64,000 nt of DNA, taken from the NCBI RefSeq assembly GCF_900177805.1, contig NZ_FXAX01000002.1, forward strand, positions 1-64,000, written 5' to 3'. The translations under genes were made by a program, and so were the position numbers. This document shows, piece by piece, positions 1-64,000 of this stretch (positions are counted from its first letter, which is position 1; each line of letters opens with the position of its first letter). The notes beneath the pieces are model-generated. The model was given only the letters and a program-made list of their open reading frames with translations, was not told the origin of the DNA and searched no databases. The DNA is from Fibrobacter sp. UWB13. Lineage in GTDB: Bacteria > Fibrobacterota > Fibrobacteria > Fibrobacterales > Fibrobacteraceae.

Positions 1-91
1 TTCGCCGCTCGGCATTGCTGCCTCGCTCGACTTGCATGTATAAGACACGCCACCAGCGTTCGTTCTGAGCCAGGATCAAACTCTTCATTGA
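1..91 (-). rRNA. rrs: 16S ribosomal RNA, 5' end only
   Basis: The complement of 65-84 is the universal bacterial 16S 5' primer site (AGAGTTTGATCCTGGCTCAG). It is followed by the usual conserved text and the ATACATGCAAGTCGAGCG signature. The mature 5' end should lie about 7 bases upstream of that site, near position 91. The gene continues off the left edge of the window, so only variable region V1 and its flank are present. Transcription runs leftwards from the promoter at 258-285. Confidence 0.97.
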
Positions 92-257
92 TTTTTTAAA
101 ATAGTCTGTCCTGTTTTTCGTAAATAGACTTCCAAGAAATTTTCTTGGGCCGTCACTAAGCACATCTCCGATTCCTTCAATCTTCCCGAAAGTCTCGCGG
201 GCTTTCGCTTTTTCCTTCGTGACTCGGTTTCGGCCTCGTCTCTCAGGAACGGCGCCA

Positions 258-285
258 ATTATAGAATTTTCAGATATCTTTGCAA
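258..285 (-). promoter_or_regulatory. Strong sigma70-type promoter of the rRNA operon
   Basis: On the minus strand, a -35 box TTGCAA (280-285) is followed by a 16-base spacer and a perfect -10 box TATAAT (258-263). It points towards the 16S gene, giving a leader of about 155 bases. An A/T-rich, UP-element-like stretch lies immediately upstream (286-335). Confidence 0.75.
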
Positions 286-402
286 GGGGTAAATTCGAAA
301 AAAATTTCACTTTTTTTCACTTTTTTCGATAAAAACGGGATGTACTCCGCCGGAAATACACAAAGTCAACAATCTATAAACAGAAATCTTTTTTCGGGGT
401 TT

Positions 403-438
403 AAAAAAAACGCCCGGGAGCGGAGCTTCCAGGACGTT
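403..438 (-). terminator. Rho-independent terminator downstream of glgE
   Basis: Read on the minus strand, AACGTCC (432-438) pairs with GGGCGTT (409-415), with an inner GGA/TCC pair, and runs directly into a T tract (403-410). It lies about 75 bases after the glgE stop and would insulate glgE from the rRNA promoter. Confidence 0.7.
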
Positions 439-455
439 CTAAACGAGATTTGACT

Positions 456-488
456 GGATCCTTCGGGGTTACACCCCTCAGGATGACG
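456..488. repeat. Dispersed repeat, family B (CGTCATCCTGAG...GAAGGATCC on the minus strand)
   Basis: The complement of 456-488 begins CGTCATCCTGAG and ends GAAGGATCC. The same framework (CGTCATTCTGAG...GAAGAATCC) recurs at 29069-29100, with an inverted relative at 29120-29149. All copies in this window are intergenic. Confidence 0.5.
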
Positions 489-513
489 ATTCACTATCGT
501 TTTGGGCGGACGT

Positions 514-2244
514 TTAGATTTTCTTCACCACGAACATGTGGCCAGGAGCCTTTGCAGGGTCAAGCTTCACATAGTTCTTGTTACCACGCCATACATAGCT
601 TTCGCCCGTCACAATGTCCTTCAAGAAGAAGAACGAATCATTCTGGAGACCAAGCTTAGCCATGTCGAGTTCAACAATACCTTCTTGCACGTGGTCCATG
701 TCCATGTTGCACACGCAGAGAATCACGTCATCGCCGGACTTCTTGGAGTAAACCATGAGCTGGTCGTTCTGAGCGTAATGAAAATCGAGGTTATCGTATT
801 CCTGCAAGGCGACATGTTCCTGACGGGCGACATTCAAACGACGAACAAAGTCTTGAATGCCCGGGCCAGACCAGTTGTGTACTTTGTACTGATACTTTTC
901 GCTATCGGCGAGTTCTTCCTTGATCGGGCTCGGGATGTTTTCGCAGAGTTCATATCCGTTATACATACCCGTAAGGCTCGAAAGCGTCGCGGCCAAGAAG
1001 TAGCGCTGCTTAAACGCGTTTGCACCTTTGTATGCAAGATACTTCGGGAAGATATCTGGAGTCGTCGGGAAGAAGATACCACGCATGTATTCCTTAGCGT
1101 CGGACTGCGTGAGTTCCTTTAAGTACTGTTCGAATTCCCACTTTGCAGAGCGCCACGCGAAATACGTGTAGCTCATGTCAAAGCCAGACTTTGCGAGGCG
1201 GTGCATCATCTTCGGGCGCGTGAAAGCTTCGGCGAGGAACACGAGTTCCGGACGTTTTTCCTTCACGTCAGCGATGAGCCATTCCCAGAACGGGAACGGT
1301 TTGGTGTGCGGGTTATCGATACGGAAAATTTCAACGCCCTTGTCCGCCCAGAACAAAATAATATTCTCGATTTCCTGCCACAGAGCCTTGTAGTTCTCGT
1401 TGTAGTAGTCGAACGGATAAATGTCTTCGTACTTCTTGGGCGGGTTTTCGGCGAACTTGATGCTGCCATCCGGTTCGTGATAGAACCATTCCGGGTGAGA
1501 CTTCACATACGGATGATCCGGGCTGCAGTTGAGCGCGATATCGAGCGCAAGGCGAAGTCCCTTGGCACGAGCGGCCTTTGCAAAATGTTCGAAGTCCTTC
1601 ATGGTCCCGAGTTCCGGGTCCACATCGTAATGACCGCCGTTCTTGTTACCAACGGCATACGGGCATCCCGGTTCAAGCGGATTGCCCTTCTTGTCGACCT
1701 TGGCGTGGAGCGCGTTGTTTGCGCCCTTACGGTTCGTGACACCAATCGGGTGGATCGGAACAAGGTAAACGGTATCGAAGCCAAGCCCTGCAATGTAGTC
1801 GAGCTGCTTTTCGCAATCCTTCCACGTTGCGCTCTTGTTCGGGTCCGTGCCCTGGCTCTTCGGCCACATTTCGTACCACGTACCCACGCGGCTGTAGACC
1901 GGGTCCACACGGAGCTTCATCACCGGACTTTCAGTCGGAACGTCCTTCGGTTCCTTGGTCCATGCGCAAATTTTGTATTCGTAATAGCCAATGTTGCCAA
2001 CCGTGAAGGAGCCTTCCCACAAGTCATTGTCGACAAAGTGCATCGGAGCCTGTTCCCATTTTTTCTTGGAAACGTGGCGGTAAAAAATCGCTGCATCGTA
2101 CTTTTCGTGACTGTGGCGGAAGATGTCTGCCTGGAGGGTCACGGTATCACCGGGTTCACGCTTGAGCATGAAGCGGCCGCCCTCAATGCTCGGGCGGATA
2201 TTTTCAATAACGAGATTTTCTTTTAGAGTTGGAATAGTTGCCAT
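514..2244 (-). CDS. glgE: Alpha-1,4-glucan:maltose-1-phosphate maltosyltransferase (GH13)
   Basis: GlgE adds maltosyl units from maltose-1-phosphate to alpha-1,4-glucan and so builds glycogen-like polymer in the cytoplasm. The N-terminal beta domain (about residues 1-110) precedes a GH13 barrel. The nucleophile region RIDNPHTKP (Asp near residue 309) and acid/base region FLAEAFTRP (Glu near 338), followed by SYTYFAWR, are GlgE hallmarks rather than those of a general amylase. At 576 aa it is somewhat shorter than typical GlgE (about 650-700 aa). It starts only 28 bases after the wzc stop on the same strand and has no obvious Shine-Dalgarno, so it may be read through from the polysaccharide cluster. 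No maltokinase or trehalose synthase partner is present here. Confidence 0.88.
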   Translation of the reverse strand: MATIPTLKENLVIENIRPSIEGGRFMLKREPGDTVTLQADIFRHSHEKYDAAIFYRHVSKKKWEQAPMHFVDNDLWEGSFTVGNIGYYEYKICAWTKEPKDVPTESPVMKLRVDPVYSRVGTWYEMWPKSQGTDPNKSATWKDCEKQLDYIAGLGFDTVYLVPIHPIGVTNRKGANNALHAKVDKKGNPLEPGCPYAVGNKNGGHYDVDPELGTMKDFEHFAKAARAKGLRLALDIALNCSPDHPYVKSHPEWFYHEPDGSIKFAENPPKKYEDIYPFDYYNENYKALWQEIENIILFWADKGVEIFRIDNPHTKPFPFWEWLIADVKEKRPELVFLAEAFTRPKMMHRLAKSGFDMSYTYFAWRSAKWEFEQYLKELTQSDAKEYMRGIFFPTTPDIFPKYLAYKGANAFKQRYFLAATLSSLTGMYNGYELCENIPSPIKEELADSEKYQYKVHNWSGPGIQDFVRRLNVARQEHVALQEYDNLDFHYAQNDQLMVYSKKSGDDVILCVCNMDMDHVQEGIVELDMAKLGLQNDSFFFLKDIVTGESYVWRGNKNYVKLDPAKAPGHMFVVKKI

Positions 2245-2272
2245 AATGATTAGAATTTAGCAAACTTTATGA

Positions 2273-4450
2273 TTACGATTTCTTCTTATCGCCGTATCTG
2301 TAACGGTAACCATAACCGTAGCCATAGCCGTAACCGTACCCATAAGACGAGCCATCATTGACGCACTGGTTCAAAGCAATAGCCACCTTCTTGAGCTTTG
2401 CGATATTGAGCTGGTCAATCGTTTCCTGGATGACTTCCAAGGAATGTTTCTTGTATTCAATCACGACAAGACCAAAGTCGACCAACTTGGCAACCGCCTG
2501 GGCATCCGAAACAAGCGAATTCGGCGGAGTGTCTATCACAACAACATCGTACTTAGCCTTGCATTCGTCAATGAGATCCGCAAAAGCCTTGGAACTGACC
2601 ATTTCACCCGGATTCGGGGCACGGGATCCCTTTGGCAAGAAATACATTCCCTCGCCCATATCGATAACGCAATCTTCCAGTTTGCTGTTATTGATCAAGA
2701 TATCAGAAATACCTTTTTCGCGCGAGTGCGAAAGGCGGGACTTACGCAAGTCAGCGTCCACAAACACAACTCGCTTATTTTGTTTGGCAAACAGGTACGA
2801 CAAGTTCAGCGACACAAAAGACTTACCCGCACCAGGTGCAACACCCGTCACCATAAGCACGCGCCCGCCCTCATCGAGGAAAGAGAACTCCAACGCCGTG
2901 CGGAGCGTACGCACTTTTTCAACAGCAATATCTTCAGGATCCGCCTTCGCCAAGATAAAGCGCTTGTCGCTAACGCCCGGCAACTTGCGGCTGATTTGCG
3001 TCTTAGGAATCTTGGCATAGACACTCACGCCCGTTTCACGTTCGATTTCAGAAGAAGAACCGACACCGCGATTACGCATGGTATGCAAGAGGTATATCAA
3101 GATGACGCTGAAAGCAAAACCACCACCAAAACCTGCAAGCATAATTTTCTTGCGGTTGGGCTTGGACGGTTTTTCTCGAACATAAGCGGGGTCCACAATG
3201 CGCACGTTACCTATTTCGCTTGCTCGAACCACGCGCAACTGCTGGATGTTGTTCAAAACGGACGTGTACAGCTGGTTATTGATTTCTACATCTTGCTGCA
3301 ACTTCAGCACATCTTGCTGGGTGGTCGGCAACTTTTTAGTTTTGCCTTCTTCCATTGCAATTTCTTTGCCCAAGCGCTGTTGCTGTTGCAAAATAGCCTG
3401 CATCGCCGGGTGGTCTTCCTTGAACAAGCGAGCTTTTTCCTGATATTCCTGCTGCAACATGAGCAACTGCGCTTTGAGGTCAACTTGTCTTTTAAGAGTG
3501 CCCTGAGCTTCGGCTCCGAGGTCGATAGTCCCCATCTTATTGCGGTAATTTGTCAACAAACGTTCCGAAGAATCCAATTTTGCTTTGATAGACGGCAGCT
3601 GTTCTTCCAAAAATTCCAAGGACTTTTCAGCCTCAGCACTGCGCATTTCGACGTTCTGGCGCACATACGCCTGGGCAATCGCATTAAGCACGTTGGCGAC
3701 ACGATCCGGATAACGCCCCGAAAAGGAGACTTCCAAGATATTCGAGTTTTTTTCTTTTTCATAAGCGTTAATCGCCGACTGCAACCCTTCGGCAACATTC
3801 AATACAGAAGACTTAGACAAGCTAAACGACTGCCCTGGCGCTGCATAAATCGCCTTAACACAAATTGCAACGGTATCCGCCCCCATAGGGATGCGATACG
3901 TCTCTCCGATTTTACCCACGACAAGACTTTGCCCCATCGGCGAGAACAACTCGTACGTATCCTGCGACTGGACCACGGCAATCCACTTTTTACCCTTTAG
4001 GCTTTTATCTTCTCTATCCATTTTAGGCGGTTCAAAAAGATCCAGGTCCATTCTGCCTTCGCGGCGCATGAGCCTATCCACAATACCCTGGGGTTCCGCG
4101 GTATAGTTCAAATGCAACTGTTCGACCACAGGCATCAAGACACTCAAGCTCTTTATCAAATGGATTTCGGCAACTGCCGGGCTCTTCGCATCGAACAAGT
4201 CGCCAAAGTCAGAAACAGCCTTGCTACTCTTGGACTTCGTATCAAGCTGCAACATCGTCTTATTTTCGAAGGAATCGCGAACATAGCGAGAAACCACGAC
4301 TCCAACAAAAAGTCCAATAATCGAGAAGAACACAACAAGTTTCCAATGGCGCAAAATGCTATCTAGCAAATCAAAAGAATCGCCAGCCTTGGCAGACATA
4401 AACATTGGTTGTTGCGGATTTACTTGTTTATTATTTGGTGTAATTGTCAT
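2273..4450 (-). CDS. wzc: Wzc-like chain-length determinant and BY-type tyrosine autokinase
   Basis: This inner-membrane protein controls export and length of capsule or exopolysaccharide and autophosphorylates on C-terminal tyrosines. A Wzz domain with a first membrane segment (about residues 34-55) leads to a long coiled-coil periplasmic region, a GNVR-type stretch, a second membrane segment (about 437-460) and a cytoplasmic kinase. The kinase shows Walker A APGAGKS (about 540), Walker A' VFVDADLRKS (about 564) and Walker B VVVIDTPP (about 638). At 725 aa it is a full-length fused Wzc. The C-terminal tail has nine tyrosines alternating mostly with glycine, encoded by hexanucleotide repeats at 2287-2347. 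It follows the WecG/TagA gene by 31 bases. No outer-membrane Wza or tyrosine phosphatase is visible in the window. Confidence 0.93.
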   Translation of the reverse strand: MTITPNNKQVNPQQPMFMSAKAGDSFDLLDSILRHWKLVVFFSIIGLFVGVVVSRYVRDSFENKTMLQLDTKSKSSKAVSDFGDLFDAKSPAVAEIHLIKSLSVLMPVVEQLHLNYTAEPQGIVDRLMRREGRMDLDLFEPPKMDREDKSLKGKKWIAVVQSQDTYELFSPMGQSLVVGKIGETYRIPMGADTVAICVKAIYAAPGQSFSLSKSSVLNVAEGLQSAINAYEKEKNSNILEVSFSGRYPDRVANVLNAIAQAYVRQNVEMRSAEAEKSLEFLEEQLPSIKAKLDSSERLLTNYRNKMGTIDLGAEAQGTLKRQVDLKAQLLMLQQEYQEKARLFKEDHPAMQAILQQQQRLGKEIAMEEGKTKKLPTTQQDVLKLQQDVEINNQLYTSVLNNIQQLRVVRASEIGNVRIVDPAYVREKPSKPNRKKIMLAGFGGGFAFSVILIYLLHTMRNRGVGSSSEIERETGVSVYAKIPKTQISRKLPGVSDKRFILAKADPEDIAVEKVRTLRTALEFSFLDEGGRVLMVTGVAPGAGKSFVSLNLSYLFAKQNKRVVFVDADLRKSRLSHSREKGISDILINNSKLEDCVIDMGEGMYFLPKGSRAPNPGEMVSSKAFADLIDECKAKYDVVVIDTPPNSLVSDAQAVAKLVDFGLVVIEYKKHSLEVIQETIDQLNIAKLKKVAIALNQCVNDGSSYGYGYGYGYGYGYRYRYGDKKKS
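2287..2347 (-). repeat. Hexanucleotide tandem repeat encoding the Tyr-Gly tail of Wzc
   Basis: Degenerate six-base units of the form TAYGGY run in frame and encode six Tyr-Gly pairs, two Tyr-Arg pairs and a last Tyr-Gly. Gain or loss of one unit would keep the frame while changing the number of phosphorylatable tyrosines. Confidence 0.75.
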
Positions 4451-4481
4451 ATATATTCATTCCAACTATCAATGTAAGCCA

Positions 4482-5207
4482 TTAAATCCCTAATTTTTCT
4501 CGGACGACAAGCATCAAGAACAGGGTATTGCCAAACACATAGCGACGCCACATGCGGCGCGGCTCCTTCAGCAATCGATAAAGCCATTCAAAACCAAACT
4601 TTTGCCAAATCATCGGAGCACGCTTGTAAGTCCCAGCAAAGAAATCAAAAACCGCACCAATGGTCCCCACATGGCAATGGATGTTCAAGCGGTCCCAGTT
4701 GGCGTAAGCCCATTTTTCCTGCTTGGGCGCCGTCATCCCAATCCAAAGCAAATCCGGATTAGCTTCGTTAATTGCCTGGATCATGTTTTGGTCATCTTCG
4801 ATCGTGAACTGAGGCTTGTACGGAGGAGAGTAAGTCACCACTTCCAAATTCGGATACACCTTGGCTGCCTTTTGACGGATGAGCGTCAGCACCTTTTCGC
4901 TGGAGCCAAGGAACATGACCTTGCCCCCCTTCTCGTTCAATTTGCGCATTTCGTACACAAAAAGGTCCCATCCGGCAATGCGCTCCTTGGGGCGGGATTT
5001 GCCCTTAAGAAACCGGCAAACACGGACAATGCTTATACCATCGGGGATCAGCACATCGCCTTTAGTCAGAGCTTCTTCAAACAAGACGTCTCGACGGGCG
5101 TTGTTGTACGAGAACGCGTTAATCGTATTGATCAACAGCTTGCCCTCGGGGAGGTTATCCAGTTCAGCTCGACTACAGAGGAGATTTAACTCTTTGATGC
5201 ATATCAT
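4482..5207 (-). CDS. WecG/TagA/CpsF-family glycosyltransferase (GT26)
   Basis: GT26 enzymes usually transfer a ManNAc-type sugar (ManNAc or ManNAcA) to an undecaprenyl-linked acceptor early in polysaccharide assembly. The protein (241 aa, normal family length) shows the N-terminal INTINAFSYNNA motif, PDGISIV, the GKVMFLGS strand and the C-terminal PDLLWIGMTAPKQEKW motif. All are hallmarks of the family. It lies 31 bases upstream of wzc. The exact donor sugar cannot be read from sequence. No initiating phosphoglycosyltransferase of the WbaP/WecA type is present in this window, so the lipid acceptor must be made elsewhere. Confidence 0.88.
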   Translation of the reverse strand: MICIKELNLLCSRAELDNLPEGKLLINTINAFSYNNARRDVLFEEALTKGDVLIPDGISIVRVCRFLKGKSRPKERIAGWDLFVYEMRKLNEKGGKVMFLGSSEKVLTLIRQKAAKVYPNLEVVTYSPPYKPQFTIEDDQNMIQAINEANPDLLWIGMTAPKQEKWAYANWDRLNIHCHVGTIGAVFDFFAGTYKRAPMIWQKFGFEWLYRLLKEPRRMWRRYVFGNTLFLMLVVREKLGI

Positions 5208-5238
5208 ATAATGTACCCATATCCGCTACATTAAAGAT

Positions 5239-5264
5239 AGTTTACTGTAACTATTTTGTAAACT
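5239..5264. promoter_or_regulatory. Inverted repeat upstream of the GT26 gene
   Basis: AGTTTAC (5239-5245) and GTAAACT (5258-5264) form a perfect 7-bp inverted repeat with a 12-base spacer, between the truncated glycosyltransferase and the GT26 gene. It could be an operator or a weak terminator; on the plus strand it is followed by TTATTTTTG. Confidence 0.35.
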
Positions 5265-5281
5265 TATTTTTGTTGTAATTT

Positions 5282-5773
5282 TCAGAAACTGCAACTTTTT
5301 TTCAATATTTCTACAATACGTTTTTCAAAAGACTGTAGTGTAAATTCGGACTTGAACTTTTTATACCCGTTTTCGCCATACTGGATTCGCAAATTTTTAT
5401 CAAGCAAAAGCGTTTCTAAGGCTGTAGCCAAAGATTCAGCATTATTTCGTTCGCAAATCAAGCCGTTTTGACAATTTACAACCATATCCGGAATCCCACC
5501 CGCAGCATTTTGGGTGACGTAAACCAAGTCTGGCTGGAATTCTTTTATCGCCTTCTTAAAGCGCTTTAGTTGAGACAACGGATTGAAAATTTTCTTGACG
5601 CCGCCCTTGCCAATATCTTCAAGATTTTTGGCAAGCATCATATTTTCAAAACGGCAGTCAAAAGAATTGTTCACGATTTTTGAATCATGAATATACTTGC
5701 CAACCATCGCCGCACCGTGAACCGGAGGCGGCATGTGCATAATGAAGAGGACTTTGGGTTTAGAATTTATCAT
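5282..5773 (-). pseudogene. Glycosyltransferase remnant with a large in-frame internal deletion
   Basis: This is a 163-codon copy of the neighbouring glycosyltransferase (6788-7918). About the first 97 residues and the last 64 match that protein closely, but 213 codons between an NAAG and a GGIPDMV sequence are missing. The deletion removes the end of the acceptor domain and most of the donor-binding domain, so activity is very unlikely. The reading frame is preserved. Start chosen at 5773 (ATG, with AGAAGGAA eight bases upstream). Both copies read open further upstream, but that stretch is the shared palindromic promoter region, not protein. The two junction ends share a short GCGGG-like sequence, consistent with deletion at microhomology. 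Confidence 0.85.
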
Positions 5774-5800
5774 AAAACAATTCCTTCTACGCGGCTTCGT

Positions 5801-5850
5801 TGCAAACAGTTGATTGCAAAATGCACCCTTTCTGCAAACGGTTGTTTGCA
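5801..5850. promoter_or_regulatory. Paired 18-bp palindromes in a divergent promoter region (copy 1)
   Basis: Two near-identical palindromes lie between the glycosyltransferase remnant and the first Rpn gene. They are TGCAAACAGTTGATTGCA (5801-5818, one mismatch) and TGCAAACGGTTGTTTGCA (5833-5850, perfect 7-bp arms, 4-bp loop), starting 32 bases apart. The same pair occurs at 7946-7995, and a rearranged pair at 22597-22639. The second site ends 74 bases before the Rpn ATG. The arrangement suggests a repressor operator or a mobility-related site. Confidence 0.6.
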
Positions 5851-5899
5851 AAATTTACAAGGTTCCGCTTTTTCAAATTTTTCCGTTATAAATTAGGAG

Positions 5900-5917
5900 C
5901 TCTAAACTTAACAGAGG
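5900..5917 (+). promoter_or_regulatory. Possible hairpin covering the Rpn ribosome-binding site
   Basis: CTCT (5900-5903) can pair with AGAG (5913-5916). The latter is part of the Shine-Dalgarno AGAGG that precedes the ATG at 5925. The sequence CTCTAAACTTAACAGAGG is kept in all three Rpn loci of the window. In the third the stem grows to CCTCT/AGAGG. Confidence 0.4.
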
Positions 5918-5924
5918 TATAATT

Positions 5925-6716
5925 ATGACTATAAAATCTTTTGACGATCTTGACATTACCGACCCAATTATGTTCGGGCTCGTTTTCAGCAACAAACACA
6001 TCGCTAAGCCCTTCATAGAACACCTGTTGGGCATCAAAATTGACCATTTGGAGACACCCATTCCAGAAGCTGTTTTGAGTTACGATGCCGAGCATAAGGG
6101 CGTCCGTTACGATGTTTTCGCACGCGAAACCAACGAAACTGGAGAAACAGTCCGTTCGTTCGATTTGGAAATGCAGATGGTCGATACCAAGGAACTCCCG
6201 CAGCGTGCGAGGTACTATCAAAGCGTGGACGACGGAGTTGCTCTTTCGAAGGGTGGGTTTTACACAAATCTTAAGGAACAATACATCATTTTTCTGTGTC
6301 CCAAAGATATTTTTAAGCATGGATTCCCGATTTACCACTTCGAAAATAGGGCTAGAGAGGACACTAACATAACTTTGGGAGACCGTACCTTCAAGAATTT
6401 TTATATATTTGGTAAATACGAGGAGTTCGAAAATCCAGTTGTCAAAGCTTATATGAAGTATTTTGCGACACGGAATGCCAATTCCCGTGAAACGAAAACA
6501 ATCAACGACCAAGTATCCTTTTACAAGGCAGACACTCTCATAAGGAATAAGTATATGACTTACGAATATGAAATTCATGAAAGAGAGGAAAAAGTAAAGC
6601 TTGAAATGGTCGATGCCATGTTTGAAAAAACCAAATTGACCGACGAAGAAATTTCCTCCATTTCGGGCATTTCCCTGGAAGAAATTCAAAAGCGCCGTGC
6701 ACAACATCAAAAATAA
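5925..6716 (+). CDS. Rpn-family recombination-promoting nuclease / putative PD-(D/E)XK transposase (copy 1)
   Basis: The 263-aa protein belongs to the Rpn/PDDEXK_2 family (PF12784-like). Characterised members are DNA endonucleases that raise recombination, and many are annotated as transposases. The catalytic core is visible as YDVFA followed by FDLEMQ, the D...ExQ signature. The C-terminal KTKLTDEEISSISGI segment is the short helical tail common in this family. It lies on the strand opposite to the polysaccharide genes, with a Shine-Dalgarno AGAGG seven bases before the ATG and a terminator after the stop. It is a tandem-duplicate partner of 8070-8885. No flanking terminal inverted repeats or target duplications were recognised. 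Confidence 0.88.
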   Translation: MTIKSFDDLDITDPIMFGLVFSNKHIAKPFIEHLLGIKIDHLETPIPEAVLSYDAEHKGVRYDVFARETNETGETVRSFDLEMQMVDTKELPQRARYYQSVDDGVALSKGGFYTNLKEQYIIFLCPKDIFKHGFPIYHFENRAREDTNITLGDRTFKNFYIFGKYEEFENPVVKAYMKYFATRNANSRETKTINDQVSFYKADTLIRNKYMTYEYEIHEREEKVKLEMVDAMFEKTKLTDEEISSISGISLEEIQKRRAQHQK

Positions 6717-6748
6717 AATTGGGGCTTTTCACATAAGCAGCCTATTAC

Positions 6749-6774
6749 GCCCGAGTCAATCCCGGGCTTTTTTT
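6749..6774 (+). terminator. Terminator after the first Rpn gene
   Basis: GCCCG (6749-6753) pairs with CGGGC (6763-6767), followed by seven T residues, 32 bases after the stop codon. Confidence 0.7.
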
Positions 6775-6787
6775 ACAAGGGCTTTTA

Positions 6788-7918
6788 TCACGACAACACA
6801 TCTTTCAATATCCCGGCAAAGCAGTTTTCAAAAGACTGTAGTGTAAATTCGGACTTGAACTTTTTATACCCGTTTTCGCCATATTGGATTCGCAAATTTT
6901 TACCAAGCAAAAGCGTTTCTAGGGCTGTAGCCAAAGATTCAGCATTATTTCGTTCGCAAATCAAGCCGTTTTGACCATTTATAACCATATCCGGGATCCC
7001 GCCCTCGTTCGTCGAAACAATCGGGAGCTTGAATTCCATGGCTTCAATATTTACCAGTGGGAAAGCTTCGTTATGGTAAAATGTCGGGAAAGCAAAAACA
7101 TCGGCATTTTCAAAATAAGGTGTTTTTTCGGAGCCGTATTTGCGCCCTGCATAAAACGCATTCCCCTCCAATCCACGATTTTTCACTTCTTCTGCAAAAC
7201 GCGCCGCATTCAGTTCATCAGTTTCGCCACCGACAAAATCACAAGTAAAGCGAACCGACCGATCCTTCAAAATTTTCAACGCATCGAGAAGAACAATTAC
7301 CCCTTTCGAAACAATCAAGTTAGAAAGGAATAAAATCTTAGGTGTCTCGTTATGACGTTCAGCAACGGGTTCTTTTGGCAACGATTCAGGAATCCCATTG
7401 GGGCAAATATACACATCCTCTTTTGATACATACTTCTTTACATCTTCGTAAAGAACATTCGCCAAAAGAATAACCTTGAGCCCTTTAAAGAACTTTTTAT
7501 ACAGGATATTGTCCAGGAACTTGCCTTGCCGACTAGCAACACCCTTGTTGTGGTAATGAACGACAATCCGCGCATTCGGGGAATATTTCTTTAAGCAACG
7601 CTTGATGTACTGAACGACAACGAAATCCTTATAGAACGCGCTCCCCGCTGCATTGGGAGTAATGTAAACCAAATCCGGCTGGAATCCTTTTATCGCATTT
7701 TTAAAACGCGTCAGCTGAGACAGCAGATTGAAAATCTTTTTGACACCGCCCTTGCCAATATCTTCAAGATTCTTGGCAAGCATCATATTTTCAAAACGGC
7801 AGTCAAAAGACTCGTTCACGATTTTTGAATCGTGAATATACTTGCCAACCATCGCAGCCCCGTGAACCGGAGGCGGCATGTGCATAATGAAGAGGACTTT
7901 TGGTTTAGAATTTATCAT
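6788..7918 (-). CDS. Glycosyltransferase, GT4-like
   Basis: The 376-aa GT-B enzyme probably adds one sugar to the growing polysaccharide repeat unit at the cytoplasmic membrane face. The N-terminus has the glycine-containing acceptor-domain opening (MPPPVHGAAMVGKYI). The C-terminal half has KILFLSNLIVSKGV and the donor-binding sequence EAFPLVNIEAMEFKLPIVST, followed by GGIPDMV. The ATG at 7918 is chosen because AGAAGGAA lies eight bases upstream; an upstream in-frame ATG at 7996 would put promoter palindromes into the protein. It is the intact parent of the remnant at 5282-5773. Substrate unknown. Confidence 0.88.
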   Translation of the reverse strand: MINSKPKVLFIMHMPPPVHGAAMVGKYIHDSKIVNESFDCRFENMMLAKNLEDIGKGGVKKIFNLLSQLTRFKNAIKGFQPDLVYITPNAAGSAFYKDFVVVQYIKRCLKKYSPNARIVVHYHNKGVASRQGKFLDNILYKKFFKGLKVILLANVLYEDVKKYVSKEDVYICPNGIPESLPKEPVAERHNETPKILFLSNLIVSKGVIVLLDALKILKDRSVRFTCDFVGGETDELNAARFAEEVKNRGLEGNAFYAGRKYGSEKTPYFENADVFAFPTFYHNEAFPLVNIEAMEFKLPIVSTNEGGIPDMVINGQNGLICERNNAESLATALETLLLGKNLRIQYGENGYKKFKSEFTLQSFENCFAGILKDVLS

Positions 7919-7945
7919 AAAACAATTCCTTCTACGCGGCTTCAT

Positions 7946-7995
7946 TGCAAACAGTTGATTGCAAAATGCACCCTTTCTGCAAACGGTTGTTTGCA
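7946..7995. promoter_or_regulatory. Paired 18-bp palindromes in a divergent promoter region (copy 2)
   Basis: This repeats the copy-1 arrangement exactly: TGCAAACAGTTGATTGCA (7946-7963) and TGCAAACGGTTGTTTGCA (7978-7995). The distance between the divergent start codons is also the same (152 bases) in both copies, so the entire module was duplicated. Confidence 0.6.
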
Positions 7996-8069
7996 AAATT
8001 TACAAGGTTTCGCTTTTTCAAATTTTTCCGTTGTAAATTAGGAGCTCTAAACTTAACAGAGGTATAATT

Positions 8070-8885
8070 ATGACCATAAAATCTTTTGACGATCTTGACA
8101 TTACCGATCCGATTATGTTCGGGCTCGTTTTTAGCAACAAACATATCGCGCAACCATTCATTGAACACTTGCTGGGCATCAAAATCGACCATCTGGAGAC
8201 ACCTATTCCTGAAGCAGTTTTGAGTTACGACGCGGAGCACAAAGGCGTCCGTTACGATGTTTTCGCGCGAGAAACCGACGAGAAGGGTGAAACGATTCGC
8301 TCTTTCGACTTGGAGATGCAAATGGTCGATACAAAAGAACTCCCGCAAAGGGCTAGATACTACCAAAGCATTTGTGACGGAGTCGCCCTTTCTAAAGGAG
8401 ATTTTTATACCAGCCTTAAGGAACAGTACATTATTTTTCTGTGTCCCATAGATATTTTTGGGCGAGGATACCCCATTTACCACTTCGAAAACAGGGCACG
8501 TGAAGACACTAGTGTTACCTTGAACGACCTCACTTATAAAAATTATTATATATTTACAAAGTACAAGGAATTCTCTAATCCGGTCGTCAGGGCGTACATG
8601 AAATATTTCGCGACCAAGAACGCGGACATCAATGAAACCAAAACGATTAACGACCAAGTATCTTTTTACAAGGATGACACCCTCATAAGGAGTAAGTATA
8701 TGACATACGAATTTGACATTTACCAAAGCAGACAAGAGGGCCGTGCAGAAGGGAAAGCCGAAGAGAAACTTGAAATGGTCGATGCAATGCTTGCAAAAAC
8801 CAAATTGACCGACCAAGAAATTTCCTCCGTTTCGGGTATTCCACAAGACGAGATTGCAAAGCGTCGCACGCAACATCAAAAATAA
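8070..8885 (+). CDS. Rpn-family recombination-promoting nuclease / putative PD-(D/E)XK transposase (copy 2)
   Basis: A 271-aa paralogue of 5925-6716 with the same N-terminus, the same YDVFA...FDLEMQ catalytic signature and the same TKLTDQEISSVSGI tail. It differs mainly by a short insertion (about residues 218-231, containing QSRQEGRAEGKAEE) before the tail. Such REGxAEGxAE insertions are common and variable in Rpn proteins. The copies have diverged noticeably, more so than the adjoining glycosyltransferase copies. It has the same AGAGG ribosome-binding site and the same upstream palindromes. Convergent with the APH-like gene that ends at 8974. Confidence 0.88.
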   Translation: MTIKSFDDLDITDPIMFGLVFSNKHIAQPFIEHLLGIKIDHLETPIPEAVLSYDAEHKGVRYDVFARETDEKGETIRSFDLEMQMVDTKELPQRARYYQSICDGVALSKGDFYTSLKEQYIIFLCPIDIFGRGYPIYHFENRAREDTSVTLNDLTYKNYYIFTKYKEFSNPVVRAYMKYFATKNADINETKTINDQVSFYKDDTLIRSKYMTYEFDIYQSRQEGRAEGKAEEKLEMVDAMLAKTKLTDQEISSVSGIPQDEIAKRRTQHQK

Positions 8886-8915
8886 AACTAAGGCCTTTCC
8901 CATAAGCAACCTATC

Positions 8916-8936
8916 ATGCCCGACTTCGTCGGGCAT
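8916..8936. terminator. Hairpin between the convergent Rpn and phosphotransferase genes
   Basis: ATGCCCGAC (8916-8924) and GTCGGGCAT (8928-8936) form a perfect 9-bp stem with a TTC loop. There is no long T tract, but its place between convergent stops suggests a bidirectional terminator. Confidence 0.55.
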
Positions 8937-8973
8937 ATTATGCTTATATCGGAATCCATTGAAAGCTTTGAGC

Positions 8974-9876
8974 TTAGAATTCAGCATTCAAAGTTTCCTT
9001 ATACCGGGCTAACATATAAGCATCCTGCTTTCTCGTAAATTCATCAACTTTCAATAAAGCAAAGTCTTTGAAATACGGAACCCAACCGTCAATATCGGCA
9101 GATTCAAAATAAGAATCTATCAACGTTCTATTTTCTTGCATTACTTTTTCAAAAGACTCTTCTCGACGAATTAAAAACGATGTCTGGAAAATGTACGTGA
9201 ATAAATCATGCCCTAAAGACCTTTCCCCCGCCATTTCCCAATCAATTATTTTAAGACAACCGTCGCTCTCAAGCATATTCCACGGACAAAAATCACCGTG
9301 CGAAAAACACGTCTTTAAGCCATTCAATTTCAGCGTCTCGTCATAATGATAAGCTCGGAGGGTTTCAAGAATTTTCAAGATTTCGTCATTAGAGACCTGA
9401 TCATGAATATGGTTTCCCTCAACACATTCCGTTTTCAAAAAAACATAATCATCGGTAACTTTATAATCAAACAGCTTAGGCTCTAATCCTGAATCAGCCA
9501 ACTTCTGATACACAAAAATTTCGTTGGAACTCAGCTTTTGGGCATTCTCTTTTCTAGAAAGCTTAGCAAAGAAACGCCGACCCACCCCATCATAACCCAA
9601 GATACTCTTCTTTTGATCCGGGCTAGGCGTTCCAAAATTTATGCCGAAAACAGAATCTGCCCCCAAAAGTGATTGCAACAATTCAAAATCTTGCACAGAA
9701 GATGATTCAACCCTATTAAGATAGCGCACCAACGAACAATGCAGAAAAAACCACCAATACAGTTTGGCAACAACGCTACCATAATTTCCATACAACGAAT
9801 AGATAAACCGACTTTTCTTTGTCAGTTTCGGAAAAAAGTAGCTTGTCGTTCTCGTTTTGAATCTATAAAGGGTCAT
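8974..9876 (-). CDS. APH/choline-kinase-like phosphotransferase
   Basis: This 300-aa protein has the protein-kinase-like fold of aminoglycoside and choline kinases. The Brenner motif FSHGDFCPWNML is near residue 192 and the metal-binding IIDWEMAG near residue 213. In a polysaccharide cluster it more likely phosphorylates a sugar, an alcohol such as choline, or a lipid intermediate than an antibiotic. The N-terminal 60 residues are rich in aromatic and basic residues and may bind membrane. It overlaps the upstream glycosyltransferase by 4 bases (ATGA), so the two are coupled. Substrate unknown. Confidence 0.82.
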   Translation of the reverse strand: MTLYRFKTRTTSYFFPKLTKKSRFIYSLYGNYGSVVAKLYWWFFLHCSLVRYLNRVESSSVQDFELLQSLLGADSVFGINFGTPSPDQKKSILGYDGVGRRFFAKLSRKENAQKLSSNEIFVYQKLADSGLEPKLFDYKVTDDYVFLKTECVEGNHIHDQVSNDEILKILETLRAYHYDETLKLNGLKTCFSHGDFCPWNMLESDGCLKIIDWEMAGERSLGHDLFTYIFQTSFLIRREESFEKVMQENRTLIDSYFESADIDGWVPYFKDFALLKVDEFTRKQDAYMLARYKETLNAEF

Positions 9877-11093
9877 TTATCATCCCCAGCAACGGCATTT
9901 TCATAAATTTTGCAAAGAATTTCAGACTTACTTTCCCAAGAATTTTCTTCGGCTCTTTTTATAGCCCCTTCAGAAAGCCGCTTCAATAGAGTTCTGTCTT
10001 TATTCAACCGATCAATGGCTTTTGCAAAATCACAAACAATTTGACGTTTATTATCTACACGTATTTTTATGCCACAGTTGTCCGTAATCACATTAGCAAA
10101 ACCTAAATGATTCAGAGCAACAACAGGCAATCCTAAAGACAGAGCTTCCAACAAAACCGTAGACGTAGCATCACTCAACGAAGTCTGCACAAATACATCA
10201 CAACCTTGCATAATCAGCAAAGCATTCTCTCTCGGCAAATTTCCATGCCAAACGACATTTGTCAAATGCAAATCATTCGACAATTTCATCCATTCTTTTC
10301 TTTTTGGACCATCACCAAGAATATGCAATTCAACATTATCAAGTCCAACAATTGATTCCAGCAACAAGTTGAGGGACTTTCTAGGTATATGCAATCCGCT
10401 CCAGCAAAGTTTCAAAACTCCATCCGCTTGAGAAAAATTCTTCCCCGGCTCAGTCATTTTCGTTAAGCCAACTTCTGGTAGAATAACGTTGTCTTTATGG
10501 AATAAACGTTTTACAGTATCGGAGTCCTCTTGGGTCGCGCACATAATTTCAGAGGCTTTTTCAATAGCATTTCTAACCCTACGAGAAGTCCTCATTTGCC
10601 ATAAGTTGAGCAGATTTCTACAAGTATAGAAAACCAGCCCATAAAAGCCCATTGTATAGAGCAACTTCCAAGGAGTTATATTAAATCCACCGATAGGTCC
10701 CCACACAAAAGGCTTGTTCATTCGCCACAAATAACCAGGTTCACGATACCCGATCATATTTAGCTGGTGTACTAAATCAAAATTTTCTTTTTCATCTAGC
10801 TCAAGAGCAAGCTTTAGAACCTTCTTTTGCCAAGCCTTATAAAACCAATAATAGGATGGCGGCCAAATTTTACGCAATAGATTATGACGAGCTCTTTTTA
10901 CAAAATAGAACTTGCAACATTTAAATTCGTCTGGATGACTTGCCAAATATTCAGAAATTGCGCTTTCGTATTTACTTTCTGTGATTATATGCAATTCATG
11001 ATTTTTCGACAAACACTTTACAAAGTTCCAGCCCATTCCGGGTTCGGAACCTTGATAAGGAGAACAAGCGTATGCATTAACCAAGACTTTCAT
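9873..11093 (-). CDS. Glycosyltransferase, GT4 family
   Basis: A 406-aa GT-B glycosyltransferase of normal GT4 length. The N-terminus MKVLVNAYACSPYQGSEPGMGW carries the glycine-rich opening loop found in a GT4 subgroup. The C-terminal donor-binding site shows SLSDATSTVLLEALSLGLPV. It overlaps by 4 bases both the downstream phosphotransferase and the upstream kinase fragment, marking a tightly coupled operon. Likely role: one sugar addition in repeat-unit assembly. Donor and linkage cannot be told from sequence. Confidence 0.9.
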   Translation of the reverse strand: MKVLVNAYACSPYQGSEPGMGWNFVKCLSKNHELHIITESKYESAISEYLASHPDEFKCCKFYFVKRARHNLLRKIWPPSYYWFYKAWQKKVLKLALELDEKENFDLVHQLNMIGYREPGYLWRMNKPFVWGPIGGFNITPWKLLYTMGFYGLVFYTCRNLLNLWQMRTSRRVRNAIEKASEIMCATQEDSDTVKRLFHKDNVILPEVGLTKMTEPGKNFSQADGVLKLCWSGLHIPRKSLNLLLESIVGLDNVELHILGDGPKRKEWMKLSNDLHLTNVVWHGNLPRENALLIMQGCDVFVQTSLSDATSTVLLEALSLGLPVVALNHLGFANVITDNCGIKIRVDNKRQIVCDFAKAIDRLNKDRTLLKRLSEGAIKRAEENSWESKSEILCKIYENAVAGDDK

Positions 11094-11494
11094 CGAACAT
11101 CATCTATTTTAAAACGTTTACTCATCATAGCAGTAATAGCCTGCATCGCAGCTTCGATACTTTCTTCTGGCTTTACAGTTGTATCGATCCAAACTGCATT
11201 TTTTCTTTTTTCGCAGAAATCTTTCAATACAGCCGTTTGGCGTTGGACCTCTTTTAAGGAAGTTTCAGGCTTACGGGCGTAAATCTTTTCAGGATCTCCA
11301 CCCAAGCACAAAATCAAATCAGGTTTTGGCAAAAAAAACTCACCAACACGAACAACCCAATTAGGCAATTTGACATGAGAACGTTTTTGATCTAGATAAA
11401 ATTCATAATAATAGCGGTCAAAAATGAACACCTTGCTCTTTGAATGAATAGGTAACCAAACCTTTTTCATGAATCCAAACGTATAATCCAGCAT
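11090..11494 (-). pseudogene. C-terminal half of a thymidylate-kinase-like enzyme, separated by an in-frame TAG
   Basis: This 134-aa reading frame is the direct in-frame continuation of the gene at 11498-12421. One TAG (11498-11500) and one TAT codon separate that gene's last glycine from the ATG at 11494. It carries the LID/base-binding part of a P-loop kinase: VFIFDRYYYEFYLDQKR, and LPKPDLILCLGGDPEKIYARK, the usual end of dTMP-kinase-like proteins. No Shine-Dalgarno is evident before 11494. It could be a decayed gene, a read-through product or a separately re-initiated subunit. Confidence 0.75.
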
Positions 11495-11497
11495 ATA

Positions 11498-12421
11498 CTA
11501 CCCCCAGCGAACAAGGGACATTGCAAAACCAGACTGCTTACCCGCATGAGGATTACTTACAACCTCGACTTCTTGACCATCTTTGGGCTTTTTTCTCTTG
11601 CCGAGAACAACAGCAATATCAGGCAACCAATTGGGCCGAAGATGGTTGTAAAACACCCATTTATGAAACGCTTCATTCAGCCAAGTAGTAATACTATTTA
11701 TAATAAAGCTCTTTCCACTTCCATCAGAACCTTCAACAACAATCACATATCCAATTCTTTTTTTTAATAATCTCAATAATGTTGAGCATCTATGTTGTAG
11801 AATAGTACAAAACTGATTATGAGTAACTTTTTCTCTCAATAGTTTCTGTAATAATTTGGAACATTGCATTAAACCATTTTTCGTAGCATTCTTTTCTATC
11901 AGCGATGAAACCTTTTTCCCATATATATTATAAATTTCATCAAAGCATAATTTATTATTTGTATATTCATTTAAAAAAGCATCCACATACTTTTCCTTAG
12001 CAGTTCCATTATGAATAATCTCTTTGAAAAAATCTACATAAAAACCTTTCTCTAAAGAAAGAACTTTAATGGAATTATGGTCTATTAAATAATTTTTTAA
12101 ATAATGATACGGATAATATTCACAACCTAAATATCTAATACCATTGTCCAAAACATCCATTTGCACGCCCCACCCAATCGTTATAAATCTATAAAAACGG
12201 GTTGAAGGATTTTTATAAAAAGCAGCTAATACTATGCTGTTTTTTTGAGCTATCGTTCTTACTAGCGAATCAAATAAGTCTATATTACCACAAACAACAA
12301 TGTCTATATCACCATTTCCAGTACTCTTAGGTAAATTACGATATTCCCCATATACGAAATAATCAATACTATTTTCATTTATTTGTGAAAAGAAAAGTGT
12401 TAGGAATTCTTCTTTTGTCAT
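11498..12421 (-). CDS. Nucleotidyltransferase-like domain fused to the N-terminal half of a P-loop kinase (ends at TAG)
   Basis: Residues 1 to about 110 resemble nucleotidyltransferase-fold proteins, with GNGDIDIVV as the likely metal-binding G...DxD motif. After a helical middle comes a thymidylate-kinase-like start, with Walker A EGSDGSGKS near residue 232. The open frame stops at residue 307, just before the DRY motif that completes the kinase, which lies in the next frame segment (11090-11494) in the same phase. The intact product would have about 443 aa. Together with the APH-like gene downstream it suggests a phosphate-containing decoration of the polysaccharide, but this is inference. 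The gene is visibly A+T-rich. Confidence 0.75.
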   Translation of the reverse strand: MTKEEFLTLFFSQINENSIDYFVYGEYRNLPKSTGNGDIDIVVCGNIDLFDSLVRTIAQKNSIVLAAFYKNPSTRFYRFITIGWGVQMDVLDNGIRYLGCEYYPYHYLKNYLIDHNSIKVLSLEKGFYVDFFKEIIHNGTAKEKYVDAFLNEYTNNKLCFDEIYNIYGKKVSSLIEKNATKNGLMQCSKLLQKLLREKVTHNQFCTILQHRCSTLLRLLKKRIGYVIVVEGSDGSGKSFIINSITTWLNEAFHKWVFYNHLRPNWLPDIAVVLGKRKKPKDGQEVEVVSNPHAGKQSGFAMSLVRWG

Positions 12422-12450
12422 ATAAAAACCATCTTAAAAAAATTCTAGGA

Positions 12451-13551
12451 TTAAAAAAATTGACGAATCATATTCTCAAAACAAACTAAAAAATTGTCAT
12501 TCATACCATTATTCCTTAACTTCAAAGGAATCGTAATAGGATTTGTTTTTTCAAAAGTACTTTTTAATAAATTGATATATACGCTTTCGTTATACGGATC
12601 TATAATATTCCCATTAACATTTTCCTCGATTAAACAATTACTACCAGCTAATTTACTTATAAGGCAATAACACCCACCAAGCAGGGCTTCATTCGTTACA
12701 GCGCCAAAAGGCTCTTGAACGCTTGGCAACGTAAAAACTTGAGCAATATTATACCAAGCATAAAGCGGATCCCCCTCTAGACGGCCTGTGAGTATAACAT
12801 TATCCTTTCCTTTTACCATCCCTTGAATTTTACCAATCTCAGGACCATCACCGACAACGACAAAAACAGAATCCTTTACATTTGCTTTCTGAAAAGCGTC
12901 AATTGCGAATGAAATATTTTTCTGTCTAACGAGCCTACCAACAAACAATAAAACCTTTTTCCCTTCAAGATTATATTTTTTTACATAATCCTGACTAGTC
13001 GGCATAATCCGTTGCAAACGATTTCGAGCCCTTTCGTCATCAACAATTATAGGCATATAAACACCTTTGCCATATTTTTGCTGATAATATTCAACTACTC
13101 TCGGCTCTACATTTATAGCGTTACTCATAAAGGGCATAAGAATTTTTGTCGCCCATTTATGCTTCCAAGAAAATTGGTTATTCGCCGCAACCATATCATA
13201 GCTGTCATCAACCATACTTATAATTTTATACTTTCCTCGAGTAACAATTTTATGTAAAACAGCAATTATTGTAACAATACCGAATTCAGATACTATTACA
13301 GCATCATTTTTTCTTAAAGACAATATTTTCCAAAGTTGAACGAACCAATAAAAAAGGCCTAGTTCATCTTTTACAAGATAATTAGGTTTGAAATTAAACT
13401 GTTTTTCTATTTTCGTATAATCAAATTTTTGACTTCTTAAATTACGTCTAAATAAGCAAATTTCAGCATCAAAACGTTTGCTGAACTCATTAAAGAAATC
13501 TATACGATAAGGAGCAATAACAGGATGGAATATCAAAAGTTTCTTTTTCAT
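12451..13551 (-). CDS. Glycosyltransferase, GT4 family
   Basis: A 366-aa GT-B enzyme. The start at 13551 is chosen over an ATG nine codons upstream because AAAGGGG sits immediately before it and it forms an ATGA overlap with the upstream acyltransferase gene. The product then begins MKKKLLIFHPVIAPYRIDFF, a common GT4 opening. The donor-binding end shows VQEPFGAVTNEALLGGC, with Glu residues typical of the EX7E motif, preceded by KVLLFVGRLVRQKNI. The A+T-rich composition matches its neighbours. Sugar specificity unknown. Confidence 0.9.
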   Translation of the reverse strand: MKKKLLIFHPVIAPYRIDFFNEFSKRFDAEICLFRRNLRSQKFDYTKIEKQFNFKPNYLVKDELGLFYWFVQLWKILSLRKNDAVIVSEFGIVTIIAVLHKIVTRGKYKIISMVDDSYDMVAANNQFSWKHKWATKILMPFMSNAINVEPRVVEYYQQKYGKGVYMPIIVDDERARNRLQRIMPTSQDYVKKYNLEGKKVLLFVGRLVRQKNISFAIDAFQKANVKDSVFVVVGDGPEIGKIQGMVKGKDNVILTGRLEGDPLYAWYNIAQVFTLPSVQEPFGAVTNEALLGGCYCLISKLAGSNCLIEENVNGNIIDPYNESVYINLLKSTFEKTNPITIPLKLRNNGMNDNFLVCFENMIRQFF

Positions 13552-14138
13552 TTTTTCCCCTTTGACATCACTATACATGGATTTCCGTATACAACGCTAT
13601 TGTCAGGAATATCCTTCATTACAACTGTATTAGCTCCAACATTTACATTATCTCCTATATGAATTCCTCCCACAACAACAGTGCCAGAACCCAAAGTAAC
13701 ATTATTACCAATAGTCGGTTTTGAATTATCTCTTAAATTTTTTGTTCCAATCATAACATGAGGATAGCAAACAAAATTGTCGCAAATGCTAGCAGCATTT
13801 AGATGACAACAATCATTATGTACAAAATGAGTATGCCGACCCAATTTACAACTAAAGGGTAATTTCAAACTATTTTCCCCAGAAAGGATCCAAGAATAGA
13901 AAATGGAAGTTTTTCCCATACGGTGATAGAACAAATTTCTATTGTATTTTGCAAGCACAAGTGTTCTAACCAAATTTCCACAGCTTCCAAAATCACTTCT
14001 CACAAGTTCTTTTTGTTTTGACGAAGATATGAAATATGTGATTTGAGAAGGAATCATCCTCCACCAATAAAAAATGAACTGAAATAAGCGAAATACACTT
14101 CTTGTTTTATTTTCCGCAAAGATTTTTTCGCAATACAT
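13548..14138 (-). CDS. Serine-acetyltransferase-like hexapeptide-repeat acyltransferase
   Basis: A 196-aa protein whose C-terminal half is a left-handed beta-helix of hexapeptide repeats (IGNNVTLGSGTVVVGGIHIG, then VGANTVVMKDIPDNSVVYG), as in SerA/CysE-type acetyltransferases. The VHNDCCHLNA segment probably supplies the catalytic histidine. It most likely O-acetylates a sugar of the polysaccharide or a sugar nucleotide using acetyl-CoA. The N-terminal 80 residues are basic and aromatic and may sit on the membrane. It lies between two glycosyltransferases, 4 bases after one and overlapping the other. Confidence 0.82.
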   Translation of the reverse strand: MYCEKIFAENKTRSVFRLFQFIFYWWRMIPSQITYFISSSKQKELVRSDFGSCGNLVRTLVLAKYNRNLFYHRMGKTSIFYSWILSGENSLKLPFSCKLGRHTHFVHNDCCHLNAASICDNFVCYPHVMIGTKNLRDNSKPTIGNNVTLGSGTVVVGGIHIGDNVNVGANTVVMKDIPDNSVVYGNPCIVMSKGKK

Positions 14139-14142
14139 AAAA

Positions 14143-15204
14143 TTAATCCTTTATCCCTGTAAATTTCAAAAAAGCATTTTTATACTCTATATGTTTCTCC
14201 AAGTATTGAGCAATATTTTTCCTAAAATGTTCTCGGACATCATACGTTAAAAACATTTCAGGGTTAAGCGATTCAATACTATCAAACAATATTCCTAATT
14301 GCTCTTGCTCAATGAATTGCATAGCAAAAGTTCTATGCCCAACAACAGGAACACCAGCAAATAAAATATCTAAGACAACTCCACTACTTCGTTCTGCATA
14401 AACACCGTGATAATTCAGTATACAGAATCTCGTTTCAGACATATATTTACAATAATCATTATCATTTACAAAACCAAGCTTCAAATCGATATTTTCAGCA
14501 TTTTTACAAACATCGGTTAACTCTTTAGCAATTTTTTCATCACAGGGTTTACCAGCAATTAGAATTTTGTAGTGAGTTCCAGCAAGATGTTTTGCCGTTT
14601 CAACAACCCCCTTATCAGGCCAAATTGTTCCAATAGAAATAAAATCATATTTCTTTTTTTCATATGGAATTTCATCTACAGGAATTTTATTCCCCGCAAA
14701 GATATAGTCAGGAACTAAACAATATGGATTTCCATATGCATTTCCAACCTTTTCATTAGAAAGAATAAAACCTTTTATTTTCTTTTTTACAAAGAAATAC
14801 ACTATTTTCTTTATGACATTAGATATTGCATCTGTATCATACGTTATCACATAAATATTATTTCTGCTTTTTGCAAATAGAATAATGCCTATAAAAAATG
14901 TAAACACAGCGGAATGTTGCATCACAATAACATCATCATAATTCGTATTTTGAAACAAGTACTTACAATTCTTTATTACATTAAGTTTATTCTTAATTTT
15001 TCCAAAACAGGATTTATTTTCAAAAGGAAGATGGAACATTCTGCTCTTATCTATTTTTTGCTCATATACAGAACCACCCGCAATTTGGACATCAATATAA
15101 TCACTATAAAGATCAATATAATTTTGTGCCAACGATAAATAATGACCCGTTGGTCTTCCACCATTATTGACACTTTTTACATCAGCAAGAATAAGTCTTT
15201 TCAT
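14143..15204 (-). CDS. Putative glycosyltransferase, GT-B fold
   Basis: A 353-aa protein with weaker but recognisable GT4-like features. It has an N-terminal NGGRPTGHY loop, a central KYDFISIGTIWPDKGVVETA strand-helix marking the start of the donor domain, and ERSSGVVLDILFAGVPVVGH as the nucleotide-sugar-binding region. Four bases separate it from the genes on either side, so it is part of the same transcript. Very A+T-rich. Family placement is less certain than for the other glycosyltransferases here. Confidence 0.75.
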   Translation of the reverse strand: MKRLILADVKSVNNGGRPTGHYLSLAQNYIDLYSDYIDVQIAGGSVYEQKIDKSRMFHLPFENKSCFGKIKNKLNVIKNCKYLFQNTNYDDVIVMQHSAVFTFFIGIILFAKSRNNIYVITYDTDAISNVIKKIVYFFVKKKIKGFILSNEKVGNAYGNPYCLVPDYIFAGNKIPVDEIPYEKKKYDFISIGTIWPDKGVVETAKHLAGTHYKILIAGKPCDEKIAKELTDVCKNAENIDLKLGFVNDNDYCKYMSETRFCILNYHGVYAERSSGVVLDILFAGVPVVGHRTFAMQFIEQEQLGILFDSIESLNPEMFLTYDVREHFRKNIAQYLEKHIEYKNAFLKFTGIKD

Positions 15205-15208
15205 ATAA

Positions 15209-16429
15209 TCAATTTCCTATTACACTATGATACAACTCTAGATACTTTTTATACTGAAGTTTTGAAAAAAGATGGGAACGTTTTAAACATTTTTCACGCG
15301 AATATTTTATCGGATTAGATATAATAACATCAATCGAAATTAATAGGCCTTCAACATCACACTGTTCCACTACAATTCCCGTACATTCATCAACAGCTTC
15401 AGGACTTCCACCAGTCTTAAACATAACTACGGGCGTTCCAGAAGCCAAAGCTTCTATATTAACAGTCGGGAAATTATCTGCTAAAGTCGGATTGACAAAA
15501 ACAGAAGCCACCTGATACCAGGCAACCATTTCTGCAAAAGTCCTTGTTCGCCCAGTACAGAGAATTCCAAGTTTTTCCAATTCACTTTTCAAACTTTGAG
15601 GAACTCCGCCTACTAAGACGATTTGATAATCAGAAGACATCCTTTTTGCAAGTTCTTCAAAATACACAAGACCTTTTCGGGGTTCCCAATTTATAGCACA
15701 ACCAAGAACAATTTTTTTAGTTTTATCAATTCCATAACATCCATATACATCAAAATCAGATGGAGATGAAAATGCATCAATATCAATGCCGTTATAAATA
15801 ACTTGCACATTTTTAGTTTTAAAAAAAGACTGCTTTACAAAATCGGCAAGCCATTGTGAAGGTGTTACAATATGCAAGTTCCAAATTTTATTAAACCATT
15901 CTTCCCTAAATTTCCGCAGCCATTCTGTATTTGCAAAATTCTTTATATAAAGTCCACCCTTATCTGGGCAATTACGGCATTCATCTTTCCACCTTTCACA
16001 TTTTATCTCATCAAAATAAGGGCACCCCCCAGTAAACGCCCTACAATCATGAAACGTCCAAACAACAGGAATATGATTCTTATTCACATAGCGAATCAAC
16101 ATCGGGAAATTTATATGGCACTGATTTACTACATGAAAATGAAGAATATCCGGTTTGAATTTTTTTAGTTTTCTTATTAAATCCCATGTATCCAAATGAG
16201 ACCAGCAATCCTGTTTGCCAAAAAACTTAAACAAACCATAATGCAAATGCCAATTGAATCGTGAACCAAAGCAAACTTGATTCGGCAAAACACATCTATG
16301 ATTTAGACCACTATTAGGAACAAAAAGCTTTACCTCATTATCTTCGTTTGATTCAACAATCGATTTTAAATCCCTATAGAATCGCGGAAAAAAACCTTGA
16401 TTAGATCCATGTAAAATTGCTACTTTCAT
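15209..16429 (-). CDS. Glycosyltransferase, GT4 family
   Basis: A 406-aa GT4-type enzyme. Residues about 125-160 hold a cysteine-rich CRAFTGGCPYF...CRNCPDKGG segment after VVWTFHDCRAFTGG. This segment is found in a known subgroup of GT4 enzymes and may bind metal. The donor domain has KIVLGCAINWEPRKGLVYF and DNFPTVNIEALASGTPVV, the EX7E motif. It overlaps the polymerase gene by 4 bases (ATGA). Role: addition of one sugar to the lipid-linked repeat unit, by context. Confidence 0.91.
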   Translation of the reverse strand: MKVAILHGSNQGFFPRFYRDLKSIVESNEDNEVKLFVPNSGLNHRCVLPNQVCFGSRFNWHLHYGLFKFFGKQDCWSHLDTWDLIRKLKKFKPDILHFHVVNQCHINFPMLIRYVNKNHIPVVWTFHDCRAFTGGCPYFDEIKCERWKDECRNCPDKGGLYIKNFANTEWLRKFREEWFNKIWNLHIVTPSQWLADFVKQSFFKTKNVQVIYNGIDIDAFSSPSDFDVYGCYGIDKTKKIVLGCAINWEPRKGLVYFEELAKRMSSDYQIVLVGGVPQSLKSELEKLGILCTGRTRTFAEMVAWYQVASVFVNPTLADNFPTVNIEALASGTPVVMFKTGGSPEAVDECTGIVVEQCDVEGLLISIDVIISNPIKYSREKCLKRSHLFSKLQYKKYLELYHSVIGN

Positions 16430-17658
16430 AATTTTTCACCTTCATAAAACAACACAGCAATTTCATCATCATTCATATTTAAAAAACGTTCCGACAAGCA
16501 GCACCCAAGCAACATAAAAAACAACATGTGATAATAACGAGCCCCAGTCAAATCACACACAAAACTGCAAAAATACCATCCAGTAACCACAACAGCAATG
16601 CATTGAACAAATTTATTATTTGACTTCCAAAGCCCCTTATATATTGCATAAAAAAACAACAAAAAATAGAAAAACACATAAACAATTCCTCCATGCATCA
16701 AGAAATTTAGAAAAGGGACCTCCGAGCCAATACGTCCAAACCGCCCATTTGTACCTTCATCAAACCATAAAGAATAATAATGAGCAAAAGCACCTTTTCC
16801 AAACATCCAGCTATTTGTTTTTGTTAAATCTAGAGCCATTTCACGATATAAAAATGTTCTTGTATCAGTAGCAAGGTCCCTATCATCCGTTTTTCCAATT
16901 ATATAAGTTTGAGCTTGTTCAAAAAAAGATGGTTCATTACGATTATTACTATACAACAAAGAAACAAAAAGAAAAAAAGGCAATATTACACAAGAAACAC
17001 AAAAAATTTTTGTAACAGCTAATTTTTTTACAATAAAAACAAGAAAGAATGCAGCAAAAGCAAACAATAGATAAAGAAAATTGGCTCTTGTAGGATTAAG
17101 CCCCAAAGTAGCCCCCAACACTGCATGAAGAACAGCTACACCGATTAGTAGTTTGTAGCTACGTTTAACATAAGGTACAAATACTGGGAGAACTAAAACG
17201 ATAGTGGCTAAAGGAAATTTAAACAGAAAAATAAAAAATGCTCCAATAAGCATATACTGATAATTTATTCTTTCCGCATAAAGAATATTCGCTGGTTCCG
17301 TAGCAAGATATGTAAATAAAGGAGGCAATAAAAGCAATGCACAATATTCATTTCCAAATAAAGTCATCCATTTATTCCCAAAAGCATACATATCAGCATC
17401 TTCATTAAACACGGAACGCAATATGGAAAAAACACTCAAAGCGAGAATTATGCGTAAAATTGCATTTGATATTTTATCAAAATCATTACTCCGAATATAG
17501 CCATATGGGAAAATGAAGGCTGACAAAATCATTAAAGCTGAAAAAATAGTTTTTACAACACCAGGAGCCTGAAAATAAAGCCCCCAAAAGAAGCCTATCG
17601 CTATAGAGGCAATCATCACTAAAACAATAGTCTTTTTCGATTTTATATAAGAATTCAT
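16426..17658 (-). CDS. wzy: O-antigen/exopolysaccharide polymerase (Wzy-like) membrane protein
   Basis: A 410-aa, strongly hydrophobic protein with about ten to twelve predicted membrane segments and a long periplasmic loop (about residues 245-310) carrying several charged residues, the usual Wzy layout. Wzy joins lipid-linked repeat units in the periplasm. Family sequence conservation is low, so the call rests on topology, length and position among glycosyltransferases with a flippase and Wzc in the same cluster. A Wzy-dependent pathway is therefore likely. A+T-rich. Confidence 0.8.
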   Translation of the reverse strand: MNSYIKSKKTIVLVMIASIAIGFFWGLYFQAPGVVKTIFSALMILSAFIFPYGYIRSNDFDKISNAILRIILALSVFSILRSVFNEDADMYAFGNKWMTLFGNEYCALLLLPPLFTYLATEPANILYAERINYQYMLIGAFFIFLFKFPLATIVLVLPVFVPYVKRSYKLLIGVAVLHAVLGATLGLNPTRANFLYLLFAFAAFFLVFIVKKLAVTKIFCVSCVILPFFLFVSLLYSNNRNEPSFFEQAQTYIIGKTDDRDLATDTRTFLYREMALDLTKTNSWMFGKGAFAHYYSLWFDEGTNGRFGRIGSEVPFLNFLMHGGIVYVFFYFLLFFYAIYKGLWKSNNKFVQCIAVVVTGWYFCSFVCDLTGARYYHMLFFMLLGCCLSERFLNMNDDEIAVLFYEGEKL

Positions 17659-17689
17659 AATTAAAAAATACTAAATCAACAAAAAAGAT

Positions 17690-18709
17690 CTATATTTTTT
17701 TTAAAACATCACTCGTTTGTTTCGCAATTTCAGTCCACGAAAAATATTTTTGCACATACGCAGAAAGTCCATAATTATATTTCGGGCGCAAAGCCGCTTT
17801 TATCGCAAGAATTGTTTTGTCAATATCCATTTCCGTTACGGAAATATATTCTTCAGGAATATAACTGTTATCAGGATAATTCGAAGCAACAACAAGATTG
17901 CAACCCGTAGCCCCCGCTTCAAGAACTGCATTATTTGCAGTATAACGAATCAAAGGCAAAAATAGGACAGAACATTGACAATACAATTTTTTCAATCGTT
18001 CATCAGAAATTCCGTTATGGAAAAGAATACGTGAATGTTTTTTTATTTTTTGTTGATTTTTCTCGCTAGCAACAACATTTATAACTAGGGATGGGTCTTC
18101 GATCAAAAGCCGTTGGTACACCCTATCTGCAAAGTCATAATCTCTAAGCCAGTTTCCAACTGTCAGCAGCATATGTTCTTTATGAATAGATTCTTCAGGT
18201 CTATAAAAATCAGTACATATACCATGAGGAATAAAAAAAACGTTTTTTCGTCCTGTAACACATTCAAACTTTTCTAATTCTGATTTTCCAACTAGAATCA
18301 CCGCATCCAATTCTTTCAGATAGTTCAAAAAACGAGGATTATGTTCAAACCATTCAAACGGCTGATGAAAAGTACAAACATATTTATTTTCTTTTCGCAA
18401 AAGCCATTTCGGCAACCTAAAGAATATATTTTCACCATAAATAAAGTGAAAAACATTGTTTTTGGAGATACATCCAATTTGAATAACTTTCAGAAGATAG
18501 AAAGGAATATCGGGAATATGAAACAATACATTACACAATTTGTGAATGATTCGTCTAAACAATTTTTTTGAAGCACAATTTTCAATATACTGCTGGCAGT
18601 TAATCTTTTTATTATATGCAAGAAAATCTGATATTTTATCATATCCTGCATGAGTGTTTCTATGGTGAGAAAACGCAAAGCCTAAATAGATGATTTTTCT
18701 TTCACTCAT
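17690..18709 (-). CDS. Glycosyltransferase, GT-B fold
   Basis: A 339-aa protein with a GT-B layout: an N-terminal acceptor half with YVCTFHQPFEWF, a donor half beginning HMLLTVGNWLRDYDFADRVY, and NNAVLEAGATGCNLVVASN at the sugar-nucleotide site, where the glutamate of AVLEAGA matches the conserved GT4 position. It lies 16 bases after the pyruvyl transferase gene and 31 bases before the polymerase. Substrate unknown. Confidence 0.83.
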   Translation of the reverse strand: MSERKIIYLGFAFSHHRNTHAGYDKISDFLAYNKKINCQQYIENCASKKLFRRIIHKLCNVLFHIPDIPFYLLKVIQIGCISKNNVFHFIYGENIFFRLPKWLLRKENKYVCTFHQPFEWFEHNPRFLNYLKELDAVILVGKSELEKFECVTGRKNVFFIPHGICTDFYRPEESIHKEHMLLTVGNWLRDYDFADRVYQRLLIEDPSLVINVVASEKNQQKIKKHSRILFHNGISDERLKKLYCQCSVLFLPLIRYTANNAVLEAGATGCNLVVASNYPDNSYIPEEYISVTEMDIDKTILAIKAALRPKYNYGLSAYVQKYFSWTEIAKQTSDVLKKI

Positions 18710-18725
18710 TTAATCAACTCCGACT

Positions 18726-19832
18726 TCATCTGGGCATGGAATCAAAAAATAACATGGATTCAGCCCGCTCTTTTTGAAGAACTGCATTGGCTTCGCTAAA
18801 ATCAATGTCTTCGCTGAAAAAAGATTCATCAAGGTTTTCTTCTGAGCATACCTTTCGGTTTATAAGATTTGTCTTTTCCAAAAGGCTGTCTATGCGGCTG
18901 CTGAACCTGTCTGGTGCCACAGTGACAAAGTTCTTGTTGAAATTGATTGAAAAGGCTGTCCCATGAAAAGAACTCACCACGACATAGGATGAATGTAAAA
19001 TTGCGGACAGGAACATGTCGGGAGTGGCGTAATAAATATGGGAATCACAATCCGGGATTTCCTTTGATGTTCCCGTGTAGCTGACTTCGACTACTTTCAA
19101 CCCTTTTTTCTGTGCAATTTTGCGTGCTATTCTTGAAATGATGAAATCCCGTTCTTTCGATTCGACTGAATACACCAACAAGTACGGCTCCGTTACAATT
19201 CTTGGAGCTGCATATTTCGTCCATTCGTTCCTGTCAAGCAGCAACGTCGGATCCAGAACTTCCTTGGCGGAGATTCCTATTTGTTTTAGCAGATCCACGG
19301 CATTTTTTTCACGAACCGTTATGCAGTCGTATTCGTCCAGCAGTTGCTTGGTTTCCGCTTTGTATTGTTCCGGGATTTCGGACATTCCTATGCTTGCGGC
19401 ATAGGCTAATTTTGGGGCATTCTTGGGGGCGAACGCCAAATAGAAAGCCTTGTCAATCCCGTGATTGTGGCTTGTATTCCAAACTTGGTCACTGCCTGTC
19501 AAATATATGTCAGCCTTGGGAGGGTCTTTCTCAAGTTCCGAATAACTGGAGTATTGTTTAGTAAGACTCACGTATTGGGAAATGAACTTGTGGCAAAGCT
19601 TGATTTGGTTTATCCATTTATTTGGAAATAAAAAGTCTCTGATTAATCTTATCGGATCGAGAAACGGGGTCCATTTTCTTAGCCTGCTTTTGGGAAACAG
19701 ACATTTGCGTTTATAGCGAATAATTTCAACTTTTACGCCATGCCGTTCCAGGACCAGGGTCAGTGCCAGGGCCTGTAGGTACGTTCCAAAGTTCGGGTTG
19801 TCAAAGATTGTGATTAGCGATACTTTTTTCAT
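18726..19832 (-). CDS. Polysaccharide pyruvyl transferase family protein
   Basis: The 368-aa protein matches the CsaB/WcaK-type family (PF04230), which adds a pyruvate ketal from phosphoenolpyruvate to sugars. Seen are the N-terminal NFGTYLQALAL, LTGSDQVWN (about residue 113) and VVSSFHGTAFSI (about residue 285), the family's signature motifs. Pyruvylation would add negative charge to the polymer. It starts 6 bases after the F420-dehydrogenase-like gene, a pairing seen in many polysaccharide clusters. Base composition is less A+T-rich than the glycosyltransferases that follow. Confidence 0.9.
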   Translation of the reverse strand: MKKVSLITIFDNPNFGTYLQALALTLVLERHGVKVEIIRYKRKCLFPKSRLRKWTPFLDPIRLIRDFLFPNKWINQIKLCHKFISQYVSLTKQYSSYSELEKDPPKADIYLTGSDQVWNTSHNHGIDKAFYLAFAPKNAPKLAYAASIGMSEIPEQYKAETKQLLDEYDCITVREKNAVDLLKQIGISAKEVLDPTLLLDRNEWTKYAAPRIVTEPYLLVYSVESKERDFIISRIARKIAQKKGLKVVEVSYTGTSKEIPDCDSHIYYATPDMFLSAILHSSYVVVSSFHGTAFSINFNKNFVTVAPDRFSSRIDSLLEKTNLINRKVCSEENLDESFFSEDIDFSEANAVLQKERAESMLFFDSMPR

Positions 19833-19838
19833 GCTGTT

Positions 19839-21008
19839 CTAACCTAAAAGACGGCGGACTTTGTTGAATAGGCGGCGGATCAAGGTCGGCTTGGCATTCA
19901 ACTGCAGCCTGTACTTTTTTATGATCTGTTTGTAACCTGTTCTTGCCGCGTCCTTGTAAAAGGTATCTCGACCGGTTGGCCTGCTGGAACTTCTTACCAG
20001 CTGTTCGTTTCCGCCGTTGATGGTTTCTGTTATGTCGCGTTTATCGAAAAAAATATCTGATTTTATTGAACCAAATAGAACTTCACCTTTTGGGGTGTTC
20101 ACGGACACCATGGAACATCCGTCCTTGACATCCTCCCAGGCCACATTCCCTATTCCCCAGAAATCGGCTAATGTGATGTCCCCAACTCTATTGGTTGTAG
20201 AATACTTGCAGTGAAAACAGTTAGGACGGTGCATCAGTCCTTTTAGGAAGGCGTCAAGATAAAAAGAATGCAGTCCTTGGATAGGCCTGTTCTCTACCTG
20301 TCCATTTTTTTCATAATCGACATTGGCATTTGTACTCCAGCTGTCTAATTCTCTGAAGTTATACGAAATGAAACCCTTAGTGGAATCCTTTATGTCTTTA
20401 TGGACCCTGGCAAAAAAGGTTGGGGACGGAACTCCGTGGCAGACAATGTCTATGGTGAAAAGATTTTCGGCATGTCTTTTTGCCAGGTTGGTTACGCCTG
20501 CTACTTGGCATGGGGTTCCCGAAAAAAGAACTTTCCGTCCTTTTTTCAGCTCGCCAAGGACTGTTTTCAGTACCAGGGCGTCAATGCAGCTCTGGACATA
20601 CTTGCTTCCTTGTAGCTTGCGTAGGTCATCTTCTGACTTGACAATGACATGGCTTACGAAACCCGTTTCTTCATTTAAGGATGCGCCGACAACGCATCCG
20701 CCGTCTCTTAAGATTCTTCTTGCAAGAACTGTAAAGAGTCCGCCGGATGAACTGTGCCTACGGATTTTTGGGTCCAGGGCCCAGGCCGCATAGACTTCAC
20801 CATCGGATTCCTTTGCCAAAGGATTAATTACGGGGCATATCCTGCGGCATGCATTGCACCCTACGCACTTGTCGTAGTTGATCTGTGGGCGTGGAAAGCC
20901 TTCTGCGTCAAATGTCATTGATATGGCATTTTGTGAACATGCCGCTGCACAGGCTCCGCAGCCGGTGCAGTCATTTTCTGGGCAAAGTTTGACACACACC
21001 TTATCCAT
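19839..21008 (-). CDS. Coenzyme F420 hydrogenase/dehydrogenase beta-subunit-like Fe-S protein
   Basis: A 389-aa protein with two N-terminal 4Fe-4S ferredoxin motifs (CTGCGACAAAC and CVGCNACRRIC, within residues 14-60). The FrhB-like domain that follows shows HSSSGGLFT, VLFSGTPCQVAGV and IVCHGVPSPTFF. Methanogen relatives bind FAD and reduce F420, but members in bacterial polysaccharide clusters have no settled function; a redox modification of a sugar is plausible. It overlaps the flippase gene by 8 bases and precedes the pyruvyl transferase. Confidence 0.88.
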   Translation of the reverse strand: MDKVCVKLCPENDCTGCGACAAACSQNAISMTFDAEGFPRPQINYDKCVGCNACRRICPVINPLAKESDGEVYAAWALDPKIRRHSSSGGLFTVLARRILRDGGCVVGASLNEETGFVSHVIVKSEDDLRKLQGSKYVQSCIDALVLKTVLGELKKGRKVLFSGTPCQVAGVTNLAKRHAENLFTIDIVCHGVPSPTFFARVHKDIKDSTKGFISYNFRELDSWSTNANVDYEKNGQVENRPIQGLHSFYLDAFLKGLMHRPNCFHCKYSTTNRVGDITLADFWGIGNVAWEDVKDGCSMVSVNTPKGEVLFGSIKSDIFFDKRDITETINGGNEQLVRSSSRPTGRDTFYKDAARTGYKQIIKKYRLQLNAKPTLIRRLFNKVRRLLG

Positions 21009-22542
21009 GGCATCTCACCTTTTTTATAAAGACACCCATCTTGTCATTCAACAGGGTTCGCTCGTTTTTCTTCAGTCCCATGAAGTAGACGGATGCCGCT
21101 ACCGAAACCATTGAAATGGAACCGATGATGAACAGTGCAGCCAGTCCCTCCGGCATCCTGAAAAAGAGCAATAGCGGGATCCATATGGAAATGCATACGA
21201 CCTTCAAGATCGGCAGCAGTACTTCCGTTGCGTATTTCGTAAAGGATAGGGATATCATGTTCTTTATGATGAACATCCTTGCCGTATGGGCCAGGATGAC
21301 TGCAACAAAATAGACCCAGTAGACAGACTCGGGACGTCCTCCTGCCTTCAGGACGAAGTAGGATACGGGGGCGATCATGAACATTATGCCGCCAACAACG
21401 ATCTGATAAAGCTTTATTTTTCCTGAAGCCTGCTGCGCACAGCTTATCGCTCCGCCCAGAGAGTCTACTGTGATCAGGGCAAGGAGAATCCGTATGAAGT
21501 TCACGGTGTGTTCTGGAGGCGTACCTAGCCATAGTTTAACGATTATCGGAGCTTCCAGTATCAAAGGCAGAGACAACAGGTACAAGAGGAAGAAACAGTA
21601 CTTTGAACTGGCGAATATCAGCGTGTGCATTCTGTCGAGTTCGTTTTGTGCATAGCTCTTGATAATCTGGGGATTTAGGGCTAGCTGAAAATTCGAACTG
21701 AATCCGACAACTGCGTTTTGTACCTGCACCGCGATACCTCTGGCTGCGTTGACGACAGGGCCGAAGAACATGTTCAGAATCACGTTTAATCCATGGGTGT
21801 ATCCGACAAATGCGACCAGACCAACCATGGACCATCCCGCAAAATTCGAGATTTCTTTAAGGATTTGCTTGTCGAAGACAAATTTGTATCTGCATTCCGC
21901 AAAATGCCGCTTGCAATAAAAACCGTATATGAGTCGTATGACAATGGATAATGCAAACAGCAGTACGGCATATGTTTTCAGGCGATCCCATGGAGAAACA
22001 TCGATGAAATAGGCTATTCCTAATTTCGTAAATGTTTCGAAAATGCTTATGAAAGCAAATGCCGACATTTTTTCATGGGCAATTATGGCCGCATTGTATG
22101 GTACACTAACAAGTCCAACAACAAAAGTAACAACAGAGCACTGCATTACAAAAAACGCAGCATTCAATCGATCTACAGGAATTACCATTTTGTAGGTCAA
22201 AAACCAGTTACCAACCAGCTCTACAAGGACGACGATGAAAATTGAAATTGCTATCTGAATGTTGACTGATGTAGAAAACACTTTATTTAACTTTTCAGGA
22301 TTGCCACGACCAAGTTCAAAAGTGACAAACCTGCTTATTGCTGTAGACAAGCCATTTGAAAATATTGCGAATAAAGCAACAAAGCCCCCCACTACATTAT
22401 ATATTCCAAAATCATCTACTCCAAGAGTTCGCAGAATTACTCGACTAGTAAACAAACTCACAAACATAGTGAGCAACATACGAAAATACAGCAACAAAGT
22501 ATTTTTCGCAATTCTCTTGTTATTTTCGTGTTCTGTAGCCAT
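21001..22542 (-). CDS. wzx: Polysaccharide flippase (Wzx/MATE-like)
   Basis: A 513-aa integral membrane protein with about twelve to fourteen membrane segments, starting KNTLLLYFRMLLTMFVSLFT. This is the typical first helix of polysaccharide-biosynthesis MATE-type transporters, followed by LGVDDFGIYNVVGGFVALF. It would move the undecaprenyl-linked repeat unit across the inner membrane. It is the first gene of the minus-strand polysaccharide run, so the main cluster promoter should lie at 22543-22716, a region shared with the divergent Rpn gene. Confidence 0.9.
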   Translation of the reverse strand: MATEHENNKRIAKNTLLLYFRMLLTMFVSLFTSRVILRTLGVDDFGIYNVVGGFVALFAIFSNGLSTAISRFVTFELGRGNPEKLNKVFSTSVNIQIAISIFIVVLVELVGNWFLTYKMVIPVDRLNAAFFVMQCSVVTFVVGLVSVPYNAAIIAHEKMSAFAFISIFETFTKLGIAYFIDVSPWDRLKTYAVLLFALSIVIRLIYGFYCKRHFAECRYKFVFDKQILKEISNFAGWSMVGLVAFVGYTHGLNVILNMFFGPVVNAARGIAVQVQNAVVGFSSNFQLALNPQIIKSYAQNELDRMHTLIFASSKYCFFLLYLLSLPLILEAPIIVKLWLGTPPEHTVNFIRILLALITVDSLGGAISCAQQASGKIKLYQIVVGGIMFMIAPVSYFVLKAGGRPESVYWVYFVAVILAHTARMFIIKNMISLSFTKYATEVLLPILKVVCISIWIPLLLFFRMPEGLAALFIIGSISMVSVAASVYFMGLKKNERTLLNDKMGVFIKKVRCHG

Positions 22543-22596
22543 AATTCATATTAAGCATTCAATATATGCTTATCCCACCGCCTTATACTCTGTCAC

Positions 22597-22639
22597 CAAC
22601 TGTTTGCAATCTCCATGATTTTGCAAACGGTTGATTGCA
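22597..22639. promoter_or_regulatory. Palindromic sites upstream of the third Rpn gene (copy 3)
   Basis: CAACTGTTTGCAA (22597-22609) is the exact reverse complement of most of the first site seen at the other two loci. TGCAAACGGTTGATTGCA (22622-22639) matches the second site. The last site ends 77 bases before the Rpn ATG, against 74 in copies 1 and 2. The region also lies upstream of the divergent flippase gene, so one binding protein could affect the entire polysaccharide cluster. Confidence 0.55.
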
Positions 22640-22716
22640 AAATTTACAAAGTTCTGTTTTTTCGAAAATTTCCGTTGTAGATTTGAGCCTCTAAACTTAA
22701 CAGAGGAAATCATTTC

Positions 22717-23649
22717 ATGAACCGTATACAATTCATTCAATTCGTCAAAGATGTCCACGAACATCCCGAAAGACTTTCCTACTATCGCCAAAAATACAAG
22801 AACATCTACCCCTTTAGCGATGGCATTTTCAAAATCTTGATGGCTAGCGAAGGCAAGCAGATGAGACTCGTCAAATTCCTTAACGCAATGCTTGGTCTCA
22901 AAGGTAGTGCAGCAATTAAAGAATTTAGTTTTGGAGTTCCAGAAAATCCTGGCGTTCTCAATGACAAGACAGCCATTTTCGACATTTATGGCACTACGCA
23001 AGCGAACGAGCCTGTTCTCATTGAAATCCAGCAAAATTACAATAGGCTTTTTGTCGACAGACTGATTTACTACACATCTCGCGTAATATCTCGCACCGTC
23101 AAGAAGGCTCAAGATTACAAGCTTCCTCATATTTACGTTCTCTCCATTTTGACAGACAATCAGTTCAAAAAAGAGAAAGACCGTTATTTTCATCACATGA
23201 GGTTTGTCCGCAATGAAAATTTTTTCTACAAGAAATTGGATATATTCTTTGTAGAAATCGAAAAATTCTTCAAAATTGAAGATACAATCTTGCCACAGAA
23301 ACGGGAAAGAACAGATCGTGCTGAGATACTGCGTATTTTCAGGGCTATTTTGGAAGAGAAAGAGATTTCTGAAGAAAAATTGGTTAAATTTCTTGATAGC
23401 GACTTTGCTAAGGATGTATCCATGGTAGGGTACACCGACGAAATTCTTCTGAACGAGGTTGACGGTATGACTGATATTCTTTATGAAAAACAAGGGTCTT
23501 TCCTGGATGGTCAGGACGCAAAGGCTCTTGAAGTCGCACACAACCTTTATAACAAAGGCATTGCCAACGATATCATTGCTGAAACAACGGGTGTTCCAAT
23601 CAAGAACATCCGTCGTTGGAAACGCAAAAAGGTTCTGACGAAAGTTTAG
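22717..23649 (+). CDS. Rpn-family recombination-promoting nuclease / putative PD-(D/E)XK transposase (copy 3)
   Basis: A 310-aa relative of the two Rpn genes in the cluster but from a different subfamily. The core reads AIFDIYG then VLIEIQQ (the D...ExQ signature). The N-terminus (KYKNIYPFSDGIFKILMASE) is the classic PDDEXK_2 opening, and the C-terminal NDIIAETTGVPIKNIRRWKR resembles a helix-turn-helix tail. Despite low protein similarity to copies 1 and 2, the roughly 110 bases upstream are nearly the same. Shine-Dalgarno AGAGG lies ten bases before ATG. It converges on gmd with only 30 bases between. Confidence 0.88.
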   Translation: MNRIQFIQFVKDVHEHPERLSYYRQKYKNIYPFSDGIFKILMASEGKQMRLVKFLNAMLGLKGSAAIKEFSFGVPENPGVLNDKTAIFDIYGTTQANEPVLIEIQQNYNRLFVDRLIYYTSRVISRTVKKAQDYKLPHIYVLSILTDNQFKKEKDRYFHHMRFVRNENFFYKKLDIFFVEIEKFFKIEDTILPQKRERTDRAEILRIFRAILEEKEISEEKLVKFLDSDFAKDVSMVGYTDEILLNEVDGMTDILYEKQGSFLDGQDAKALEVAHNLYNKGIANDIIAETTGVPIKNIRRWKRKKVLTKV

Positions 23650-23679
23650 CACTTGGTCCTGATTCAAACCATTCCCCTC

Positions 23680-24777
23680 TTACTTTACCAAGCCCTTTTC
23701 AAGATATTCGGCCAGGTTCGTGCGGGTCACGCTTGCAACGTGGTCGGCGGCAACTTTCTGCATATCGTGGTGGACCATGATCTGCACAAGTTGTTCGAAA
23801 GACGTTGTCTGCGGATTCCAGCCGAGTTCGGCCTTGGCCTTGGTCGGGTCGCCCCAGAGGTTCACCACGTCGGTCGGGCGGTAGAAATCTTCAGAGACGG
23901 CGACGACGGTCTTGCCGGTGGCAACGTCGATGCCCTTTTCGTTCACGCCTTCGCCTTCCCAGCGGAGTTCAATGCCTGCGTGGTGGAAAGCGAGGGTTGC
24001 AAATTCACGGACGGTGTGCTGTACGCCGGTTGCGATCACGAAGTCTTCGGGCTTGTCGTGCTGCAAAATGAGCCACATGCATTCCACGTAGTCCTTGGCG
24101 TAGCCCCAGTCGCGAAGGCTGTCGAGGTTGCCGAGGTACAGGCAGTCCTGCTTGCCCTGGGCAATGCGGGCTGCGGCAAGCGTAATCTTGCGGGTCACGA
24201 ATGTTTCGCCACGGCGTTCGGATTCATGGTTGAAGAGGATGCCGGAGCAGCAGAACATGTTGTAAGCTTCGCGGTATTCCTTGATGATCCAGAAACCATA
24301 GAGCTTGGCCACGGCGTACGGGCTGTACGGGTGGAACGGAGTGTTCTCGTTCTGCGGTACTTCTTCGACCTTTCCGTAGAGTTCGCTTGTGCTGGCCTGA
24401 TAAATACGGCAGGTCTTTTCGAGGTGGTTGGTACGCACAGCTTCAAGCACTCGGAGGACACCTGTAGCATCAACATCGGCGGTGAATTCCGGGGAGTCAA
24501 ACGAAACCTGCACATGGCTCTGGGCCGCGAGGTTATAGATTTCAGTCGGCTGGACCTTGCCCACGACCTTCACGAGGCTCATGGAGTCGCCCATGTCGGC
24601 GTAGTGCAGGTGGAAATTCGGCTTGCCTTCGAGGTGCGCAATGCGTTCGCGGTAGTCCACCGAAGAGCGGCGGATGATACCGTGGACTTCATAGCCCTTG
24701 GAGAGGAGGAATTCAGAAAGATAGGAGCCGTCCTGACCGGTGACGCCTGTGATGAGTGCTACGTTACGCTTATCCAT
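23680..24777 (-). CDS. gmd: GDP-mannose 4,6-dehydratase
   Basis: First step from GDP-mannose to GDP-L-fucose, giving GDP-4-keto-6-deoxymannose with NADP(H). A short-chain dehydrogenase fold is seen from the nucleotide-binding [35 protein letters not shown] (catalytic Ser/Glu region) and the YxxxK motif in [11 protein letters not shown]. Length 365 aa is normal. It overlaps the upstream fcl gene by 8 bases, so the two are co-translated. Composition matches the housekeeping genes rather than the A+T-rich cluster. Supplies fucose, or other 6-deoxy sugars, to the adjacent polysaccharide genes. Confidence 0.96.
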
Positions 24778-25942
24778 TGAGGGATTCCTTGTACCAGTTG
24801 AAGAGTTTCTGTACGCCTTCGTCGATTTCGACCTTGTGAGTCCAGCCGAGGCTGTGGAGCTTGCTCACGTCAATGAGCTTGCGCGGGGTGCCATCGGGCT
24901 TGCTTGCATCAAACACGACTTCGCCTTCGAAGCCGACCGCCTTCACGACGAGTTCGCTGAGTTCGCGGATGGTGAGTTCCTTGCCCGTGCCCACGTTGAT
25001 GTGGCAATTGCGGATTTCACCGAGTTTCGGGATAGCTCCGCCACGGCCAGCGCTGTGGTTACGGTCTACAGCGCCATCGACGCTTGCGCCGTAATGCACG
25101 CTAGAATACTTTTCAATACCGATAATGTCGCTGAAGTTCACGTTCAAGAGCACATGAACGGAGGCGTCAGCCATGTCTTCGCTCCATAGGAATTCACGGA
25201 GCGGCTTGCCGGTTCCCCAGAGGGTCACCTTGTTGTTCTCGATGCCGTACTTGGCGAGAACCTTCAAAATTTCATCTTGCGAGGCATTGCCGTTGATGCC
25301 TTCGACGGGGCGCTTGTCCATATCAACCTTGATGCTATTCCAGTCGTTGTCGTGGATGAGCTTCGCCAGATAAATCTTGCGCATCATGGCGGGCATCACG
25401 TGGCTGTTTTCAAGGTGGAAGTTGTCGTTCGGGCCGTAAAGGTTCGTGGGCATCACGGCGAGGTAGTTGGTGCCGTATTGCAGGTTATAGCTTTCGCACA
25501 TCTTGAGGCCTGCAATCTTTGCGATGGCGTATTCCTCGTTGGTGTACTCGAGTTCGCTCGTGAGGAGGGCATCCTCCTTCATGGGCTGCGGGGCGTTCTT
25601 CGGGTAGATGCATGTAGAGCCGAGGAACAAGAACTTCTTCACGTTGTGGGCGTAGGCTTCGCTGAACACATTGCACTGGATTTTCATGTTCATCATCATG
25701 AAGTCGGCGCGGTAGAGCGAGTTTGCCATAATGCCGCCAACGAAAGCCGCAGCAAGGACTACAGCATCGGGGCGTTCTTCGTCAAAGAACTTCTTGACGG
25801 CATACTGGTCCGTGAGGTCGAGTTCCTTATGGGTACGTCCGACAAGGTTATTGTACCCGCGGGACTTGAGGTTGTTCCAAATAGCAGAACCGACCAACCC
25901 ATGGTGGCCAGCTACATAGATCTTTGAGTTTTTATCAAGCAT
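24770..25942 (-). CDS. fcl: GDP-L-fucose synthase
   Basis: Epimerase/reductase that turns GDP-4-keto-6-deoxymannose into GDP-L-fucose. NADP-binding [18 protein letters not shown] and the active-site YAIAKIAG (Tyr and Lys) are all present. The ATG at 25942 is preferred to an upstream TTG. At 390 aa it is longer than usual (about 310-325 aa); the extra residues lie mainly in a stretch of about 55 residues after [13 protein letters not shown] (about 225-285), including [16 protein letters not shown]. First gene of a two-gene operon with gmd. Confidence 0.94.
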
Positions 25943-26031
25943 TGTTAGTGAATCCAAAAGTTAGCTTGACCCACAAAAGCATAATTGCAAGCCAATCTAA
26001 ACAAATTGAAAAATAGAATTTAAGAAAAATA

Positions 26032-26053
26032 TAACAATTATATGTAATTGTTA
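26032..26053. promoter_or_regulatory. Perfect 22-bp palindrome between the lipoprotein gene and fcl
   Basis: TAACAATTA (26032-26040) and TAATTGTTA (26045-26053) form a perfect 9-bp inverted repeat around TATG. It lies about 55 bases beyond the lipoprotein stop and about 90 bases upstream of fcl. It may be an operator for fcl-gmd. It is A/T-only apart from one pair and lacks a T run, so it is less likely to be a terminator. Confidence 0.4.
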
Positions 26054-26107
26054 CAAGTGAGGAAGTTTAAATTTGTTTACTTTTTATACTAACAATGTAG
26101 GGATATA

Positions 26108-27379
26108 TTACTTAATCCGAATCAGCTGGACGTCCTTAATCCAGAACGTTCTTTCGCGACTGCCCAAATTCAAGTCCAAACGGGCATACGGGTCTGTTTC
26201 CGCAGGCGAAAATTCAATTTCGAACGACTTACCGGAAGTCGAAACCTTGACGTGTTCCTGGAACCCATTCGTTTCTCCATTGTAGATGGAATTTCCCAAA
26301 CGAGCCGTCATTTCACCTTCGACATCAGACCAGATTGTGAAAACAAACTTGTACGTATAACCAACGATTACAGGGATATTTTCGTGCAGCAACTGCACAC
26401 TATAAGAGAAATTCCCGCCCTTGGTTACATGCACCTTCATCACATTAGAATTTTTCTCTTTGACAATCGCCGTATCGGCAGCGCCATTGAACTGCTTGTG
26501 GAAAATCCAGTTCTTTCCACCCTCGCTAAAGTTTCCATTAGAAATCAAATTCTTGTTCTTCTGCCCAGCAATTGCGGTCCAGACATCGTCGACAAAGCCA
26601 TCATAATCCTTGCCATCAGCCGCCGTATAGCTGTAACGCATCGCCTGGAAACTCGGCAAGAATCGTTCATTCAGAGAATTCCAAAGGTCCTTGTTTTCGG
26701 TCTTGCTGAAGCGGATAACACCGTCCTCGCCCACCTTCGCCGAAGCAAGGTCAAGTCCATCGACAAAGCGATGCACGCGGAAAATCACAGACAAATTCGC
26801 CGCAGAATCTTGAACTTCAATCTGCGACTGGTTGTACAGCAGCTTAAACACCTGGAAATTGTTCAGCTCATAGACAAATGGGATTTCCTTGCCATTCTGA
26901 CGGATGCGACCGTAAATCGAGTTTACCGACTTCTTTTTGCCAACTTCAAAGCCGACACCGATTTCCTTAAGGAACCCGTCATTCTTCAAATCGATATTAT
27001 AGAAGGCATCCTTGACAAACTCGCCATCCGTGAACGAAATGGGGAGCACAGCCGCCGGATCATCTTCATACGGCCAGAGCAACAGTCCATCTTCCTGATT
27101 GACAGAAACGCCCACATAGAAGCTGCAGAAAGAACGGACTTCGGTAAGCGTGAGCTGGAACGTATCGATGACGACCTTTTCATCCTTCGCCGCAGCCTTG
27201 GCAAGCGAAACCGGCTTTGCATCAGAATAGTCGATGGAGAAATCTGCGGTAAGCCCGATGTTCTGCGCTATCTCCGGATTTCCAATTTCAATACCGGCCG
27301 TAGTGTCGGATTCCGAACATCCGACCGCCCACAATGCCACAAGCACGCAACCGATTATTGAACTCAAAGAACGCATCAT
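26108..27379 (-). CDS. Lipoprotein with C-terminal carbohydrate-binding-like domain
   Basis: A 423-aa exported lipoprotein: signal peptide with lipobox AVGC (Cys 21), then TAGIEIGNPEIA. Residues about 30-270 match nothing I recognise. From about residue 285, ISNGNFSEGGKNWIF to the end has the jelly-roll pattern of CBM4/9-type carbohydrate-binding modules (SYSVQLL...YTYKFVFTIWSD...ARLDLNLG). The start overlaps the stop of the TIGR02147-type gene by 4 bases, so the regulator and lipoprotein are coupled. Probably faces the periplasm or outer surface; a substrate-sensing role is inference. Confidence 0.8.
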   Translation of the reverse strand: MMRSLSSIIGCVLVALWAVGCSESDTTAGIEIGNPEIAQNIGLTADFSIDYSDAKPVSLAKAAAKDEKVVIDTFQLTLTEVRSFCSFYVGVSVNQEDGLLLWPYEDDPAAVLPISFTDGEFVKDAFYNIDLKNDGFLKEIGVGFEVGKKKSVNSIYGRIRQNGKEIPFVYELNNFQVFKLLYNQSQIEVQDSAANLSVIFRVHRFVDGLDLASAKVGEDGVIRFSKTENKDLWNSLNERFLPSFQAMRYSYTAADGKDYDGFVDDVWTAIAGQKNKNLISNGNFSEGGKNWIFHKQFNGAADTAIVKEKNSNVMKVHVTKGGNFSYSVQLLHENIPVIVGYTYKFVFTIWSDVEGEMTARLGNSIYNGETNGFQEHVKVSTSGKSFEIEFSPAETDPYARLDLNLGSRERTFWIKDVQLIRIK

Positions 27380-28221
27380 ACTCCTCGGGTTAGAGGGTAC
27401 AGCTGGATATTGATTTGCACAACATCCTCACCTTCCCCAGCCTTTGCTGAGAAATCTAGTAGTTCTTTGCGCATCAGTTGCAAATGTTTTTTCAAATTGG
27501 GGAAATCTTCGCGTTTTATGCTGAAAGTCAGGGCAGAAACGTCCCTTTGCGGGCCCGGAAGCGCCGAAAGCATGTCCGCCGAGAGCTTGAGCATCTGCAG
27601 ATGGTACATCTTGACCATCAAATCCTGGACTTCGTCGTCAGTAGTAATCAGGGGGTCGCGCTGGCGGTAACCGTTCGCGGTCTTTACCAGAAGTCCCAGT
27701 TCCACGAGAAGCTTGAGGGATTCCGTCACCTGGGCAGGCGTAATGAGACCGCCGAGGCGCTTGGAAATCCAGTCGGGAATCGGGCGAAAATCCTTGAGCG
27801 CCACCATCTCGAGAATCGCGGAGTGGTGCCATTCGCGGAAAATACGGAACTGAGCCGCATCCATCTTGTGCAGCTTGGAGCGCGGGCTCGCCTTCAAAAG
27901 CTGGGCGTAGTAAACCTGCTTATCCGCATCCGTCTGGGCCTGATTGAAGAAAACAAGACTTTCGAAATATGCAGCACGCTGGCCATCCAAGCCGAGACCG
28001 TGGATGAGCTTTACCACCGTGTTCTTTGTAATATTTCGCTTTCCGTCAATCGTGAGCTTGAGATGGGCGTGGCTCGAAAGCCCAGCCTTCTCTGCGAAGA
28101 AACGGAGGCTAAAAGCCGAGACCGTCTTCTTCTTGAACTCATAGTAGTCCCGCAAATACACACGGTAGTTCGTGTATTGCAGAACATCAGGTTCAACTAT
28201 GCGATTTTCTCCTGTTTCCAT
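27376..28221 (-). CDS. TIGR02147-family protein (putative Fibrobacter transcriptional regulator)
   Basis: The 281-aa protein matches the TIGR02147 family, large paralogous sets of which are typical of Fibrobacter. The opening is VLQYTNYRVYLRDYYEFKK. A helix-turn-helix-like region (SLRFFAEKAGLSSHAHLKLTIDGKRNIT, in two parts around residues 38-65) is followed by a helical body with a winged-helix-like segment (ITPAQVTESLKLLVELGLL). It probably binds DNA, and its target is likely the coupled lipoprotein gene or a surface programme. No signal peptide. Confidence 0.82.
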   Translation of the reverse strand: METGENRIVEPDVLQYTNYRVYLRDYYEFKKKTVSAFSLRFFAEKAGLSSHAHLKLTIDGKRNITKNTVVKLIHGLGLDGQRAAYFESLVFFNQAQTDADKQVYYAQLLKASPRSKLHKMDAAQFRIFREWHHSAILEMVALKDFRPIPDWISKRLGGLITPAQVTESLKLLVELGLLVKTANGYRQRDPLITTDDEVQDLMVKMYHLQMLKLSADMLSALPGPQRDVSALTFSIKREDFPNLKKHLQLMRKELLDFSAKAGEGEDVVQINIQLYPLTRGV

Positions 28222-28371
28222 ATTCTAAAAAATAGAAGTCTTCCGCCACAAAATCAAAGAATAAAAAGCTTTTATCGTTTACCCAAGTAACCATGTCAGA
28301 CGAGAGACGAGAGGGGCAGGCTTTCCCCTGATTGCAGCCCCGACTCGCCGGGTCTTCCATCACCCCTTCGA

Positions 28372-28388
28372 GCGGGGTTCCACCCCGC
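28372..28388. terminator. GC-rich hairpin downstream of the acetyltransferase gene
   Basis: GCGGGGT (28372-28378) and ACCCCGC (28382-28388) form a 7-bp stem with a TCC loop, 42 bases past the acetyltransferase stop on the minus strand. No T tract follows, so it may instead be part of a dispersed intergenic repeat; the block 28300-28330 is also repeat-like. Confidence 0.35.
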
Positions 28389-28429
28389 AACGCCCCGAAC
28401 GCAACAAGAGCAACAAACGCCGTGAATGC

Positions 28430-29020
28430 TTAACAAAAGTCTCTAGCGAGGAGCGAAAAGCGAATGTGGTCTTCGAAATGGTCATGGATTCGTTCGTACT
28501 CGCGGCAGAGACCTTCTTCCTGGAATCCGGCACGGCGGGCGACAGCAGCACTCTTCGGATTGTTGACCGAAGCCGTAAGTTCAAGACGATTCAGCCCCAT
28601 CGCAAAAGATTCGCCCGCCACAAGCAAAAGCGCTTCGGTCGCAAGCCCGCGACCACAAAAGTCTTGACCAAGCCAATAGCTTACTGTCGCCGAGCGATTT
28701 TTCCACTGCACCCAGCCAAGCATAATGCAGCCCGCGATTTTTAAATCTGCGTTTGCGCCCTTCTCGAAAATGCCCCAGCAGGCGCCATTAGCCATCTGCG
28801 CCTGCAAGTCCCAAGCATCTATTTTCGCAGAAACATCTTCGGGAGTGCGACATTCTTCGCTTGGCCACGGCAAGTGCTCCGACAAGAACTCGCGAGAGCC
28901 TTCAATCAGCTCGAACAGCGGCTGCACGTCCGCCTCGCCAAGCGGGCGCAACACAGCACGCTCGCCTTCAACCTCTTGCAGCGAGAATTCGCAAAGTTCA
29001 TCATCTAAAAAATCGCTCAT
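28430..29020 (-). CDS. GNAT-family N-acetyltransferase (RimJ/RimL type)
   Basis: A 196-aa acetyl-CoA-dependent acetyltransferase. It opens with RAVLRPLGEADVQPLFELI, has the middle GCIMLGWVQWKNRSATVSYWLG, and the acetyl-CoA-binding GRGLATEALLLVAGESF (the Q/RxxGxA motif), then ARRAGFQEEGLCREYERIHD, the usual RimJ/L ending. The ATG at 29020 is chosen because AAAAGG lies six bases upstream; an ATG five codons earlier lacks such a site. The target may be a ribosomal-protein N-terminus, an amino acid or another amine; not determinable here. Confidence 0.88.
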   Translation of the reverse strand: MSDFLDDELCEFSLQEVEGERAVLRPLGEADVQPLFELIEGSREFLSEHLPWPSEECRTPEDVSAKIDAWDLQAQMANGACWGIFEKGANADLKIAGCIMLGWVQWKNRSATVSYWLGQDFCGRGLATEALLLVAGESFAMGLNRLELTASVNNPKSAAVARRAGFQEEGLCREYERIHDHFEDHIRFSLLARDFC

Positions 29021-29068
29021 TATGACCTTTTGCAAAAAACAATCAACCCCAAGAGTACATAATTACAA

Positions 29069-29149
29069 CGTCATTCTGAGCCATCCATGGCGAAGAATCC
29101 AGTTATATCAAGAAATTATGGATCCTCCTCCCGTTGGTCGAGGATGACA
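29069..29149. repeat. Two family-B dispersed repeats in opposite orientation
   Basis: 29069-29100 reads CGTCATTCTGAG...GAAGAATCC. 29120-29149 reads GGATCCTC...GAGGATGACA, the inverted orientation of the same framework. Together they make a large imperfect inverted repeat between the acetyltransferase gene and tRNA-Leu. Confidence 0.5.
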
Positions 29150-29165
29150 TTATTGAAAAAAAACG

Positions 29166-29195
29166 AAAAACCCGATAGCGAACTACCGGGTTTTT
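29166..29195 (-). terminator. Terminator of tRNA-Leu(CAG)
   Basis: On the minus strand CCCGGTAG and CTATCGGG form a stem followed by TTTTT, immediately after the tRNA 3' end. A run of five A residues on the other side makes it usable in both directions. Confidence 0.8.
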
Positions 29196-29198
29196 CAG

Positions 29199-29282
29199 TG
29201 CGGATGAAAGGACTTGAACCTTCATGCCCTTGCGAGCACTAGAACCTGAATCTAGCGTGTCTACCAGTTCCACCACATCCGC
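29199..29282 (-). tRNA. tRNA-Leu (anticodon CAG)
   Basis: The complement of 29200-29282 folds as a class II tRNA. The acceptor stem GCGGATG pairs with CATCCGC, the anticodon loop TTCAGGT lies between CTAGA and TCTAG, there is a long variable arm, and GGTTCAAGTCC forms the T arm. The discriminator base is A at 29199. The CCA end is not encoded (ACTG follows), so it must be added enzymatically. Confidence 0.95.
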
Positions 29283-29293
29283 GTGGTGCACCA

Positions 29294-29322
29294 AATTTTG
29301 AAAAAAAACACCCTTTTGTCAA
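29294..29322 (-). promoter_or_regulatory. Likely promoter of tRNA-Leu(CAG)
   Basis: On the minus strand a perfect -35 TTGACA (29317-29322) is followed by a 17-base spacer and a weak -10 AAAATT (29294-29299). Transcription would start a few bases before the tRNA. Confidence 0.5.
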
Positions 29323-29353
29323 GGGGAGGTTCATAAATAAGGCTATTTGGCGC

Positions 29354-30109
29354 TTATTTGCGGATGGCGTCGCGGATCCATTCCATCCGCTTGCCCTTCC
29401 AATAGCTCCAGTCGTGCTCGCCTTCCGGGTCGAACCGGAGTTCGCAGTCCACCTGAACAGCCTTGCAAAATTCCGTAATCCACGGCACCGTCTGGTCAGA
29501 CGGGTAAAGCCTGTCCTTGCCCCCTTGCAAAAAGCGGAAACGCCCGACATGCATTTTCTTCGGCGCCGCAAGTTCCAACGGTCCACCCAAGAATGCTCCA
29601 AACGAACTCACGAGCAAGCGGTCTTCCACAGCACGACGACCTTCGAGCGAATAAACCAAGACCCCCAGCGAGCCGTCCGAAACGCCCACCAGCGAAACAC
29701 GCTCCACCGGAGCTCCGCGCTTTGCAGCCACAGAATCAAGCGCCGCATCAACAGCGGCAATTGCAGCCGGCGTGACCCAATGGTTATCGCGACAAGCCGA
29801 TACGCTCACCACAATTTTTTCAGGATAAAGCTCCGCAAAGTCAGCCCCAGCAACAAGCCCTTTCGCACAGTTACCACTACTCATGCCACCGTGGAACCAC
29901 ACGACAACCGACGCTTTCTTTATTTTTTTCGGCCACCAAATTCCCGCCGGACTTTGGAACGACGAACCCGCACCAAGCACATCAATCAAAAGCGAATCCG
30001 GCGCATTAGGGGTAAGCACTTTAGAGGCAGGCGCACTAGGCGCAGCAAACGCCTGCACACCAGCAAGCAGCAACACCAACAACGAGGCAACTAAACCAAA
30101 TCGCATCAT
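29354..30109 (-). CDS. Secreted alpha/beta-hydrolase-like protein
   Basis: A 251-aa protein with an N-terminal signal peptide (about residues 1-22, ending AFA). The hydrolase pattern is visible: ASVVVWFHGGMSSGN as the oxyanion-hole strand, LVGVSDGSLG with the nucleophile Ser in GxSxG, GGKDRLYP for the Asp and EGEHDWSYW for the His. Such proteins are often esterases of the feruloyl or acetyl-xylan type in fibre-degrading bacteria; the substrate is inference. It overlaps by 4 bases the membrane-protein gene upstream and is last in a three-gene operon (30666, 30106, 29354). Confidence 0.75.
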   Translation of the reverse strand: MMRFGLVASLLVLLLAGVQAFAAPSAPASKVLTPNAPDSLLIDVLGAGSSFQSPAGIWWPKKIKKASVVVWFHGGMSSGNCAKGLVAGADFAELYPEKIVVSVSACRDNHWVTPAAIAAVDAALDSVAAKRGAPVERVSLVGVSDGSLGVLVYSLEGRRAVEDRLLVSSFGAFLGGPLELAAPKKMHVGRFRFLQGGKDRLYPSDQTVPWITEFCKAVQVDCELRFDPEGEHDWSYWKGKRMEWIRDAIRK

Positions 30110-30657
30110 TCCGCGCCACTCGGCGAATCCTGAAATTTCAACTGACGTGGCTTATGCACCAGCGCCACAAAAATGAGGATAATCCCCATAATCAGCATAA
30201 AGCCCACTACGCATGTCCCAACAAAGCACCAATAAAATTGGTAATCTGCCGACAGGTCATCCCAGCTGAGTTCGCCATTTTTCGAAGCCATCGACTTCAC
30301 GATAAACTTGTCGCCCACACGTGACGCATAAATTTCCAACGGGATTTCGCTCGCGTTCATCGCCGAGAAATCGAACCATTCCGCCATGTCGTCCAAAAGA
30401 TCATCGTCTGCATAAAGCACGAACGTGCATTTTGTATCGCCATTGATCTGGAAATAAGTCTTATCGAAAAACGGCAAGTTCGAACCGCCGAACAAACTCG
30501 GAATAGCGGCGTAGCTCACCTTGCCATAAAACAAGCTTTCTTCGACAAAGAAGCTTTTCGCAAGCGGATAGATATACCAAGAAACCCAACTAGCAAGGAA
30601 TATCAGCAGGAAACCAAAATTGATAAAGGCAACTTTACGAACACGAAAAATAGACAT
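30106..30657 (-). CDS. Unrecognised two-pass membrane protein
   Basis: 183 aa. One membrane segment lies near the N-terminus (VAFINFGFLLIFLASWVSWY) and one near the C-terminus (CFVGTCVVGFMLIMGIILIF), with a roughly 110-residue hydrophilic domain between them that should face the periplasm. I recognise no domain. It lies 8 bases after 30666-31409 and overlaps the hydrolase gene. The shared topology of two ends in the membrane and the middle outside suggests it works with the preceding protein. Confidence 0.7.
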   Translation of the reverse strand: MSIFRVRKVAFINFGFLLIFLASWVSWYIYPLAKSFFVEESLFYGKVSYAAIPSLFGGSNLPFFDKTYFQINGDTKCTFVLYADDDLLDDMAEWFDFSAMNASEIPLEIYASRVGDKFIVKSMASKNGELSWDDLSADYQFYWCFVGTCVVGFMLIMGIILIFVALVHKPRQLKFQDSPSGAE

Positions 30658-30665
30658 TGCAATCC

Positions 30666-31409
30666 TTACTGTTTAGACTTAAATATAAAGAAGAACGTGG
30701 CAAGCAAAAGCACGAGCGACAAGAAATAGAACGCCAGCGGGATCTTTGCCGAAAGCGAAATCTCTTTCACGTTTTCCATCTGGAAAAAGTGGAGCAGTTC
30801 GTCACTTGCGCTGAGAGTCTTGTCATTATTAAACTGGTTCCAGGCATCGTACAAATCCAGATTTTTCTGGAACAGCGTTTCCACGCGCTTATTAAAAGCC
30901 TCCGGCAACACAAGCCCATCCGGGAGCACCGCATAGCCCGCCCTTGCAGAATCCAATTTGCGCACCAAAGCCAAATCGACATCCGAAGAGCCCATTTCCA
31001 TCAAGCGGTAAACATTCTCCAGTTCATCGATCCAAGCGGAACGTTCCGAAAGGTAGCGATGCAAGCAAGAGACCTTCGCCAAGACACTCGACTTGAAATG
31101 CGATACCGAGGAAGCCGGAGGCGTCGAAAAGCCAGTCTGTTCCAACTTCTGGATCCCCGCATCAAATGAGAGCGCTACTTCGCGGAGCGTCATCATCTGC
31201 GCAAGCACCACCGCCGAATCCACCTCGTAACCGCTACGGACACGTTCCATCGAACGCATGAGGCTCGCATCGGCAAACTGGTAATCGCAAAGCGACTTCA
31301 CGTACTGGGAATAAACGGCGACCTGCGGTTTTTGCGAAACGTAAAACAGCGCCGTCAAGCAAATCGTAAGAACGACAACAAGCCAAATCCAGGGAGTCTG
31401 GATTTTCAT
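30666..31409 (-). CDS. Unrecognised membrane-anchored protein with helical ectodomain
   Basis: 247 aa from the ATG at 31409, chosen because it opens directly into the membrane segment WIWLVVVLTICLTALFYV; an ATG 14 codons earlier is possible. A second segment (AFYFLSLVLLLATFFFIF) ends the protein. The roughly 190 residues between are helical and charged. No known family recognised. First gene of the operon ending with the secreted hydrolase. The next gene to the right is divergent, starting 76 bases away. Confidence 0.65.
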   Translation of the reverse strand: MKIQTPWIWLVVVLTICLTALFYVSQKPQVAVYSQYVKSLCDYQFADASLMRSMERVRSGYEVDSAVVLAQMMTLREVALSFDAGIQKLEQTGFSTPPASSVSHFKSSVLAKVSCLHRYLSERSAWIDELENVYRLMEMGSSDVDLALVRKLDSARAGYAVLPDGLVLPEAFNKRVETLFQKNLDLYDAWNQFNNDKTLSASDELLHFFQMENVKEISLSAKIPLAFYFLSLVLLLATFFFIFKSKQ

Positions 31410-31485
31410 GTGCAAAGTTTCTGCAATTGTTTTTTTTGTCTGTCCGTTCACACCTAGAAATTACTTTTTTTCTACTTTACGAACA

Positions 31486-32850
31486 ATGAAACTCCGTCAT
31501 TTAATCGCCTTTTTTGCCATTTTATGCAGTTTCGCCGGGTGTACCGTCGAACGAGCCGAAGAACATATCCTCGCAAGGCACGTAAACGGAGTCAAAAAGA
31601 CCTCTATCTGGGTTTACCCCGACGGCACCATCCTCAAGCGTAATGAATGGTACAATGACGGCATCAAGGAATTCGAAATCCCCTACGAAGACAGCCTCCC
31701 GCATGGGGAATTCAAACGCTGGACTGGCTTTGGCGATGTCGCAATGATTGGGCACTATAACAAAGGGAAAAAAGACGGCAAGTGGACAGTCTACTACCAG
31801 AACAAAAAAGTCGAAGCGGTCCAATTTTATAAAGACGACCTCCCTGTTGGCGACTGGGAAGGATTCCATCACAATGGGGTAAAGGCATTTGAAGAACATT
31901 ATGACGACAACGGGAACCACATCGGTGTGTGGAAACATTTTCACGACAATGGTGTGCTTGCCGAAGAAAACAGATGCCATGAAGCTAACGGATATATCAA
32001 GCGTTTCGGGAGAAATTGCAAAATCACGGAGTACTTCGATTGCGTGAGTGGCAATTTAGAAGGCAATTACAAAAAGTACTACGAATCATACGGGCCAGTG
32101 GACTCCACAAAAAATTGCGAACAAGCGCAAATCATGGAAGAAGGGATTATTGAAAGTCAATTAGCACCGTTGCCGCTAACATTCTACAGGGCAGACGGGT
32201 CCCTTATCAAAAAAATCAAGTCGAGTTTTTTCAAAGGTCGTGAAAAAATCCAATGGTTCGACGAAAACAACAATGTTATCCGAGAAAGCAACTTTGTTGC
32301 AGATTCAACCGACCCGCCCCATAGTAATTCAGGCATCGCTTACGGGACCTGCGCCAATTCATCAACGCTATTCTGTGCCGAGACCTTATTCGTCCATTCG
32401 GAAAAACCCAACGGAGAACTCGACTCTTGCACGTTAAGCCATAAAGACGATTTCAAACAAAGCATCGGCAAGTACCCGGCAACGCTCCGCTACATTCAAA
32501 AAGGTCACGTTCTTTTGTACGAAGAATTCTGGACACGAGAATACAACACTATCGATGATACACCTAGCACACCAAGTATTCAAACAAGCCGCAGTTTCTA
32601 CCCGGACAGCATGGGCGGCAGAATGGCAAGCGAAGGGTTCTGGCAAACAGACGCAAACGGAAAATCCAAGCGTCACGGCGTCTGGCGCAACTGGTACCCG
32701 AGCGGTGTATTGAAGGACAGCCTCAACTACGTGAACGGCGAACGCATCGGCGAGCAGTTCAGCTACGACAGCACCGGCAAGCTCACGATACATAAAACAG
32801 AAGCCGGCAAGAACCGGCCCGTGATAATGCACATATTAGGGGAAAGGTAA
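31486..32850 (+). CDS. YwqK/MORN-like repeat lipoprotein
   Basis: A 454-aa lipoprotein (lipobox FAGC, Cys at about residue 19). Start at 31486 chosen because the signal peptide MKLRHLIAFFAILCSFAGC begins there. Repeats of the form G.W..Y...G....E..Y.dG... (GKKDGKWTVYYQNKKVEAVQ, VGDWEGFHHNGVKAFEEHYD, IGVWKHFHDNGVLAEE, then HGVWRNWYPSGVLKDSLNYV) match the YwqK antitoxin/MORN-variant fold. Some relatives are annotated as antitoxins, but there is no toxin gene beside this one. Probably an outer-membrane or periplasmic structural or interaction protein. Stop codon only 4 bases from the convergent pseudopilin stop. Confidence 0.82.
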   Translation: MKLRHLIAFFAILCSFAGCTVERAEEHILARHVNGVKKTSIWVYPDGTILKRNEWYNDGIKEFEIPYEDSLPHGEFKRWTGFGDVAMIGHYNKGKKDGKWTVYYQNKKVEAVQFYKDDLPVGDWEGFHHNGVKAFEEHYDDNGNHIGVWKHFHDNGVLAEENRCHEANGYIKRFGRNCKITEYFDCVSGNLEGNYKKYYESYGPVDSTKNCEQAQIMEEGIIESQLAPLPLTFYRADGSLIKKIKSSFFKGREKIQWFDENNNVIRESNFVADSTDPPHSNSGIAYGTCANSSTLFCAETLFVHSEKPNGELDSCTLSHKDDFKQSIGKYPATLRYIQKGHVLLYEEFWTREYNTIDDTPSTPSIQTSRSFYPDSMGGRMASEGFWQTDANGKSKRHGVWRNWYPSGVLKDSLNYVNGERIGEQFSYDSTGKLTIHKTEAGKNRPVIMHILGER

Positions 32851-32854
32851 CCTA

Positions 32855-33316
32855 CTACCTAATTACACTAGAGACTTCGATAGACTGCGTGGAGCCTTTG
32901 AAGTTCCAGGAGACTTTGACTTTTACTTGTTTCGCATAAACGTGGTGAATTGTTTCGTACTGCGAGGCGTCAGTCGATGTGTAGTTCTGCGTTGCAGAAA
33001 CAGTCACTTCTGGCGAGTACGTTACCGTAGCAGAATCGCCCAGACCACGAGCCCACTTGCGATTGATATCATGCACTTCAAAAGTCGTATCCTCCGCAGA
33101 TTTCGACGGAATCGAGGCAATCCCCACGGACTTGAGGGAATCCAGCACCTGCTGGGCAACTTCAATAGCACCATCACGACCGCGAATACGCAACAAGGCA
33201 TCGTGGTTACCGCCTTGAAGATTCAATACAGCCATGTACATAAAACCAAGGACCGCAGCAGCGACCAAGATTTCAACAATTCCAAAGCCTTTTTTGTTCT
33301 TCAAAAGTTTCACCAT
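32855..33316 (-). CDS. Type IV pilin-like / pseudopilin protein (PilV-like)
   Basis: 153 aa with a prepilin N-terminus: short basic leader MVKLLKNKKG, cleavage before FGIVEILVAAAVLGFMYMAV and Glu at mature position 5. The body is small and beta-rich, with no cysteines. Such minor pilins act in type IV pili or type II secretion at the inner membrane. It lies 7 bases after the second pseudopilin gene. No ATPase, secretin or prepilin peptidase gene is in the window, so the machine is encoded elsewhere. Confidence 0.88.
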   Translation of the reverse strand: MVKLLKNKKGFGIVEILVAAAVLGFMYMAVLNLQGGNHDALLRIRGRDGAIEVAQQVLDSLKSVGIASIPSKSAEDTTFEVHDINRKWARGLGDSATVTYSPEVTVSATQNYTSTDASQYETIHHVYAKQVKVKVSWNFKGSTQSIEVSSVIR

Positions 33317-33323
33317 AATTTAC

Positions 33324-33881
33324 CTACAATTTGTTCCAAAAACTGCCTGTTCTCCATTGGGGGATAAGCATATTATTATTCCTATTTTTTTCTACAAGAC
33401 CATAAACATAGCTGGTGCCATACTGCATGCACACATAACCTTCGGATGGCGCCGCAGAAAGACCTATACGAGGAATAAACAAGGCTCCTTCGCTCGCCCA
33501 GTCCTTATCCGCGGTACTAAATTCGTCAAGTTGGACTTGATCATCACAACTAAATCTAGCAGGAGCTTCAATAGTAAGCGAATCAATAGGCTCTACATTT
33601 TCGATAGATCCAGCACCACAATCATTTACCATATACACATAAAGAGTCTGCTCGTTATCGCCAGCCATTTTGACACAAAGGCGTTTGGACAATCGATTAG
33701 CATCATTGGCTACACGTTCCAAAAAAGCGGCCGTATTTTGCGCGCAGTCTTTTATTCGTGTATTGATGACAGCCCCTCTCAAGCCAGCAACACCCATAGA
33801 CGATAAGACGCCCATAATCGTAACAACGACTAGGACTTCTACCAAGGTATAACCGTTCTTTTTAGAGCCATGATTCAGCAT
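33324..33881 (-). CDS. Type IV pilin-like / pseudopilin protein (GspH/FimT-like)
   Basis: 185 aa with leader MLNHGSKKNG and mature start YTLVEVLVVVTIMGVLSSMG (Glu 5 present), a textbook class III signal. The region ARFSCDDQVQLDEF and the overall size suggest a GspH/FimT minor pseudopilin. Shine-Dalgarno TTGGAGAAA lies upstream of the ATG. First of a two-gene unit with the PilV-like gene. Confidence 0.88.
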   Translation of the reverse strand: MLNHGSKKNGYTLVEVLVVVTIMGVLSSMGVAGLRGAVINTRIKDCAQNTAAFLERVANDANRLSKRLCVKMAGDNEQTLYVYMVNDCGAGSIENVEPIDSLTIEAPARFSCDDQVQLDEFSTADKDWASEGALFIPRIGLSAAPSEGYVCMQYGTSYVYGLVEKNRNNNMLIPQWRTGSFWNKL

Positions 33882-34039
33882 ATCTATTTCTCCAAGCTAG
33901 ATTGAACCAAAATTAATATAAAAAGAGGTTCTTTTCCGCTTTGGTCTAACTTATAATATACATAAACACGGCTCAAAAGTAAACATTTGTAAACAGAAAA
34001 TACGTTTTTGATGAAAATCGTGATAAAAACAATATTAAA

Positions 34040-34080
34040 ACACGTAGCCGTGTAATTTTACCCACACAAATTGCTATATT
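34040..34080 (+). promoter_or_regulatory. Hairpin and -10 box ahead of tRNA-Leu(UAA)
   Basis: ACACG (34040-34044) and CGTGT (34049-34053) form a short stem followed by AATTTT. TATATT (34075-34080), 16 bases before the tRNA, is a good -10 candidate, but no clear -35 box stands at 16-18 bases. Confidence 0.35.
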
Positions 34081-34096
34081 ACACACCGCACAACCT

Positions 34097-34179
<83 letters not shown>

Positions 34180-34217
34180 TTGTTTTTGTGCTTCACTTCG
34201 CAGAAGGGAGGTAGATC

Positions 34218-34643
34218 ATGATTGAATTCTATCCAAACAGCATATATTATCCGCGCGAAGCGGTCGATGAAAAGCTTGCCAAAGGTGAGCTCGAAAAGAC
34301 CAAAAAGTACTTGATCGGTTGGACAGAACGCCACCGCGAAGAAATTTGGGAATGCGCCCGCGAAGATGCTGAACAGCCTTCTGACGAAATTCTCCTCGAC
34401 AACCTCCGTGCACTCCTCCTCTGCAAGGGTTCCTTGCAGCCGGCAGCCGAAATGGGCGCCATGATCCGCGAAATCACGAAGGAAGTCTGGTACCAGAACG
34501 AAAACGGTCCTAAGGATCCGGACATGATCGCGGTGGACTGGCAGACGAAGTACTTGACCAAGTGGCGTGAAGCCCGCATGTTCGAAGCATTCGTGCTTAT
34601 CGAAAAGAACGCAAAGCAGCTCGTCGAAATCCTGAGAGCCTAA
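34218..34643 (+). CDS. Conserved-looking small cytoplasmic protein of unknown function
   Basis: 141 aa, acidic, mostly helical, with no signal peptide and no domain I recognise. It has a very strong Shine-Dalgarno (GAAGGGAGGT) six bases before the ATG, codon use like the housekeeping genes and its own terminator at 34681-34705, all signs of a well-expressed real gene. Visible features are a WTERHREEIWECAREDAEQP helix and several Trp residues. It follows tRNA-Leu(UAA) directly. Function not assigned. Confidence 0.8.
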   Translation: MIEFYPNSIYYPREAVDEKLAKGELEKTKKYLIGWTERHREEIWECAREDAEQPSDEILLDNLRALLLCKGSLQPAAEMGAMIREITKEVWYQNENGPKDPDMIAVDWQTKYLTKWREARMFEAFVLIEKNAKQLVEILRA

Positions 34644-34680
34644 CCTAAAGCTAATCGCTCGCTAACAATAGCATTTGCCA

Positions 34681-34705
34681 AGCTCCACCTAGTGGAGCTT
34701 TTTTT
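34681..34705 (+). terminator. Rho-independent terminator after 34218-34643
   Basis: AGCTCCAC (34681-34688) and GTGGAGCT (34692-34699) form an 8-bp stem with a CTA loop, followed by seven T residues. Confidence 0.9.
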
Positions 34706-34714
34706 GCATTTGTT

Positions 34715-34785
34715 GTCATGCCGGCCTACCTGTCCTCGCGCCTGTCCTCGCTTGACGGGGATGACGGGGACGAGCCGGCATCGCC
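34715..34785. repeat. Family-A palindromic intergenic repeat
   Basis: It begins GTCATGCCGGC and ends GCCGGCATCGCC, an outer inverted repeat enclosing variable CCTGTCCTCG repeats and ACGGGGATGACGGGG. The same outer framework occurs at 47152-47234 and 60241-60292, with a shorter form at 52923-52948. Confidence 0.6.
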
Positions 34786-34800
34786 TTTAATAGTGTATGG

Positions 34801-34827
34801 TGACCCCGGAACGGAGTCCGGGGTGAC
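34801..34827. repeat. Family-C palindromic repeat (TGACCCCGGA...TCCGGGGTGACA)
   Basis: ACCCCGGA and TCCGGGGT form an 8-bp stem flanked by TG and GACA. A related element with the arms ATCCCCGA/TCGGGGAT followed by GACA lies inside birA at 47739-47759. Located just past the stop of 34837-35358, where it could also act as a terminator. Confidence 0.5.
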
Positions 34828-34836
34828 AGTAAGGGG

Positions 34837-35358
34837 TTAAACCCCGCCACGGAAGCGGATAGGGATCCAGATCTCGAGTTTGCCTTGCTTGCTGGGCGGA
34901 AGGCGCCAGAAGTATTCGACGTGCTTCAGGAGCTTGACTTTGAACACTTCGTTATCAGAACTCGTAAACATGATTTGCGGGTCCTTGAAACGTCCAAGAC
35001 TATCGAGCGTGAGGTGCAGTCCGAGGAACACTTCATCATCGGACTTGAATAACTTGTGCCCTTTGCGGGCCACACGAGCTTTCTTAAAATACTCCGAGGA
35101 GAGGTAATGCAGGCCTGCGGCGCGCCCTTCCAAGAACATTGCAAGCTTGTTCAGGTCACGCCCTGCAGTATTTTCAATCACATAAATTTCGTCAATCGAG
35201 GGCATTTCCACGCGACCGGTAAACGCCTCTTCGGCGACATCCTCTTCTTCATCCTCAACATCCACAATAGGCTCGTACTGCGGGATGCTGTAGACAAAGT
35301 ACAACACAGCAACAAAGACGAGAGCAAAGGCAAGCAATGGAGCATTACGTTTCAGCAT
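34837..35358 (-). CDS. Membrane-anchored protein with AgmX/PglI- or TonB-C-like domain
   Basis: 173 aa from the ATG at 35358, where the basic residues and membrane anchor (MLKRNAPLLAFALVFVAVLY) begin. An acidic linker (VDVEDEEEDVAEEA, about residues 32-45) leads to a C-terminal domain, GLHLTLDSLGRFKDPQIMF...KVEYFWRLPPSKQGKLEIWI. Its pattern of a beta-hairpin, helix and final strand is like AgmX/PglI or TonB C-terminal domains. It starts 4 bases after recJ and is last in the ftsX operon. A TonB-like or envelope-linked role is inference. Confidence 0.62.
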   Translation of the reverse strand: MLKRNAPLLAFALVFVAVLYFVYSIPQYEPIVDVEDEEEDVAEEAFTGRVEMPSIDEIYVIENTAGRDLNKLAMFLEGRAAGLHYLSSEYFKKARVARKGHKLFKSDDEVFLGLHLTLDSLGRFKDPQIMFTSSDNEVFKVKLLKHVEYFWRLPPSKQGKLEIWIPIRFRGGV

Positions 35359-35362
35359 AGCA

Positions 35363-37075
35363 CTACTCGATAGACTTGATGCAGAGCTGCACCGTCTTGG
35401 TGTTGTTATAGTAATTCCAAATCGGTTCGAACACAACCGTCACCGGGCGGGAGCGTCCGAGCAAAGCCTTGCTCTTGCGGAGTCCAAATGCGATAGCCGG
35501 GAAAACGGCACTCCCCGCCTGCGAGATTTCCATCTGCAGGTGTCCACCGCGAAGTTCACGCACGCGATGCACGGTCACGTTTTCGGCACGGAAGGCGGGG
35601 TACGGGAAGTTTCCGCCAAATGGTTCGAGCAAGTCGATGAATTCGAGAATCGAGCGTTCACGAATCGGATAACGCCCTGTCGGTACGCGCGTTTCTACGG
35701 TCAGTTCGCGGAGCGCAATCTTGATATCGTACGGGTACGATTCATCAGTGTTGATGACCTCGCCGGTATAGCCCTGGTCTTTTGCAGACTGCAACAGGCG
35801 CCCGCGGAGTTCTTCAATCTTGCCCGCTTCGAGCGAGAAGCCCGCCGCATTTGCGTGACCGCCCCAACGGTCAAAAAGTTCACGGCTATCAAAAAGCGCC
35901 TTGTGCCAGTTGAATCCAGGAACTGCACGGGCGCTCGCATGTGCCATGCCGTTGATAATCGACAGCACAGCCGAAGGTCTGTGGAATTCCTGGGCAAGCT
36001 TTGCCGCGACAATGCCAATCACGCCCACATGCCAGTTTTCGCCGGCAACTACAATCACGGTCGGGATGGTGTCGCCGTAAAGTGCCTTTACTTGTTCCAT
36101 CGCCATTTCGGTGATTTCGGCTTCTTTCTGCTTGCGACGGGTATTCCAATCTTTCAGCTCTTCCAAAAGCTTGCCTGCCTCACCTTTGTTTTCGCACAAA
36201 AGAAGTTTCAACGCCGGGTCCGGGCGTTCCATGCGGCCAGGTGCATTGAGGAGCGGTGCAAGCTTGTACATCACGTCGATGCCACCCACACAGCTATGGG
36301 GCTTCATGAGGGAGGTGTACATTTCTTGCACACCAGGCCAGCGGCTGTTCTTGAGACTTTCGAGCCCGGTACGCGTAAAATAGCGGTTTTCAGGCGTCAT
36401 CTGCACCAAGTCCGCAAGCGTCCCGAGGGCGACCAAGTCCAGATATTCCACCGGAGCCTTTATGCCGAGTCGGCTGAACAAGGCACAAATAAACTTGTAC
36501 GAAACACCGACACCGCAAAGTTCCGGGTTCGGGTAATTGTCGCCTTCTTGGTGCGGGTCCAAAAGCACATCGCTCACCGGGAGCCCATCGCCCGACGGCT
36601 GATGATGGTCCATGACCATGACTGCCATGCCGAGTTCCTTGGCATGCGCAATTTCCACATTCGCGGTAATGCCCGTATCTACGGTAATCAAGTTGCGCGC
36701 CCCCGCCTCGTACATTTCGTCGACAGCAGAAACCGAGAGTCCGTAGCCATCGCCAAAGCGGTTCGGGAGTCGCCATTCAGAATCAATGCCTACAGTCTTA
36801 AGGCAGCGGGTCAAAAGCGTCACGGACGTCATGCCGTCCAGATCGTAGTCGCCAAAAATGAACACACGCTCGCCACGTTCGCGAACCGCAAGTATCCATT
36901 CCACAGCCTTGTCCATCCCCATCATGAGGAAGGGGTCATGCACGTCGCTCTCGTTAGAGCACAGCATGTGGTACGCATCAGAAACAGTCTTGATGCCGCG
37001 CGAGACCAAGAACCTCGCGACCGCATGCGGAATCTTTAGCGTAGAGGACAAAGTTGAGGCGACAAGATCTTCCAT
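35363..37075 (-). CDS. recJ: Single-stranded-DNA-specific exonuclease RecJ
   Basis: 5'-3' single-strand exonuclease for recombination and mismatch/base-excision repair. The DHH phosphoesterase motifs are all present: FIFGDYDLDGMTS (motif I, about residue 74), ITVDTGIT (motif II) and MDHHQPSGDGLP (motif III, the DHH). The DHHA1 domain carries VIGIVAAKL and HANAAGFSLE (GG-like nucleic-acid motif). Length 570 aa is normal. The start overlaps the holB stop by one base (TAATG), indicating translational coupling. Confidence 0.96.
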   Translation of the reverse strand: MEDLVASTLSSTLKIPHAVARFLVSRGIKTVSDAYHMLCSNESDVHDPFLMMGMDKAVEWILAVRERGERVFIFGDYDLDGMTSVTLLTRCLKTVGIDSEWRLPNRFGDGYGLSVSAVDEMYEAGARNLITVDTGITANVEIAHAKELGMAVMVMDHHQPSGDGLPVSDVLLDPHQEGDNYPNPELCGVGVSYKFICALFSRLGIKAPVEYLDLVALGTLADLVQMTPENRYFTRTGLESLKNSRWPGVQEMYTSLMKPHSCVGGIDVMYKLAPLLNAPGRMERPDPALKLLLCENKGEAGKLLEELKDWNTRRKQKEAEITEMAMEQVKALYGDTIPTVIVVAGENWHVGVIGIVAAKLAQEFHRPSAVLSIINGMAHASARAVPGFNWHKALFDSRELFDRWGGHANAAGFSLEAGKIEELRGRLLQSAKDQGYTGEVINTDESYPYDIKIALRELTVETRVPTGRYPIRERSILEFIDLLEPFGGNFPYPAFRAENVTVHRVRELRGGHLQMEISQAGSAVFPAIAFGLRKSKALLGRSRPVTVVFEPIWNYYNNTKTVQLCIKSIE

Positions 37076-38214
37076 TACTTGTAGCCTTCAAAAAGTTTTA
37101 GCGAGAGGTTCTGGAGGCAGGTCACTGCCGCCATTCGCCTGGAGGCGATTCTCGACATAGTTTCTTGCACACTCACGAGAGCTGCTTCAAGGGCAGACGC
37201 CCCCACTTGCGGGTAGCGTTTGAGATTCACGCTGCCCGTTGCTTCCGGGATGCGGAGCGGAGCGCCCGATTGTTGACGCAACAAGTCCGTAATCAAGAAC
37301 GAGAGCACTTCCAAGAATCGGTTCACGATGGCCGGGTCTTCAAGTCCAGAATCTTCGAGCTTAAAGAAAAGGTCCGTGTAATCCTGTGAAAGCGACTTCT
37401 CGATAAAATCGACCGCGAGAGGGCACCAGTTCTTGGCGTGTTCAGCGTAGTAAAGCGCCATGCCAGGGGAACCCACGGCAAGCCCGATCACATCGTCGGT
37501 CAGTGTCGATTCGTCAAATTCTTCACCGCCCACGCGAATGGCCTCCTGACGGACTTCCTCATCCGTGAGAGGCGGCAGGTGGAGCGCAAGGCAGCGCGAA
37601 CGGATCGTCTGCAAGAGCTTTTCGCGAGACGAAGTCGTCAAAATGAAGTACGTGTTCGGCGGGACTTCTTCAAGAGTCTTGAGGAAAGCGTTTGCCGCAG
37701 AATCGTTCATGCGGTCGGCCTCGGCTATAATCACCACGCGCACGCGGTCGCCCTTCATCGCAAAGGAGGCGGTCATCGTACGGATGAGTTCCACCGAAAT
37801 CACGGCGCCCGCACTGAAAATATCCACGCGGTACGGGTTCTTTGCGATTTCTTCGATGTACGCCTGTTTAAAATCCTGGATGGTCTTTGCAGAGCTCCCG
37901 GCAGAAACGTCGGCCGCATTGCGCGCGCTTGCCTCTTTCGCTTCCATCGGCACGACCCAGTTATCGGTCACGCCGGTATCAGCCGCCATTTTGCAGCCAA
38001 AGCAATTACCGCACGGGCGAACGCTCGGGTTTGTACACTGGAGCGCCTGGGCAATTTCCATCGCAAGCGCTTTTTTGCCAATGCCCACAGGACCGTCGAT
38101 AAGAATCGACTGCGGGAAGCGGTTCTCACGCAACGCCGCCATAAGACGAATGCGGATTCGTTCCTGGGATGCGGGGCCATTTAAGCGATATTCTATCATC
38201 TCTGTTTCAACCAT
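37075..38214 (-). CDS. holB: DNA polymerase III delta' subunit
   Basis: Clamp-loader subunit of the replicative polymerase. AAA+ features seen are a P-loop variant GPVGIGKKALAMEIAQAL (about residue 40), the zinc-binding cysteine cluster CTNPSVRPCGNCFGC (about 58-75), the LKTLEEVPPNTYFILTT sensor region and SRC at the arginine-finger position. 379 aa is within the range for delta'. A stretch around residues 85-105 (EAKEASARNAADVSAGSS) looks like an insertion. It overlaps the EnvC-like gene by 19 bases and recJ by one. Confidence 0.9.
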   Translation of the reverse strand: MVETEMIEYRLNGPASQERIRIRLMAALRENRFPQSILIDGPVGIGKKALAMEIAQALQCTNPSVRPCGNCFGCKMAADTGVTDNWVVPMEAKEASARNAADVSAGSSAKTIQDFKQAYIEEIAKNPYRVDIFSAGAVISVELIRTMTASFAMKGDRVRVVIIAEADRMNDSAANAFLKTLEEVPPNTYFILTTSSREKLLQTIRSRCLALHLPPLTDEEVRQEAIRVGGEEFDESTLTDDVIGLAVGSPGMALYYAEHAKNWCPLAVDFIEKSLSQDYTDLFFKLEDSGLEDPAIVNRFLEVLSFLITDLLRQQSGAPLRIPEATGSVNLKRYPQVGASALEAALVSVQETMSRIASRRMAAVTCLQNLSLKLFEGYK

Positions 38215-39509
38215 TGCAACGGGTCCACGGTCTGTGTCCCTTCGCTGACTTGGAAATACAATTTAATACCATTTAACGAAGCGATATCGCCCACTTCTCC
38301 AATTTCTTCGCATTTCTTGACACTTTTGCCCTCTTGGACGTGGATTGCCTTCATGTGACCGTACACCGTGTACGTTCCATCTTCGTGTTCAATGATAACA
38401 GAGGGGCCGCGGCCGTCAATTTCGGCGACCATCGCTACAGTTCCGGCAGCTGCGGCACGGATGCGTCCACCACGCTTTCCGCGAATTTCCACCCCGAGGT
38501 TACGCGTCATGATGTGGAGCACCGGGTGTTCTTGCAGACCGTATTCGCTGATAATCGGACCGTCGAGCGGCATGCACTTGGGGCCTTTGAAATGCGATAC
38601 CGGAGTCTGCTTTTGGGCGATCTCTGCCTCACGTTTCTTTTCCGCCTCACGCTTCTTGTCGGCAGCTTGGCGTTTTTTCTCGGCTTCGCGTTCCTTCTTC
38701 TTGAGGGCGGCGAGGCGGGCTGCCTCGGCGCGCTTCGCTTCTTCGATTTCTCGCTTGCGGCGCTGCTCAAGTTTCTTGAGGAGCGCAAGCATGGTCTTCT
38801 GGTTGCGTTCGAATTCCTTGAGCGCCATGCGCTGCACAGCCTTGTCGTGCTTGAGGGAATTCAGCATTCGAGCCTGACCGTTCATCTGCGCGACAAGACC
38901 GCGTTCTTCGACCGCCTTGCGGGAACGAAGTCTCGAAAGTTCTGCCAAATGCTTTTCTTGCGTCTGCTGTTTCTGCGTGCGTTCGGCAATGAGCTGGCGG
39001 AGCGTTTCCACGTCTTCGCGGTCGCGGGTTAGCAAATGATGCACCCAGTAAACTTCGCGTTCCGGGTTCCCGTTCTTTGTCAAAAGTTCAAAAAGGATTT
39101 CGGCATCGTTACTGCGACCGTGTACATACAAATTACGGATACGCTTTCTCATGGCGCGTTTGCGGGCCTTGATTTTAGCATCGAGAGAATCAATATCCAT
39201 TACCAATTGCTTGACCGCCCCCTGCAACATATCCTCATTGCGGGTCAGTTCCGAAAGGTAAGACCTGGTACGGTTCAAGTTCTGGTCCAAAAGCGAAATC
39301 GTATTCAAGACGCCCTTTTCTTCGGTTTCAAGGACGGCAAGTTCTTCACGCTTTTTCGCAAGATCGACCTCCAGCTTTTTGAGGGCGTTCTTCTGTTCAT
39401 CGATCTGCGCATCGGTCTTTTTCGGGGCTGCATAAGACGAAACTGCAGAACCCGCCACCACGGCAAAGATGAAAACCAAAAGCGGAATGAACCGGCAAAC
39501 AAGTCGCAT
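38196..39509 (-). CDS. envC: EnvC-like murein-hydrolase activator with degenerate LytM domain
   Basis: 437 aa: signal peptide ending SSYA/AP, long coiled coil (about residues 35-290, including a KKEREAEKKRQAADKKREAE stretch), then a C-terminal LytM/M23-type domain. The zinc-binding motifs are not intact: the position of HxxxD reads RNLGVEI, and the final HxH region reads KLYFQV, although YGHMKAI is kept. Activators such as EnvC and NlpD likewise lack a functional active site and switch on amidases at the septum. It directly follows ftsX (one-base overlap), the expected partner. ftsE is not in the window. Confidence 0.87.
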   Translation of the reverse strand: MRLVCRFIPLLVFIFAVVAGSAVSSYAAPKKTDAQIDEQKNALKKLEVDLAKKREELAVLETEEKGVLNTISLLDQNLNRTRSYLSELTRNEDMLQGAVKQLVMDIDSLDAKIKARKRAMRKRIRNLYVHGRSNDAEILFELLTKNGNPEREVYWVHHLLTRDREDVETLRQLIAERTQKQQTQEKHLAELSRLRSRKAVEERGLVAQMNGQARMLNSLKHDKAVQRMALKEFERNQKTMLALLKKLEQRRKREIEEAKRAEAARLAALKKKEREAEKKRQAADKKREAEKKREAEIAQKQTPVSHFKGPKCMPLDGPIISEYGLQEHPVLHIMTRNLGVEIRGKRGGRIRAAAAGTVAMVAEIDGRGPSVIIEHEDGTYTVYGHMKAIHVQEGKSVKKCEEIGEVGDIASLNGIKLYFQVSEGTQTVDPLQWLKQR

Positions 39510-40396
39510 TATTCCTGCTCACCCTTCTTTTCGAACAAGAAACTGCGCACCGTGCGGAAACTAAAGTAGCCCGCAAGCATCGTTTCCAAGAGCACCGTAA
39601 ATAGCGCCACGATTCCAAAGTAGGCAACGCCACTTGCCACAATCGGGAACATCTGCACGAGCGAACGGATGACAAGCCCAAGCAACAAAATAGCAACGCC
39701 ACTCCCTAAAAACCCTTGCATTGCCCCTTCGAGCACAAACGGGAATTCAATAAACAGATAACTGCCACCCGCGTACTTCATGTTCTCGACCAGGAGCTTG
39801 CGGGACATAAGCGAAAGTCTTACCGAATTGCAAATGATAAGCGAGAGCGTAATGAGCAAAAGAATACTGATGCAGATCGGCCAGAAAATCATCTTGAACT
39901 TCCACGATGCAATTCGCGAAGCCCATTTTATCGGAGCCTGCACCTCTTCAAAATAAGCTTCTTCGGCAATCGTGTTGCGCACTTCGAAAAGGTCTGCCGG
40001 GTTGCGCGCCTCTTCGCTCAAGGACACACGGAAAAACGCGGGGATCGGATTCCCTTCGACAAGTTCCAGCATGTCCGACGAGAAATGGTTGCTAAAATCC
40101 ACAAGCGCAGAATCCGCACTCACAAACGAGACGGATTCCACATGGCGCGTATGCTCAAGCCGCGTCTGGATTACCGCAATGGAATCTTCGGGAACGTTCT
40201 CGTTCAAGAATGCTTCAATCACGTACAGCGATTTTTCGACCGAGAGGAGCTTAAACGAGACGCCGAGCGCCGTAAAAGAAGCCGCAAGCAAAAGCGAGCA
40301 CAGGAAAATCGTCAACAGAGACGGGAGAATCACCGTGCGGTGTTGCTTCCATCCTCTAAAAGATTCCGATATTAAGTAACCTAATTGTCCGAACAC
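39509..40396 (-). CDS. ftsX: Cell-division ABC-transporter permease FtsX
   Basis: 295 aa with the FtsX arrangement: N-terminal membrane segment (TVILPSLLTIFLCSLLLAAS), a large extracytoplasmic loop (about residues 55-165) beginning VIEAFLNENVPEDSIAVIQ, then three membrane segments in a FtsX/LolC-type domain with a conserved NSVRLSLMSRKLLVENMKYAGG cytoplasmic loop. FtsX couples FtsE ATPase work to EnvC-type amidase activators outside. First gene of the five-gene minus-strand operon; divergent from ybbR. Confidence 0.9.
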   Translation of the reverse strand: MFGQLGYLISESFRGWKQHRTVILPSLLTIFLCSLLLAASFTALGVSFKLLSVEKSLYVIEAFLNENVPEDSIAVIQTRLEHTRHVESVSFVSADSALVDFSNHFSSDMLELVEGNPIPAFFRVSLSEEARNPADLFEVRNTIAEEAYFEEVQAPIKWASRIASWKFKMIFWPICISILLLITLSLIICNSVRLSLMSRKLLVENMKYAGGSYLFIEFPFVLEGAMQGFLGSGVAILLLGLVIRSLVQMFPIVASGVAYFGIVALFTVLLETMLAGYFSFRTVRSFLFEKKGEQE

Positions 40397-40441
40397 GCCT
40401 CGAATATAATTAAATTTATAGAGGTTCTTTAAGGGGCTTTT

Positions 40442-41422
40442 ATGGGAAACATCATATTAAAGATTACCGCCTTGGTATGCGCGATGGCCCTCTGGTTCTA
40501 TGTCATCTCGCTGAAGGACTTCCAACTGACGATGGAAGTTCCGCTTACGTTCGTGAAGTTGCCCGAAGCGCTCGCGATTGCATCGAAGCCGCCTAGCACA
40601 GTTTCGGTGACCGTCGAAGGCAAGCCCCTGGACCTTATCCGCCTGCAGTCGCAAAAGCAGGCCGCGATGGTTGTCGACATGCACCTCGCTGAACTCGGTT
40701 CCAGGCGCATCCACCTCGATTCCAAGAACTTTGTCGCCCCGAACTTTGCTACCGTCCACTACGTGGAACCGGACAACCAGTACCTCTTTATCGATGTCGC
40801 CGTCGATACGCGTATTGAGCGCAGCATCCCCATCAAGAGCAATACGAATTTTAACGCCGCTCCGGGCTATGTGATTGTGCAGCAGCCCAAGCTTTTGCAA
40901 GAAGACTTGAAGGTTTCTGGTGCCCGTAACGCCCTCACGCGAATCATCGATATCCCGACAGATTCCATCTTTATCGACAGCATCAAATCGAGCCAGACGT
41001 TCTCCGTAAAGCTCCAGACCGAACAGTTACCGCCGTTCGTGACGCCCAGCGATACCGTCGCCAAAATTTTTGTCGATGTCCAGAAAATCAAGTCCAAGGA
41101 ATTCAAGAACATCCCCATCCAGCTGATTGGTTTCTATGACCGTGCCTTGAATACGCTCTCGCCGCAGCAGGCGACCGTCGAAATTACCGGCGGTGAAAAA
41201 GTCATTGAAGCCGTGAACAGCAACGACATTGAACTTTTTATTGAATACAACCGCTTCGCTATTGAAGATGCGGACAGCCTCGCTCCCACAGTCAAGTTGA
41301 ACTTGCCGCCCGATATCGACCGCAGCATGTCCATCAAGGCAATCCTTGTCAAACCGGACAAGATCAAGCTCATCAAGACAAAGACCGAGGACGATAATAA
41401 AGACGAGGAATACGGAATATGA
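40442..41422 (+). CDS. YbbR-domain protein (CdaR-like)
   Basis: 326 aa: one N-terminal membrane segment (IILKITALVCAMALWFYVI) and a periplasmic part made of repeated YbbR domains (for example PEALAIASKPPSTVSVTVEG and QATVEITGGEKVIEAV). In Firmicutes YbbR/CdaR regulates the diadenylate cyclase CdaA, which usually lies directly upstream. Here the upstream gene is divergent ftsX, so the cyclase, if any, is elsewhere. Shine-Dalgarno AAGGGGC precedes the ATG. It overlaps tsaD by 4 bases (ATGA). Confidence 0.85.
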   Translation: MGNIILKITALVCAMALWFYVISLKDFQLTMEVPLTFVKLPEALAIASKPPSTVSVTVEGKPLDLIRLQSQKQAAMVVDMHLAELGSRRIHLDSKNFVAPNFATVHYVEPDNQYLFIDVAVDTRIERSIPIKSNTNFNAAPGYVIVQQPKLLQEDLKVSGARNALTRIIDIPTDSIFIDSIKSSQTFSVKLQTEQLPPFVTPSDTVAKIFVDVQKIKSKEFKNIPIQLIGFYDRALNTLSPQQATVEITGGEKVIEAVNSNDIELFIEYNRFAIEDADSLAPTVKLNLPPDIDRSMSIKAILVKPDKIKLIKTKTEDDNKDEEYGI

Positions 41423-42426
41423 TTTGGCTTGGAATTGAATCCAGCTGCGATGAAACCGCCTGCGCCGTTTTGCAGGACGAACCTTTAAAAGTTCTTTCGA
41501 ACCCGCTCTATAGCCAAATTGACGAACACGCCCTCTATGGTGGTGTTGTTCCCGAAATTGCAGCCCGTGCGCACTTGCAAAAGATTGCGCCCATCGCCGA
41601 AGCTGCCGTCAAGGAAGCAGGCATCGAACTCAAGGACATCGACGCGATTGCGTACACCACAGGCCCGGGCCTCATGGGACCGCTCCTCGTCGGTGCAAGC
41701 TTTGCCAAAGGTCTCGCCCGCGATTTGAACATCCCAGCTTACGGCATGAACCATCTCGAAGGCCACCTCGCCGCCGCATGGCTCTCGAACCCGGACATTG
41801 AACCGCCGTTCTTGACGCTTACCGTCTCGGGCGGGCACACGGAACTAGTGATGGAAGAACCGGGATTCAAGTACACAAGCATCGGTCGCACCCGCGATGA
41901 TGCCGCCGGCGAAGCATTCGACAAATGCGGAAAGCTTATCGGTCTCAAGTACCCCGCAGGCGCAACCATTAGCCGCCTCGGCAAAGACCACAACCGCAAA
42001 TTTGTGGAATTCCCGCGTGCGCTCCACACGCACGACAGCTGCGAATTCTCGTTCAGCGGCTTAAAGACCGCCGTGCTCCGTTACACCGAAACACACGACC
42101 CGGAATTTATCCAGCAGAACCTCGGTGACATTTGCGCCTCGCTCGAAGACGCGATTGTCGATAGCCTTGTCACAAAGACCATCAACGCGCTCAAGAAGAC
42201 AAAGATGAAGACGCTCGTGATGGGCGGTGGCGTGAGTGCAAACAGCTGGTTGCGCACCCGCTTGCAGGATTACTGCGACAAGAAGGGTATCCGCTTCTGC
42301 GTGCCGGACCGTAGTCTGAGTACAGACAACGGAGCGATGATTGCCGCAGCCGCCATCCGCCGCAAGTTGCAGGGCAAGCTCGAGTCCATCGATGTCGTGA
42401 AACCGTGGATGCCGCTCGCTCTTTAG
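41419..42426 (+). CDS. tsaD: tRNA N6-threonylcarbamoyladenosine transferase
   Basis: TsaD, with TsaB and TsaE, transfers the threonylcarbamoyl group to A37 of ANN-decoding tRNAs. Seen are LGIESSCDETACAVL (start), the iron-binding MNHLEGHLAA (the two His), VSGGHTELV (nucleotide binding) and GGGVSANSWLR and DNGAMIA near the end. 335 aa is normal length. Co-translated with ybbR; no tsaB/tsaE nearby. Confidence 0.97.
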   Translation: MIWLGIESSCDETACAVLQDEPLKVLSNPLYSQIDEHALYGGVVPEIAARAHLQKIAPIAEAAVKEAGIELKDIDAIAYTTGPGLMGPLLVGASFAKGLARDLNIPAYGMNHLEGHLAAAWLSNPDIEPPFLTLTVSGGHTELVMEEPGFKYTSIGRTRDDAAGEAFDKCGKLIGLKYPAGATISRLGKDHNRKFVEFPRALHTHDSCEFSFSGLKTAVLRYTETHDPEFIQQNLGDICASLEDAIVDSLVTKTINALKKTKMKTLVMGGGVSANSWLRTRLQDYCDKKGIRFCVPDRSLSTDNGAMIAAAAIRRKLQGKLESIDVVKPWMPLAL

Positions 42427-42526
42427 ACGAGAGACGAATGAATTTCACCGTGTATCATGATGCTACAACGGGGTTTGCTGACATTCTAGAACGACACAGA
42501 AGGATTCCCGTCACGTACTAGTTTAT

Positions 42527-42556
42527 TTGACTATGTAGGTCGATTTTTGTTATTTT
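42527..42556 (+). promoter_or_regulatory. Promoter with start point at or near the ATG (leaderless type)
   Basis: -35 TTGACT (42527-42532), an 18-base spacer and -10 TATTTT (42551-42556). Only six bases separate the -10 box from the ATG at 42563, and there is no Shine-Dalgarno. The same geometry recurs at 46660-46689. Confidence 0.5.
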
Positions 42557-42562
42557 ACTTAC

Positions 42563-45500
42563 ATGAATCGTATCTACTTGTCTGTATTGCTTTTAGCGGC
42601 AGCATCCGCTTTTGCCGAAAAAACTGTAACCCCCGTCGCCCCCAAACTGGTGGATAACTGCTACCAGATTGGCACTGTAGCCGAACTTTTCGGTTTTGCA
42701 GAAATCGTGAACGACGAAAATAATGCAGCTCACGACAATTGCGCCTGCGGAAGACTCACCGCCGATATTCTGGTAAATACCCAAAACCCGGAAAACTCTG
42801 ATGGTTCAGAGATCATTTCGTGGACGCCCATCATGAACTATTGCGGGACCTTCGACGGCAACGGCAAAAGCATAACGGGGCTTAGTTTCATCGACTGGTA
42901 TGGTGGCAACATCGGCTTTTTCGGAAGCACCATCAAAAAATTCGTCTCCCTCGAAGAAGAATACCACGCCACCATCAAGGACCTTAATCTGATCGACGCC
43001 TATTTCAGTGGCGACACCTGCGTCGGAACACTCATCGGACATGGCGAAGAAACCGACATCATCAACGTCCACACAGACGGTTCCGCCCACGGAAGATACG
43101 CCATCGGCGGTTTTGCAGGATACCTCAGAACCGGAACCATTACGCATTCCTTCAACGAAGCGGGCGGCGATGCCAAAGCCGCAGGCGGTGCTTTCATCGG
43201 CGTTGTCGAAGGGAACATCAGCATTACAAATTCCTACAATAAAGGGCACCTTACACCAGACAACGATGGCTGCTGCTCATCATCTACTCCCAAGTCCCCC
43301 ATTCGCCTAGTCGGGTACAATTACGGGACGGTCACTGTTGAAAATTCCTACCACATGCCCCAAAAAACATGGGACAATGATAGGGCATCACTCGATGGTG
43401 TTACCGTCATCCACAGTTTTTACGATGGTTCCTATATCGGTAAGTACGGCACCCACGTCACCACACATGAATTCAACGACGGCACAGTGGCGAAGCTTTT
43501 ACGCGAATACAAATCCGACAGTACCGGCACCGACGGCTCCGTATGGGGACAAGAAATCGGAAAAGACGAATCACCCGTATTTACAGACAAGTTCAACTTT
43601 TATTCCATTATCCCGCAAACTCCAAAGATGGTCGAAGGTTGCTACCAGATCGGCACTGTTGAAGAGCTCTTCGGTTTTGCAAACATCGTCAACACTTCGC
43701 TGTACAACATCACGCCGTTCTGCGCCCAGCTGACAAAAGACATTACCCTCAACAAGGACGTTGCCGCCAAAAAGAAAGGCGACATCCAATGGATTCCGAT
43801 TCGAGATTTCGACGGCACGTTCGACGGTCAGGGCCACACGATTTCGGGCATTTACATTAACGATACGACACTCACAAATGCAGGCTTATTCGCATCTGTT
43901 TTTAACCGAGACCCGCTCTCCCCCACAATCATCAAGGACGTTAACATCGCTGATACATACATTCGTGGTGGTCTGAACACAGGAACCCTGGTGGGCGAAA
44001 TCGACACCCTCAGCAAAGATGTTGTCATCGAAAATTGCGGAGTCAATGCCGTAACGGGGAACTCTTATATATACGAAGCGAAACAGTATAGAGGTGGCAT
44101 TGTCGGGCTCTTGCATGGTGGAACGCTTACGATTAAGCAAACTTCTAGCGAAATCAACTTGTTTGGATATGGCAACGGAGGAGGACTTGTCGGTAACGTC
44201 ATGGGTTCGCTGAACATTGTCAATTCCTACAGCATCCTCACCGACGCCGACTATTTCCAAGCTCAAGGACTTGTGGGTTACGCGCCACAGCCATACTATT
44301 CAGGCAGCACTCCTGTTACAGCACAAATTAACATAGAAAATTCCTATGGGCTTACAAAATCCGCAACAACTCCGGATTTGATATATGTTCACCTCAGTAG
44401 AGTTCCAGTTCCCGTTACATACAAAAACGTTTTCCACATTGACTACTCCGGGACTTCTCAAGACAGCATTGGACTTTTCAGTGCCACAGAAGAACAGTTC
44501 AAAAACGGCGCGGTCGCAAGCGCATTGCACATGTACAAAAGCGAAACCGCCGACGGCTCCGTGTGGGGTCAAAATGTGGGCACAGACGAATATCCAAAGC
44601 TCACCGGAAATATCACAGGCGCTACTTCTGTCAAGAGTTCTTCGTTGAAGTTGGTAACATACGATACAGACACAACCACATATCGCGACAAATATGTCGA
44701 AGGATTAGAAAGCTTACTTCCGATTCCCGAACGCAAGGACTATGTTTTTAAGGGTTGGTTCAGCAACAAGGACTATTCAGGAAGTCCAGTGAAATTCATT
44801 CCAAACGATGCAACAGGCGACTTGACTTATTACGCCCAATGGTGGCACAACCCGAGCATTGTCAACAACTGCTACGAAATCGGCGACATTGGCGAGCTGT
44901 ATCAATTTGCCGACATGTACAACAGCGAAGCGAAGCACACGAGCACATGTGTCAAGCTTACGGCAAACATCATCGACAACAAGAATGTTCTCGTCAACGG
45001 AAAAATCAACGAAGCAGATTCTGCAAAATTCAAAAAATGGACTCCAATCAAGAATTTCATTGGTACGTTTGATGGTCAAGGTCACACCATTTCAGGTCTT
45101 TTCGTTTCCAATTCCGCAGATGGAGTCGGGCTCTTTGGCTCAATCGGCTTAAAAAGAGAAGTCGGTGAAAAAGCACCCGTGACCAAAACAGTCATTCAAA
45201 ACATCAACATCAAAGACTCTTATTTCTACGGAAACAAGTATGTCGGGAGTCTCATTGGACGAGCCGAATCAGCTTCTATTTTGTCGGTGATAAATATTTC
45301 TAGCGAAAGCAACATCAATGCAAATTCCAATCACGCTGGAGGAATCATCGGTTATTATGGCAACGATGAAGGTCCGGACGAAGGCATCGAACTGAACATA
45401 GTCAACGTCCACCATGATGGCGAAACTTTTGGTCTCAATTGCGTCGGAGGCATTGCAGGTTCTATCTTATATGCAAAATCAACTATAATCAACGCGTCTA

Positions 45501-46606
45501 ATACTGGAGCCACTTTAGGGTATGGCGGAATTGGCGGATTAGTCGGGCAAATAATTAGCTACGACACATCTAAATCCACAATGATGTACTCTTACAACGA
45601 AGGCTTCGTCAGTTCCATCAATGCTGCAGTAGGCGGTTTAGTTGCATTCCAGAAATATTTCCTAGATCTTTACAACTCTTACAATGTTGGCAACGTCCAA
45701 GCAGGTACGTTTAAATCTGGCGGGATTATTGGACAAACGGACGGTATTCTTTCCATCGTTAATACGTATAACAAAGGCATTGTCAGCGCCGAAAAGGATT
45801 CATTAGTAGACGCACTCGTCGCCGAAACGGGCGAAAATTCCGAAGTCTCATTGAACAATACATTCTATGTGAATACAGCAAAAACAACTCAAAGCGGAAC
45901 CGCAGCAAGTGCTACCGAGTTTACAGATTTGTCGCTGGCCAAGAAGCTCCATGATTACAACAAGAATGGAATTAATGGTGACGTATGGGGGCAAGAAACA
46001 GGTGATGCTTACCCGCACTTCAAGAAGAATGTTGTCGAAGAATTTGCAGCCGCTTACATCAAGACGCTCAACCTCGAAATTGCAATTAGCTCTTCAAGCA
46101 GCGTGAATTCGAGCAGCTCTACCGCGCAATCGTCATCCAGTTCCGCAAAATCGTCTTCAAGCAGCGTGAATTCAAGTTCTAGCGTAACGGTCTCCAGCTC
46201 TAGCGAAGAATCCAGTAGTTCCGCGAAGTCGTCGTCCTCCTCTGCGAAATCCAGCAGTTCTTCAAAGATTGCTTCGAGTTCTTCGAGCAGCGCGAAATCG
46301 AGCAGCTCCGCGAAGTCATCTTCGAGCAATGCAAAGTCTAGTTCCAGCGTAACTGTTTCCAGCTCAAGCAAGGGAACAGGACTTGAAAAAGTAAGGTCAA
46401 TTGCAAAATTGCACATTGCCGTTGAACCAAACTTCATTTCGATTCACGGAGCACAGATTGGAGCCAACGTAACTTTATTGGATATGCAAGGACGAGTTCT
46501 GTACCGCCATCATGCGGTGAGTTCGGACTTTAACATTGCCAAACCGGCCCCAGGATCGTATATAATACACATCATGAACAAAAAGCAAATCGTCACGATA
46601 CGGTAA
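42563..46606 (+). CDS. Large exported GLUG-like repeat protein with InlB-type repeat, Ser-rich linker and C-terminal sorting-like domain
   Basis: 1347 aa. Signal peptide (about residues 1-18, ending AFA). Three blocks each start with a NCYQIGTVAELFGFA-like sequence and contain GTFDGNGKSITGL/GTFDGQGHTISGI and many GGFAGYL, GGLVGNV and GGIIGYY turns, the pattern of GLUG-type beta-helix adhesins. Between blocks 2 and 3 is a Listeria-Bacteroides/InlB-type repeat (YVFKGWFSNKDYSGSPV...YYAQW, about 710-750). Residues about 1170-1280 are almost only Ser with Ala, Lys, Val and Asn. The last 70 residues (VTLLDMQGRVLYRHHAV...PGSYIIHI) resemble a type A C-terminal sorting domain of type IX-secreted proteins. 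Likely a surface adhesin; ligand unknown. Confidence 0.82.
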   Translation: MNRIYLSVLLLAAASAFAEKTVTPVAPKLVDNCYQIGTVAELFGFAEIVNDENNAAHDNCACGRLTADILVNTQNPENSDGSEIISWTPIMNYCGTFDGNGKSITGLSFIDWYGGNIGFFGSTIKKFVSLEEEYHATIKDLNLIDAYFSGDTCVGTLIGHGEETDIINVHTDGSAHGRYAIGGFAGYLRTGTITHSFNEAGGDAKAAGGAFIGVVEGNISITNSYNKGHLTPDNDGCCSSSTPKSPIRLVGYNYGTVTVENSYHMPQKTWDNDRASLDGVTVIHSFYDGSYIGKYGTHVTTHEFNDGTVAKLLREYKSDSTGTDGSVWGQEIGKDESPVFTDKFNFYSIIPQTPKMVEGCYQIGTVEELFGFANIVNTSLYNITPFCAQLTKDITLNKDVAAKKKGDIQWIPIRDFDGTFDGQGHTISGIYINDTTLTNAGLFASVFNRDPLSPTIIKDVNIADTYIRGGLNTGTLVGEIDTLSKDVVIENCGVNAVTGNSYIYEAKQYRGGIVGLLHGGTLTIKQTSSEINLFGYGNGGGLVGNVMGSLNIVNSYSILTDADYFQAQGLVGYAPQPYYSGSTPVTAQINIENSYGLTKSATTPDLIYVHLSRVPVPVTYKNVFHIDYSGTSQDSIGLFSATEEQFKNGAVASALHMYKSETADGSVWGQNVGTDEYPKLTGNITGATSVKSSSLKLVTYDTDTTTYRDKYVEGLESLLPIPERKDYVFKGWFSNKDYSGSPVKFIPNDATGDLTYYAQWWHNPSIVNNCYEIGDIGELYQFADMYNSEAKHTSTCVKLTANIIDNKNVLVNGKINEADSAKFKKWTPIKNFIGTFDGQGHTISGLFVSNSADGVGLFGSIGLKREVGEKAPVTKTVIQNINIKDSYFYGNKYVGSLIGRAESASILSVINISSESNINANSNHAGGIIGYYGNDEGPDEGIELNIVNVHHDGETFGLNCVGGIAGSILYAKSTIINASNTGATLGYGGIGGLVGQIISYDTSKSTMMYSYNEGFVSSINAAVGGLVAFQKYFLDLYNSYNVGNVQAGTFKSGGIIGQTDGILSIVNTYNKGIVSAEKDSLVDALVAETGENSEVSLNNTFYVNTAKTTQSGTAASATEFTDLSLAKKLHDYNKNGINGDVWGQETGDAYPHFKKNVVEEFAAAYIKTLNLEIAISSSSSVNSSSSTAQSSSSSAKSSSSSVNSSSSVTVSSSSEESSSSAKSSSSSAKSSSSSKIASSSSSSAKSSSSAKSSSSNAKSSSSVTVSSSSKGTGLEKVRSIAKLHIAVEPNFISIHGAQIGANVTLLDMQGRVLYRHHAVSSDFNIAKPAPGSYIIHIMNKKQIVTIR

Positions 46607-46659
46607 TAGCGACAAACGCGCTATTTGCCGTATTTTCGGCCATGCTTTTTATACCAACA

Positions 46660-46689
46660 TTGTCTTTTTAACATTTTTCATTGTATATT
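46660..46689 (+). promoter_or_regulatory. Promoter with start point at or near the ATG (leaderless type)
   Basis: -35 TTGTCT (46660-46665), an 18-base spacer, -10 TATATT (46684-46689), then six bases to the ATG at 46696. No Shine-Dalgarno. Same spacing as the promoter at 42527-42556. Confidence 0.5.
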
Positions 46690-46695
46690 GTAAAT

Positions 46696-47121
46696 ATGAC
46701 TTTGTCGTTCAAGCATAAGGTAATGTTATTCTTTTGTGCAACAGCGTTCTGCTGGGCACAGGATTTGAACAAACCTGTAAATGACGTTGATGTGTTCCGC
46801 CCCGAAAAGCGCGAAACTACAGTCCAGATGGTGGACTCGTCACAAAGCAATTCCATAAAGTTGAACGTTGACATTTTTGCGGACGGATTTGTCGGATCGT
46901 ACTACATCCTTTGGGACAACGTAGACCTCTCCGAAGATATCAAGAAGCTCATGACGACCCGCGACTTTGCGCGCGATGAATTCTTTATGCAGAACATCGA
47001 CCGCGAACAGTTCGAACAGGAACGCATGTTGCAGCTCTTTGAAGACCGCAAGCAGGAATTCTTCAAGATATTCCCCGACGAAGCCCTCAAGGAACTCCAG
47101 GAACGTAAAGCCGACGAGTAA
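46696..47121 (+). CDS. Small exported protein of unknown function
   Basis: 141 aa from the ATG at 46696. A signal peptide (MTLSFKHKVMLFFCATAFCWA, cleaved before QDLNK) is followed by a mostly acidic, charged, helical protein ending in a highly charged coil (DREQFEQERMLQLFEDRKQE). No cysteine remains after cleavage, so it is not a lipoprotein. I recognise no domain. It is preceded by a promoter so close that the mRNA may lack a leader. Separated from birA by an intergenic repeat. Confidence 0.68.
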   Translation: MTLSFKHKVMLFFCATAFCWAQDLNKPVNDVDVFRPEKRETTVQMVDSSQSNSIKLNVDIFADGFVGSYYILWDNVDLSEDIKKLMTTRDFARDEFFMQNIDREQFEQERMLQLFEDRKQEFFKIFPDEALKELQERKADE

Positions 47122-47151
47122 GTTTCGCGAAAGACGAGAATCGCCGCCCAT

Positions 47152-47234
47152 GTCATGCCCGCCTCCGAGCTCTTTGATCACTTAGTGCTTTAGCACTTAC
47201 GTGAGCATGATCCGCGTATGGGGAGGGCATCTCC
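47152..47234. repeat. Family-A palindromic intergenic repeat
   Basis: It starts GTCATGCCCGCC and ends GAGGGCATCTCC. Inside are a second palindrome, AGTGCT-TT-AGCACT (47184-47197), and an outer GATCA/TGATC pair (47176-47180, 47208-47212). Fills the gap between 46696-47121 and birA. Confidence 0.6.
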
Positions 47235-47283
47235 TTTTACTAGATTTTCGAACAACTAATGACTATTGACTAACGGCTAGCAA

Positions 47284-48183
47284 ATGTTTTCACAGGAACG
47301 CAATTTTACAGACTGGCAGCTCACAGGCTTTGGCGATGCCCCCGCCTTCCTTTTCGAGACGATAGGCAGCACCCACAAGCTCATGAAATCCATGGCAGCC
47401 TCCGGTGAAATTGCCCCCGGCACGCTTTTTGTGGCAGACTCGCAGAGCGATGGGCATGGTCGCCACGAACGCACTTGGGACTCCCCCGCCGGCAAAAACC
47501 TTTACTTTAACATTTTAATCCCGCTCGACAACATCCCCGCCAGCAACTTTGCACAAATCACGCAAGTTGCAGCCCTCACATTTGCAGAGACATTCAACAA
47601 TATTCAAGAAGGCGATGCAATTGCAAGCCGGGATTGCGCGGGCGCACCAAAAATCACGGTCAAGTGGCCCAACGACATTCTCTACGGCAAAAGCAAGTTC
47701 TGCGGGATTCTCGCGGAGGTTGTTTATACAAGATGGCGATCCCCGAACAAGTCGGGGATGACAAGTGAGAATGCGCCGCGCCCCGCCCTCTCGATGGGAG
47801 TCGGCATCAACGTCAACAGCGCCCCCGCCGATTACGCCCACCTGAACCGCGCTGTAACCACGCTTAAAACCATCTTCGGGCATGCCATCAACCGCGAAAA
47901 GCTTTTGCAAGCACTTATCGGGAATCTCGAACGCGCCATCGGGCAGTTCAAAGCCTTCGGTATTCGCCCGTGGGTCGAAGCCTGGAAACGCATGGACCAG
48001 TTCATCGGCGCCCGTGGCACCATCATCGTGAACAACAACTGCACCGATCAAAACCGCGATACCGGCGAAGGCTCCGTCAAAAAAACAGGTCGCATCATCA
48101 ACATGAACGATGACGGCAGCCTGCTCTTCGAATGCGATGACGGCACTGTAGAAACCGTCATCTCCGCTGATCTGGAAATTTAA
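47284..48183 (+). CDS. birA: Biotin-[acetyl-CoA-carboxylase] ligase (no DNA-binding domain)
   Basis: 299 aa. It attaches biotin to carboxylase/decarboxylase carrier proteins through biotinyl-AMP. Present are ETIGSTHKLM, GRHERTWDSPAGKNLYF (the biotin-loop GRxxRxWxSPxG), KWPNDILYGKSKFCGILAEV and MGVGINVN. It begins directly with the catalytic domain, so it is a group I ligase that cannot act as a repressor. Unusually, residues about 150-165 (YTRWRSPNKSGMTSE) are encoded by an intergenic-type palindrome (47739-47759), lengthening a surface loop between two core strands without breaking the frame. Confidence 0.93.
   Translation: MFSQERNFTDWQLTGFGDAPAFLFETIGSTHKLMKSMAASGEIAPGTLFVADSQSDGHGRHERTWDSPAGKNLYFNILIPLDNIPASNFAQITQVAALTFAETFNNIQEGDAIASRDCAGAPKITVKWPNDILYGKSKFCGILAEVVYTRWRSPNKSGMTSENAPRPALSMGVGINVNSAPADYAHLNRAVTTLKTIFGHAINREKLLQALIGNLERAIGQFKAFGIRPWVEAWKRMDQFIGARGTIIVNNNCTDQNRDTGEGSVKKTGRIINMNDDGSLLFECDDGTVETVISADLEI
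47739..47759. repeat. Family-C palindrome inserted in birA
   Basis: ATCCCCGA (47739-47746), loop ACAAG, TCGGGGAT (47752-47759), then GACA. The 8-bp perfect stem and trailing GATGACA match the style of the intergenic repeats at 34801-34827 and 60261-60279, yet this copy is in frame within a conserved gene. Confidence 0.7.
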
Positions 48184-48189
48184 AATAAA

Positions 48190-48846
48190 TTATTTCCAAT
48201 ATATAGCAGCAGAAATGTCCAAATCGTCTGTTTCTAATGAACTTTGATTATGCCAAGAACATCTATAACGGTAATAGTCATTACATCCTTCATTTACCGA
48301 AAATGTGTATTTATCATCTTGCAATTCATTTCCATATACAGTTTCTCTTTGGCAGGAATATAAATCCATGCGACAATCCTTCATTACGTTTACATCGACG
48401 GAATCGCCCCGTACAGTAAATGAATGGATTATCCCAGATAGGTCAATGTCATATTTCTTTTCGACATTCTTAATATCGAAAAGAGAAAAACGAACATGTT
48501 CGTCAGAATCTGGGATTAAGTTGATATCTGCATTTACGCTAGGCTTGTTAAAATCACGACCTTTCTGAACAATAATAGTTTTCTCGTTATTAATGAATTT
48601 GTATTCATAATTACCACAAGCATTAATATCTTTAGATGATCCAGCAGGCCCAAAATGAAATATAATACTACAATTTGAATTGTATAAACACCTTATTTCT
48701 AAGTTGTTATACATTGTTGTAGCGTGCTCCTTTAACACATAAGTACAATCTTTCACATCCTCACCGTTCCCTCCCGTAGAAAATCCTTCACAAGAGAGCA
48801 AGTTAAACAGAAAAGGAATCGACAATAGTATCCAATTTTTTTTCAT
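48190..48846 (-). CDS. Hypothetical lipoprotein
   Basis: 218 aa with a signal peptide and lipobox NLLSC (Cys at about residue 19). The mature part has about ten cysteines in a beta-rich protein (for example CTYVLKEHATTMYNNLEIRC and GCNDYYRYRCSW), suggesting disulfides outside the cytoplasm. No family recognised. It is convergent with birA (6 bases between stops) and divergent from the 1253-aa lipoprotein gene. A+T-rich relative to birA. Confidence 0.7.
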   Translation of the reverse strand: MKKNWILLSIPFLFNLLSCEGFSTGGNGEDVKDCTYVLKEHATTMYNNLEIRCLYNSNCSIIFHFGPAGSSKDINACGNYEYKFINNEKTIIVQKGRDFNKPSVNADINLIPDSDEHVRFSLFDIKNVEKKYDIDLSGIIHSFTVRGDSVDVNVMKDCRMDLYSCQRETVYGNELQDDKYTFSVNEGCNDYYRYRCSWHNQSSLETDDLDISAAIYWK

Positions 48847-49100
48847 GTTTTACCTCAACAAAAGTATAGGAAGTGCAGCAAGCGCAAAATTTCTCCTTGT
48901 TGAAAAAACTCATTCATAAAATAAATAAAATATCCCCATCCATCTTCTTTTTGCATAATTTTCTCAACCATTTCGCATGCAATATGATTTTCAAACCATA
49001 TTCCCCCTCAACATCCTCAACACTTCTTTTACTCTGAAAATTGTAACCATAGTCTTACAATTAAAATATTTGTATATTGCGTTCAAATTAAGGAGGCAAT

Positions 49101-52100
49101 ATGCACATTGCGTACAACGCATTCAAAAAGGCATTCTTTTCTTTATGCCTGACACTTCCGTTTTACATAGCCGCTTGCGGTGACGATAGCGACAACAATT
49201 CAACCGCAATTATCGAAGACGACGAAGAAGACAACCTCGGTGGCGAAACCTTCAAGGACACCACCATCACGAGCAACCAGTTCAATTCCAACGCGGGCGT
49301 TGTCAACATCATCAAGAGCGAAATTCTGGATGTCAAAAGCGGCAACTCCTACAAAACCATCCAATTCGGTCCGTACACGTGGATGGCAGAGAACGCAAAC
49401 TACAAGATTTCACGCAGTGCATGCTACGACGGGGATACCGACTACTGCAAAACGTACGGACGCTTATACCAGAGCATGAACGCCGACCAGGCTTGCCCCA
49501 GCGGGTTCAAAATTCCGTCCGAAGCGGACTTCAAATACATCACGCGCTTCACAAATTCCATTACCGACCCCGCATTTGGCTTCAACCCGCAAATGTCCGG
49601 CTTCTGTGAAACGGTCAATGGCGAACTGCAATGTTCCCGCCTCGGCAAAGAGGCATACTACCTCACCACCGATTTCAACGTATTTAGAGTCAACAACAAA
49701 AGCAAATTCGACTTTCCCGAAGCAAACTATAGTGCATATTACGCACTCCGTTGCATGAAAACTTCGCACTTTGTCGAAAACGACAAACAGCTCCCGATTT
49801 GCGATTCTACCACTTACAATAGCCTCAGCAACTTCTATGTCGCAAGCAAAGGATACAACTACCGCTGCAACCGCAAAAAATGGGTCGAAGCCGAAGACAA
49901 CTCCTGCCCATCCGCAGAACGTGGCGAAAAGCATTACTACAAAGACACCTTGTTCGTATGCCGCGGTTCCTGGCAATACGCAACCATGAGCGACGTAGAC
50001 GTGAGCTGCACCAAGAAAAACCAGTGGGAAATCCTCAAGCTCAACGGTCAAAGCTACATCTGCGACGATTCCACATGGCGCAAGCCCTCCACCGTCGAAA
50101 CGGCAATCGGACTTTGCACGCTCGACAGCTTAAAGAAGATGAGTGCCGCCATCGACAAGGACAACGAAGACACCACGGATTACATCTGCGATTCCACAGG
50201 CTGGCGCAGGGCAGTCCTCACAGACTCCATCGGGTTCTGCACCAAGAAAAACCAATGGGAACAAAAGAAAAATTACGAACAGGACTACATCTGCAAAGAC
50301 TCCACATGGCGTAAGCCGACCACCATCGAAGCCGCCATCGGGCTCTGCACACCCGACAGCATCAAAAAAATGGGCGCTGTCAAAACCAAGAGCGACACCA
50401 CGGAATACTTCTGCGATTCTACAGGCTGGCGCAGGGCAGTCCTCACAGACTCCATCGGTAAATGCACACTCAGCAGGGATTGGGAAGAGAAAAAGAATTA
50501 CGGCAAGAACTACATCTGTAGGGATTCCGTCTGGAAACGAGCCACCACGCGCGAAGATTCCATCGGATTCTGCACGCCAAAGCGAATTGGCAAAATCGAC
50601 TCCCTCAAGAGCGGCAACAGCTACAGCTCTTACTACTGCGATTCCACAGGCTGGCGCAGCACCGTCATGGTAGACTTTGTCGGCAAATGCGAATCTTCAA
50701 AGTTCTACACGACCGTCGAATACAGGAGCACAACATACGTTTGCCGCCCCACCAAGAAATGGGACATATTGAGCTCGACCGAAAAGAGCATCGGCATTTG
50801 CTCGCCCAAGATCAACGGAAAAATCGACACCTTAAAATCTAGCGGCACAAGCTACATCTGCGATTCCACAAGCTGGCGCACCACTAACATTTACGACTAT
50901 TACGGCGATTGCGATTCCACCAAGCTCTACACAACAAAAACGTTCAACGACGAGACTTACGGCTGCACGAACCCCACAAAATGGGAAAAACTCACGCACC
51001 CCACATCTGAATTCGGATTCTGCATGCCAAAGCTCAAAGGCACCATAAAAACAGACAAATCCGGCAAGGACTTTATCTGCGATAGCATCTGGAGAAACGC
51101 GACCAAAGCCGAAGTTCTCGGCACATGCGATTCGAGCAAGCAAACGCTCCAAAAATCGTACAACTCCGTCACGTACGCTTGCGTGAACAACGAATGGCGA
51201 ACGCTCACCTCATTGGAAACCGCCTTGGGACTATGCACAAAGGAAAATCTAAACATCATAAAGTCAAAGGATAACGTAAGCTACATTTGCAACGATACCG
51301 GCTGGGCAAAATACACCGTCGAGCAAGTATTCGGGGAATGCTTTTATAAAAACGAATACAAGACTGCCGAATTTGGCGGCTACGAATACGTTTGTAAGCA
51401 CAACAAATGGACCTTAATAGACTCCATCGAATACGCCTTGGGATTCTGCAAAGAAACAAGTTACTACAAAGTATATGAATACAAGGGCGATTACTACTAT
51501 TGCAGCGACGATGAGGAATGGGAAATTGCCCCAGCCAGATACGCCCTACAGGCTCTAGATAAATGCACATCAGAAAAACTCGGCAAAACGGCTATGTACC
51601 GCGGGGTAGAGTACTACTGTTCCGATGGCGATATATGGTATGAGTACACAACCTTGGATAAGGAACTTGGCGTATGCCATAGCGGAATCATAGACAAAGT
51701 CGTTGAATATAACGGTAAAAATTACGGTTGTGCGTTCATAAATGGCAATGGACAAAGAAAATATTTTTGGCGAGAAGAAGAAGAAGCAGACAGACTTTTA
51801 GGATTCTGCCATGGGTTGGTAAAAAAAATAATCTGGAAAGAATACAACGGTAAAGATTACGTTTGCGATGACGATGAAGGCAAATGGACAAGCTCCGGCT
51901 CAATGTTCCCCATGTACGGCTCATGCACCTCTAGCCAAACAGAGAAACTAGGTGTTACGGTAGGTTTAAACGGACAGCACTACTATTGCAACACCAACAT
52001 GAACTCAACATCGAATGATTTGACCGGTTGGTACGCCTTACAGCCCATCGACAGCATCAAAGGACCTTGCTATTACGACAAGCTTGGCGACACGCTGACG

Positions 52101-52862
52101 TTCGAAGGCGCCCACTATTATTGCGGCAAAAATATCAACGGGTATTACAGATGGCTCCCCGCCACAACGTTTTTCCAGTACTACGGCAAATGCGGAATGG
52201 CAAACGAAGGCAAAGTCGCCGAGTTCAACGGAATGAACCTGCAATGCTACGAGAACAATTGGCGCAGAGACCCGGGCGATTACAGGAGCATCACCGACTC
52301 CAGAGACGGCAACAGGTACAAGACCATCAAGATTGGCAAGCAGGAATGGTTTGCCGAAAACTTGAAATACGAAATCGAAGGCAGCTGGTGCGGTGGCAAC
52401 ATCAACGGTTGCAATACGTACGGTCGCCTGTACAGTTGGGACATGACCATCGGGCAACCGAAAGACGCACACCCGACATTGGCAGACATCGAAGACCCGG
52501 AAGATTTACAAGGCGTTTGTCCGAAAGGCTGGAGAGTCCCCTCGACGCTAGACTGGAGCATCCTCCTCAAGGAATGCAACAGCGCAGACATCAGCAAAAC
52601 ACTGACGGGTTACGATTCATTGCACACGGACCTCTGCGGATTCTCGGCGTTCCCGACAGGCTACGAAAACGTCTTCTTCCGGAACGGAATCGACTACACA
52701 GAGGAACTTGTGACAAGCTCAACCCTTCCCGCCTACTGGAGTTCTGAACAAGTGACCGACACAACGGCAACATCAGTGGTGATCCCCAGCAAATCTAACA
52801 CAATTTCTGCCACCACTAGAAAGAAGGTCTACGGCTACCCCGTCCGTTGCATCAAGAAATAA
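49101..52862 (+). CDS. Giant lipoprotein with two Fib_succ_major-like domains and about 22 two-cysteine repeats
   Basis: 1253 aa. Start fixed by AAGGAGG just before the ATG. Signal peptide with lipobox IAAC (Cys 26). An acidic linker leads to a first Fib_succ_major-like (TIGR02145-like) segment (about residues 75-220: TIQFGPYTWMAENANY, YGRLYQS, CPSGFKIPSEADF). Residues about 230-1070 are about 22 tandem units of roughly 35-45 residues. Each has one Cys in a (I/L/F/Y)G-x-C position, then Y-x-C and a Trp, as in IGFCTKKNQWEQ...YICKDSTWRK. A second, complete Fib_succ_major-like domain ends the protein (TIKIGKQEWFAENLKY, GVCPKGWRVPS, YWSSEQ, GYPVRCIKK). Probably on the outer surface; function unknown. 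Confidence 0.85.
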   Translation: MHIAYNAFKKAFFSLCLTLPFYIAACGDDSDNNSTAIIEDDEEDNLGGETFKDTTITSNQFNSNAGVVNIIKSEILDVKSGNSYKTIQFGPYTWMAENANYKISRSACYDGDTDYCKTYGRLYQSMNADQACPSGFKIPSEADFKYITRFTNSITDPAFGFNPQMSGFCETVNGELQCSRLGKEAYYLTTDFNVFRVNNKSKFDFPEANYSAYYALRCMKTSHFVENDKQLPICDSTTYNSLSNFYVASKGYNYRCNRKKWVEAEDNSCPSAERGEKHYYKDTLFVCRGSWQYATMSDVDVSCTKKNQWEILKLNGQSYICDDSTWRKPSTVETAIGLCTLDSLKKMSAAIDKDNEDTTDYICDSTGWRRAVLTDSIGFCTKKNQWEQKKNYEQDYICKDSTWRKPTTIEAAIGLCTPDSIKKMGAVKTKSDTTEYFCDSTGWRRAVLTDSIGKCTLSRDWEEKKNYGKNYICRDSVWKRATTREDSIGFCTPKRIGKIDSLKSGNSYSSYYCDSTGWRSTVMVDFVGKCESSKFYTTVEYRSTTYVCRPTKKWDILSSTEKSIGICSPKINGKIDTLKSSGTSYICDSTSWRTTNIYDYYGDCDSTKLYTTKTFNDETYGCTNPTKWEKLTHPTSEFGFCMPKLKGTIKTDKSGKDFICDSIWRNATKAEVLGTCDSSKQTLQKSYNSVTYACVNNEWRTLTSLETALGLCTKENLNIIKSKDNVSYICNDTGWAKYTVEQVFGECFYKNEYKTAEFGGYEYVCKHNKWTLIDSIEYALGFCKETSYYKVYEYKGDYYYCSDDEEWEIAPARYALQALDKCTSEKLGKTAMYRGVEYYCSDGDIWYEYTTLDKELGVCHSGIIDKVVEYNGKNYGCAFINGNGQRKYFWREEEEADRLLGFCHGLVKKIIWKEYNGKDYVCDDDEGKWTSSGSMFPMYGSCTSSQTEKLGVTVGLNGQHYYCNTNMNSTSNDLTGWYALQPIDSIKGPCYYDKLGDTLTFEGAHYYCGKNINGYYRWLPATTFFQYYGKCGMANEGKVAEFNGMNLQCYENNWRRDPGDYRSITDSRDGNRYKTIKIGKQEWFAENLKYEIEGSWCGGNINGCNTYGRLYSWDMTIGQPKDAHPTLADIEDPEDLQGVCPKGWRVPSTLDWSILLKECNSADISKTLTGYDSLHTDLCGFSAFPTGYENVFFRNGIDYTEELVTSSTLPAYWSSEQVTDTTATSVVIPSKSNTISATTRKKVYGYPVRCIKK

Positions 52863-52885
52863 CCGATACTTCTCTATACAAGAAT

Positions 52886-52918
52886 GCCGTCCAGTTTCAA
52901 GAGCTGGACGGCATTTTT
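52886..52918 (+). terminator. Rho-independent terminator after the giant lipoprotein gene
   Basis: GCCGTCCAG (52886-52894) and CTGGACGGC (52904-52912) form a perfect 9-bp stem, followed by ATTTTT, 24 bases after the stop. Confidence 0.9.
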
Positions 52919-52922
52919 CATT

Positions 52923-52948
52923 CTGCCTGCTCGGAGGCAGGCATCTCC
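52923..52948. repeat. Short family-A repeat
   Basis: CTGCCTGC...GGAGGCAGGCATCTCC: a small hairpin with the ending GGCATCTCC shared with the repeat at 47152-47234. Sits between the terminator and the stop of the convergent minigene. Confidence 0.45.
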
Positions 52949-52949
52949 T

Positions 52950-53078
52950 TTATTCTTCTCGACCTACCGAAATATGATCGGGGAGATAAGGACTTGACTC
53001 CAAAAGCGGTACTTGCGCTTCAATCACAATCACCTTGATTTCTGGAGTCACATATTCCTTCTTAGACGTGTTCGACAT
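52950..53078 (-). CDS. 42-residue minigene overlapping the previous minigene
   Basis: ATG at 53078 with GGAG six bases upstream, stop at 52950-52952. The product reads MSNTSKKEYVTPEIKVIVIE then AQVPLLESSPYLPDHISVGREE. It overlaps the 58-residue minigene by 17 bases in another frame, a layout typical of translational coupling. The core KEYVTPEIKVIVIEAQVPLL lines up with KNYIAPEMTVVQFEHEGCLL of that gene, so they are likely paralogues. Short proteins opening with K-x-Y-x-x-P-E are frequent in Bacteroidota and relatives; their function is not established. Downstream of the 1900-aa surface protein on the same strand. Confidence 0.6.
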   Translation of the reverse strand: MSNTSKKEYVTPEIKVIVIEAQVPLLESSPYLPDHISVGREE

Positions 53079-53238
53079 CTGAAACTCCATCGTTATACCC
53101 GAAGCCATTACCGTAACCGCAGCCTTCTTCTTGATTGTTAGTACTGCATCCAAGCAAGCAACCTTCGTGTTCAAACTGAACCACGGTCATTTCGGGTGCG
53201 ATATAGTTTTTTTTCATTTCGTCTTTCATAGTCTTCAT
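53062..53238 (-). CDS. 58-residue Cys/Gly-rich minigene
   Basis: ATG at 53238 (alternatives at 53229 and 53217), stop at 53062-53064. The product has a K-KNYIAPEMTVVQFEHEG opening, then CLLGCSTNNQEEGCGYGNGF and GYNDGVSDVEHV. It has three cysteines, alternating Gly/Tyr and an acidic end, and no signal peptide. It starts 8 bases after the stop of the 1900-aa protein gene and overlaps the next minigene. The leader-plus-Cys/Gly-rich-core layout recalls peptide-natural-product precursors, but no modifying enzyme is nearby, so this is only a hint. Confidence 0.6.
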   Translation of the reverse strand: MKTMKDEMKKNYIAPEMTVVQFEHEGCLLGCSTNNQEEGCGYGNGFGYNDGVSDVEHV

Positions 53239-53246
53239 TCCTGTAT

Positions 53247-56200
53247 TTATTTCTTTAAAACCTTCTTGCCATAGTAGGCGCCACGAGCCTTGCGAGCATC
53301 CTTGCCGTAAGCACGTCCCTTCAAGTCGAACTCACGGTTAGCGGAGCGCGGCAATGCAAACTTGCCCGAGCGGGTATTGATCTGTCCGATGACCGTTGTA
53401 TGTTCGCCACCGTTTTCATCTTCGCCTTCACGGACCACGGTAATCGTTTCAGGCAATTCGCTTGTAATAGAAGCACTCTTCCAATCGGCAACATTGTAAC
53501 GGGCAACCTTCTTGACTGCCAGCACATTTTGCACATTCGGCAGCGGATTGTATCTCAAGTAAGCGCGCAAGGGACTGATATAAGCACCAGCCTTCCCTCT
53601 GACAAAATCACCAATAACAAAGCCATCACCAGCGACACCGACAAACCCATAAATGGCACGACCATCAATCAGCTCAGCATCGCCTTCAGCCCATTTCTTG
53701 TACTGGTACACACCGACAAATTCCCAGTCGCCTCTTCTGACCGCAAATTCAGGCTCATTTGTTACAAGTTTCACAGGACCACGAATTTCAAGAGACGTGT
53801 GACCCTTCTCCAGTTGCACAATATAAGGCGTATTTGCCTTGAGAAGCGTACTGTAATCGCATTCTCCGACAAGATTGTCACAAACCTTAGCCGGAGCTTC
53901 AGCAGGCTTATCCCAAACACCGAGCGTTTTAGCATCGAGCCTTATAATCACGCCCTTATCATTCTTAACAGTGTCCATTCTCGAGAATGAATCAATATGC
54001 TCAGCGCCAATCAAGTTATCCGCATAGACCTCGAACGGGAACATGACCGTTGCATATCTGCCAGCGGTAAAGCCTCTATTGAATTTGACTTCATCCACCG
54101 TAGTTTCCTGAGTAATGACAACAGGCATATCCTTGTCGAAATTACCGTCAAGCGTAGCAACCATCTTATCTTCTGCATTCTTCGTAATCACAAGGGCAGG
54201 GGGATACACATACTTGTCAGCAAGTTCAAGCAGCCCTTCTTCATGGATGATTCCCGTATAAGAGTTGCCCAGGTCATCGTAGTAACTCATGTCATTAGCA
54301 ACCAAAATGGAGTCATTATAGCTACTGGCCTTGACCGTAGCACCGGAGAGATAGATTGTCATTTGCTTAGAGTTGTCAGCATAAATACCCCTGCAACCAT
54401 CTTCTGCCAACGCCGTCACCGTACCGCCCTTCAAATACACATCACTCCCATAGGAGCCGATGCCAAAGCATGCACAATTTTCTTCGCTATAATAGATTGA
54501 AGATGTAGCATTGACTTTACCGCCGGCAATTGTAACATTCCCGTTCGCATTAATAGCGTAACCACCCGTAGCGGTAACGGTTCCTCCGTTGATGTCAACA
54601 TTTCCGAGAGAAGAAAGACCTGATCCAGATTCAGGTCTTTCACCTGTAGCATGGGCTTCAACCGTACCGCCATTGACCACCAGAGAATTTCCATGAGCAT
54701 AAATAGCTTGTTTTCTTCCAAAGGCTTTTACAACGCCATCATTAATCTTAACAGAGCTACCTCCAATACCGGTTATCTCGCCTGTAGCCTTAACAACGCC
54801 GCCATTGATTGTCAATGCATCATCAACATCTATAGCAGAATAAGAATCCGCATTTACTTCAAAAACGCCCTGATTTACGCCCGTGCTCTGAGCATAGATG
54901 GTGAGGTTTTCAAACAAAGTATTATTTTCAACAGTCAACTTGGCGTCATCCGCAAGAATCAAGTGAAGAGTCGGAGCCGCAAACGCAAAGTTGTTTTTAT
55001 AAGACACTTCGCTATTGACCAAGACCCAACCACCGTTTGTAAACAATTCACTATCAGCGCATTCGGTACCGACAAGCTCGTAATCCGGAGTGACGCTCTG
55101 TTCCTCACCATTTTCATCAAGGTAAGTAACTTCCGTCAAATCTTCCCACAAGCCATAGGCAATAGGACTATTGAAATTCGTAAAGTCAAACAGTTCCTGA
55201 TAAGACTTGTCGGCATACCACCTGAACTTTTTCCCTTTAGCAACAGGAGTGCAAGGAATTTTGCCAAGAATCACAGGCTTATCCTCATCAGCGTCGTCAA
55301 CAACAAACTTGACCATTTTCGCCGGATACAGATTTTTGTGAGCAATTAATGCAATCTGTTCAGCATTAAGAGTTTCACTATACGCATTACCTGGTTCATC
55401 CACATAAACAAGATCAGGAGCAACCGCTATTGAATATTTATCCCCTCCTGGAATAATATACATACTAGCCTGGACCGTCGCGCCTGCAAGCTTAATACCA
55501 GCAAAATCCTCATCAGTCTCTTTTATAACAATTTCTCCAGAAGCAGCAACAGAGCCTTTATTAAATTCAGCATTACTTGTTTCAATAGCGTCAGCCCAGA
55601 TTCTACCACCATTTACAACAAACTTATCCGCGACATTTAAAGAAAGTTTCTTATTCGCATCATTTAAAGCAAGACTCAATCCGCCCATTTTTTTGCCTAG
55701 GCTTTGAGCATAAATGGTCAGATTGCCAAATTCAGCACTGCCTTCACTATTATTGCATTCAAAAGTCAGCCAAGCGTCATCCATAAGAATGAGATTGACA
55801 TTTTTCCCTGCAAAATTGAAATCGCTGCAATTGTAATACATCTTGCCACTGACCACGTACCATCCATCCGATGGCGTGAACGAGACTCCCATCGAGCTAC
55901 CAGAATTAGCGGCGCCTGGAGTAGAGCTAGAACTGGTGGGGACAAGTGCAGTATAGTCTTCTGTAAGCGTCTGCGTTACGCCGTTCTCATCGATGTAAGT
56001 GATTTCAACCAAATCCTCCCACTTGGCATAAGCCGTAGCACCACTTTCGAAATTCGTAAAGTCAAACGGGGTTTGATAAGACTTATCGGCATACCACCCG
56101 ACGAAAGTTCCCAAATAACGAGTGGAAGCGCCAGGATCTACGCCAGGAACCCACACCTTTTCGCTAACAGAGCTGCCATCAACAAACGTGATCGTTTTGG

Positions 56201-58949
56201 CAAGAGAAAGCGTTTTGCCAGCCATCAATGCAATCTGGTCAGCATCAAGAGTATTGCGGTACTCATTACCTTTTTCATCCACATAAACAAGACCGGGGTA
56301 AACCATTACTACATACTGGGACCCTTCTGGAATAGAATACGAATTAGCCCAGACCGTCGCACCAGCAAATAAAATAGCAGCAAAATCCTTATCACTCTCT
56401 TTTACAACAACATCTCCATCAACAATAACAGAGCCATTAATAAATTCAAACATATCAGCTTCAATAGAGCTACCTATCAAAATTGAGCCTCCACAAACAG
56501 ACAATGCATCTGTTTTCAAAGAAGACACTTCAAATTCGCCCATATTTTTGCCCAGACTTTGGGCATAAATGTTAAGATCGCCAAATTCAGCACTGCCTTC
56601 ATTACTGTTGCAATCAACAGTCAGCTTCGCTCCATCCATAAGAATGAGATTGACTTCTGCCCCACTAAACTTGAAATCTTCACAATCGTAAAGCACTTCG
56701 CCACTGACCACATACCATCCCGTCGTGTTGCTAGAACTAGAGGCAACACTACTGGAACTAGAAACGATGCTAGAACTGCTTGCAGCACCGCTCGAACTGG
56801 AGCTAGGACTAGAGGCTACAAGTACAGTGTAGTTATCCTCAAGCGTCTGCGTTACGCCGTACTCATCGATGTAAGTAACTTCAACCAAATTTTCCCACCT
56901 GGCATAAGCATAGTCTCCATCCTGGAAATTCGTAAAGTCAAACAGAGGATCGTCACTAGACTTGCCGGTATACCACCCGAGAAACTTTTTCCAAATGTGA
57001 GTAGGGTTGCTAGGAATTACACCAGGGATCCACGCCTTTTCACTCACAGAGCTGCCATCAACAAACTTGACCATCTTCGCAGGGGCAACCATTTTGCCTG
57101 CCATTGATGCAATTTGGTCTGTACTAAGATAGCTGCGGTACGCATTACCTTGTTCATCACCATAAACAAGATCAGTCGAAATCCATAATGAATATTCTGG
57201 AATTGTATAAAAACTAGCCTTGACAGTTGCGCCAGAAAAATTGACACTGGTTAATTCACCCTCATTTAAAATAATTCCACCATCAACAACTACAGAACCT
57301 TTCTCAAATGTAACATAATCCGCTTCAAGAGAGCCTTTTATTGAGATTGATCCTCCATCAACGATCAAATAACCAGCATTTAAAGAAGACACTTCAAATT
57401 TGCCCATGTCTTTGCCCAAACTTTGAGCATAAATGAACAAACTCTCAAATTCAGCGCATTTTTCATTATTGCTATTTGTAACAGTCAGCTTCGCTCCATC
57501 CATAAGAATGAGATTGACATCTTTCCCTGTAAAATCGAAATCGCTACAATCATAAGACACTTCGCCACTGACTACATACCATTCCGTCGTGTTGCTAGAA
57601 CTAGAAACGCTACCTGAACTAGAAATGCTACTAGAACTAGGAGCAACACCACTTGAACTAGAAATTCTACTAGAACTGCTTGCAGCACCGCTTGAACTGG
57701 CAACACTGCTAGAACTAGCGGCTACAAGTACAGTGTAGTCTTCCGTAAGCGTCTGCTCCTGACCATTTCCATCGATGTAAGTAACATTAACCAAATTCTC
57801 CCACTTGGCATAAGCAAAATCTCCACTCTCAAAATTCGTAAAGTCAAACAGAGTCTTATACGACTTATCAGCATACCACCCGAGGAACTTCTTCCAAATG
57901 CGAGTGGGTTCGCTAGGAATTACACCAGGAATCCACGCCTTTGTACTCACAGAGCTGCCATCAACAAACGTGAGCCATTTCGCAGGGGCAACCGTTTTGC
58001 CCGCCATTAATGCAAGCTGTTCAGCACTAAGAGTACCGCTATACGCATTACCTTGTTCATCCCCATAAAGAAGATTATTCCCAACCTTCGCTTCACATAG
58101 GTTCGAAACAGAATACGAATTCGCCCTGACCGTTGCGCTAGCAAACTGAATACAAGCACTAACGGTATCTGCATCACTTACAGCAGATACTCCTTCAGTA
58201 ACAACAACAGTTCCATTATAAAAACGAACATGTTTAGCTTCAATACCTCCACCAACCGATACAGAACCATTTTCGAATTCAACGGCCCCTGCTTTAATAT
58301 CGCCACCTATCGATACAAAACCATTTTCGAACTCAACGCTCTTCTTTGCTACAACACCGCCACCAACCGATACTGAACCATTTTGGAATTCAACGCTATT
58401 TGCTTCAACATTGCCACCTATCGATACAGAACCGTTATTAACACAAACTGATGTCGCATTAACATTGCCCGTTGTTAAGACAGCGCCACTCAGGACATTA
58501 ATAGCATAAGTGACTTTTAAAGAAGGCACTTCAAATCTGCCCATGTCATCGCCCAAGCTTTGAGCATAAATGTTAAGATTGAGAAATTCAGCAGCACATC
58601 CTTCATCACCATTTGTAACAGTCAACTTAGCTCCATCCATAAGAAGGAGGTTAACCCTTTGCCCTGCAAAATTAAAATCGCTACAATCGTAAAACACTTC
58701 ACCCTTGACTACATACCATTCCGGCATGCTACTAGAACTACTTGCAGCACCGCTCGAACTAGAGACACTGCTAGAACTGGCAGCGGCAAGTACAATGAAT
58801 TCCTCCGTAAGCGTTTCCTCTCCATTCCAACCAATATACTTGATCGTCTCTTGGCTAGGATCTTCCGCCCATACGGTTGAAACGGCAAGCAACGATACGA
58901 GCAGAATCAACACTGACCGTACTTTTGCAAATATGCTTTGGTTATTCAT
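53247..58949 (-). CDS. Giant (1900-aa) exported protein of five large repeat units with polyserine linkers
   Basis: Signal peptide about residues 1-28 (ending VWA). Five units begin near residues 35, 386, 693, 983 and 1275 with VTYIDENGVTQTLTEDYTVL-like text. In units 1-4 this is followed by a Ser-rich linker (SSSSGAASSSS) and then WYVVSGEVxYDCSDF, VNLILMDGAKLTV, LNIYAQSLGKxMG, short NGSVSVGG strands like a beta-helix, MAGKTVAPAKMVKFVDGSSV, and GWYADKSYxTLFDFTNF...AYAKW, an InlB/Listeria-Bacteroides-type repeat. Unit 5 lacks the serines. Residues about 1600-1900 form a separate region ending FDLKGRAYGKDARKARGAYY, then GKKVLKK, probably a sorting or anchoring tail. Likely a surface adhesin. 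Followed by two minigenes. Confidence 0.8.
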   Translation of the reverse strand: MNNQSIFAKVRSVLILLVSLLAVSTVWAEDPSQETIKYIGWNGEETLTEEFIVLAAASSSSVSSSSGAASSSSSMPEWYVVKGEVFYDCSDFNFAGQRVNLLLMDGAKLTVTNGDEGCAAEFLNLNIYAQSLGDDMGRFEVPSLKVTYAINVLSGAVLTTGNVNATSVCVNNGSVSIGGNVEANSVEFQNGSVSVGGGVVAKKSVEFENGFVSIGGDIKAGAVEFENGSVSVGGGIEAKHVRFYNGTVVVTEGVSAVSDADTVSACIQFASATVRANSYSVSNLCEAKVGNNLLYGDEQGNAYSGTLSAEQLALMAGKTVAPAKWLTFVDGSSVSTKAWIPGVIPSEPTRIWKKFLGWYADKSYKTLFDFTNFESGDFAYAKWENLVNVTYIDGNGQEQTLTEDYTVLVAASSSSVASSSGAASSSSRISSSSGVAPSSSSISSSGSVSSSSNTTEWYVVSGEVSYDCSDFDFTGKDVNLILMDGAKLTVTNSNNEKCAEFESLFIYAQSLGKDMGKFEVSSLNAGYLIVDGGSISIKGSLEADYVTFEKGSVVVDGGIILNEGELTSVNFSGATVKASFYTIPEYSLWISTDLVYGDEQGNAYRSYLSTDQIASMAGKMVAPAKMVKFVDGSSVSEKAWIPGVIPSNPTHIWKKFLGWYTGKSSDDPLFDFTNFQDGDYAYARWENLVEVTYIDEYGVTQTLEDNYTVLVASSPSSSSSGAASSSSIVSSSSSVASSSSNTTGWYVVSGEVLYDCEDFKFSGAEVNLILMDGAKLTVDCNSNEGSAEFGDLNIYAQSLGKNMGEFEVSSLKTDALSVCGGSILIGSSIEADMFEFINGSVIVDGDVVVKESDKDFAAILFAGATVWANSYSIPEGSQYVVMVYPGLVYVDEKGNEYRNTLDADQIALMAGKTLSLAKTITFVDGSSVSEKVWVPGVDPGASTRYLGTFVGWYADKSYQTPFDFTNFESGATAYAKWEDLVEITYIDENGVTQTLTEDYTALVPTSSSSTPGAANSGSSMGVSFTPSDGWYVVSGKMYYNCSDFNFAGKNVNLILMDDAWLTFECNNSEGSAEFGNLTIYAQSLGKKMGGLSLALNDANKKLSLNVADKFVVNGGRIWADAIETSNAEFNKGSVAASGEIVIKETDEDFAGIKLAGATVQASMYIIPGGDKYSIAVAPDLVYVDEPGNAYSETLNAEQIALIAHKNLYPAKMVKFVVDDADEDKPVILGKIPCTPVAKGKKFRWYADKSYQELFDFTNFNSPIAYGLWEDLTEVTYLDENGEEQSVTPDYELVGTECADSELFTNGGWVLVNSEVSYKNNFAFAAPTLHLILADDAKLTVENNTLFENLTIYAQSTGVNQGVFEVNADSYSAIDVDDALTINGGVVKATGEITGIGGSSVKINDGVVKAFGRKQAIYAHGNSLVVNGGTVEAHATGERPESGSGLSSLGNVDINGGTVTATGGYAINANGNVTIAGGKVNATSSIYYSEENCACFGIGSYGSDVYLKGGTVTALAEDGCRGIYADNSKQMTIYLSGATVKASSYNDSILVANDMSYYDDLGNSYTGIIHEEGLLELADKYVYPPALVITKNAEDKMVATLDGNFDKDMPVVITQETTVDEVKFNRGFTAGRYATVMFPFEVYADNLIGAEHIDSFSRMDTVKNDKGVIIRLDAKTLGVWDKPAEAPAKVCDNLVGECDYSTLLKANTPYIVQLEKGHTSLEIRGPVKLVTNEPEFAVRRGDWEFVGVYQYKKWAEGDAELIDGRAIYGFVGVAGDGFVIGDFVRGKAGAYISPLRAYLRYNPLPNVQNVLAVKKVARYNVADWKSASITSELPETITVVREGEDENGGEHTTVIGQINTRSGKFALPRSANREFDLKGRAYGKDARKARGAYYGKKVLKK

Positions 58950-59095
58950 TTTCCTGGTCCCTTCTATGGATTAATAACGATAAAATGTTATTACAAAATT
59001 AATACGGGGCAAAATTTAGAAAAATTTACCATAAATGCAATATTATTTTCAAAGTCCATTTGGACAACAGATCTATAGTTTTTTTGAATAACCAG

Positions 59096-59317
59096 CTAGC
59101 GCTTGAAATACATCGCGCCAATAAGCGAGACGGCGAGCATCACAATCATCGCCGTAAGTCCCATGTCCGCCAGATCACGGTGTTCACCCGCCGCCCCCGT
59201 TTCAATCAGCAAAATGCAAACGAGAGCCATAACGGCGGCAACGCCACCCATCGTATGGAACATCTTGACTTTTTCTTCGTTCGTGAACTTTCCGTTCGGG
59301 CGATTAATAAAGGGCAT
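59096..59317 (-). CDS. Small two-pass membrane protein in the quinone operon
   Basis: 73 aa from the ATG at 59317, selected because GGGAGGTGA stands five bases upstream; an ATG ten codons earlier lacks a site. Two membrane segments (VAAVMALVCILLIETGAA and GLTAMIVMLAVSLIGAMYF) with a short charged loop. It overlaps the end of ubiA by 14 bases and is therefore co-translated with it. No family recognised; a partner or stabiliser of the prenyltransferase is possible but unproven. Confidence 0.7.
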   Translation of the reverse strand: MPFINRPNGKFTNEEKVKMFHTMGGVAAVMALVCILLIETGAAGEHRDLADMGLTAMIVMLAVSLIGAMYFKR

Positions 59318-60194
59318 TGACGTCACCTCCCATGCAAATCCAGACAATGAGCCCCACCATCACGAGCGCGCTAATAGCCACGTTCGCAAGGAAAAAGTCG
59401 CGGTTCATGGCATCCAGGTCATTCGACTTTCGGAACAGGTGGATGTAAACTATAGCAGCAGTCATGAGCCCTGTAATTGTCCACCAAATCCAGCCCATGT
59501 TCCAGAAAATGCCGAACACCACACAAAGCACAAGCATCGCCAAATGGCTCGCCAGCGCAATGCGCAATGACTTTTCTAGGCCAAAGCGAGCGGGTACAGA
59601 ATGCAAGCCCTGCTTGCGGTCAATTTCAATGTCCTGCGTGGCGTAAATGATGTCAAAGCCGCCCATCCAGAGCATCAGAATGAACAGGAGGAATATCGGG
59701 AACACGGCAAATTCACCGCGAACGGCAATCCAGGCGCCAAGCGGGCTCATGCCAATCGCAAAACCAAGGAACCAATGGCAAAGCCAACTAAAACGCTTCC
59801 AGTACGAATACGAGAGCAGCAATAACCACACCGGGAACGCAAGCAAGCCAGCGAGGGGTTTCAAAAGTGCCGCGAACACCACGAACAAAACGCCGTTCAA
59901 CGCAAGGAACGCAATCACCGACTTGCGGCTCAGGCGCCCAGAGGGCAAATGGCGCTTTGCCGTCCGCGGATTCTCCGCATCGAACTTGGCGTCTGCAATG
60001 CGATTAAAGCTCATGGCGCTGTTACGGGCGGTCACCATGCAAAGCACAATGAGCACGATAATGCGGGCGGTTTCAAAAGCGCTCATATCGCGGAAACCGT
60101 TTGCCGCAACCCACATGGAACCAATCGCAAACGGCATCGCAAACAGCGAATGGCTCAAACGGACAAGATGTGTAAATTCAAGGATTTTATTCAT
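59304..60194 (-). CDS. ubiA: UbiA-family prenyltransferase (quinone biosynthesis)
   Basis: 296 aa, about eight or nine membrane segments. The two Asp-rich motifs are present: NRIADAKFDAENPRTA (NxxxDxxxD, about residue 65) and TQDIEIDRKQGLHSVP (about 190). It attaches a polyprenyl chain to an aromatic acid at the membrane. With ubiX and ubiE beside it and no menaquinone-specific men genes, it may be either a 4-hydroxybenzoate prenyltransferase or the prenylating enzyme (MqnP) of the futalosine menaquinone route. The latter is attractive for an anaerobe, but this is inference. Confidence 0.88.
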   Translation of the reverse strand: MNKILEFTHLVRLSHSLFAMPFAIGSMWVAANGFRDMSAFETARIIVLIVLCMVTARNSAMSFNRIADAKFDAENPRTAKRHLPSGRLSRKSVIAFLALNGVLFVVFAALLKPLAGLLAFPVWLLLLSYSYWKRFSWLCHWFLGFAIGMSPLGAWIAVRGEFAVFPIFLLFILMLWMGGFDIIYATQDIEIDRKQGLHSVPARFGLEKSLRIALASHLAMLVLCVVFGIFWNMGWIWWTITGLMTAAIVYIHLFRKSNDLDAMNRDFFLANVAISALVMVGLIVWICMGGDVNALY

Positions 60195-60240
60195 GGTTTA
60201 GTTATTAGTCATTGGTTGTCGTTCCCGCCTTCGTGGATTT

Positions 60241-60292
60241 GTCATTCCCGCTTGAGCTTGCCCCGGACTTGTTCCGGGGAGCGGGAATCTCC
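60241..60292. repeat. Family-A palindromic repeat forming the end of ubiX
   Basis: The outer arms GTCATTCCCGC (60241-60251) and GCGGGAATCTCC (60281-60292) enclose CCCCGGA/TCCGGGG (60261-60267, 60273-60279). The ubiX stop codon (60242-60244) and its last 16 codons lie within this element. As a large hairpin right at the stop it may also stabilise or terminate the transcript. Confidence 0.65.
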
Positions 60293-60847
60293 ATTCCACG
60301 TTTTCGCGACGGTTGCCACCTGCGACGCGCTCACGCCCAAGTGCTTTAGGATTTTCGCGACGACGGTATCCACAAGCTCCTCGATGCTTTGCGGCTTGCT
60401 GTAGAACTGCGGCGACGCCGAAATCACGACCGCGCCCGCCAAAGTCACTCGCTTCATATTCTCGATGTGGATCAAGTTGTACGGCATCTCGCGCGGCACA
60501 ATCACAAGCGGGCGGCGTTCCTTGAGGCAAACATCCGCCGCACGCACAAGTAAGTTATCCGAAGTCCCAGCCGCAATGCGCCCGAGCGTTCCCATGGAAC
60601 ACGGCACCACCGCCATGCCCGCAATATCGCTAGAACCGCTCGCGCATTCCGCAAAAGAATCATCCACGTTGCACACGTCTTTGCAATAGTCGAAAAGCGC
60701 ACTTTGGCCCTCGTACTCGAGCACCTGTTTGCCTGGGTGCGTCACGATGAGCGTCACCTCATGAAGAAAACGCTGCAAGTACATCGCCGTACGGGTCGCA
60801 TAAATGCTGCCGCTTGCGCCCGTCACTCCAAGCACAAAGTGGCTCAT
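60242..60847 (-). CDS. ubiX: Flavin prenyltransferase UbiX
   Basis: 201 aa. UbiX makes prenylated FMN, the cofactor of UbiD-type decarboxylases. It shows the flavodoxin-like opening VTGASGSIYATRTAMYLQ, PCSMGTLGRIAAGTSDNLL and REMPYNLIHIENMKR, with ISASPQFYSKPQSIEELVD near the end. The natural C-terminus should be near LKHLGV; the extra tail (about 25 residues, ending SRSPEQVRGKLKRE) is mostly encoded by the palindromic repeat at 60241-60292. It overlaps ubiE by 4 bases. A ubiD partner is not in the window. Confidence 0.92.
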   Translation of the reverse strand: MSHFVLGVTGASGSIYATRTAMYLQRFLHEVTLIVTHPGKQVLEYEGQSALFDYCKDVCNVDDSFAECASGSSDIAGMAVVPCSMGTLGRIAAGTSDNLLVRAADVCLKERRPLVIVPREMPYNLIHIENMKRVTLAGAVVISASPQFYSKPQSIEELVDTVVAKILKHLGVSASQVATVAKTWNGDSRSPEQVRGKLKRE

Positions 60848-61647
60848 GCATTCCCCGGCTTGTGCAAGAACACGCCAAACGAAATCCCGCCATCGAACAT
60901 CTTGACTTGCTTAACTTCAAAGCCGCATTCTTCGGCCATTTTGCAGAACTGATCGACCGGCAAAAAGCGGATAATCGAATTTACCAGGTATTCGTAAGCA
61001 TCGCGCTTACCGCTAAAGAAGGCGCCCATCACCGGAATAAATAGCGGTGCAAGCACTTTATAGAAGAACTTGTTGAACAAGTTTCGCGGCGAGAAAAATT
61101 CCAGAACGCAAAGGTAGCCGCCCGCGTCAAGCACGCGGTACGATTCCAGCAAGGCGCCACGGGCGTCAGGCACGTTACGCATGCCAAAACCGTTCAGAAT
61201 CACGTCAAACTGGCGTTCGGCAAAAGGCATTTTCATCGCATCGAGCTGTACCGCATGCGCATCGATTTTCTTCGGTTTGACTTCGGCGAGCATCCCGTAC
61301 GAAAAGTCGCCAATCACAGCGGGGTCCACGACAAAATCGCGCGAAGCCCCGTTTTGCGAAGCGCTCTTGCACGCACACCCGCACTTGTAACCAGATTCGA
61401 AAATTTTGCGGAAAGTGTTGGCAAAATCGCCCGTACCCCCGCACAAATCGAGCAAGCGAACTTTATTTGAGCCGCGCGGAGTCTCGCCAATAGACTTTTC
61501 CGCGAGCAAACCCGCAGCCATCATCTTTTTCAAACGCTTGCTGCAATACCTGCGCCACAGCACATCCTGATAACAGCTCAGAAAATGATTCAGAAAATCG
61601 TAACGGCTCGCTATGCCATCGAACATCTTACGCACGGGACTTTTCAT
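60844..61647 (-). CDS. ubiE: UbiE/MenG-type quinone C-methyltransferase
   Basis: 267 aa SAM-dependent methyltransferase. It has the family opening VRKMFDGIASRYDFLNHFLS, the SAM-binding LLDLCGGTGDFA, DAMKMPFAERQFDVILNGFGMRNV and YLCVLEFFSP. It methylates demethylmenaquinone or its ubiquinone counterpart. Compared with usual members (about 230-250 aa) it has an insertion near residues 78-105 (SGYKCGCACKSASQNGASRD) with three cysteines, lying just after the SAM-binding loop. First gene of the operon ubiE-ubiX-ubiA-small membrane protein. Confidence 0.93.
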   Translation of the reverse strand: MKSPVRKMFDGIASRYDFLNHFLSCYQDVLWRRYCSKRLKKMMAAGLLAEKSIGETPRGSNKVRLLDLCGGTGDFANTFRKIFESGYKCGCACKSASQNGASRDFVVDPAVIGDFSYGMLAEVKPKKIDAHAVQLDAMKMPFAERQFDVILNGFGMRNVPDARGALLESYRVLDAGGYLCVLEFFSPRNLFNKFFYKVLAPLFIPVMGAFFSGKRDAYEYLVNSIIRFLPVDQFCKMAEECGFEVKQVKMFDGGISFGVFLHKPGNA

Positions 61648-61665
61648 ATAGTAAAATGTAGAAAT

Positions 61666-61692
61666 AAAAAACGACCTGGACTTTCATCCAGG
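61666..61692 (-). terminator. Terminator of the CotH-type gene
   Basis: On the minus strand CCTGGA (61687-61692) and TCCAGG (61675-61680) form a stem followed by TCGTTTTTT (down to 61666). About 60 bases after the stop and just before ubiE. Confidence 0.85.
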
Positions 61693-61750
61693 CCGCGAAT
61701 CTCATTTAGGCGCCCGCGCTTCTCGACAAAGCGCCACTCACGCCATCAAA

Positions 61751-64000
61751 TTAATCGCTGAACGTAGCCGTGAAGGTTGCGCCTTCCTTCGGTTCCACCA
61801 AACGCGGATTTTCGGCAACACCGTCGCTCCAACCCGTGAATGTAGCACCTGCGCTCGGAGTAGCCGTCAAGAGGATCGGGTTACCCACAAAGAACTTACC
61901 CTTGTAAGTCGTAGCGCCGTTCGGGAGAGCAGCACCTTCCATAAGCACCGTACCCTTACCGGTAGCACCGATCGTCACAGAAGCCGTACCGCTCAAGCCG
62001 AATTCTTCTTCGTATTCCTGGATAACCTTGGAATCACGGCTAGCAGCCCAAGACTTGAGGCAAGAACCGGTTCTGCTGAATCCGTCACCGCAAGAGTTCT
62101 TGTACCACTTCTGATCCTGCTTGAACTTTTCAAGGTCGCGGGTCATTTCGTTGTTGTCAATCGTTGCCACCATGGCATCGACAACCTTTTCCACATTCTT
62201 GCCGTTCGTGTAGCTAGTGAACATCACAGCAGAACGGTTGATGAACATACGCTTAAATTCCGGGTTCTTGATAAGCTGGTTATAAAGGTTAGCAAAGCAG
62301 CCTTCGTCCTTGCACGGCTTGTTTCCGCCACCCTTCTTGATCCATGCAAACATGTTGTTGCCCTGGTCAAATTCACCATTGTTCACGCCCCACATCCAGT
62401 CAAAGCCATGGTCAAGGTCATAGACCATGAACTTCCACGGATAACCCGGAGCAGACCATGCGCGAACGTTGTTGTTCGGCCAGTCACCGTTGTGCATATA
62501 AATTTCAGCAGCCATGTATTCGGCGAGGTTGCCCACATCGAGCATCGTCTTCACCGTAGCGTAATTGGCATTGTTTTCGCCAGAGAAATCGTTCTGTGCA
62601 ACAAAGCTGAGCATCTGCATGTAAGCATCCGTCGTTCCGTTGCTAGCTTCGACTTCCTTGCCCAAGTGCTTGATGAAGTTCACCGTGTTGGCGTCAATCT
62701 TGTAGTTCGTTTCGACATAATGCTTGTTGAAGCGTTCACGCATGTCATGGATGCCGTAGTACTTGCCGTTATAGAACACCACTACCTGGCGGCTTCTCTG
62801 GTAGTCCACGCTCGTGCCTTCAAGGATTGCACCGCCCATAGCGTCTTCAATGTAGTCGCTCACGTAGCGGTTACCGTTATTGCGGAGGTTGAAGGACTTG
62901 TACTTGTCATTCACGCCCTTGCGAGTTTCGAACAACGGATAATTGATGCTACCTTCTTCGTAAATTTCACGGAGGCGAATCGAAACAGACTTCTTGTCGT
63001 TCAAGCGGCTATAGCCACCCATCAAAGAAATACCTGCATCCTTTTCCCAGGTTGCGCCATCCTTTGTAGAAGAACCCTTTTCAAAGTATTCCACGTGAAT
63101 CGGGAGTTCCACATCGGCATAGAGGCCCGCACTGTCCTTGCAGTTCTTCGGGGCTTCGCAACTCGTCTTGATGTAATGTTCACGGAAGAAGCTAGAATCC
63201 ACGCTAATGGCAACAATCGGCATCTTCACTACATCTTCATCGATGAAGAACGTACGCGTCGTTACCTTGCTCGAAAGAGCGCCAGACTTGAACGTTGCGC
63301 AACGGAAGGCTACGCTATGGTCAATCGACTTCGGGGAATTGAATTCCGGAGAATTTTCGTTCGGCACAGAACCATCGGTCGTACAGCGGAGCTTGACACC
63401 TTCAGGGAGTGCAGGCGGATTCAACTTAATGGCATCGCTATAGAACCCAGCCTTGAGACCGCTCATATCTGCCGGCGGAGTCGTTTCGTCATAAGACTTT
63501 ACGCCAGTATTCGGCTTTTCCGGGGTCGGCTTTTCAAAGTACTTCCAATAGCCGCCATCCGTAATGCCCCAGCTATAGCCGGCATTCAGTTCCGGATAAT
63601 CAACGGAATCGCGAATTCCATTATATCTGTCGATCAAGTAAAGCGTACCGCCGTTCTTGTCGAGTTTCCAGTCCGTATGCGGACGCGTGTGGCGGTCACC
63701 GTTATCTGCACTTACAACAGCAGAAATATTCTTCTTGTCGCAGAAGACGACCTTGAAGCCCTTCGGCTTGATGATATCGTCACCAAAAACAAACTTGCGA
63801 GGATTCTTGCGGCTTTCAACAAGCGTATAGCCGCTCAAGTTCACATCCTTGTCGCTTGCGTTGTAAAGTTCCACCCAAGACGGATCGTCGCCGTTTTCAT
63901 CCAAGAAATCCAAGTTAAGCGGAGTAATTTCAGTTATACGTAACGCAGACTGCCCAATCCAAATGAGAGACGTATCCTGCGGCAGGTAAACCGTATCAAT
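61751..64000 (-). CDS. CotH-kinase-family surface protein with lamin-tail domain (5' end beyond window)
   Basis: The frame is open to the window edge and the sequence upstream of a possible TTG at 63913 (SALRITEITPLNL) is clearly lamin-tail-domain text, so the true start lies outside. Visible: LTD domain (ITEITPLNLDFLDENGDDP through VDYPELNAGYSWG), a chitobiase-C/Fn3-like segment (LRCTTDGSVPNE), a CotH domain with VVFYNGKYYGIHDMRERF and YDLDHGFDWMW (metal-binding Asp residues), and a C-terminal InlB-like bacterial repeat (VTIGATGKGTVLMEG...FTGWSDG). CotH proteins phosphorylate proteins in spores, while many bacterial CotH/LTD proteins are secreted and linked to cellulosomes or cell surfaces. 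At least 749 aa. Confidence 0.88.
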   Translation of the reverse strand: MDTVYLPQDTSLIWIGQSALRITEITPLNLDFLDENGDDPSWVELYNASDKDVNLSGYTLVESRKNPRKFVFGDDIIKPKGFKVVFCDKKNISAVVSADNGDRHTRPHTDWKLDKNGGTLYLIDRYNGIRDSVDYPELNAGYSWGITDGGYWKYFEKPTPEKPNTGVKSYDETTPPADMSGLKAGFYSDAIKLNPPALPEGVKLRCTTDGSVPNENSPEFNSPKSIDHSVAFRCATFKSGALSSKVTTRTFFIDEDVVKMPIVAISVDSSFFREHYIKTSCEAPKNCKDSAGLYADVELPIHVEYFEKGSSTKDGATWEKDAGISLMGGYSRLNDKKSVSIRLREIYEEGSINYPLFETRKGVNDKYKSFNLRNNGNRYVSDYIEDAMGGAILEGTSVDYQRSRQVVVFYNGKYYGIHDMRERFNKHYVETNYKIDANTVNFIKHLGKEVEASNGTTDAYMQMLSFVAQNDFSGENNANYATVKTMLDVGNLAEYMAAEIYMHNGDWPNNNVRAWSAPGYPWKFMVYDLDHGFDWMWGVNNGEFDQGNNMFAWIKKGGGNKPCKDEGCFANLYNQLIKNPEFKRMFINRSAVMFTSYTNGKNVEKVVDAMVATIDNNEMTRDLEKFKQDQKWYKNSCGDGFSRTGSCLKSWAASRDSKVIQEYEEEFGLSGTASVTIGATGKGTVLMEGAALPNGATTYKGKFFVGNPILLTATPSAGATFTGWSDGVAENPRLVEPKEGATFTATFSD

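Follow-up and report, generated by a model that had tools for sequence, protein, structure and literature searches.

Tandem two-cysteine repeats in a FISUMP-domain lipoprotein of Fibrobacter: a possible disulfide-stiffened surface arm

Introduction

The FISUMP domain (Fib_succ_major; TIGR02145, PF09603) characterizes a very large and poorly understood family of surface proteins in Fibrobacter, a genus with a key part in cellulose breakdown in the rumen. One gene of this kind in Fibrobacter sp. UWB13 encodes, in addition, a long run of short repeats with two cysteines each, which raises the question of what the repeat is, whether its cysteines are paired, and what such an array would do on the cell. 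The repeat unit, its organization in pairs and its likely disulfide make up a concrete module that bears on how Fibrobacter grips fibre, and the array also raises the question of how disulfides are formed in strict anaerobes. The analysis was centered on a stretch of 64,000 nucleotides (contig NZ_FXAX01000002.1, positions 1 to 64,000), hereafter the window, to which all coordinates refer.

Architecture of the Repeat Protein

The gene and its parts were assigned as follows:

49101..52862, + strand: whole gene, an open ORF with an ATG start whose translation is a predicted lipoprotein of 1253 aa
49101..49178, + strand: signal peptide with a lipobox-like IAAC ending at Cys26, called from the sequence
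49323..49565, + strand: N-terminal match to FISUMP, limited to the first half of the model (TIGR02145, E 4.7e-24, positions 2-85 of 176; PF09603, E 1.2e-11)
49788..52289, + strand: array of 22 two-cysteine units, from unit carving and alignment
49995..51326, + strand: units 3-14, a paired zone with odd and even types alternating (225-nt DNA period in units 4-8)
51327..52289, + strand: units 15-22, heterogeneous; among orthologues, no part of the array has diverged more than units 15-18
52287..52856, + strand: FISUMP domain at the C-terminus (TIGR02145/PF09603), most variable over its last ~73 residues

From the N- to the C-terminus, the 1253-aa protein consisted of a hydrophobic lipobox signal, an acidic tether containing Ser and Asn, the FISUMP half match, the 22 units and a full FISUMP domain. 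The signal ended in FYIAAC26, and Cys26 was called as the putative lipoprotein cysteine by the lipobox rule. Among 27 relatives, 23 carried a lipobox-like pattern at the N-terminus under a strict definition, and the remaining four showed a similar ...AC by eye. The C-terminal FISUMP domain was full-length (TIGR02145 positions 1-175 of 176, E 2.6e-44), whereas the N-terminal match stopped at model position 85, although a divergent remainder may reach to about 49754. TIGR02145 scores were 214.6 bits for the whole protein, 152 for the C-terminal and 86 for the N-terminal match, exceeding the curated cut-off of 41.65 bits, and the model was matched in all 10 relatives scanned. A first-pass annotation had placed about 22 repeats between two Fib_succ_major-like domains at 49101-52862; the number proved to be exactly 22 and the C-terminal domain to be complete, while only half of an N-terminal domain was recognized, and the coordinates were those of the whole gene, not of the repeats proper.

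Residues 230-1063 held 44 cysteines, falling into units of 34-48 residues of the form C(A)...C(B)...W. All three columns were invariant in 22/22 units of the alignment, and Tyr was frequent. The cysteines were spaced far more regularly than expected by chance, with a mean distance of 18.95 residues and a standard deviation of 2.57; when 44 cysteines were placed at random 10,000 times, the standard deviation averaged 17.6 and was never below 10.8. This is in keeping with the regular two-cysteine repeat with Trp first described.

FISUMP was the sole family matched when the whole protein was compared to Pfam and NCBIfam, the repeat region had no match in PHROGs, the best match of a unit profile to PDB sequences had an E of 0.087, and phmmer with the whole protein returned no known repeat family. 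When the 22 units were searched singly, five Pfam families each matched one unit (best E 0.041), which was taken as chance. The view that the repeat is not a named domain was therefore borne out in Pfam, NCBIfam, PHROGs and PDB sequences, where the HMM match to a characterized repeat family that would have overturned it did not arise. No published account of the two-cysteine repeat was found by title or abstract among the papers listed for FISUMP and Fibrobacter, a search whose coverage leaves out most subscription papers, and the repeat is not mentioned in the accessible parts of the S85 genome paper (PMC3079729) or the S85 cellulose proteome paper (PMC6851124).

Unit Pairs and Array Length

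In its first half, the array was built from pairs of units, about 75 aa (225 nt) per pair, in which odd units resembled odd units and even units resembled even units. Identity was 38-61% among units 3, 5, and 7 and 37-76% among units 4, 6, 8, and 10, compared to 14-31% for neighbouring units from 3 to 9, and a tandem period of 225 nt was detected at the DNA level in units 4-8. Over the window array, mean identity rose from 24.3% at lag 1 to 35.3% at lag 2, a difference reached in 0 of 2000 permutations. Identity was also higher at lag 2 than at lag 1 in 21 of the 22 contiguous arrays with at least 8 units (6 of 28 proteins, whose arrays were short or interrupted, were not included), and in 12 of these 22 the difference was reached in at most 20 of 2000 permutations; the arrays are related and thus not independent. 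Using a profile trained on window units 3-14, alternation was followed in most other arrays through roughly units 3-12, beyond which the types were mixed; 223 of 355 neighbouring pairs switched type, with p below 0.05 in 6 of 21 arrays taken alone. It had been thought that units 2-6 were much more alike than the others, which was not upheld, since the pattern was one of odd/even alternation, clearest over units 3-14. The accompanying idea of internal duplication agrees with the repeated block and the 225-nt period, with a two-unit pair as the duplicated segment rather than the block of units 2-6.

Comparing unit numbers among orthologues, as the first-pass annotation had proposed, showed that array length varies. 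Several of the closest orthologues differed by 74 residues, equal to two units, and a single-unit difference of 36 residues was found between the array protein at locus L120 and the second copies at L122, L140, and L142, three loci where two array genes stand in tandem.

Cysteine Pairing and Disulfide Formation

A profile (HMM) count of cysteine loss returned only units with both cysteines, as the model locks on these residues, and gaps between cysteines were counted instead, using a set of 72 proteins from which those with fewer than four units were skipped. Of the long gaps of 46-65 residues, 47 led from a B cysteine to the A that followed it and none led from an A to a B, with A/B labels that are rough, as the printed examples among 160 A-A gaps of 12-30 residues were largely B cysteines mislabelled as A. 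Removing Ser-rich linkers and duplicates from the 47 left 43 non-redundant segments, of which 42, in 12 proteins, were recognized by eye as cysteine-less units, and one, from L081, was judged not to be a unit. The cysteine-less units kept the Y-x-(V/Y)...W pattern and alternated with cysteine units, and alignment of the two profiles (hhalign, E 2.5e-4, probability 43%) was weak and no more than suggestive of homology. The proteins that carry cysteine-less units are related to one another, so these units stand for few independent losses. A regular alternation of cysteine-bearing and cysteine-less units was seen in the arrays of L134, L135, and 10 more relatives.

The 47 to 0 count indicates that the two cysteines of a unit, A and B, belong to each other. 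Gains were also paired, with two extra cysteines (A+2 and B+6), always both, in one unit of five array proteins (L120, L126, and the second copies in L122, L140, and L142). Paired loss and paired gain, though few as independent events, lend indirect support to an A-B disulfide inside each unit, and with it to the first suggestion, made from spacing, of one disulfide per unit. The cysteines could instead be metal ligands or a redox-active chain, and Fibrobacter, a strict anaerobe without a recognizable DsbB or VKOR, offers some grounds for this. However, the cysteines come and go in within-unit pairs, two per unit would alone make a poor metal site, and a protein of the DsbA family is widespread in the genus, so that we consider such a role very improbable.

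The DsbA family (PF01323) was matched in 58 of 61 genomes of the genus, and in 29/29 of the good ones. In 11 loci read, each DsbA-family protein had a CPYC motif, a GTP loop and a lipobox-like cysteine. One such protein lies at G000 C1:980795-981193 (L156, L168). Profiles of DsbB and VKOR each matched in 0 of the 61 genomes, and in 6 and 3 of 14 known control genomes, respectively; a search for Erv/ALR oxidases had no match in Fibrobacter and none in the controls either, and was hence uninformative. By these profile searches, either the partner of DsbA has gone unrecognized or the cysteines would be oxidized in some other way, and the lack of matches to DsbB and VKOR counts against a disulfide-stiffened arm.

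Predicted Fold and Candidate Function

Units 7-12 were modelled with AF2 from 24 alignment rows that represent the window together with three named Fibrobacter loci; the rows overlap one another, so that the true depth is lower. Confidence was high (pLDDT 91.7, pTM 0.65), and all six units were predicted with a similar short helix and three strands. The strand pattern recurred in a model of units 21-22 with the C-terminal FISUMP domain, which had a whole-model pLDDT of 54.7 and in which the FISUMP part, a candidate C-type lectin fold, was of low confidence. The proposed modelling of consecutive units, here six, thus gave a confident per-unit prediction that indirectly supports a small three-stranded module, while a pTM of 0.65 does not establish a rigid arm.

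About an even chance is given to the array being a disulfide-stiffened surface arm that carries a binding domain. The protein would be a lipoprotein of the outer-membrane type, with its lipid-anchored N-terminus beside the FISUMP-like half domain; 22 modules of ~37 residues, each combining a short helix with a meander of three strands and pinned by one internal disulfide, would together make up a long arm, the length of which would change mainly through gain or loss of unit pairs. At its end the arm would carry the C-terminal FISUMP domain, a sequence relative of DUF1566/Lcl_C, which most likely binds a surface ligand, e.g., plant fibre or another surface component. Of this picture, the units, their pairing and the FISUMP matches are shown, as are the confinement to one lineage and the fast divergence described below; surface exposure, stiffness and ligand binding are presumed.

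The first-pass annotation had pictured a stalk presenting the C-terminal domain, which fits the window protein. In 6 of 27 relatives, however, the array runs to within 17 residues of the C-terminus, leaving no C-terminal domain to present and implying that the units may themselves bind. They would then be small, aromatic-rich ligand-binding modules in a multivalent array, comparable to choline-binding repeats or the CROP repeats of toxins, and FISUMP domains would be accessories, a possibility that we rate clearly below that of an arm. The invariant Trp and frequent Tyr of each unit suit this role, as does the rapid divergence of units 15-18 between orthologues (31-48% identity), which, with the last 73 FISUMP residues (45-52%), are among the least conserved parts of the protein. 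The top PDB matches of the six-unit model in Foldseek were also choline-binding modules, CROPs and glucansucrase repeats, tandem short beta-hairpin repeats like the Fibrobacter array, led by a choline-binding module (E 1.9e-4, TM 0.10, rmsd 20.7). Against it, the top matches had a TM of about 0.1 and an rmsd mostly of 15-20 Å and hence show only a local hairpin resemblance; no Z in VIA exceeded 2.4, and its rows included neither choline-binding nor CROP chains; and none of the 22 units matched the choline-binding repeat in Pfam at E up to 10. The Fibrobacter unit further differs in its length of ~37 aa and its invariant cysteine pair and Trp.

The best viral match in Foldseek was an uncharacterized protein with scores similar to those of the best PDB match. 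Fibronectin type I modules, which have two disulfides each, are likewise small cysteine-containing beta modules in tandem (VIA Z 2.3 over 54 residues, rmsd 2.9), but the Fibrobacter unit has one cysteine pair and the Z is too low for kinship. Overall, these structural matches to predicted models give no evidence of kinship, nor of a new fold.

For the surface arm, the ligand-binding tip draws support from the literature on FISUMP and DUF1566. Published studies report a FISUMP protein in the cell-envelope proteome of F. succinogenes grown on cellulose (PMC4619616), list TIGR02145 among putative cellulose-binding proteins or cohesin analogues, with 17-119 copies in all Fibrobacteres genomes of the study but one (PMC4704652), and describe DUF1566 and Fib_succ_major as similar (PMC4159848). 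The same proposal of a cohesin analogue in so many copies would suit a scaffold, with FISUMP or the units as docking sites for other proteins of the envelope (enzymes), although no partner module was identified and we regard this as improbable. The C-terminal domain is a full FISUMP member and the N-terminal region matches the first half, whereas the 22-unit array lies outside the FISUMP models. In relatives, DUF1566/Lcl_C (PF07603) matched the same region as FISUMP, with a best E of 7.8e-7 that did not reach the curated cut-off.

FISUMP and DUF1566 are both described as target domains of DGRs (PMC4159848, PMC8143477). The C-terminal variable region (52500-52862) matched only itself in its own genome at E 0.001, and, with no second DNA copy of this end, there was no sign of a DGR template repeat; diversification by a DGR was rejected, the Fibrobacter protein being unlike DUF1566 DGR targets in having no near-copy template in its genome. 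FISUMP-like domains also occurred in 12 viral contigs (L144-L155), at 23-31% identity.

Distribution and Locus Evolution

The unit profile was searched at E 0.01 in a sample of 100 genomes of the phylum and matched 36/36 genomes of the genus, 6/11 of other genera of the family, 2/2 of a sister family within the order, and 0/51 outside the order. In this sample the repeat is confined to Fibrobacterales. The 840-residue array as a single query was less sensitive than the unit profile and retrieved 22 of 41 relatives, all within the genus; the named relatives, at four loci, were Fibrobacter succinogenes and uncultured Fibrobacter metagenome-assembled genomes. A mobile origin was rejected, as the array had no relatives in viral contigs, plasmids or phages. 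Tentatively, and with less assurance than for the arm itself, we propose that an unnamed disulfide-repeat fold specific to Fibrobacterales, found in every one of these genus genomes, forms diversifying binding arrays on the surface of an obligate anaerobe, with many disulfides introduced by the conserved lipoprotein DsbA, which would be re-oxidized by a partner other than a recognizable DsbB or VKOR.

Five loci shared an upstream gene that we take to be tsaD-like (41419-42426; 98-100% identity) and, where covered, a downstream gene that is presumably UbiA-like (59304-60194; 95-97% identity). The repeat protein at the same loci was far more diverged than these syntenic neighbours, with only 49-63% identity (tblastn). 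Its regional dN/dS of about 0.03-0.33 indicates purifying selection, and its dS of 0.8-3 or saturated, compared to 0.27-0.83 in tsaD, suggests that the repeat gene was replaced by diverged alleles.

Three other genes of the window were noted. A small lipoprotein-like protein (48190-48846, - strand) adjoins the repeat gene and had a match in L140 only (49.5%; 23 loci compared). On the other side, 53247-58949 (- strand) encodes an exported-type protein of 1900 aa with about four copies of a long block, poly-Ser linkers and List_Bact_rpt matches. A List_Bact_rpt match was also present in a 1347-aa protein (42563-46606, + strand), together with a match to the T9SS type A tail that, at 19.4 bits, stayed below the cut-off of 23.

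Follow-up and report, generated by a model that had tools for sequence, protein, structure and literature searches.

Two overlapping minigenes behind a giant exported-protein gene of Fibrobacter as candidate precursors of a RiPP-like system

Two short reading frames, here termed P1 and P2, follow the gene for a 1900-aa surface protein in Fibrobacter sp. UWB13, and the question is whether they are genes at all and, if so, what kind of peptide they encode. The original prediction described them as apparent paralogs with a duplicated leader and diverged tails, coupled to the surface protein, and offered peptide signals, secretion chaperones or natural-product precursors as possible roles. We analysed them in their window, a stretch of 64,000 nucleotides of contig NZ_FXAX01000002.1, and in related genomes.

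Position and reality of the two minigenes

The features of the locus are as follows.

53247-58949, minus strand: gene for the 1900-aa exported protein, first in a putative three-gene operon; the order is the same in the nearest relative (L036)
53250-53399, minus strand: C-terminal tail TTVIGQINTRSGKFALPRSANREFDLKGRAYGKDARKARGAYYGKKVLKK of the 1900-aa protein, common to exported proteins that precede peptide genes
53062-53238, minus strand: P1, a 58-codon precursor-like peptide MKTMKDEMKKNYIAPEMTVVQFEHEGCLLGCSTNNQEEGCGYGNGFGYNDGVSDVEHV (leave-out HMM, L036 ortholog)
53143-53214, minus strand: leader-like conserved segment of P1, KKNYIAPEM...LLGCS, with a YxxPx[M/L] motif (alignment A1)
53085-53088, minus strand: GGAG, ribosome-binding-site-like, six bases 5' of the P2 ATG (sequence)
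52950-53078, minus strand: P2, a 42-codon precursor-like peptide MSNTSKKEYVTPEIKVIVIEAQVPLLESSPYLPDHISVGREE (leave-out HMM, L036 ortholog)
52992-53063, minus strand: leader-like conserved segment of P2, KKEYVTPEI...LLESS (alignment A1)
52883-52915, no strand assigned: perfect 12-bp hairpin AATGCCGTCCAG-(9 nt)-CTGGACGGCATT, followed by a T run on the plus strand (read from the sequence)

The coordinates, lengths and strand given by the original prediction all match the sequence, as do the gap of 8 bases between the stop of the giant gene and P1 (53239-53246), the overlap of 17 bases between P1 and P2 (53062-53078) and the spacing of the GGAG. P1 contains three in-frame ATGs, at 53238, 53229 and 53217, and an AGGA abuts the first of these and lies about nine bases 5' of the second. 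Since it is too near 53238 for a ribosome-binding site, P1, which likely starts at 53238 or 53229, may have its true start at 53229. The hairpin lies between P2 and a convergent gene for a FISUMP lipoprotein-like protein, and probably serves as terminator for the genes on both sides; its 9-nt loop placed it outside the list of an automated terminator scan with a loop limit of 8. As the hairpin parts P2 from the FISUMP gene, P1 and P2 appear to form a single operon with the giant gene.

In the FISUMP gene itself (49101-52862), a Cys-rich module, C..Y.C...W, is repeated many times, and the close relative L036 has two FISUMP-type genes in tandem at the equivalent site. Elsewhere in the window, positions 5282-8987 form a near-duplicate block in which a glycosyltransferase frame occurs twice, in a short (5282-5851) and a long version (6788-7996), together with near-identical Rpn/PD-(D/E)XK-type ORFs (5925-6716 and 8070-8885, by eye) and matching antisense frames.

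Neither peptide has a match in Pfam or NCBIfam, and no PADLOC family matched them or the maturation-cluster genes tested. For a profile of their own, we built a hidden Markov model (HMM) from 38 relatives, with P1, P2 and their two orthologs left out. It ranked P1 (E=1.5e-18) and P2 (E=1.6e-10) first and second among the 738 ORFs of the window, with the third-ranked ORF at E=0.58, which bears out the pattern said to be common to the two. The nearest relative, which belongs to another species, contains orthologs of both in the same order behind an orthologous giant gene, so the conservation in related strains on which the original prediction had staked the frames was found.

The suggested comparison of synonymous and non-synonymous changes was made as rough pairwise estimates against the ortholog, in which dN/dS was 0.27 over 47 codons for P1 and 0.71 over 41 codons for P2, the latter from one ortholog pair and therefore weak evidence for selection. 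Other pairs with adequate synonymous divergence (g2, g3, g7-g10) yielded values of 0.11-0.65, and the near-identical pairs g4-g6 carry little information. Chance open reading frames next to a surface gene might also be short and lack database matches, but the profile scores, the retention of the pair in another species and very many relatives across two phyla rule this reading out as practically impossible. The observation of P1 and P2 as real features is confirmed.

A peptide family and its exported partners

A tblastn search with P1 against 111 Fibrobacteraceae genomes yielded matches in 78, often two close together. With the family HMM, peptides were identified in 75 of the 111 genomes at 1-13 copies per genome, P1 and P2 being the sole members in this one. 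The members are 36-65 aa in length and consist of a conserved half, KKEYxAPEMxVVxxxxQxxLLxxS, and a variable tail; there are hundreds of copies, often in tandem pairs. In an alignment of 42 peptides (A1), YxxP never varies at its Tyr or Pro, and at least 90% of the sequences retain the KK, the second Leu and the Ser, while the last position of YxxPx[M/L] is mostly Met but also Ile, Leu or Val. The proposed duplicated leader with diverged tails holds for the family at large: the conserved half is fixed and the tails differ, as in a pair of paralogs at locus L074 with 30 of 30 identical residues in the leader and 6 of 19 in the tail. The peptides thereby show the build expected of RiPP precursors, being short and having a leader that is conserved and a core that varies.

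The tails are short and often acidic, and recurring types include CDxxYCDELG (DYCDELG) and GLAPxPKDHLA. No single modifiable residue is common to them and no cleavage site is conserved; the C-terminal residues vary, and the conserved Ser is internal (LLxxS). Open-licence full-text literature yielded no account of the peptide family, or of the cyclase-free cluster described below, which is weak evidence of novelty; the family is apparently undescribed.

The 1900-aa partner has a signal-peptide-like N-terminus, repeated modules with Ser-rich linkers and List_Bact_rpt repeats. Its C-terminal tail corresponds to the consensus TTxIGxxNTxTGE...(W/F)(Y/F)DLKGRKLNxKPxxKGxYYxxGKKVIxK, which was recognized by eye in about 37 of the 41 distinct larger proteins whose genes immediately precede a peptide gene at the inspected loci. 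A tail HMM matched 82 of the 111 genomes, with exactly one hit in this genome, the 1900-aa protein. Among the 117 best-scoring tail hits, at least 56 have a same-strand peptide no more than 500 nt downstream, for an expectation by chance of about 0.0005 per tail. The recurrence of the peptides beside exported proteins, proposed as a tblastn check, was thus observed, often as pairs, and the predicted coupling to a surface protein extends to a whole set of exported proteins that end in the same type of tail. Tails with no listed peptide nearby exist too, also in peptide-free genomes (G018, G088, some in g4 and g6), so the tail is somewhat more widely distributed than the peptides.

None of 19 C-terminal tail regions tested matched an NCBIfam model, including that of the Por secretion tail, TIGR04183, and a structure model of a 180-residue tail region was poor (mean pLDDT 67) with no meaningful PDB match. 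A type IX secretion system (T9SS) has been proposed for the cellulases of Fibrobacter succinogenes (PMC6851124). By eye, the basic tail of the partner proteins recalls the last part of T9SS C-terminal domains (TIGR04183; BTD/Fpm-1 of Fibrobacter), from which it is set apart by the lack of NCBIfam matches for the 19 tails and the low confidence of the model. The window also encodes a 1347-aa Ser-rich exported protein (42563-46606) with the C-terminus VTLLDMQGRVLYRHH...PAPGSYIIHIMNKKQIVTIR, which by eye resembles a classical type IX secretion tail; the tail of the 1900-aa protein is shorter and unlike it. A sub-family of exported proteins of about 320 aa ending in NKGMF(I/V)G...K pairs with DYCDELG-like peptides (L039, L044, L051, L052, L055, L081), which suggests that the type of exported protein and the type of peptide co-vary.

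A candidate maturation and export cluster in trans

A candidate maturation cluster is located outside the window, away from P1 and P2.

G000:C1:1,472,095-1,477,670 (L066): trans cluster with two NTP_transf_5 genes, a kinase, an S26-type peptidase, a PqqD protein and an ABC transporter

Because the cluster acts in trans in this genome, if at all, what ties it to the peptides is their co-distribution and the gene linkage seen in relatives. Matches of the kinase, the peptidase and the PqqD protein to curated families in Pfam and NCBIfam are remote. The NTP_transf_5 nucleotidyltransferases were identified with PF14907 (E about 1e-45; 6e-45 in relatives with the genes next to the peptides) and the 97-aa PqqD protein with PF05402 (E=2.9e-13). 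The best NCBIfam matches of the latter, below cut-off, are lasso PqqD chaperones, and its best PDB match is the lasso RRE TfuB1 (6jx3), at a weak E=0.02. The P-loop of the kinase is invariant, and its predicted structure (pLDDT 94), with structural matches to PEPCK and HprK/P, resembles the HprK/PEPCK fold. The peptidase contains SMxPF, HR and GDGN in all 10 alignment rows; these correspond to the boxes of signal peptidase I/S26 (SMxP, a Lys or His box and a GDxN-type box) with His replacing Lys, and TIGR02228 matched at E=2.8e-4, below cut-off. The best NCBIfam match of the ABC transporter is an NHLP bacteriocin exporter.

Across the 111 Fibrobacteraceae genomes, peptides were found in 75, the PqqD protein in 72, the kinase in 73 and NTP_transf_5 in 76. 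Each of the four is present in 38 of the 56 high-quality genomes and, among the genomes listed, these are the same 38 for all four components. All four occur in two of the 11 genera (g1 and g11), and three near-complete Fibrobacter genomes (G018, G046, G088) are devoid of all four. Peptides and PqqD occur together in 71 genomes, peptides only in four (G039 and three clearly incomplete assemblies), PqqD only in one and neither in 35. Fisher tests of this association, which ignore shared ancestry, gave p=3e-23 overall and 3e-5 within the genus. Two Fibrobacter genomes with neither PqqD nor peptides, G041 (C83:58171-62701) and G042 (C228), encode divergent nucleotidyltransferases, and G041 also a divergent kinase; these enzymes possibly belong to another PqqD-type or lasso-like system.

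Several Fibrobacter loci contain the complete order tail protein, one or two peptides, nucleotidyltransferase, kinase, S26-type peptidase, PqqD and ABC transporter. Some relatives have genes for NTP_transf_5, an HprK-like kinase, an S24/S26-like peptidase and an ABC transporter downstream of the peptides. In loci centred on PqqD, the core order kinase-S26-PqqD-ABC is common; some contain PqqD and ABC with no kinase or peptidase nearby, and nearly all of those genomes encode the kinase elsewhere. As is typical of RiPP precursors, the peptides are thus genetically associated with proteins for leader binding, modification, processing and export.

When the PqqD alignment by itself was used to search GTDB species genomes, the matches came from Fibrobacter, rumen Prevotella and Bacteroidaceae. 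Peptides were found in all 23 Bacteroidota genomes that carry the PqqD protein, at up to 30 copies, and the arrays at three Bacteroidota loci (L131, L145, L170) are equivalent to the complete order in Fibrobacter. The same three-part arrangement of peptides, tail-bearing exported protein and cluster is seen in rumen Prevotella, and many Bacteroidota peptides are located behind exported proteins with an end like WYDMSGHKLSGKPTKKGLYINNGKKIVIK. Two rumen Prevotella genomes, G127 (L173) and G125 (L171), contain 22-30 peptide copies, far above the numbers in Fibrobacter, with tails in which D, E, W and G are often abundant. RiPP clusters in Bacteroidales have been obtained by genome mining (PMC10352776), in a paper whose text gave no match for nucleotidyltransferase, S24, YxxP or Fibrobacter.

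The roles offered by the original prediction can be weighed against these patterns. That of a natural-product precursor is favoured, since the peptides share their distribution with the cluster of PqqD, kinase, nucleotidyltransferase, signal peptidase and ABC transporter and are encoded within it in several genomes; nothing points to secretion chaperones, and the finished peptide could conceivably serve as a signal. The near-constant position of the peptides behind exported proteins with a common tail, their probable co-transcription with these and the presence of both in Bacteroidota would also fit small proteins that stay unmodified and help or control the surface protein, as chaperones, anti-sigma-like or stability factors, with the PqqD cluster as a fellow traveller. 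We consider this unlikely, since the peptide tails are highly variable while the YxxP/LLxxS half is fixed, the presence and absence of the peptides match those of PqqD, kinase and nucleotidyltransferase, peptide genes adjoin nucleotidyltransferase genes in several genomes, and YxxPxL in lasso leaders is the known recognition motif of the PqqD-type B1 protein (PMC10368454).

The same motif raises the question of whether P1 and P2 are ordinary lasso precursors with a cyclase and a leader protease elsewhere in the genome. The reference set is provided by the paeninodin and pseudomycoidin systems, which comprise A, B1/PqqD, B2, C, a kinase (K), a nucleotidyltransferase (N) and an ABC transporter (D), and in which HprK-like kinases phosphorylate the lasso peptide and, in the case of pseudomycoidin, the nucleotidyltransferase reportedly glycosylates the phosphate (PMC8498205). 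In common with these, the system described here has a YxxPx[M/L/I] leader, a stand-alone, lasso-like PqqD-type RRE, an HprK-like kinase, NTP_transf_5 and an ABC exporter, and so matches their accessory set. By contrast, the B2 transglutaminase-like protease (PF13471, Transglut_core3) scored above cut-off in none of the 111 genomes, an S26-type, signal-peptidase-like protein takes the protease slot, and no asparagine-synthetase-like cyclase turned up in scans or by inspection of the cluster genes. The precursors are many and scattered, each behind an exported tail protein, and their tails do not appear lasso-like: alignment A1 contains no conserved Thr, Ile or Val that would fit position -2 of a leader and no consistent Asp or Glu that would fit ring closure at positions 7-9 of a putative core. 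The C-terminal Ser that serves as phosphate acceptor for PsmK/PsmN-type enzymes is likewise missing. Membership in the lasso family was rejected on the missing B2 protease and the lack of a cyclase in the inspected clusters, and a lasso product from enzymes encoded elsewhere is quite improbable. The SynChlorMet cassette with HPr-rel-A (ScmC, ScmD, an HprK-related kinase and a PqqD-related chaperone) likewise combines an HprK-like kinase with a PqqD-like protein. Matches of the cluster genes to the ScmC and ScmD models were weak, all far below curated cut-offs, and, unlike in SynChlorMet, no radical-SAM gene was noticed by inspection of the clusters.

Finally, the tight coupling to tail proteins and the presence of a signal-peptidase-like enzyme could be explained if the peptides were remnants of leaders or tags that recruit the exporter or the peptidase to the surface protein, with no core released. 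This is highly improbable given that several genomes encode more peptides than tail proteins, that a single tail protein is commonly followed by a tandem pair whose peptide tails differ, and that tail sub-motifs recur (DYCDELG, GLAPxPKDHLA), as expected of cores under selection.

A candidate route from precursor to cell surface

We therefore favour P1 and P2 as precursors of a RiPP-like system served in trans by the cluster, a reading that the patterns of sequence and gene order make probable. The N-terminal half, KKxYxAPEMxVV...LLxxS, would act as a leader bound by the PqqD-type RRE through YxxPx[M/L], as in lasso peptides, and the differing C-terminal halves of P1 and P2 would be the cores. 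PqqD would present the leader to the enzymes, among which the kinase would phosphorylate a hydroxyl group, perhaps on the almost invariant LLxxS Ser, perhaps within the core. By analogy with pseudomycoidin, the nucleotidyltransferase could then place a sugar or a nucleotide on that phosphate; a phosphoglycosylation of this kind is conceivable, at a little under even chances. The S26 peptidase would remove the leader and the ABC exporter move the peptide out of the cell, with one cluster serving many precursors. Since every precursor is co-produced with a surface protein that bears the tail, the mature peptide probably has its place of action on the cell surface, together with that protein or in its surroundings.

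The leader, the RRE, the kinase and the nucleotidyltransferase are known parts, while no account of their combination here was found in the open-licence literature covered, in that it lacks B2 and a cyclase in the cluster, uses an S26 peptidase and joins scattered multi-copy precursors to tail-bearing partners in two phyla. We tentatively suggest that it represents an undescribed and widespread class of peptides in rumen Fibrobacter and Prevotella, in which scattered precursors, each encoded with a tail-bearing surface protein, are matured in trans by one locus into linear, phosphoglycosylated, non-lasso peptides that bind or attach to the partner protein. Lasso-type tailoring parts would then be in use apparently without the production of a lasso.

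Unannotated peptides, an unnamed tail and a maturation and export cluster are hereby joined into one testable system of fibre-degrading rumen bacteria from two phyla. If the proposal is true, it would be a genome-wide system of one factory and many surface pairs rather than a bacteriocin cluster, would provide a large number of new precursors whose leader is defined and a tractable route in vitro (bind, phosphorylate, transfer, cleave), and would offer a clue to why Fibrobacter and Prevotella decorate or guard certain giant surface proteins.
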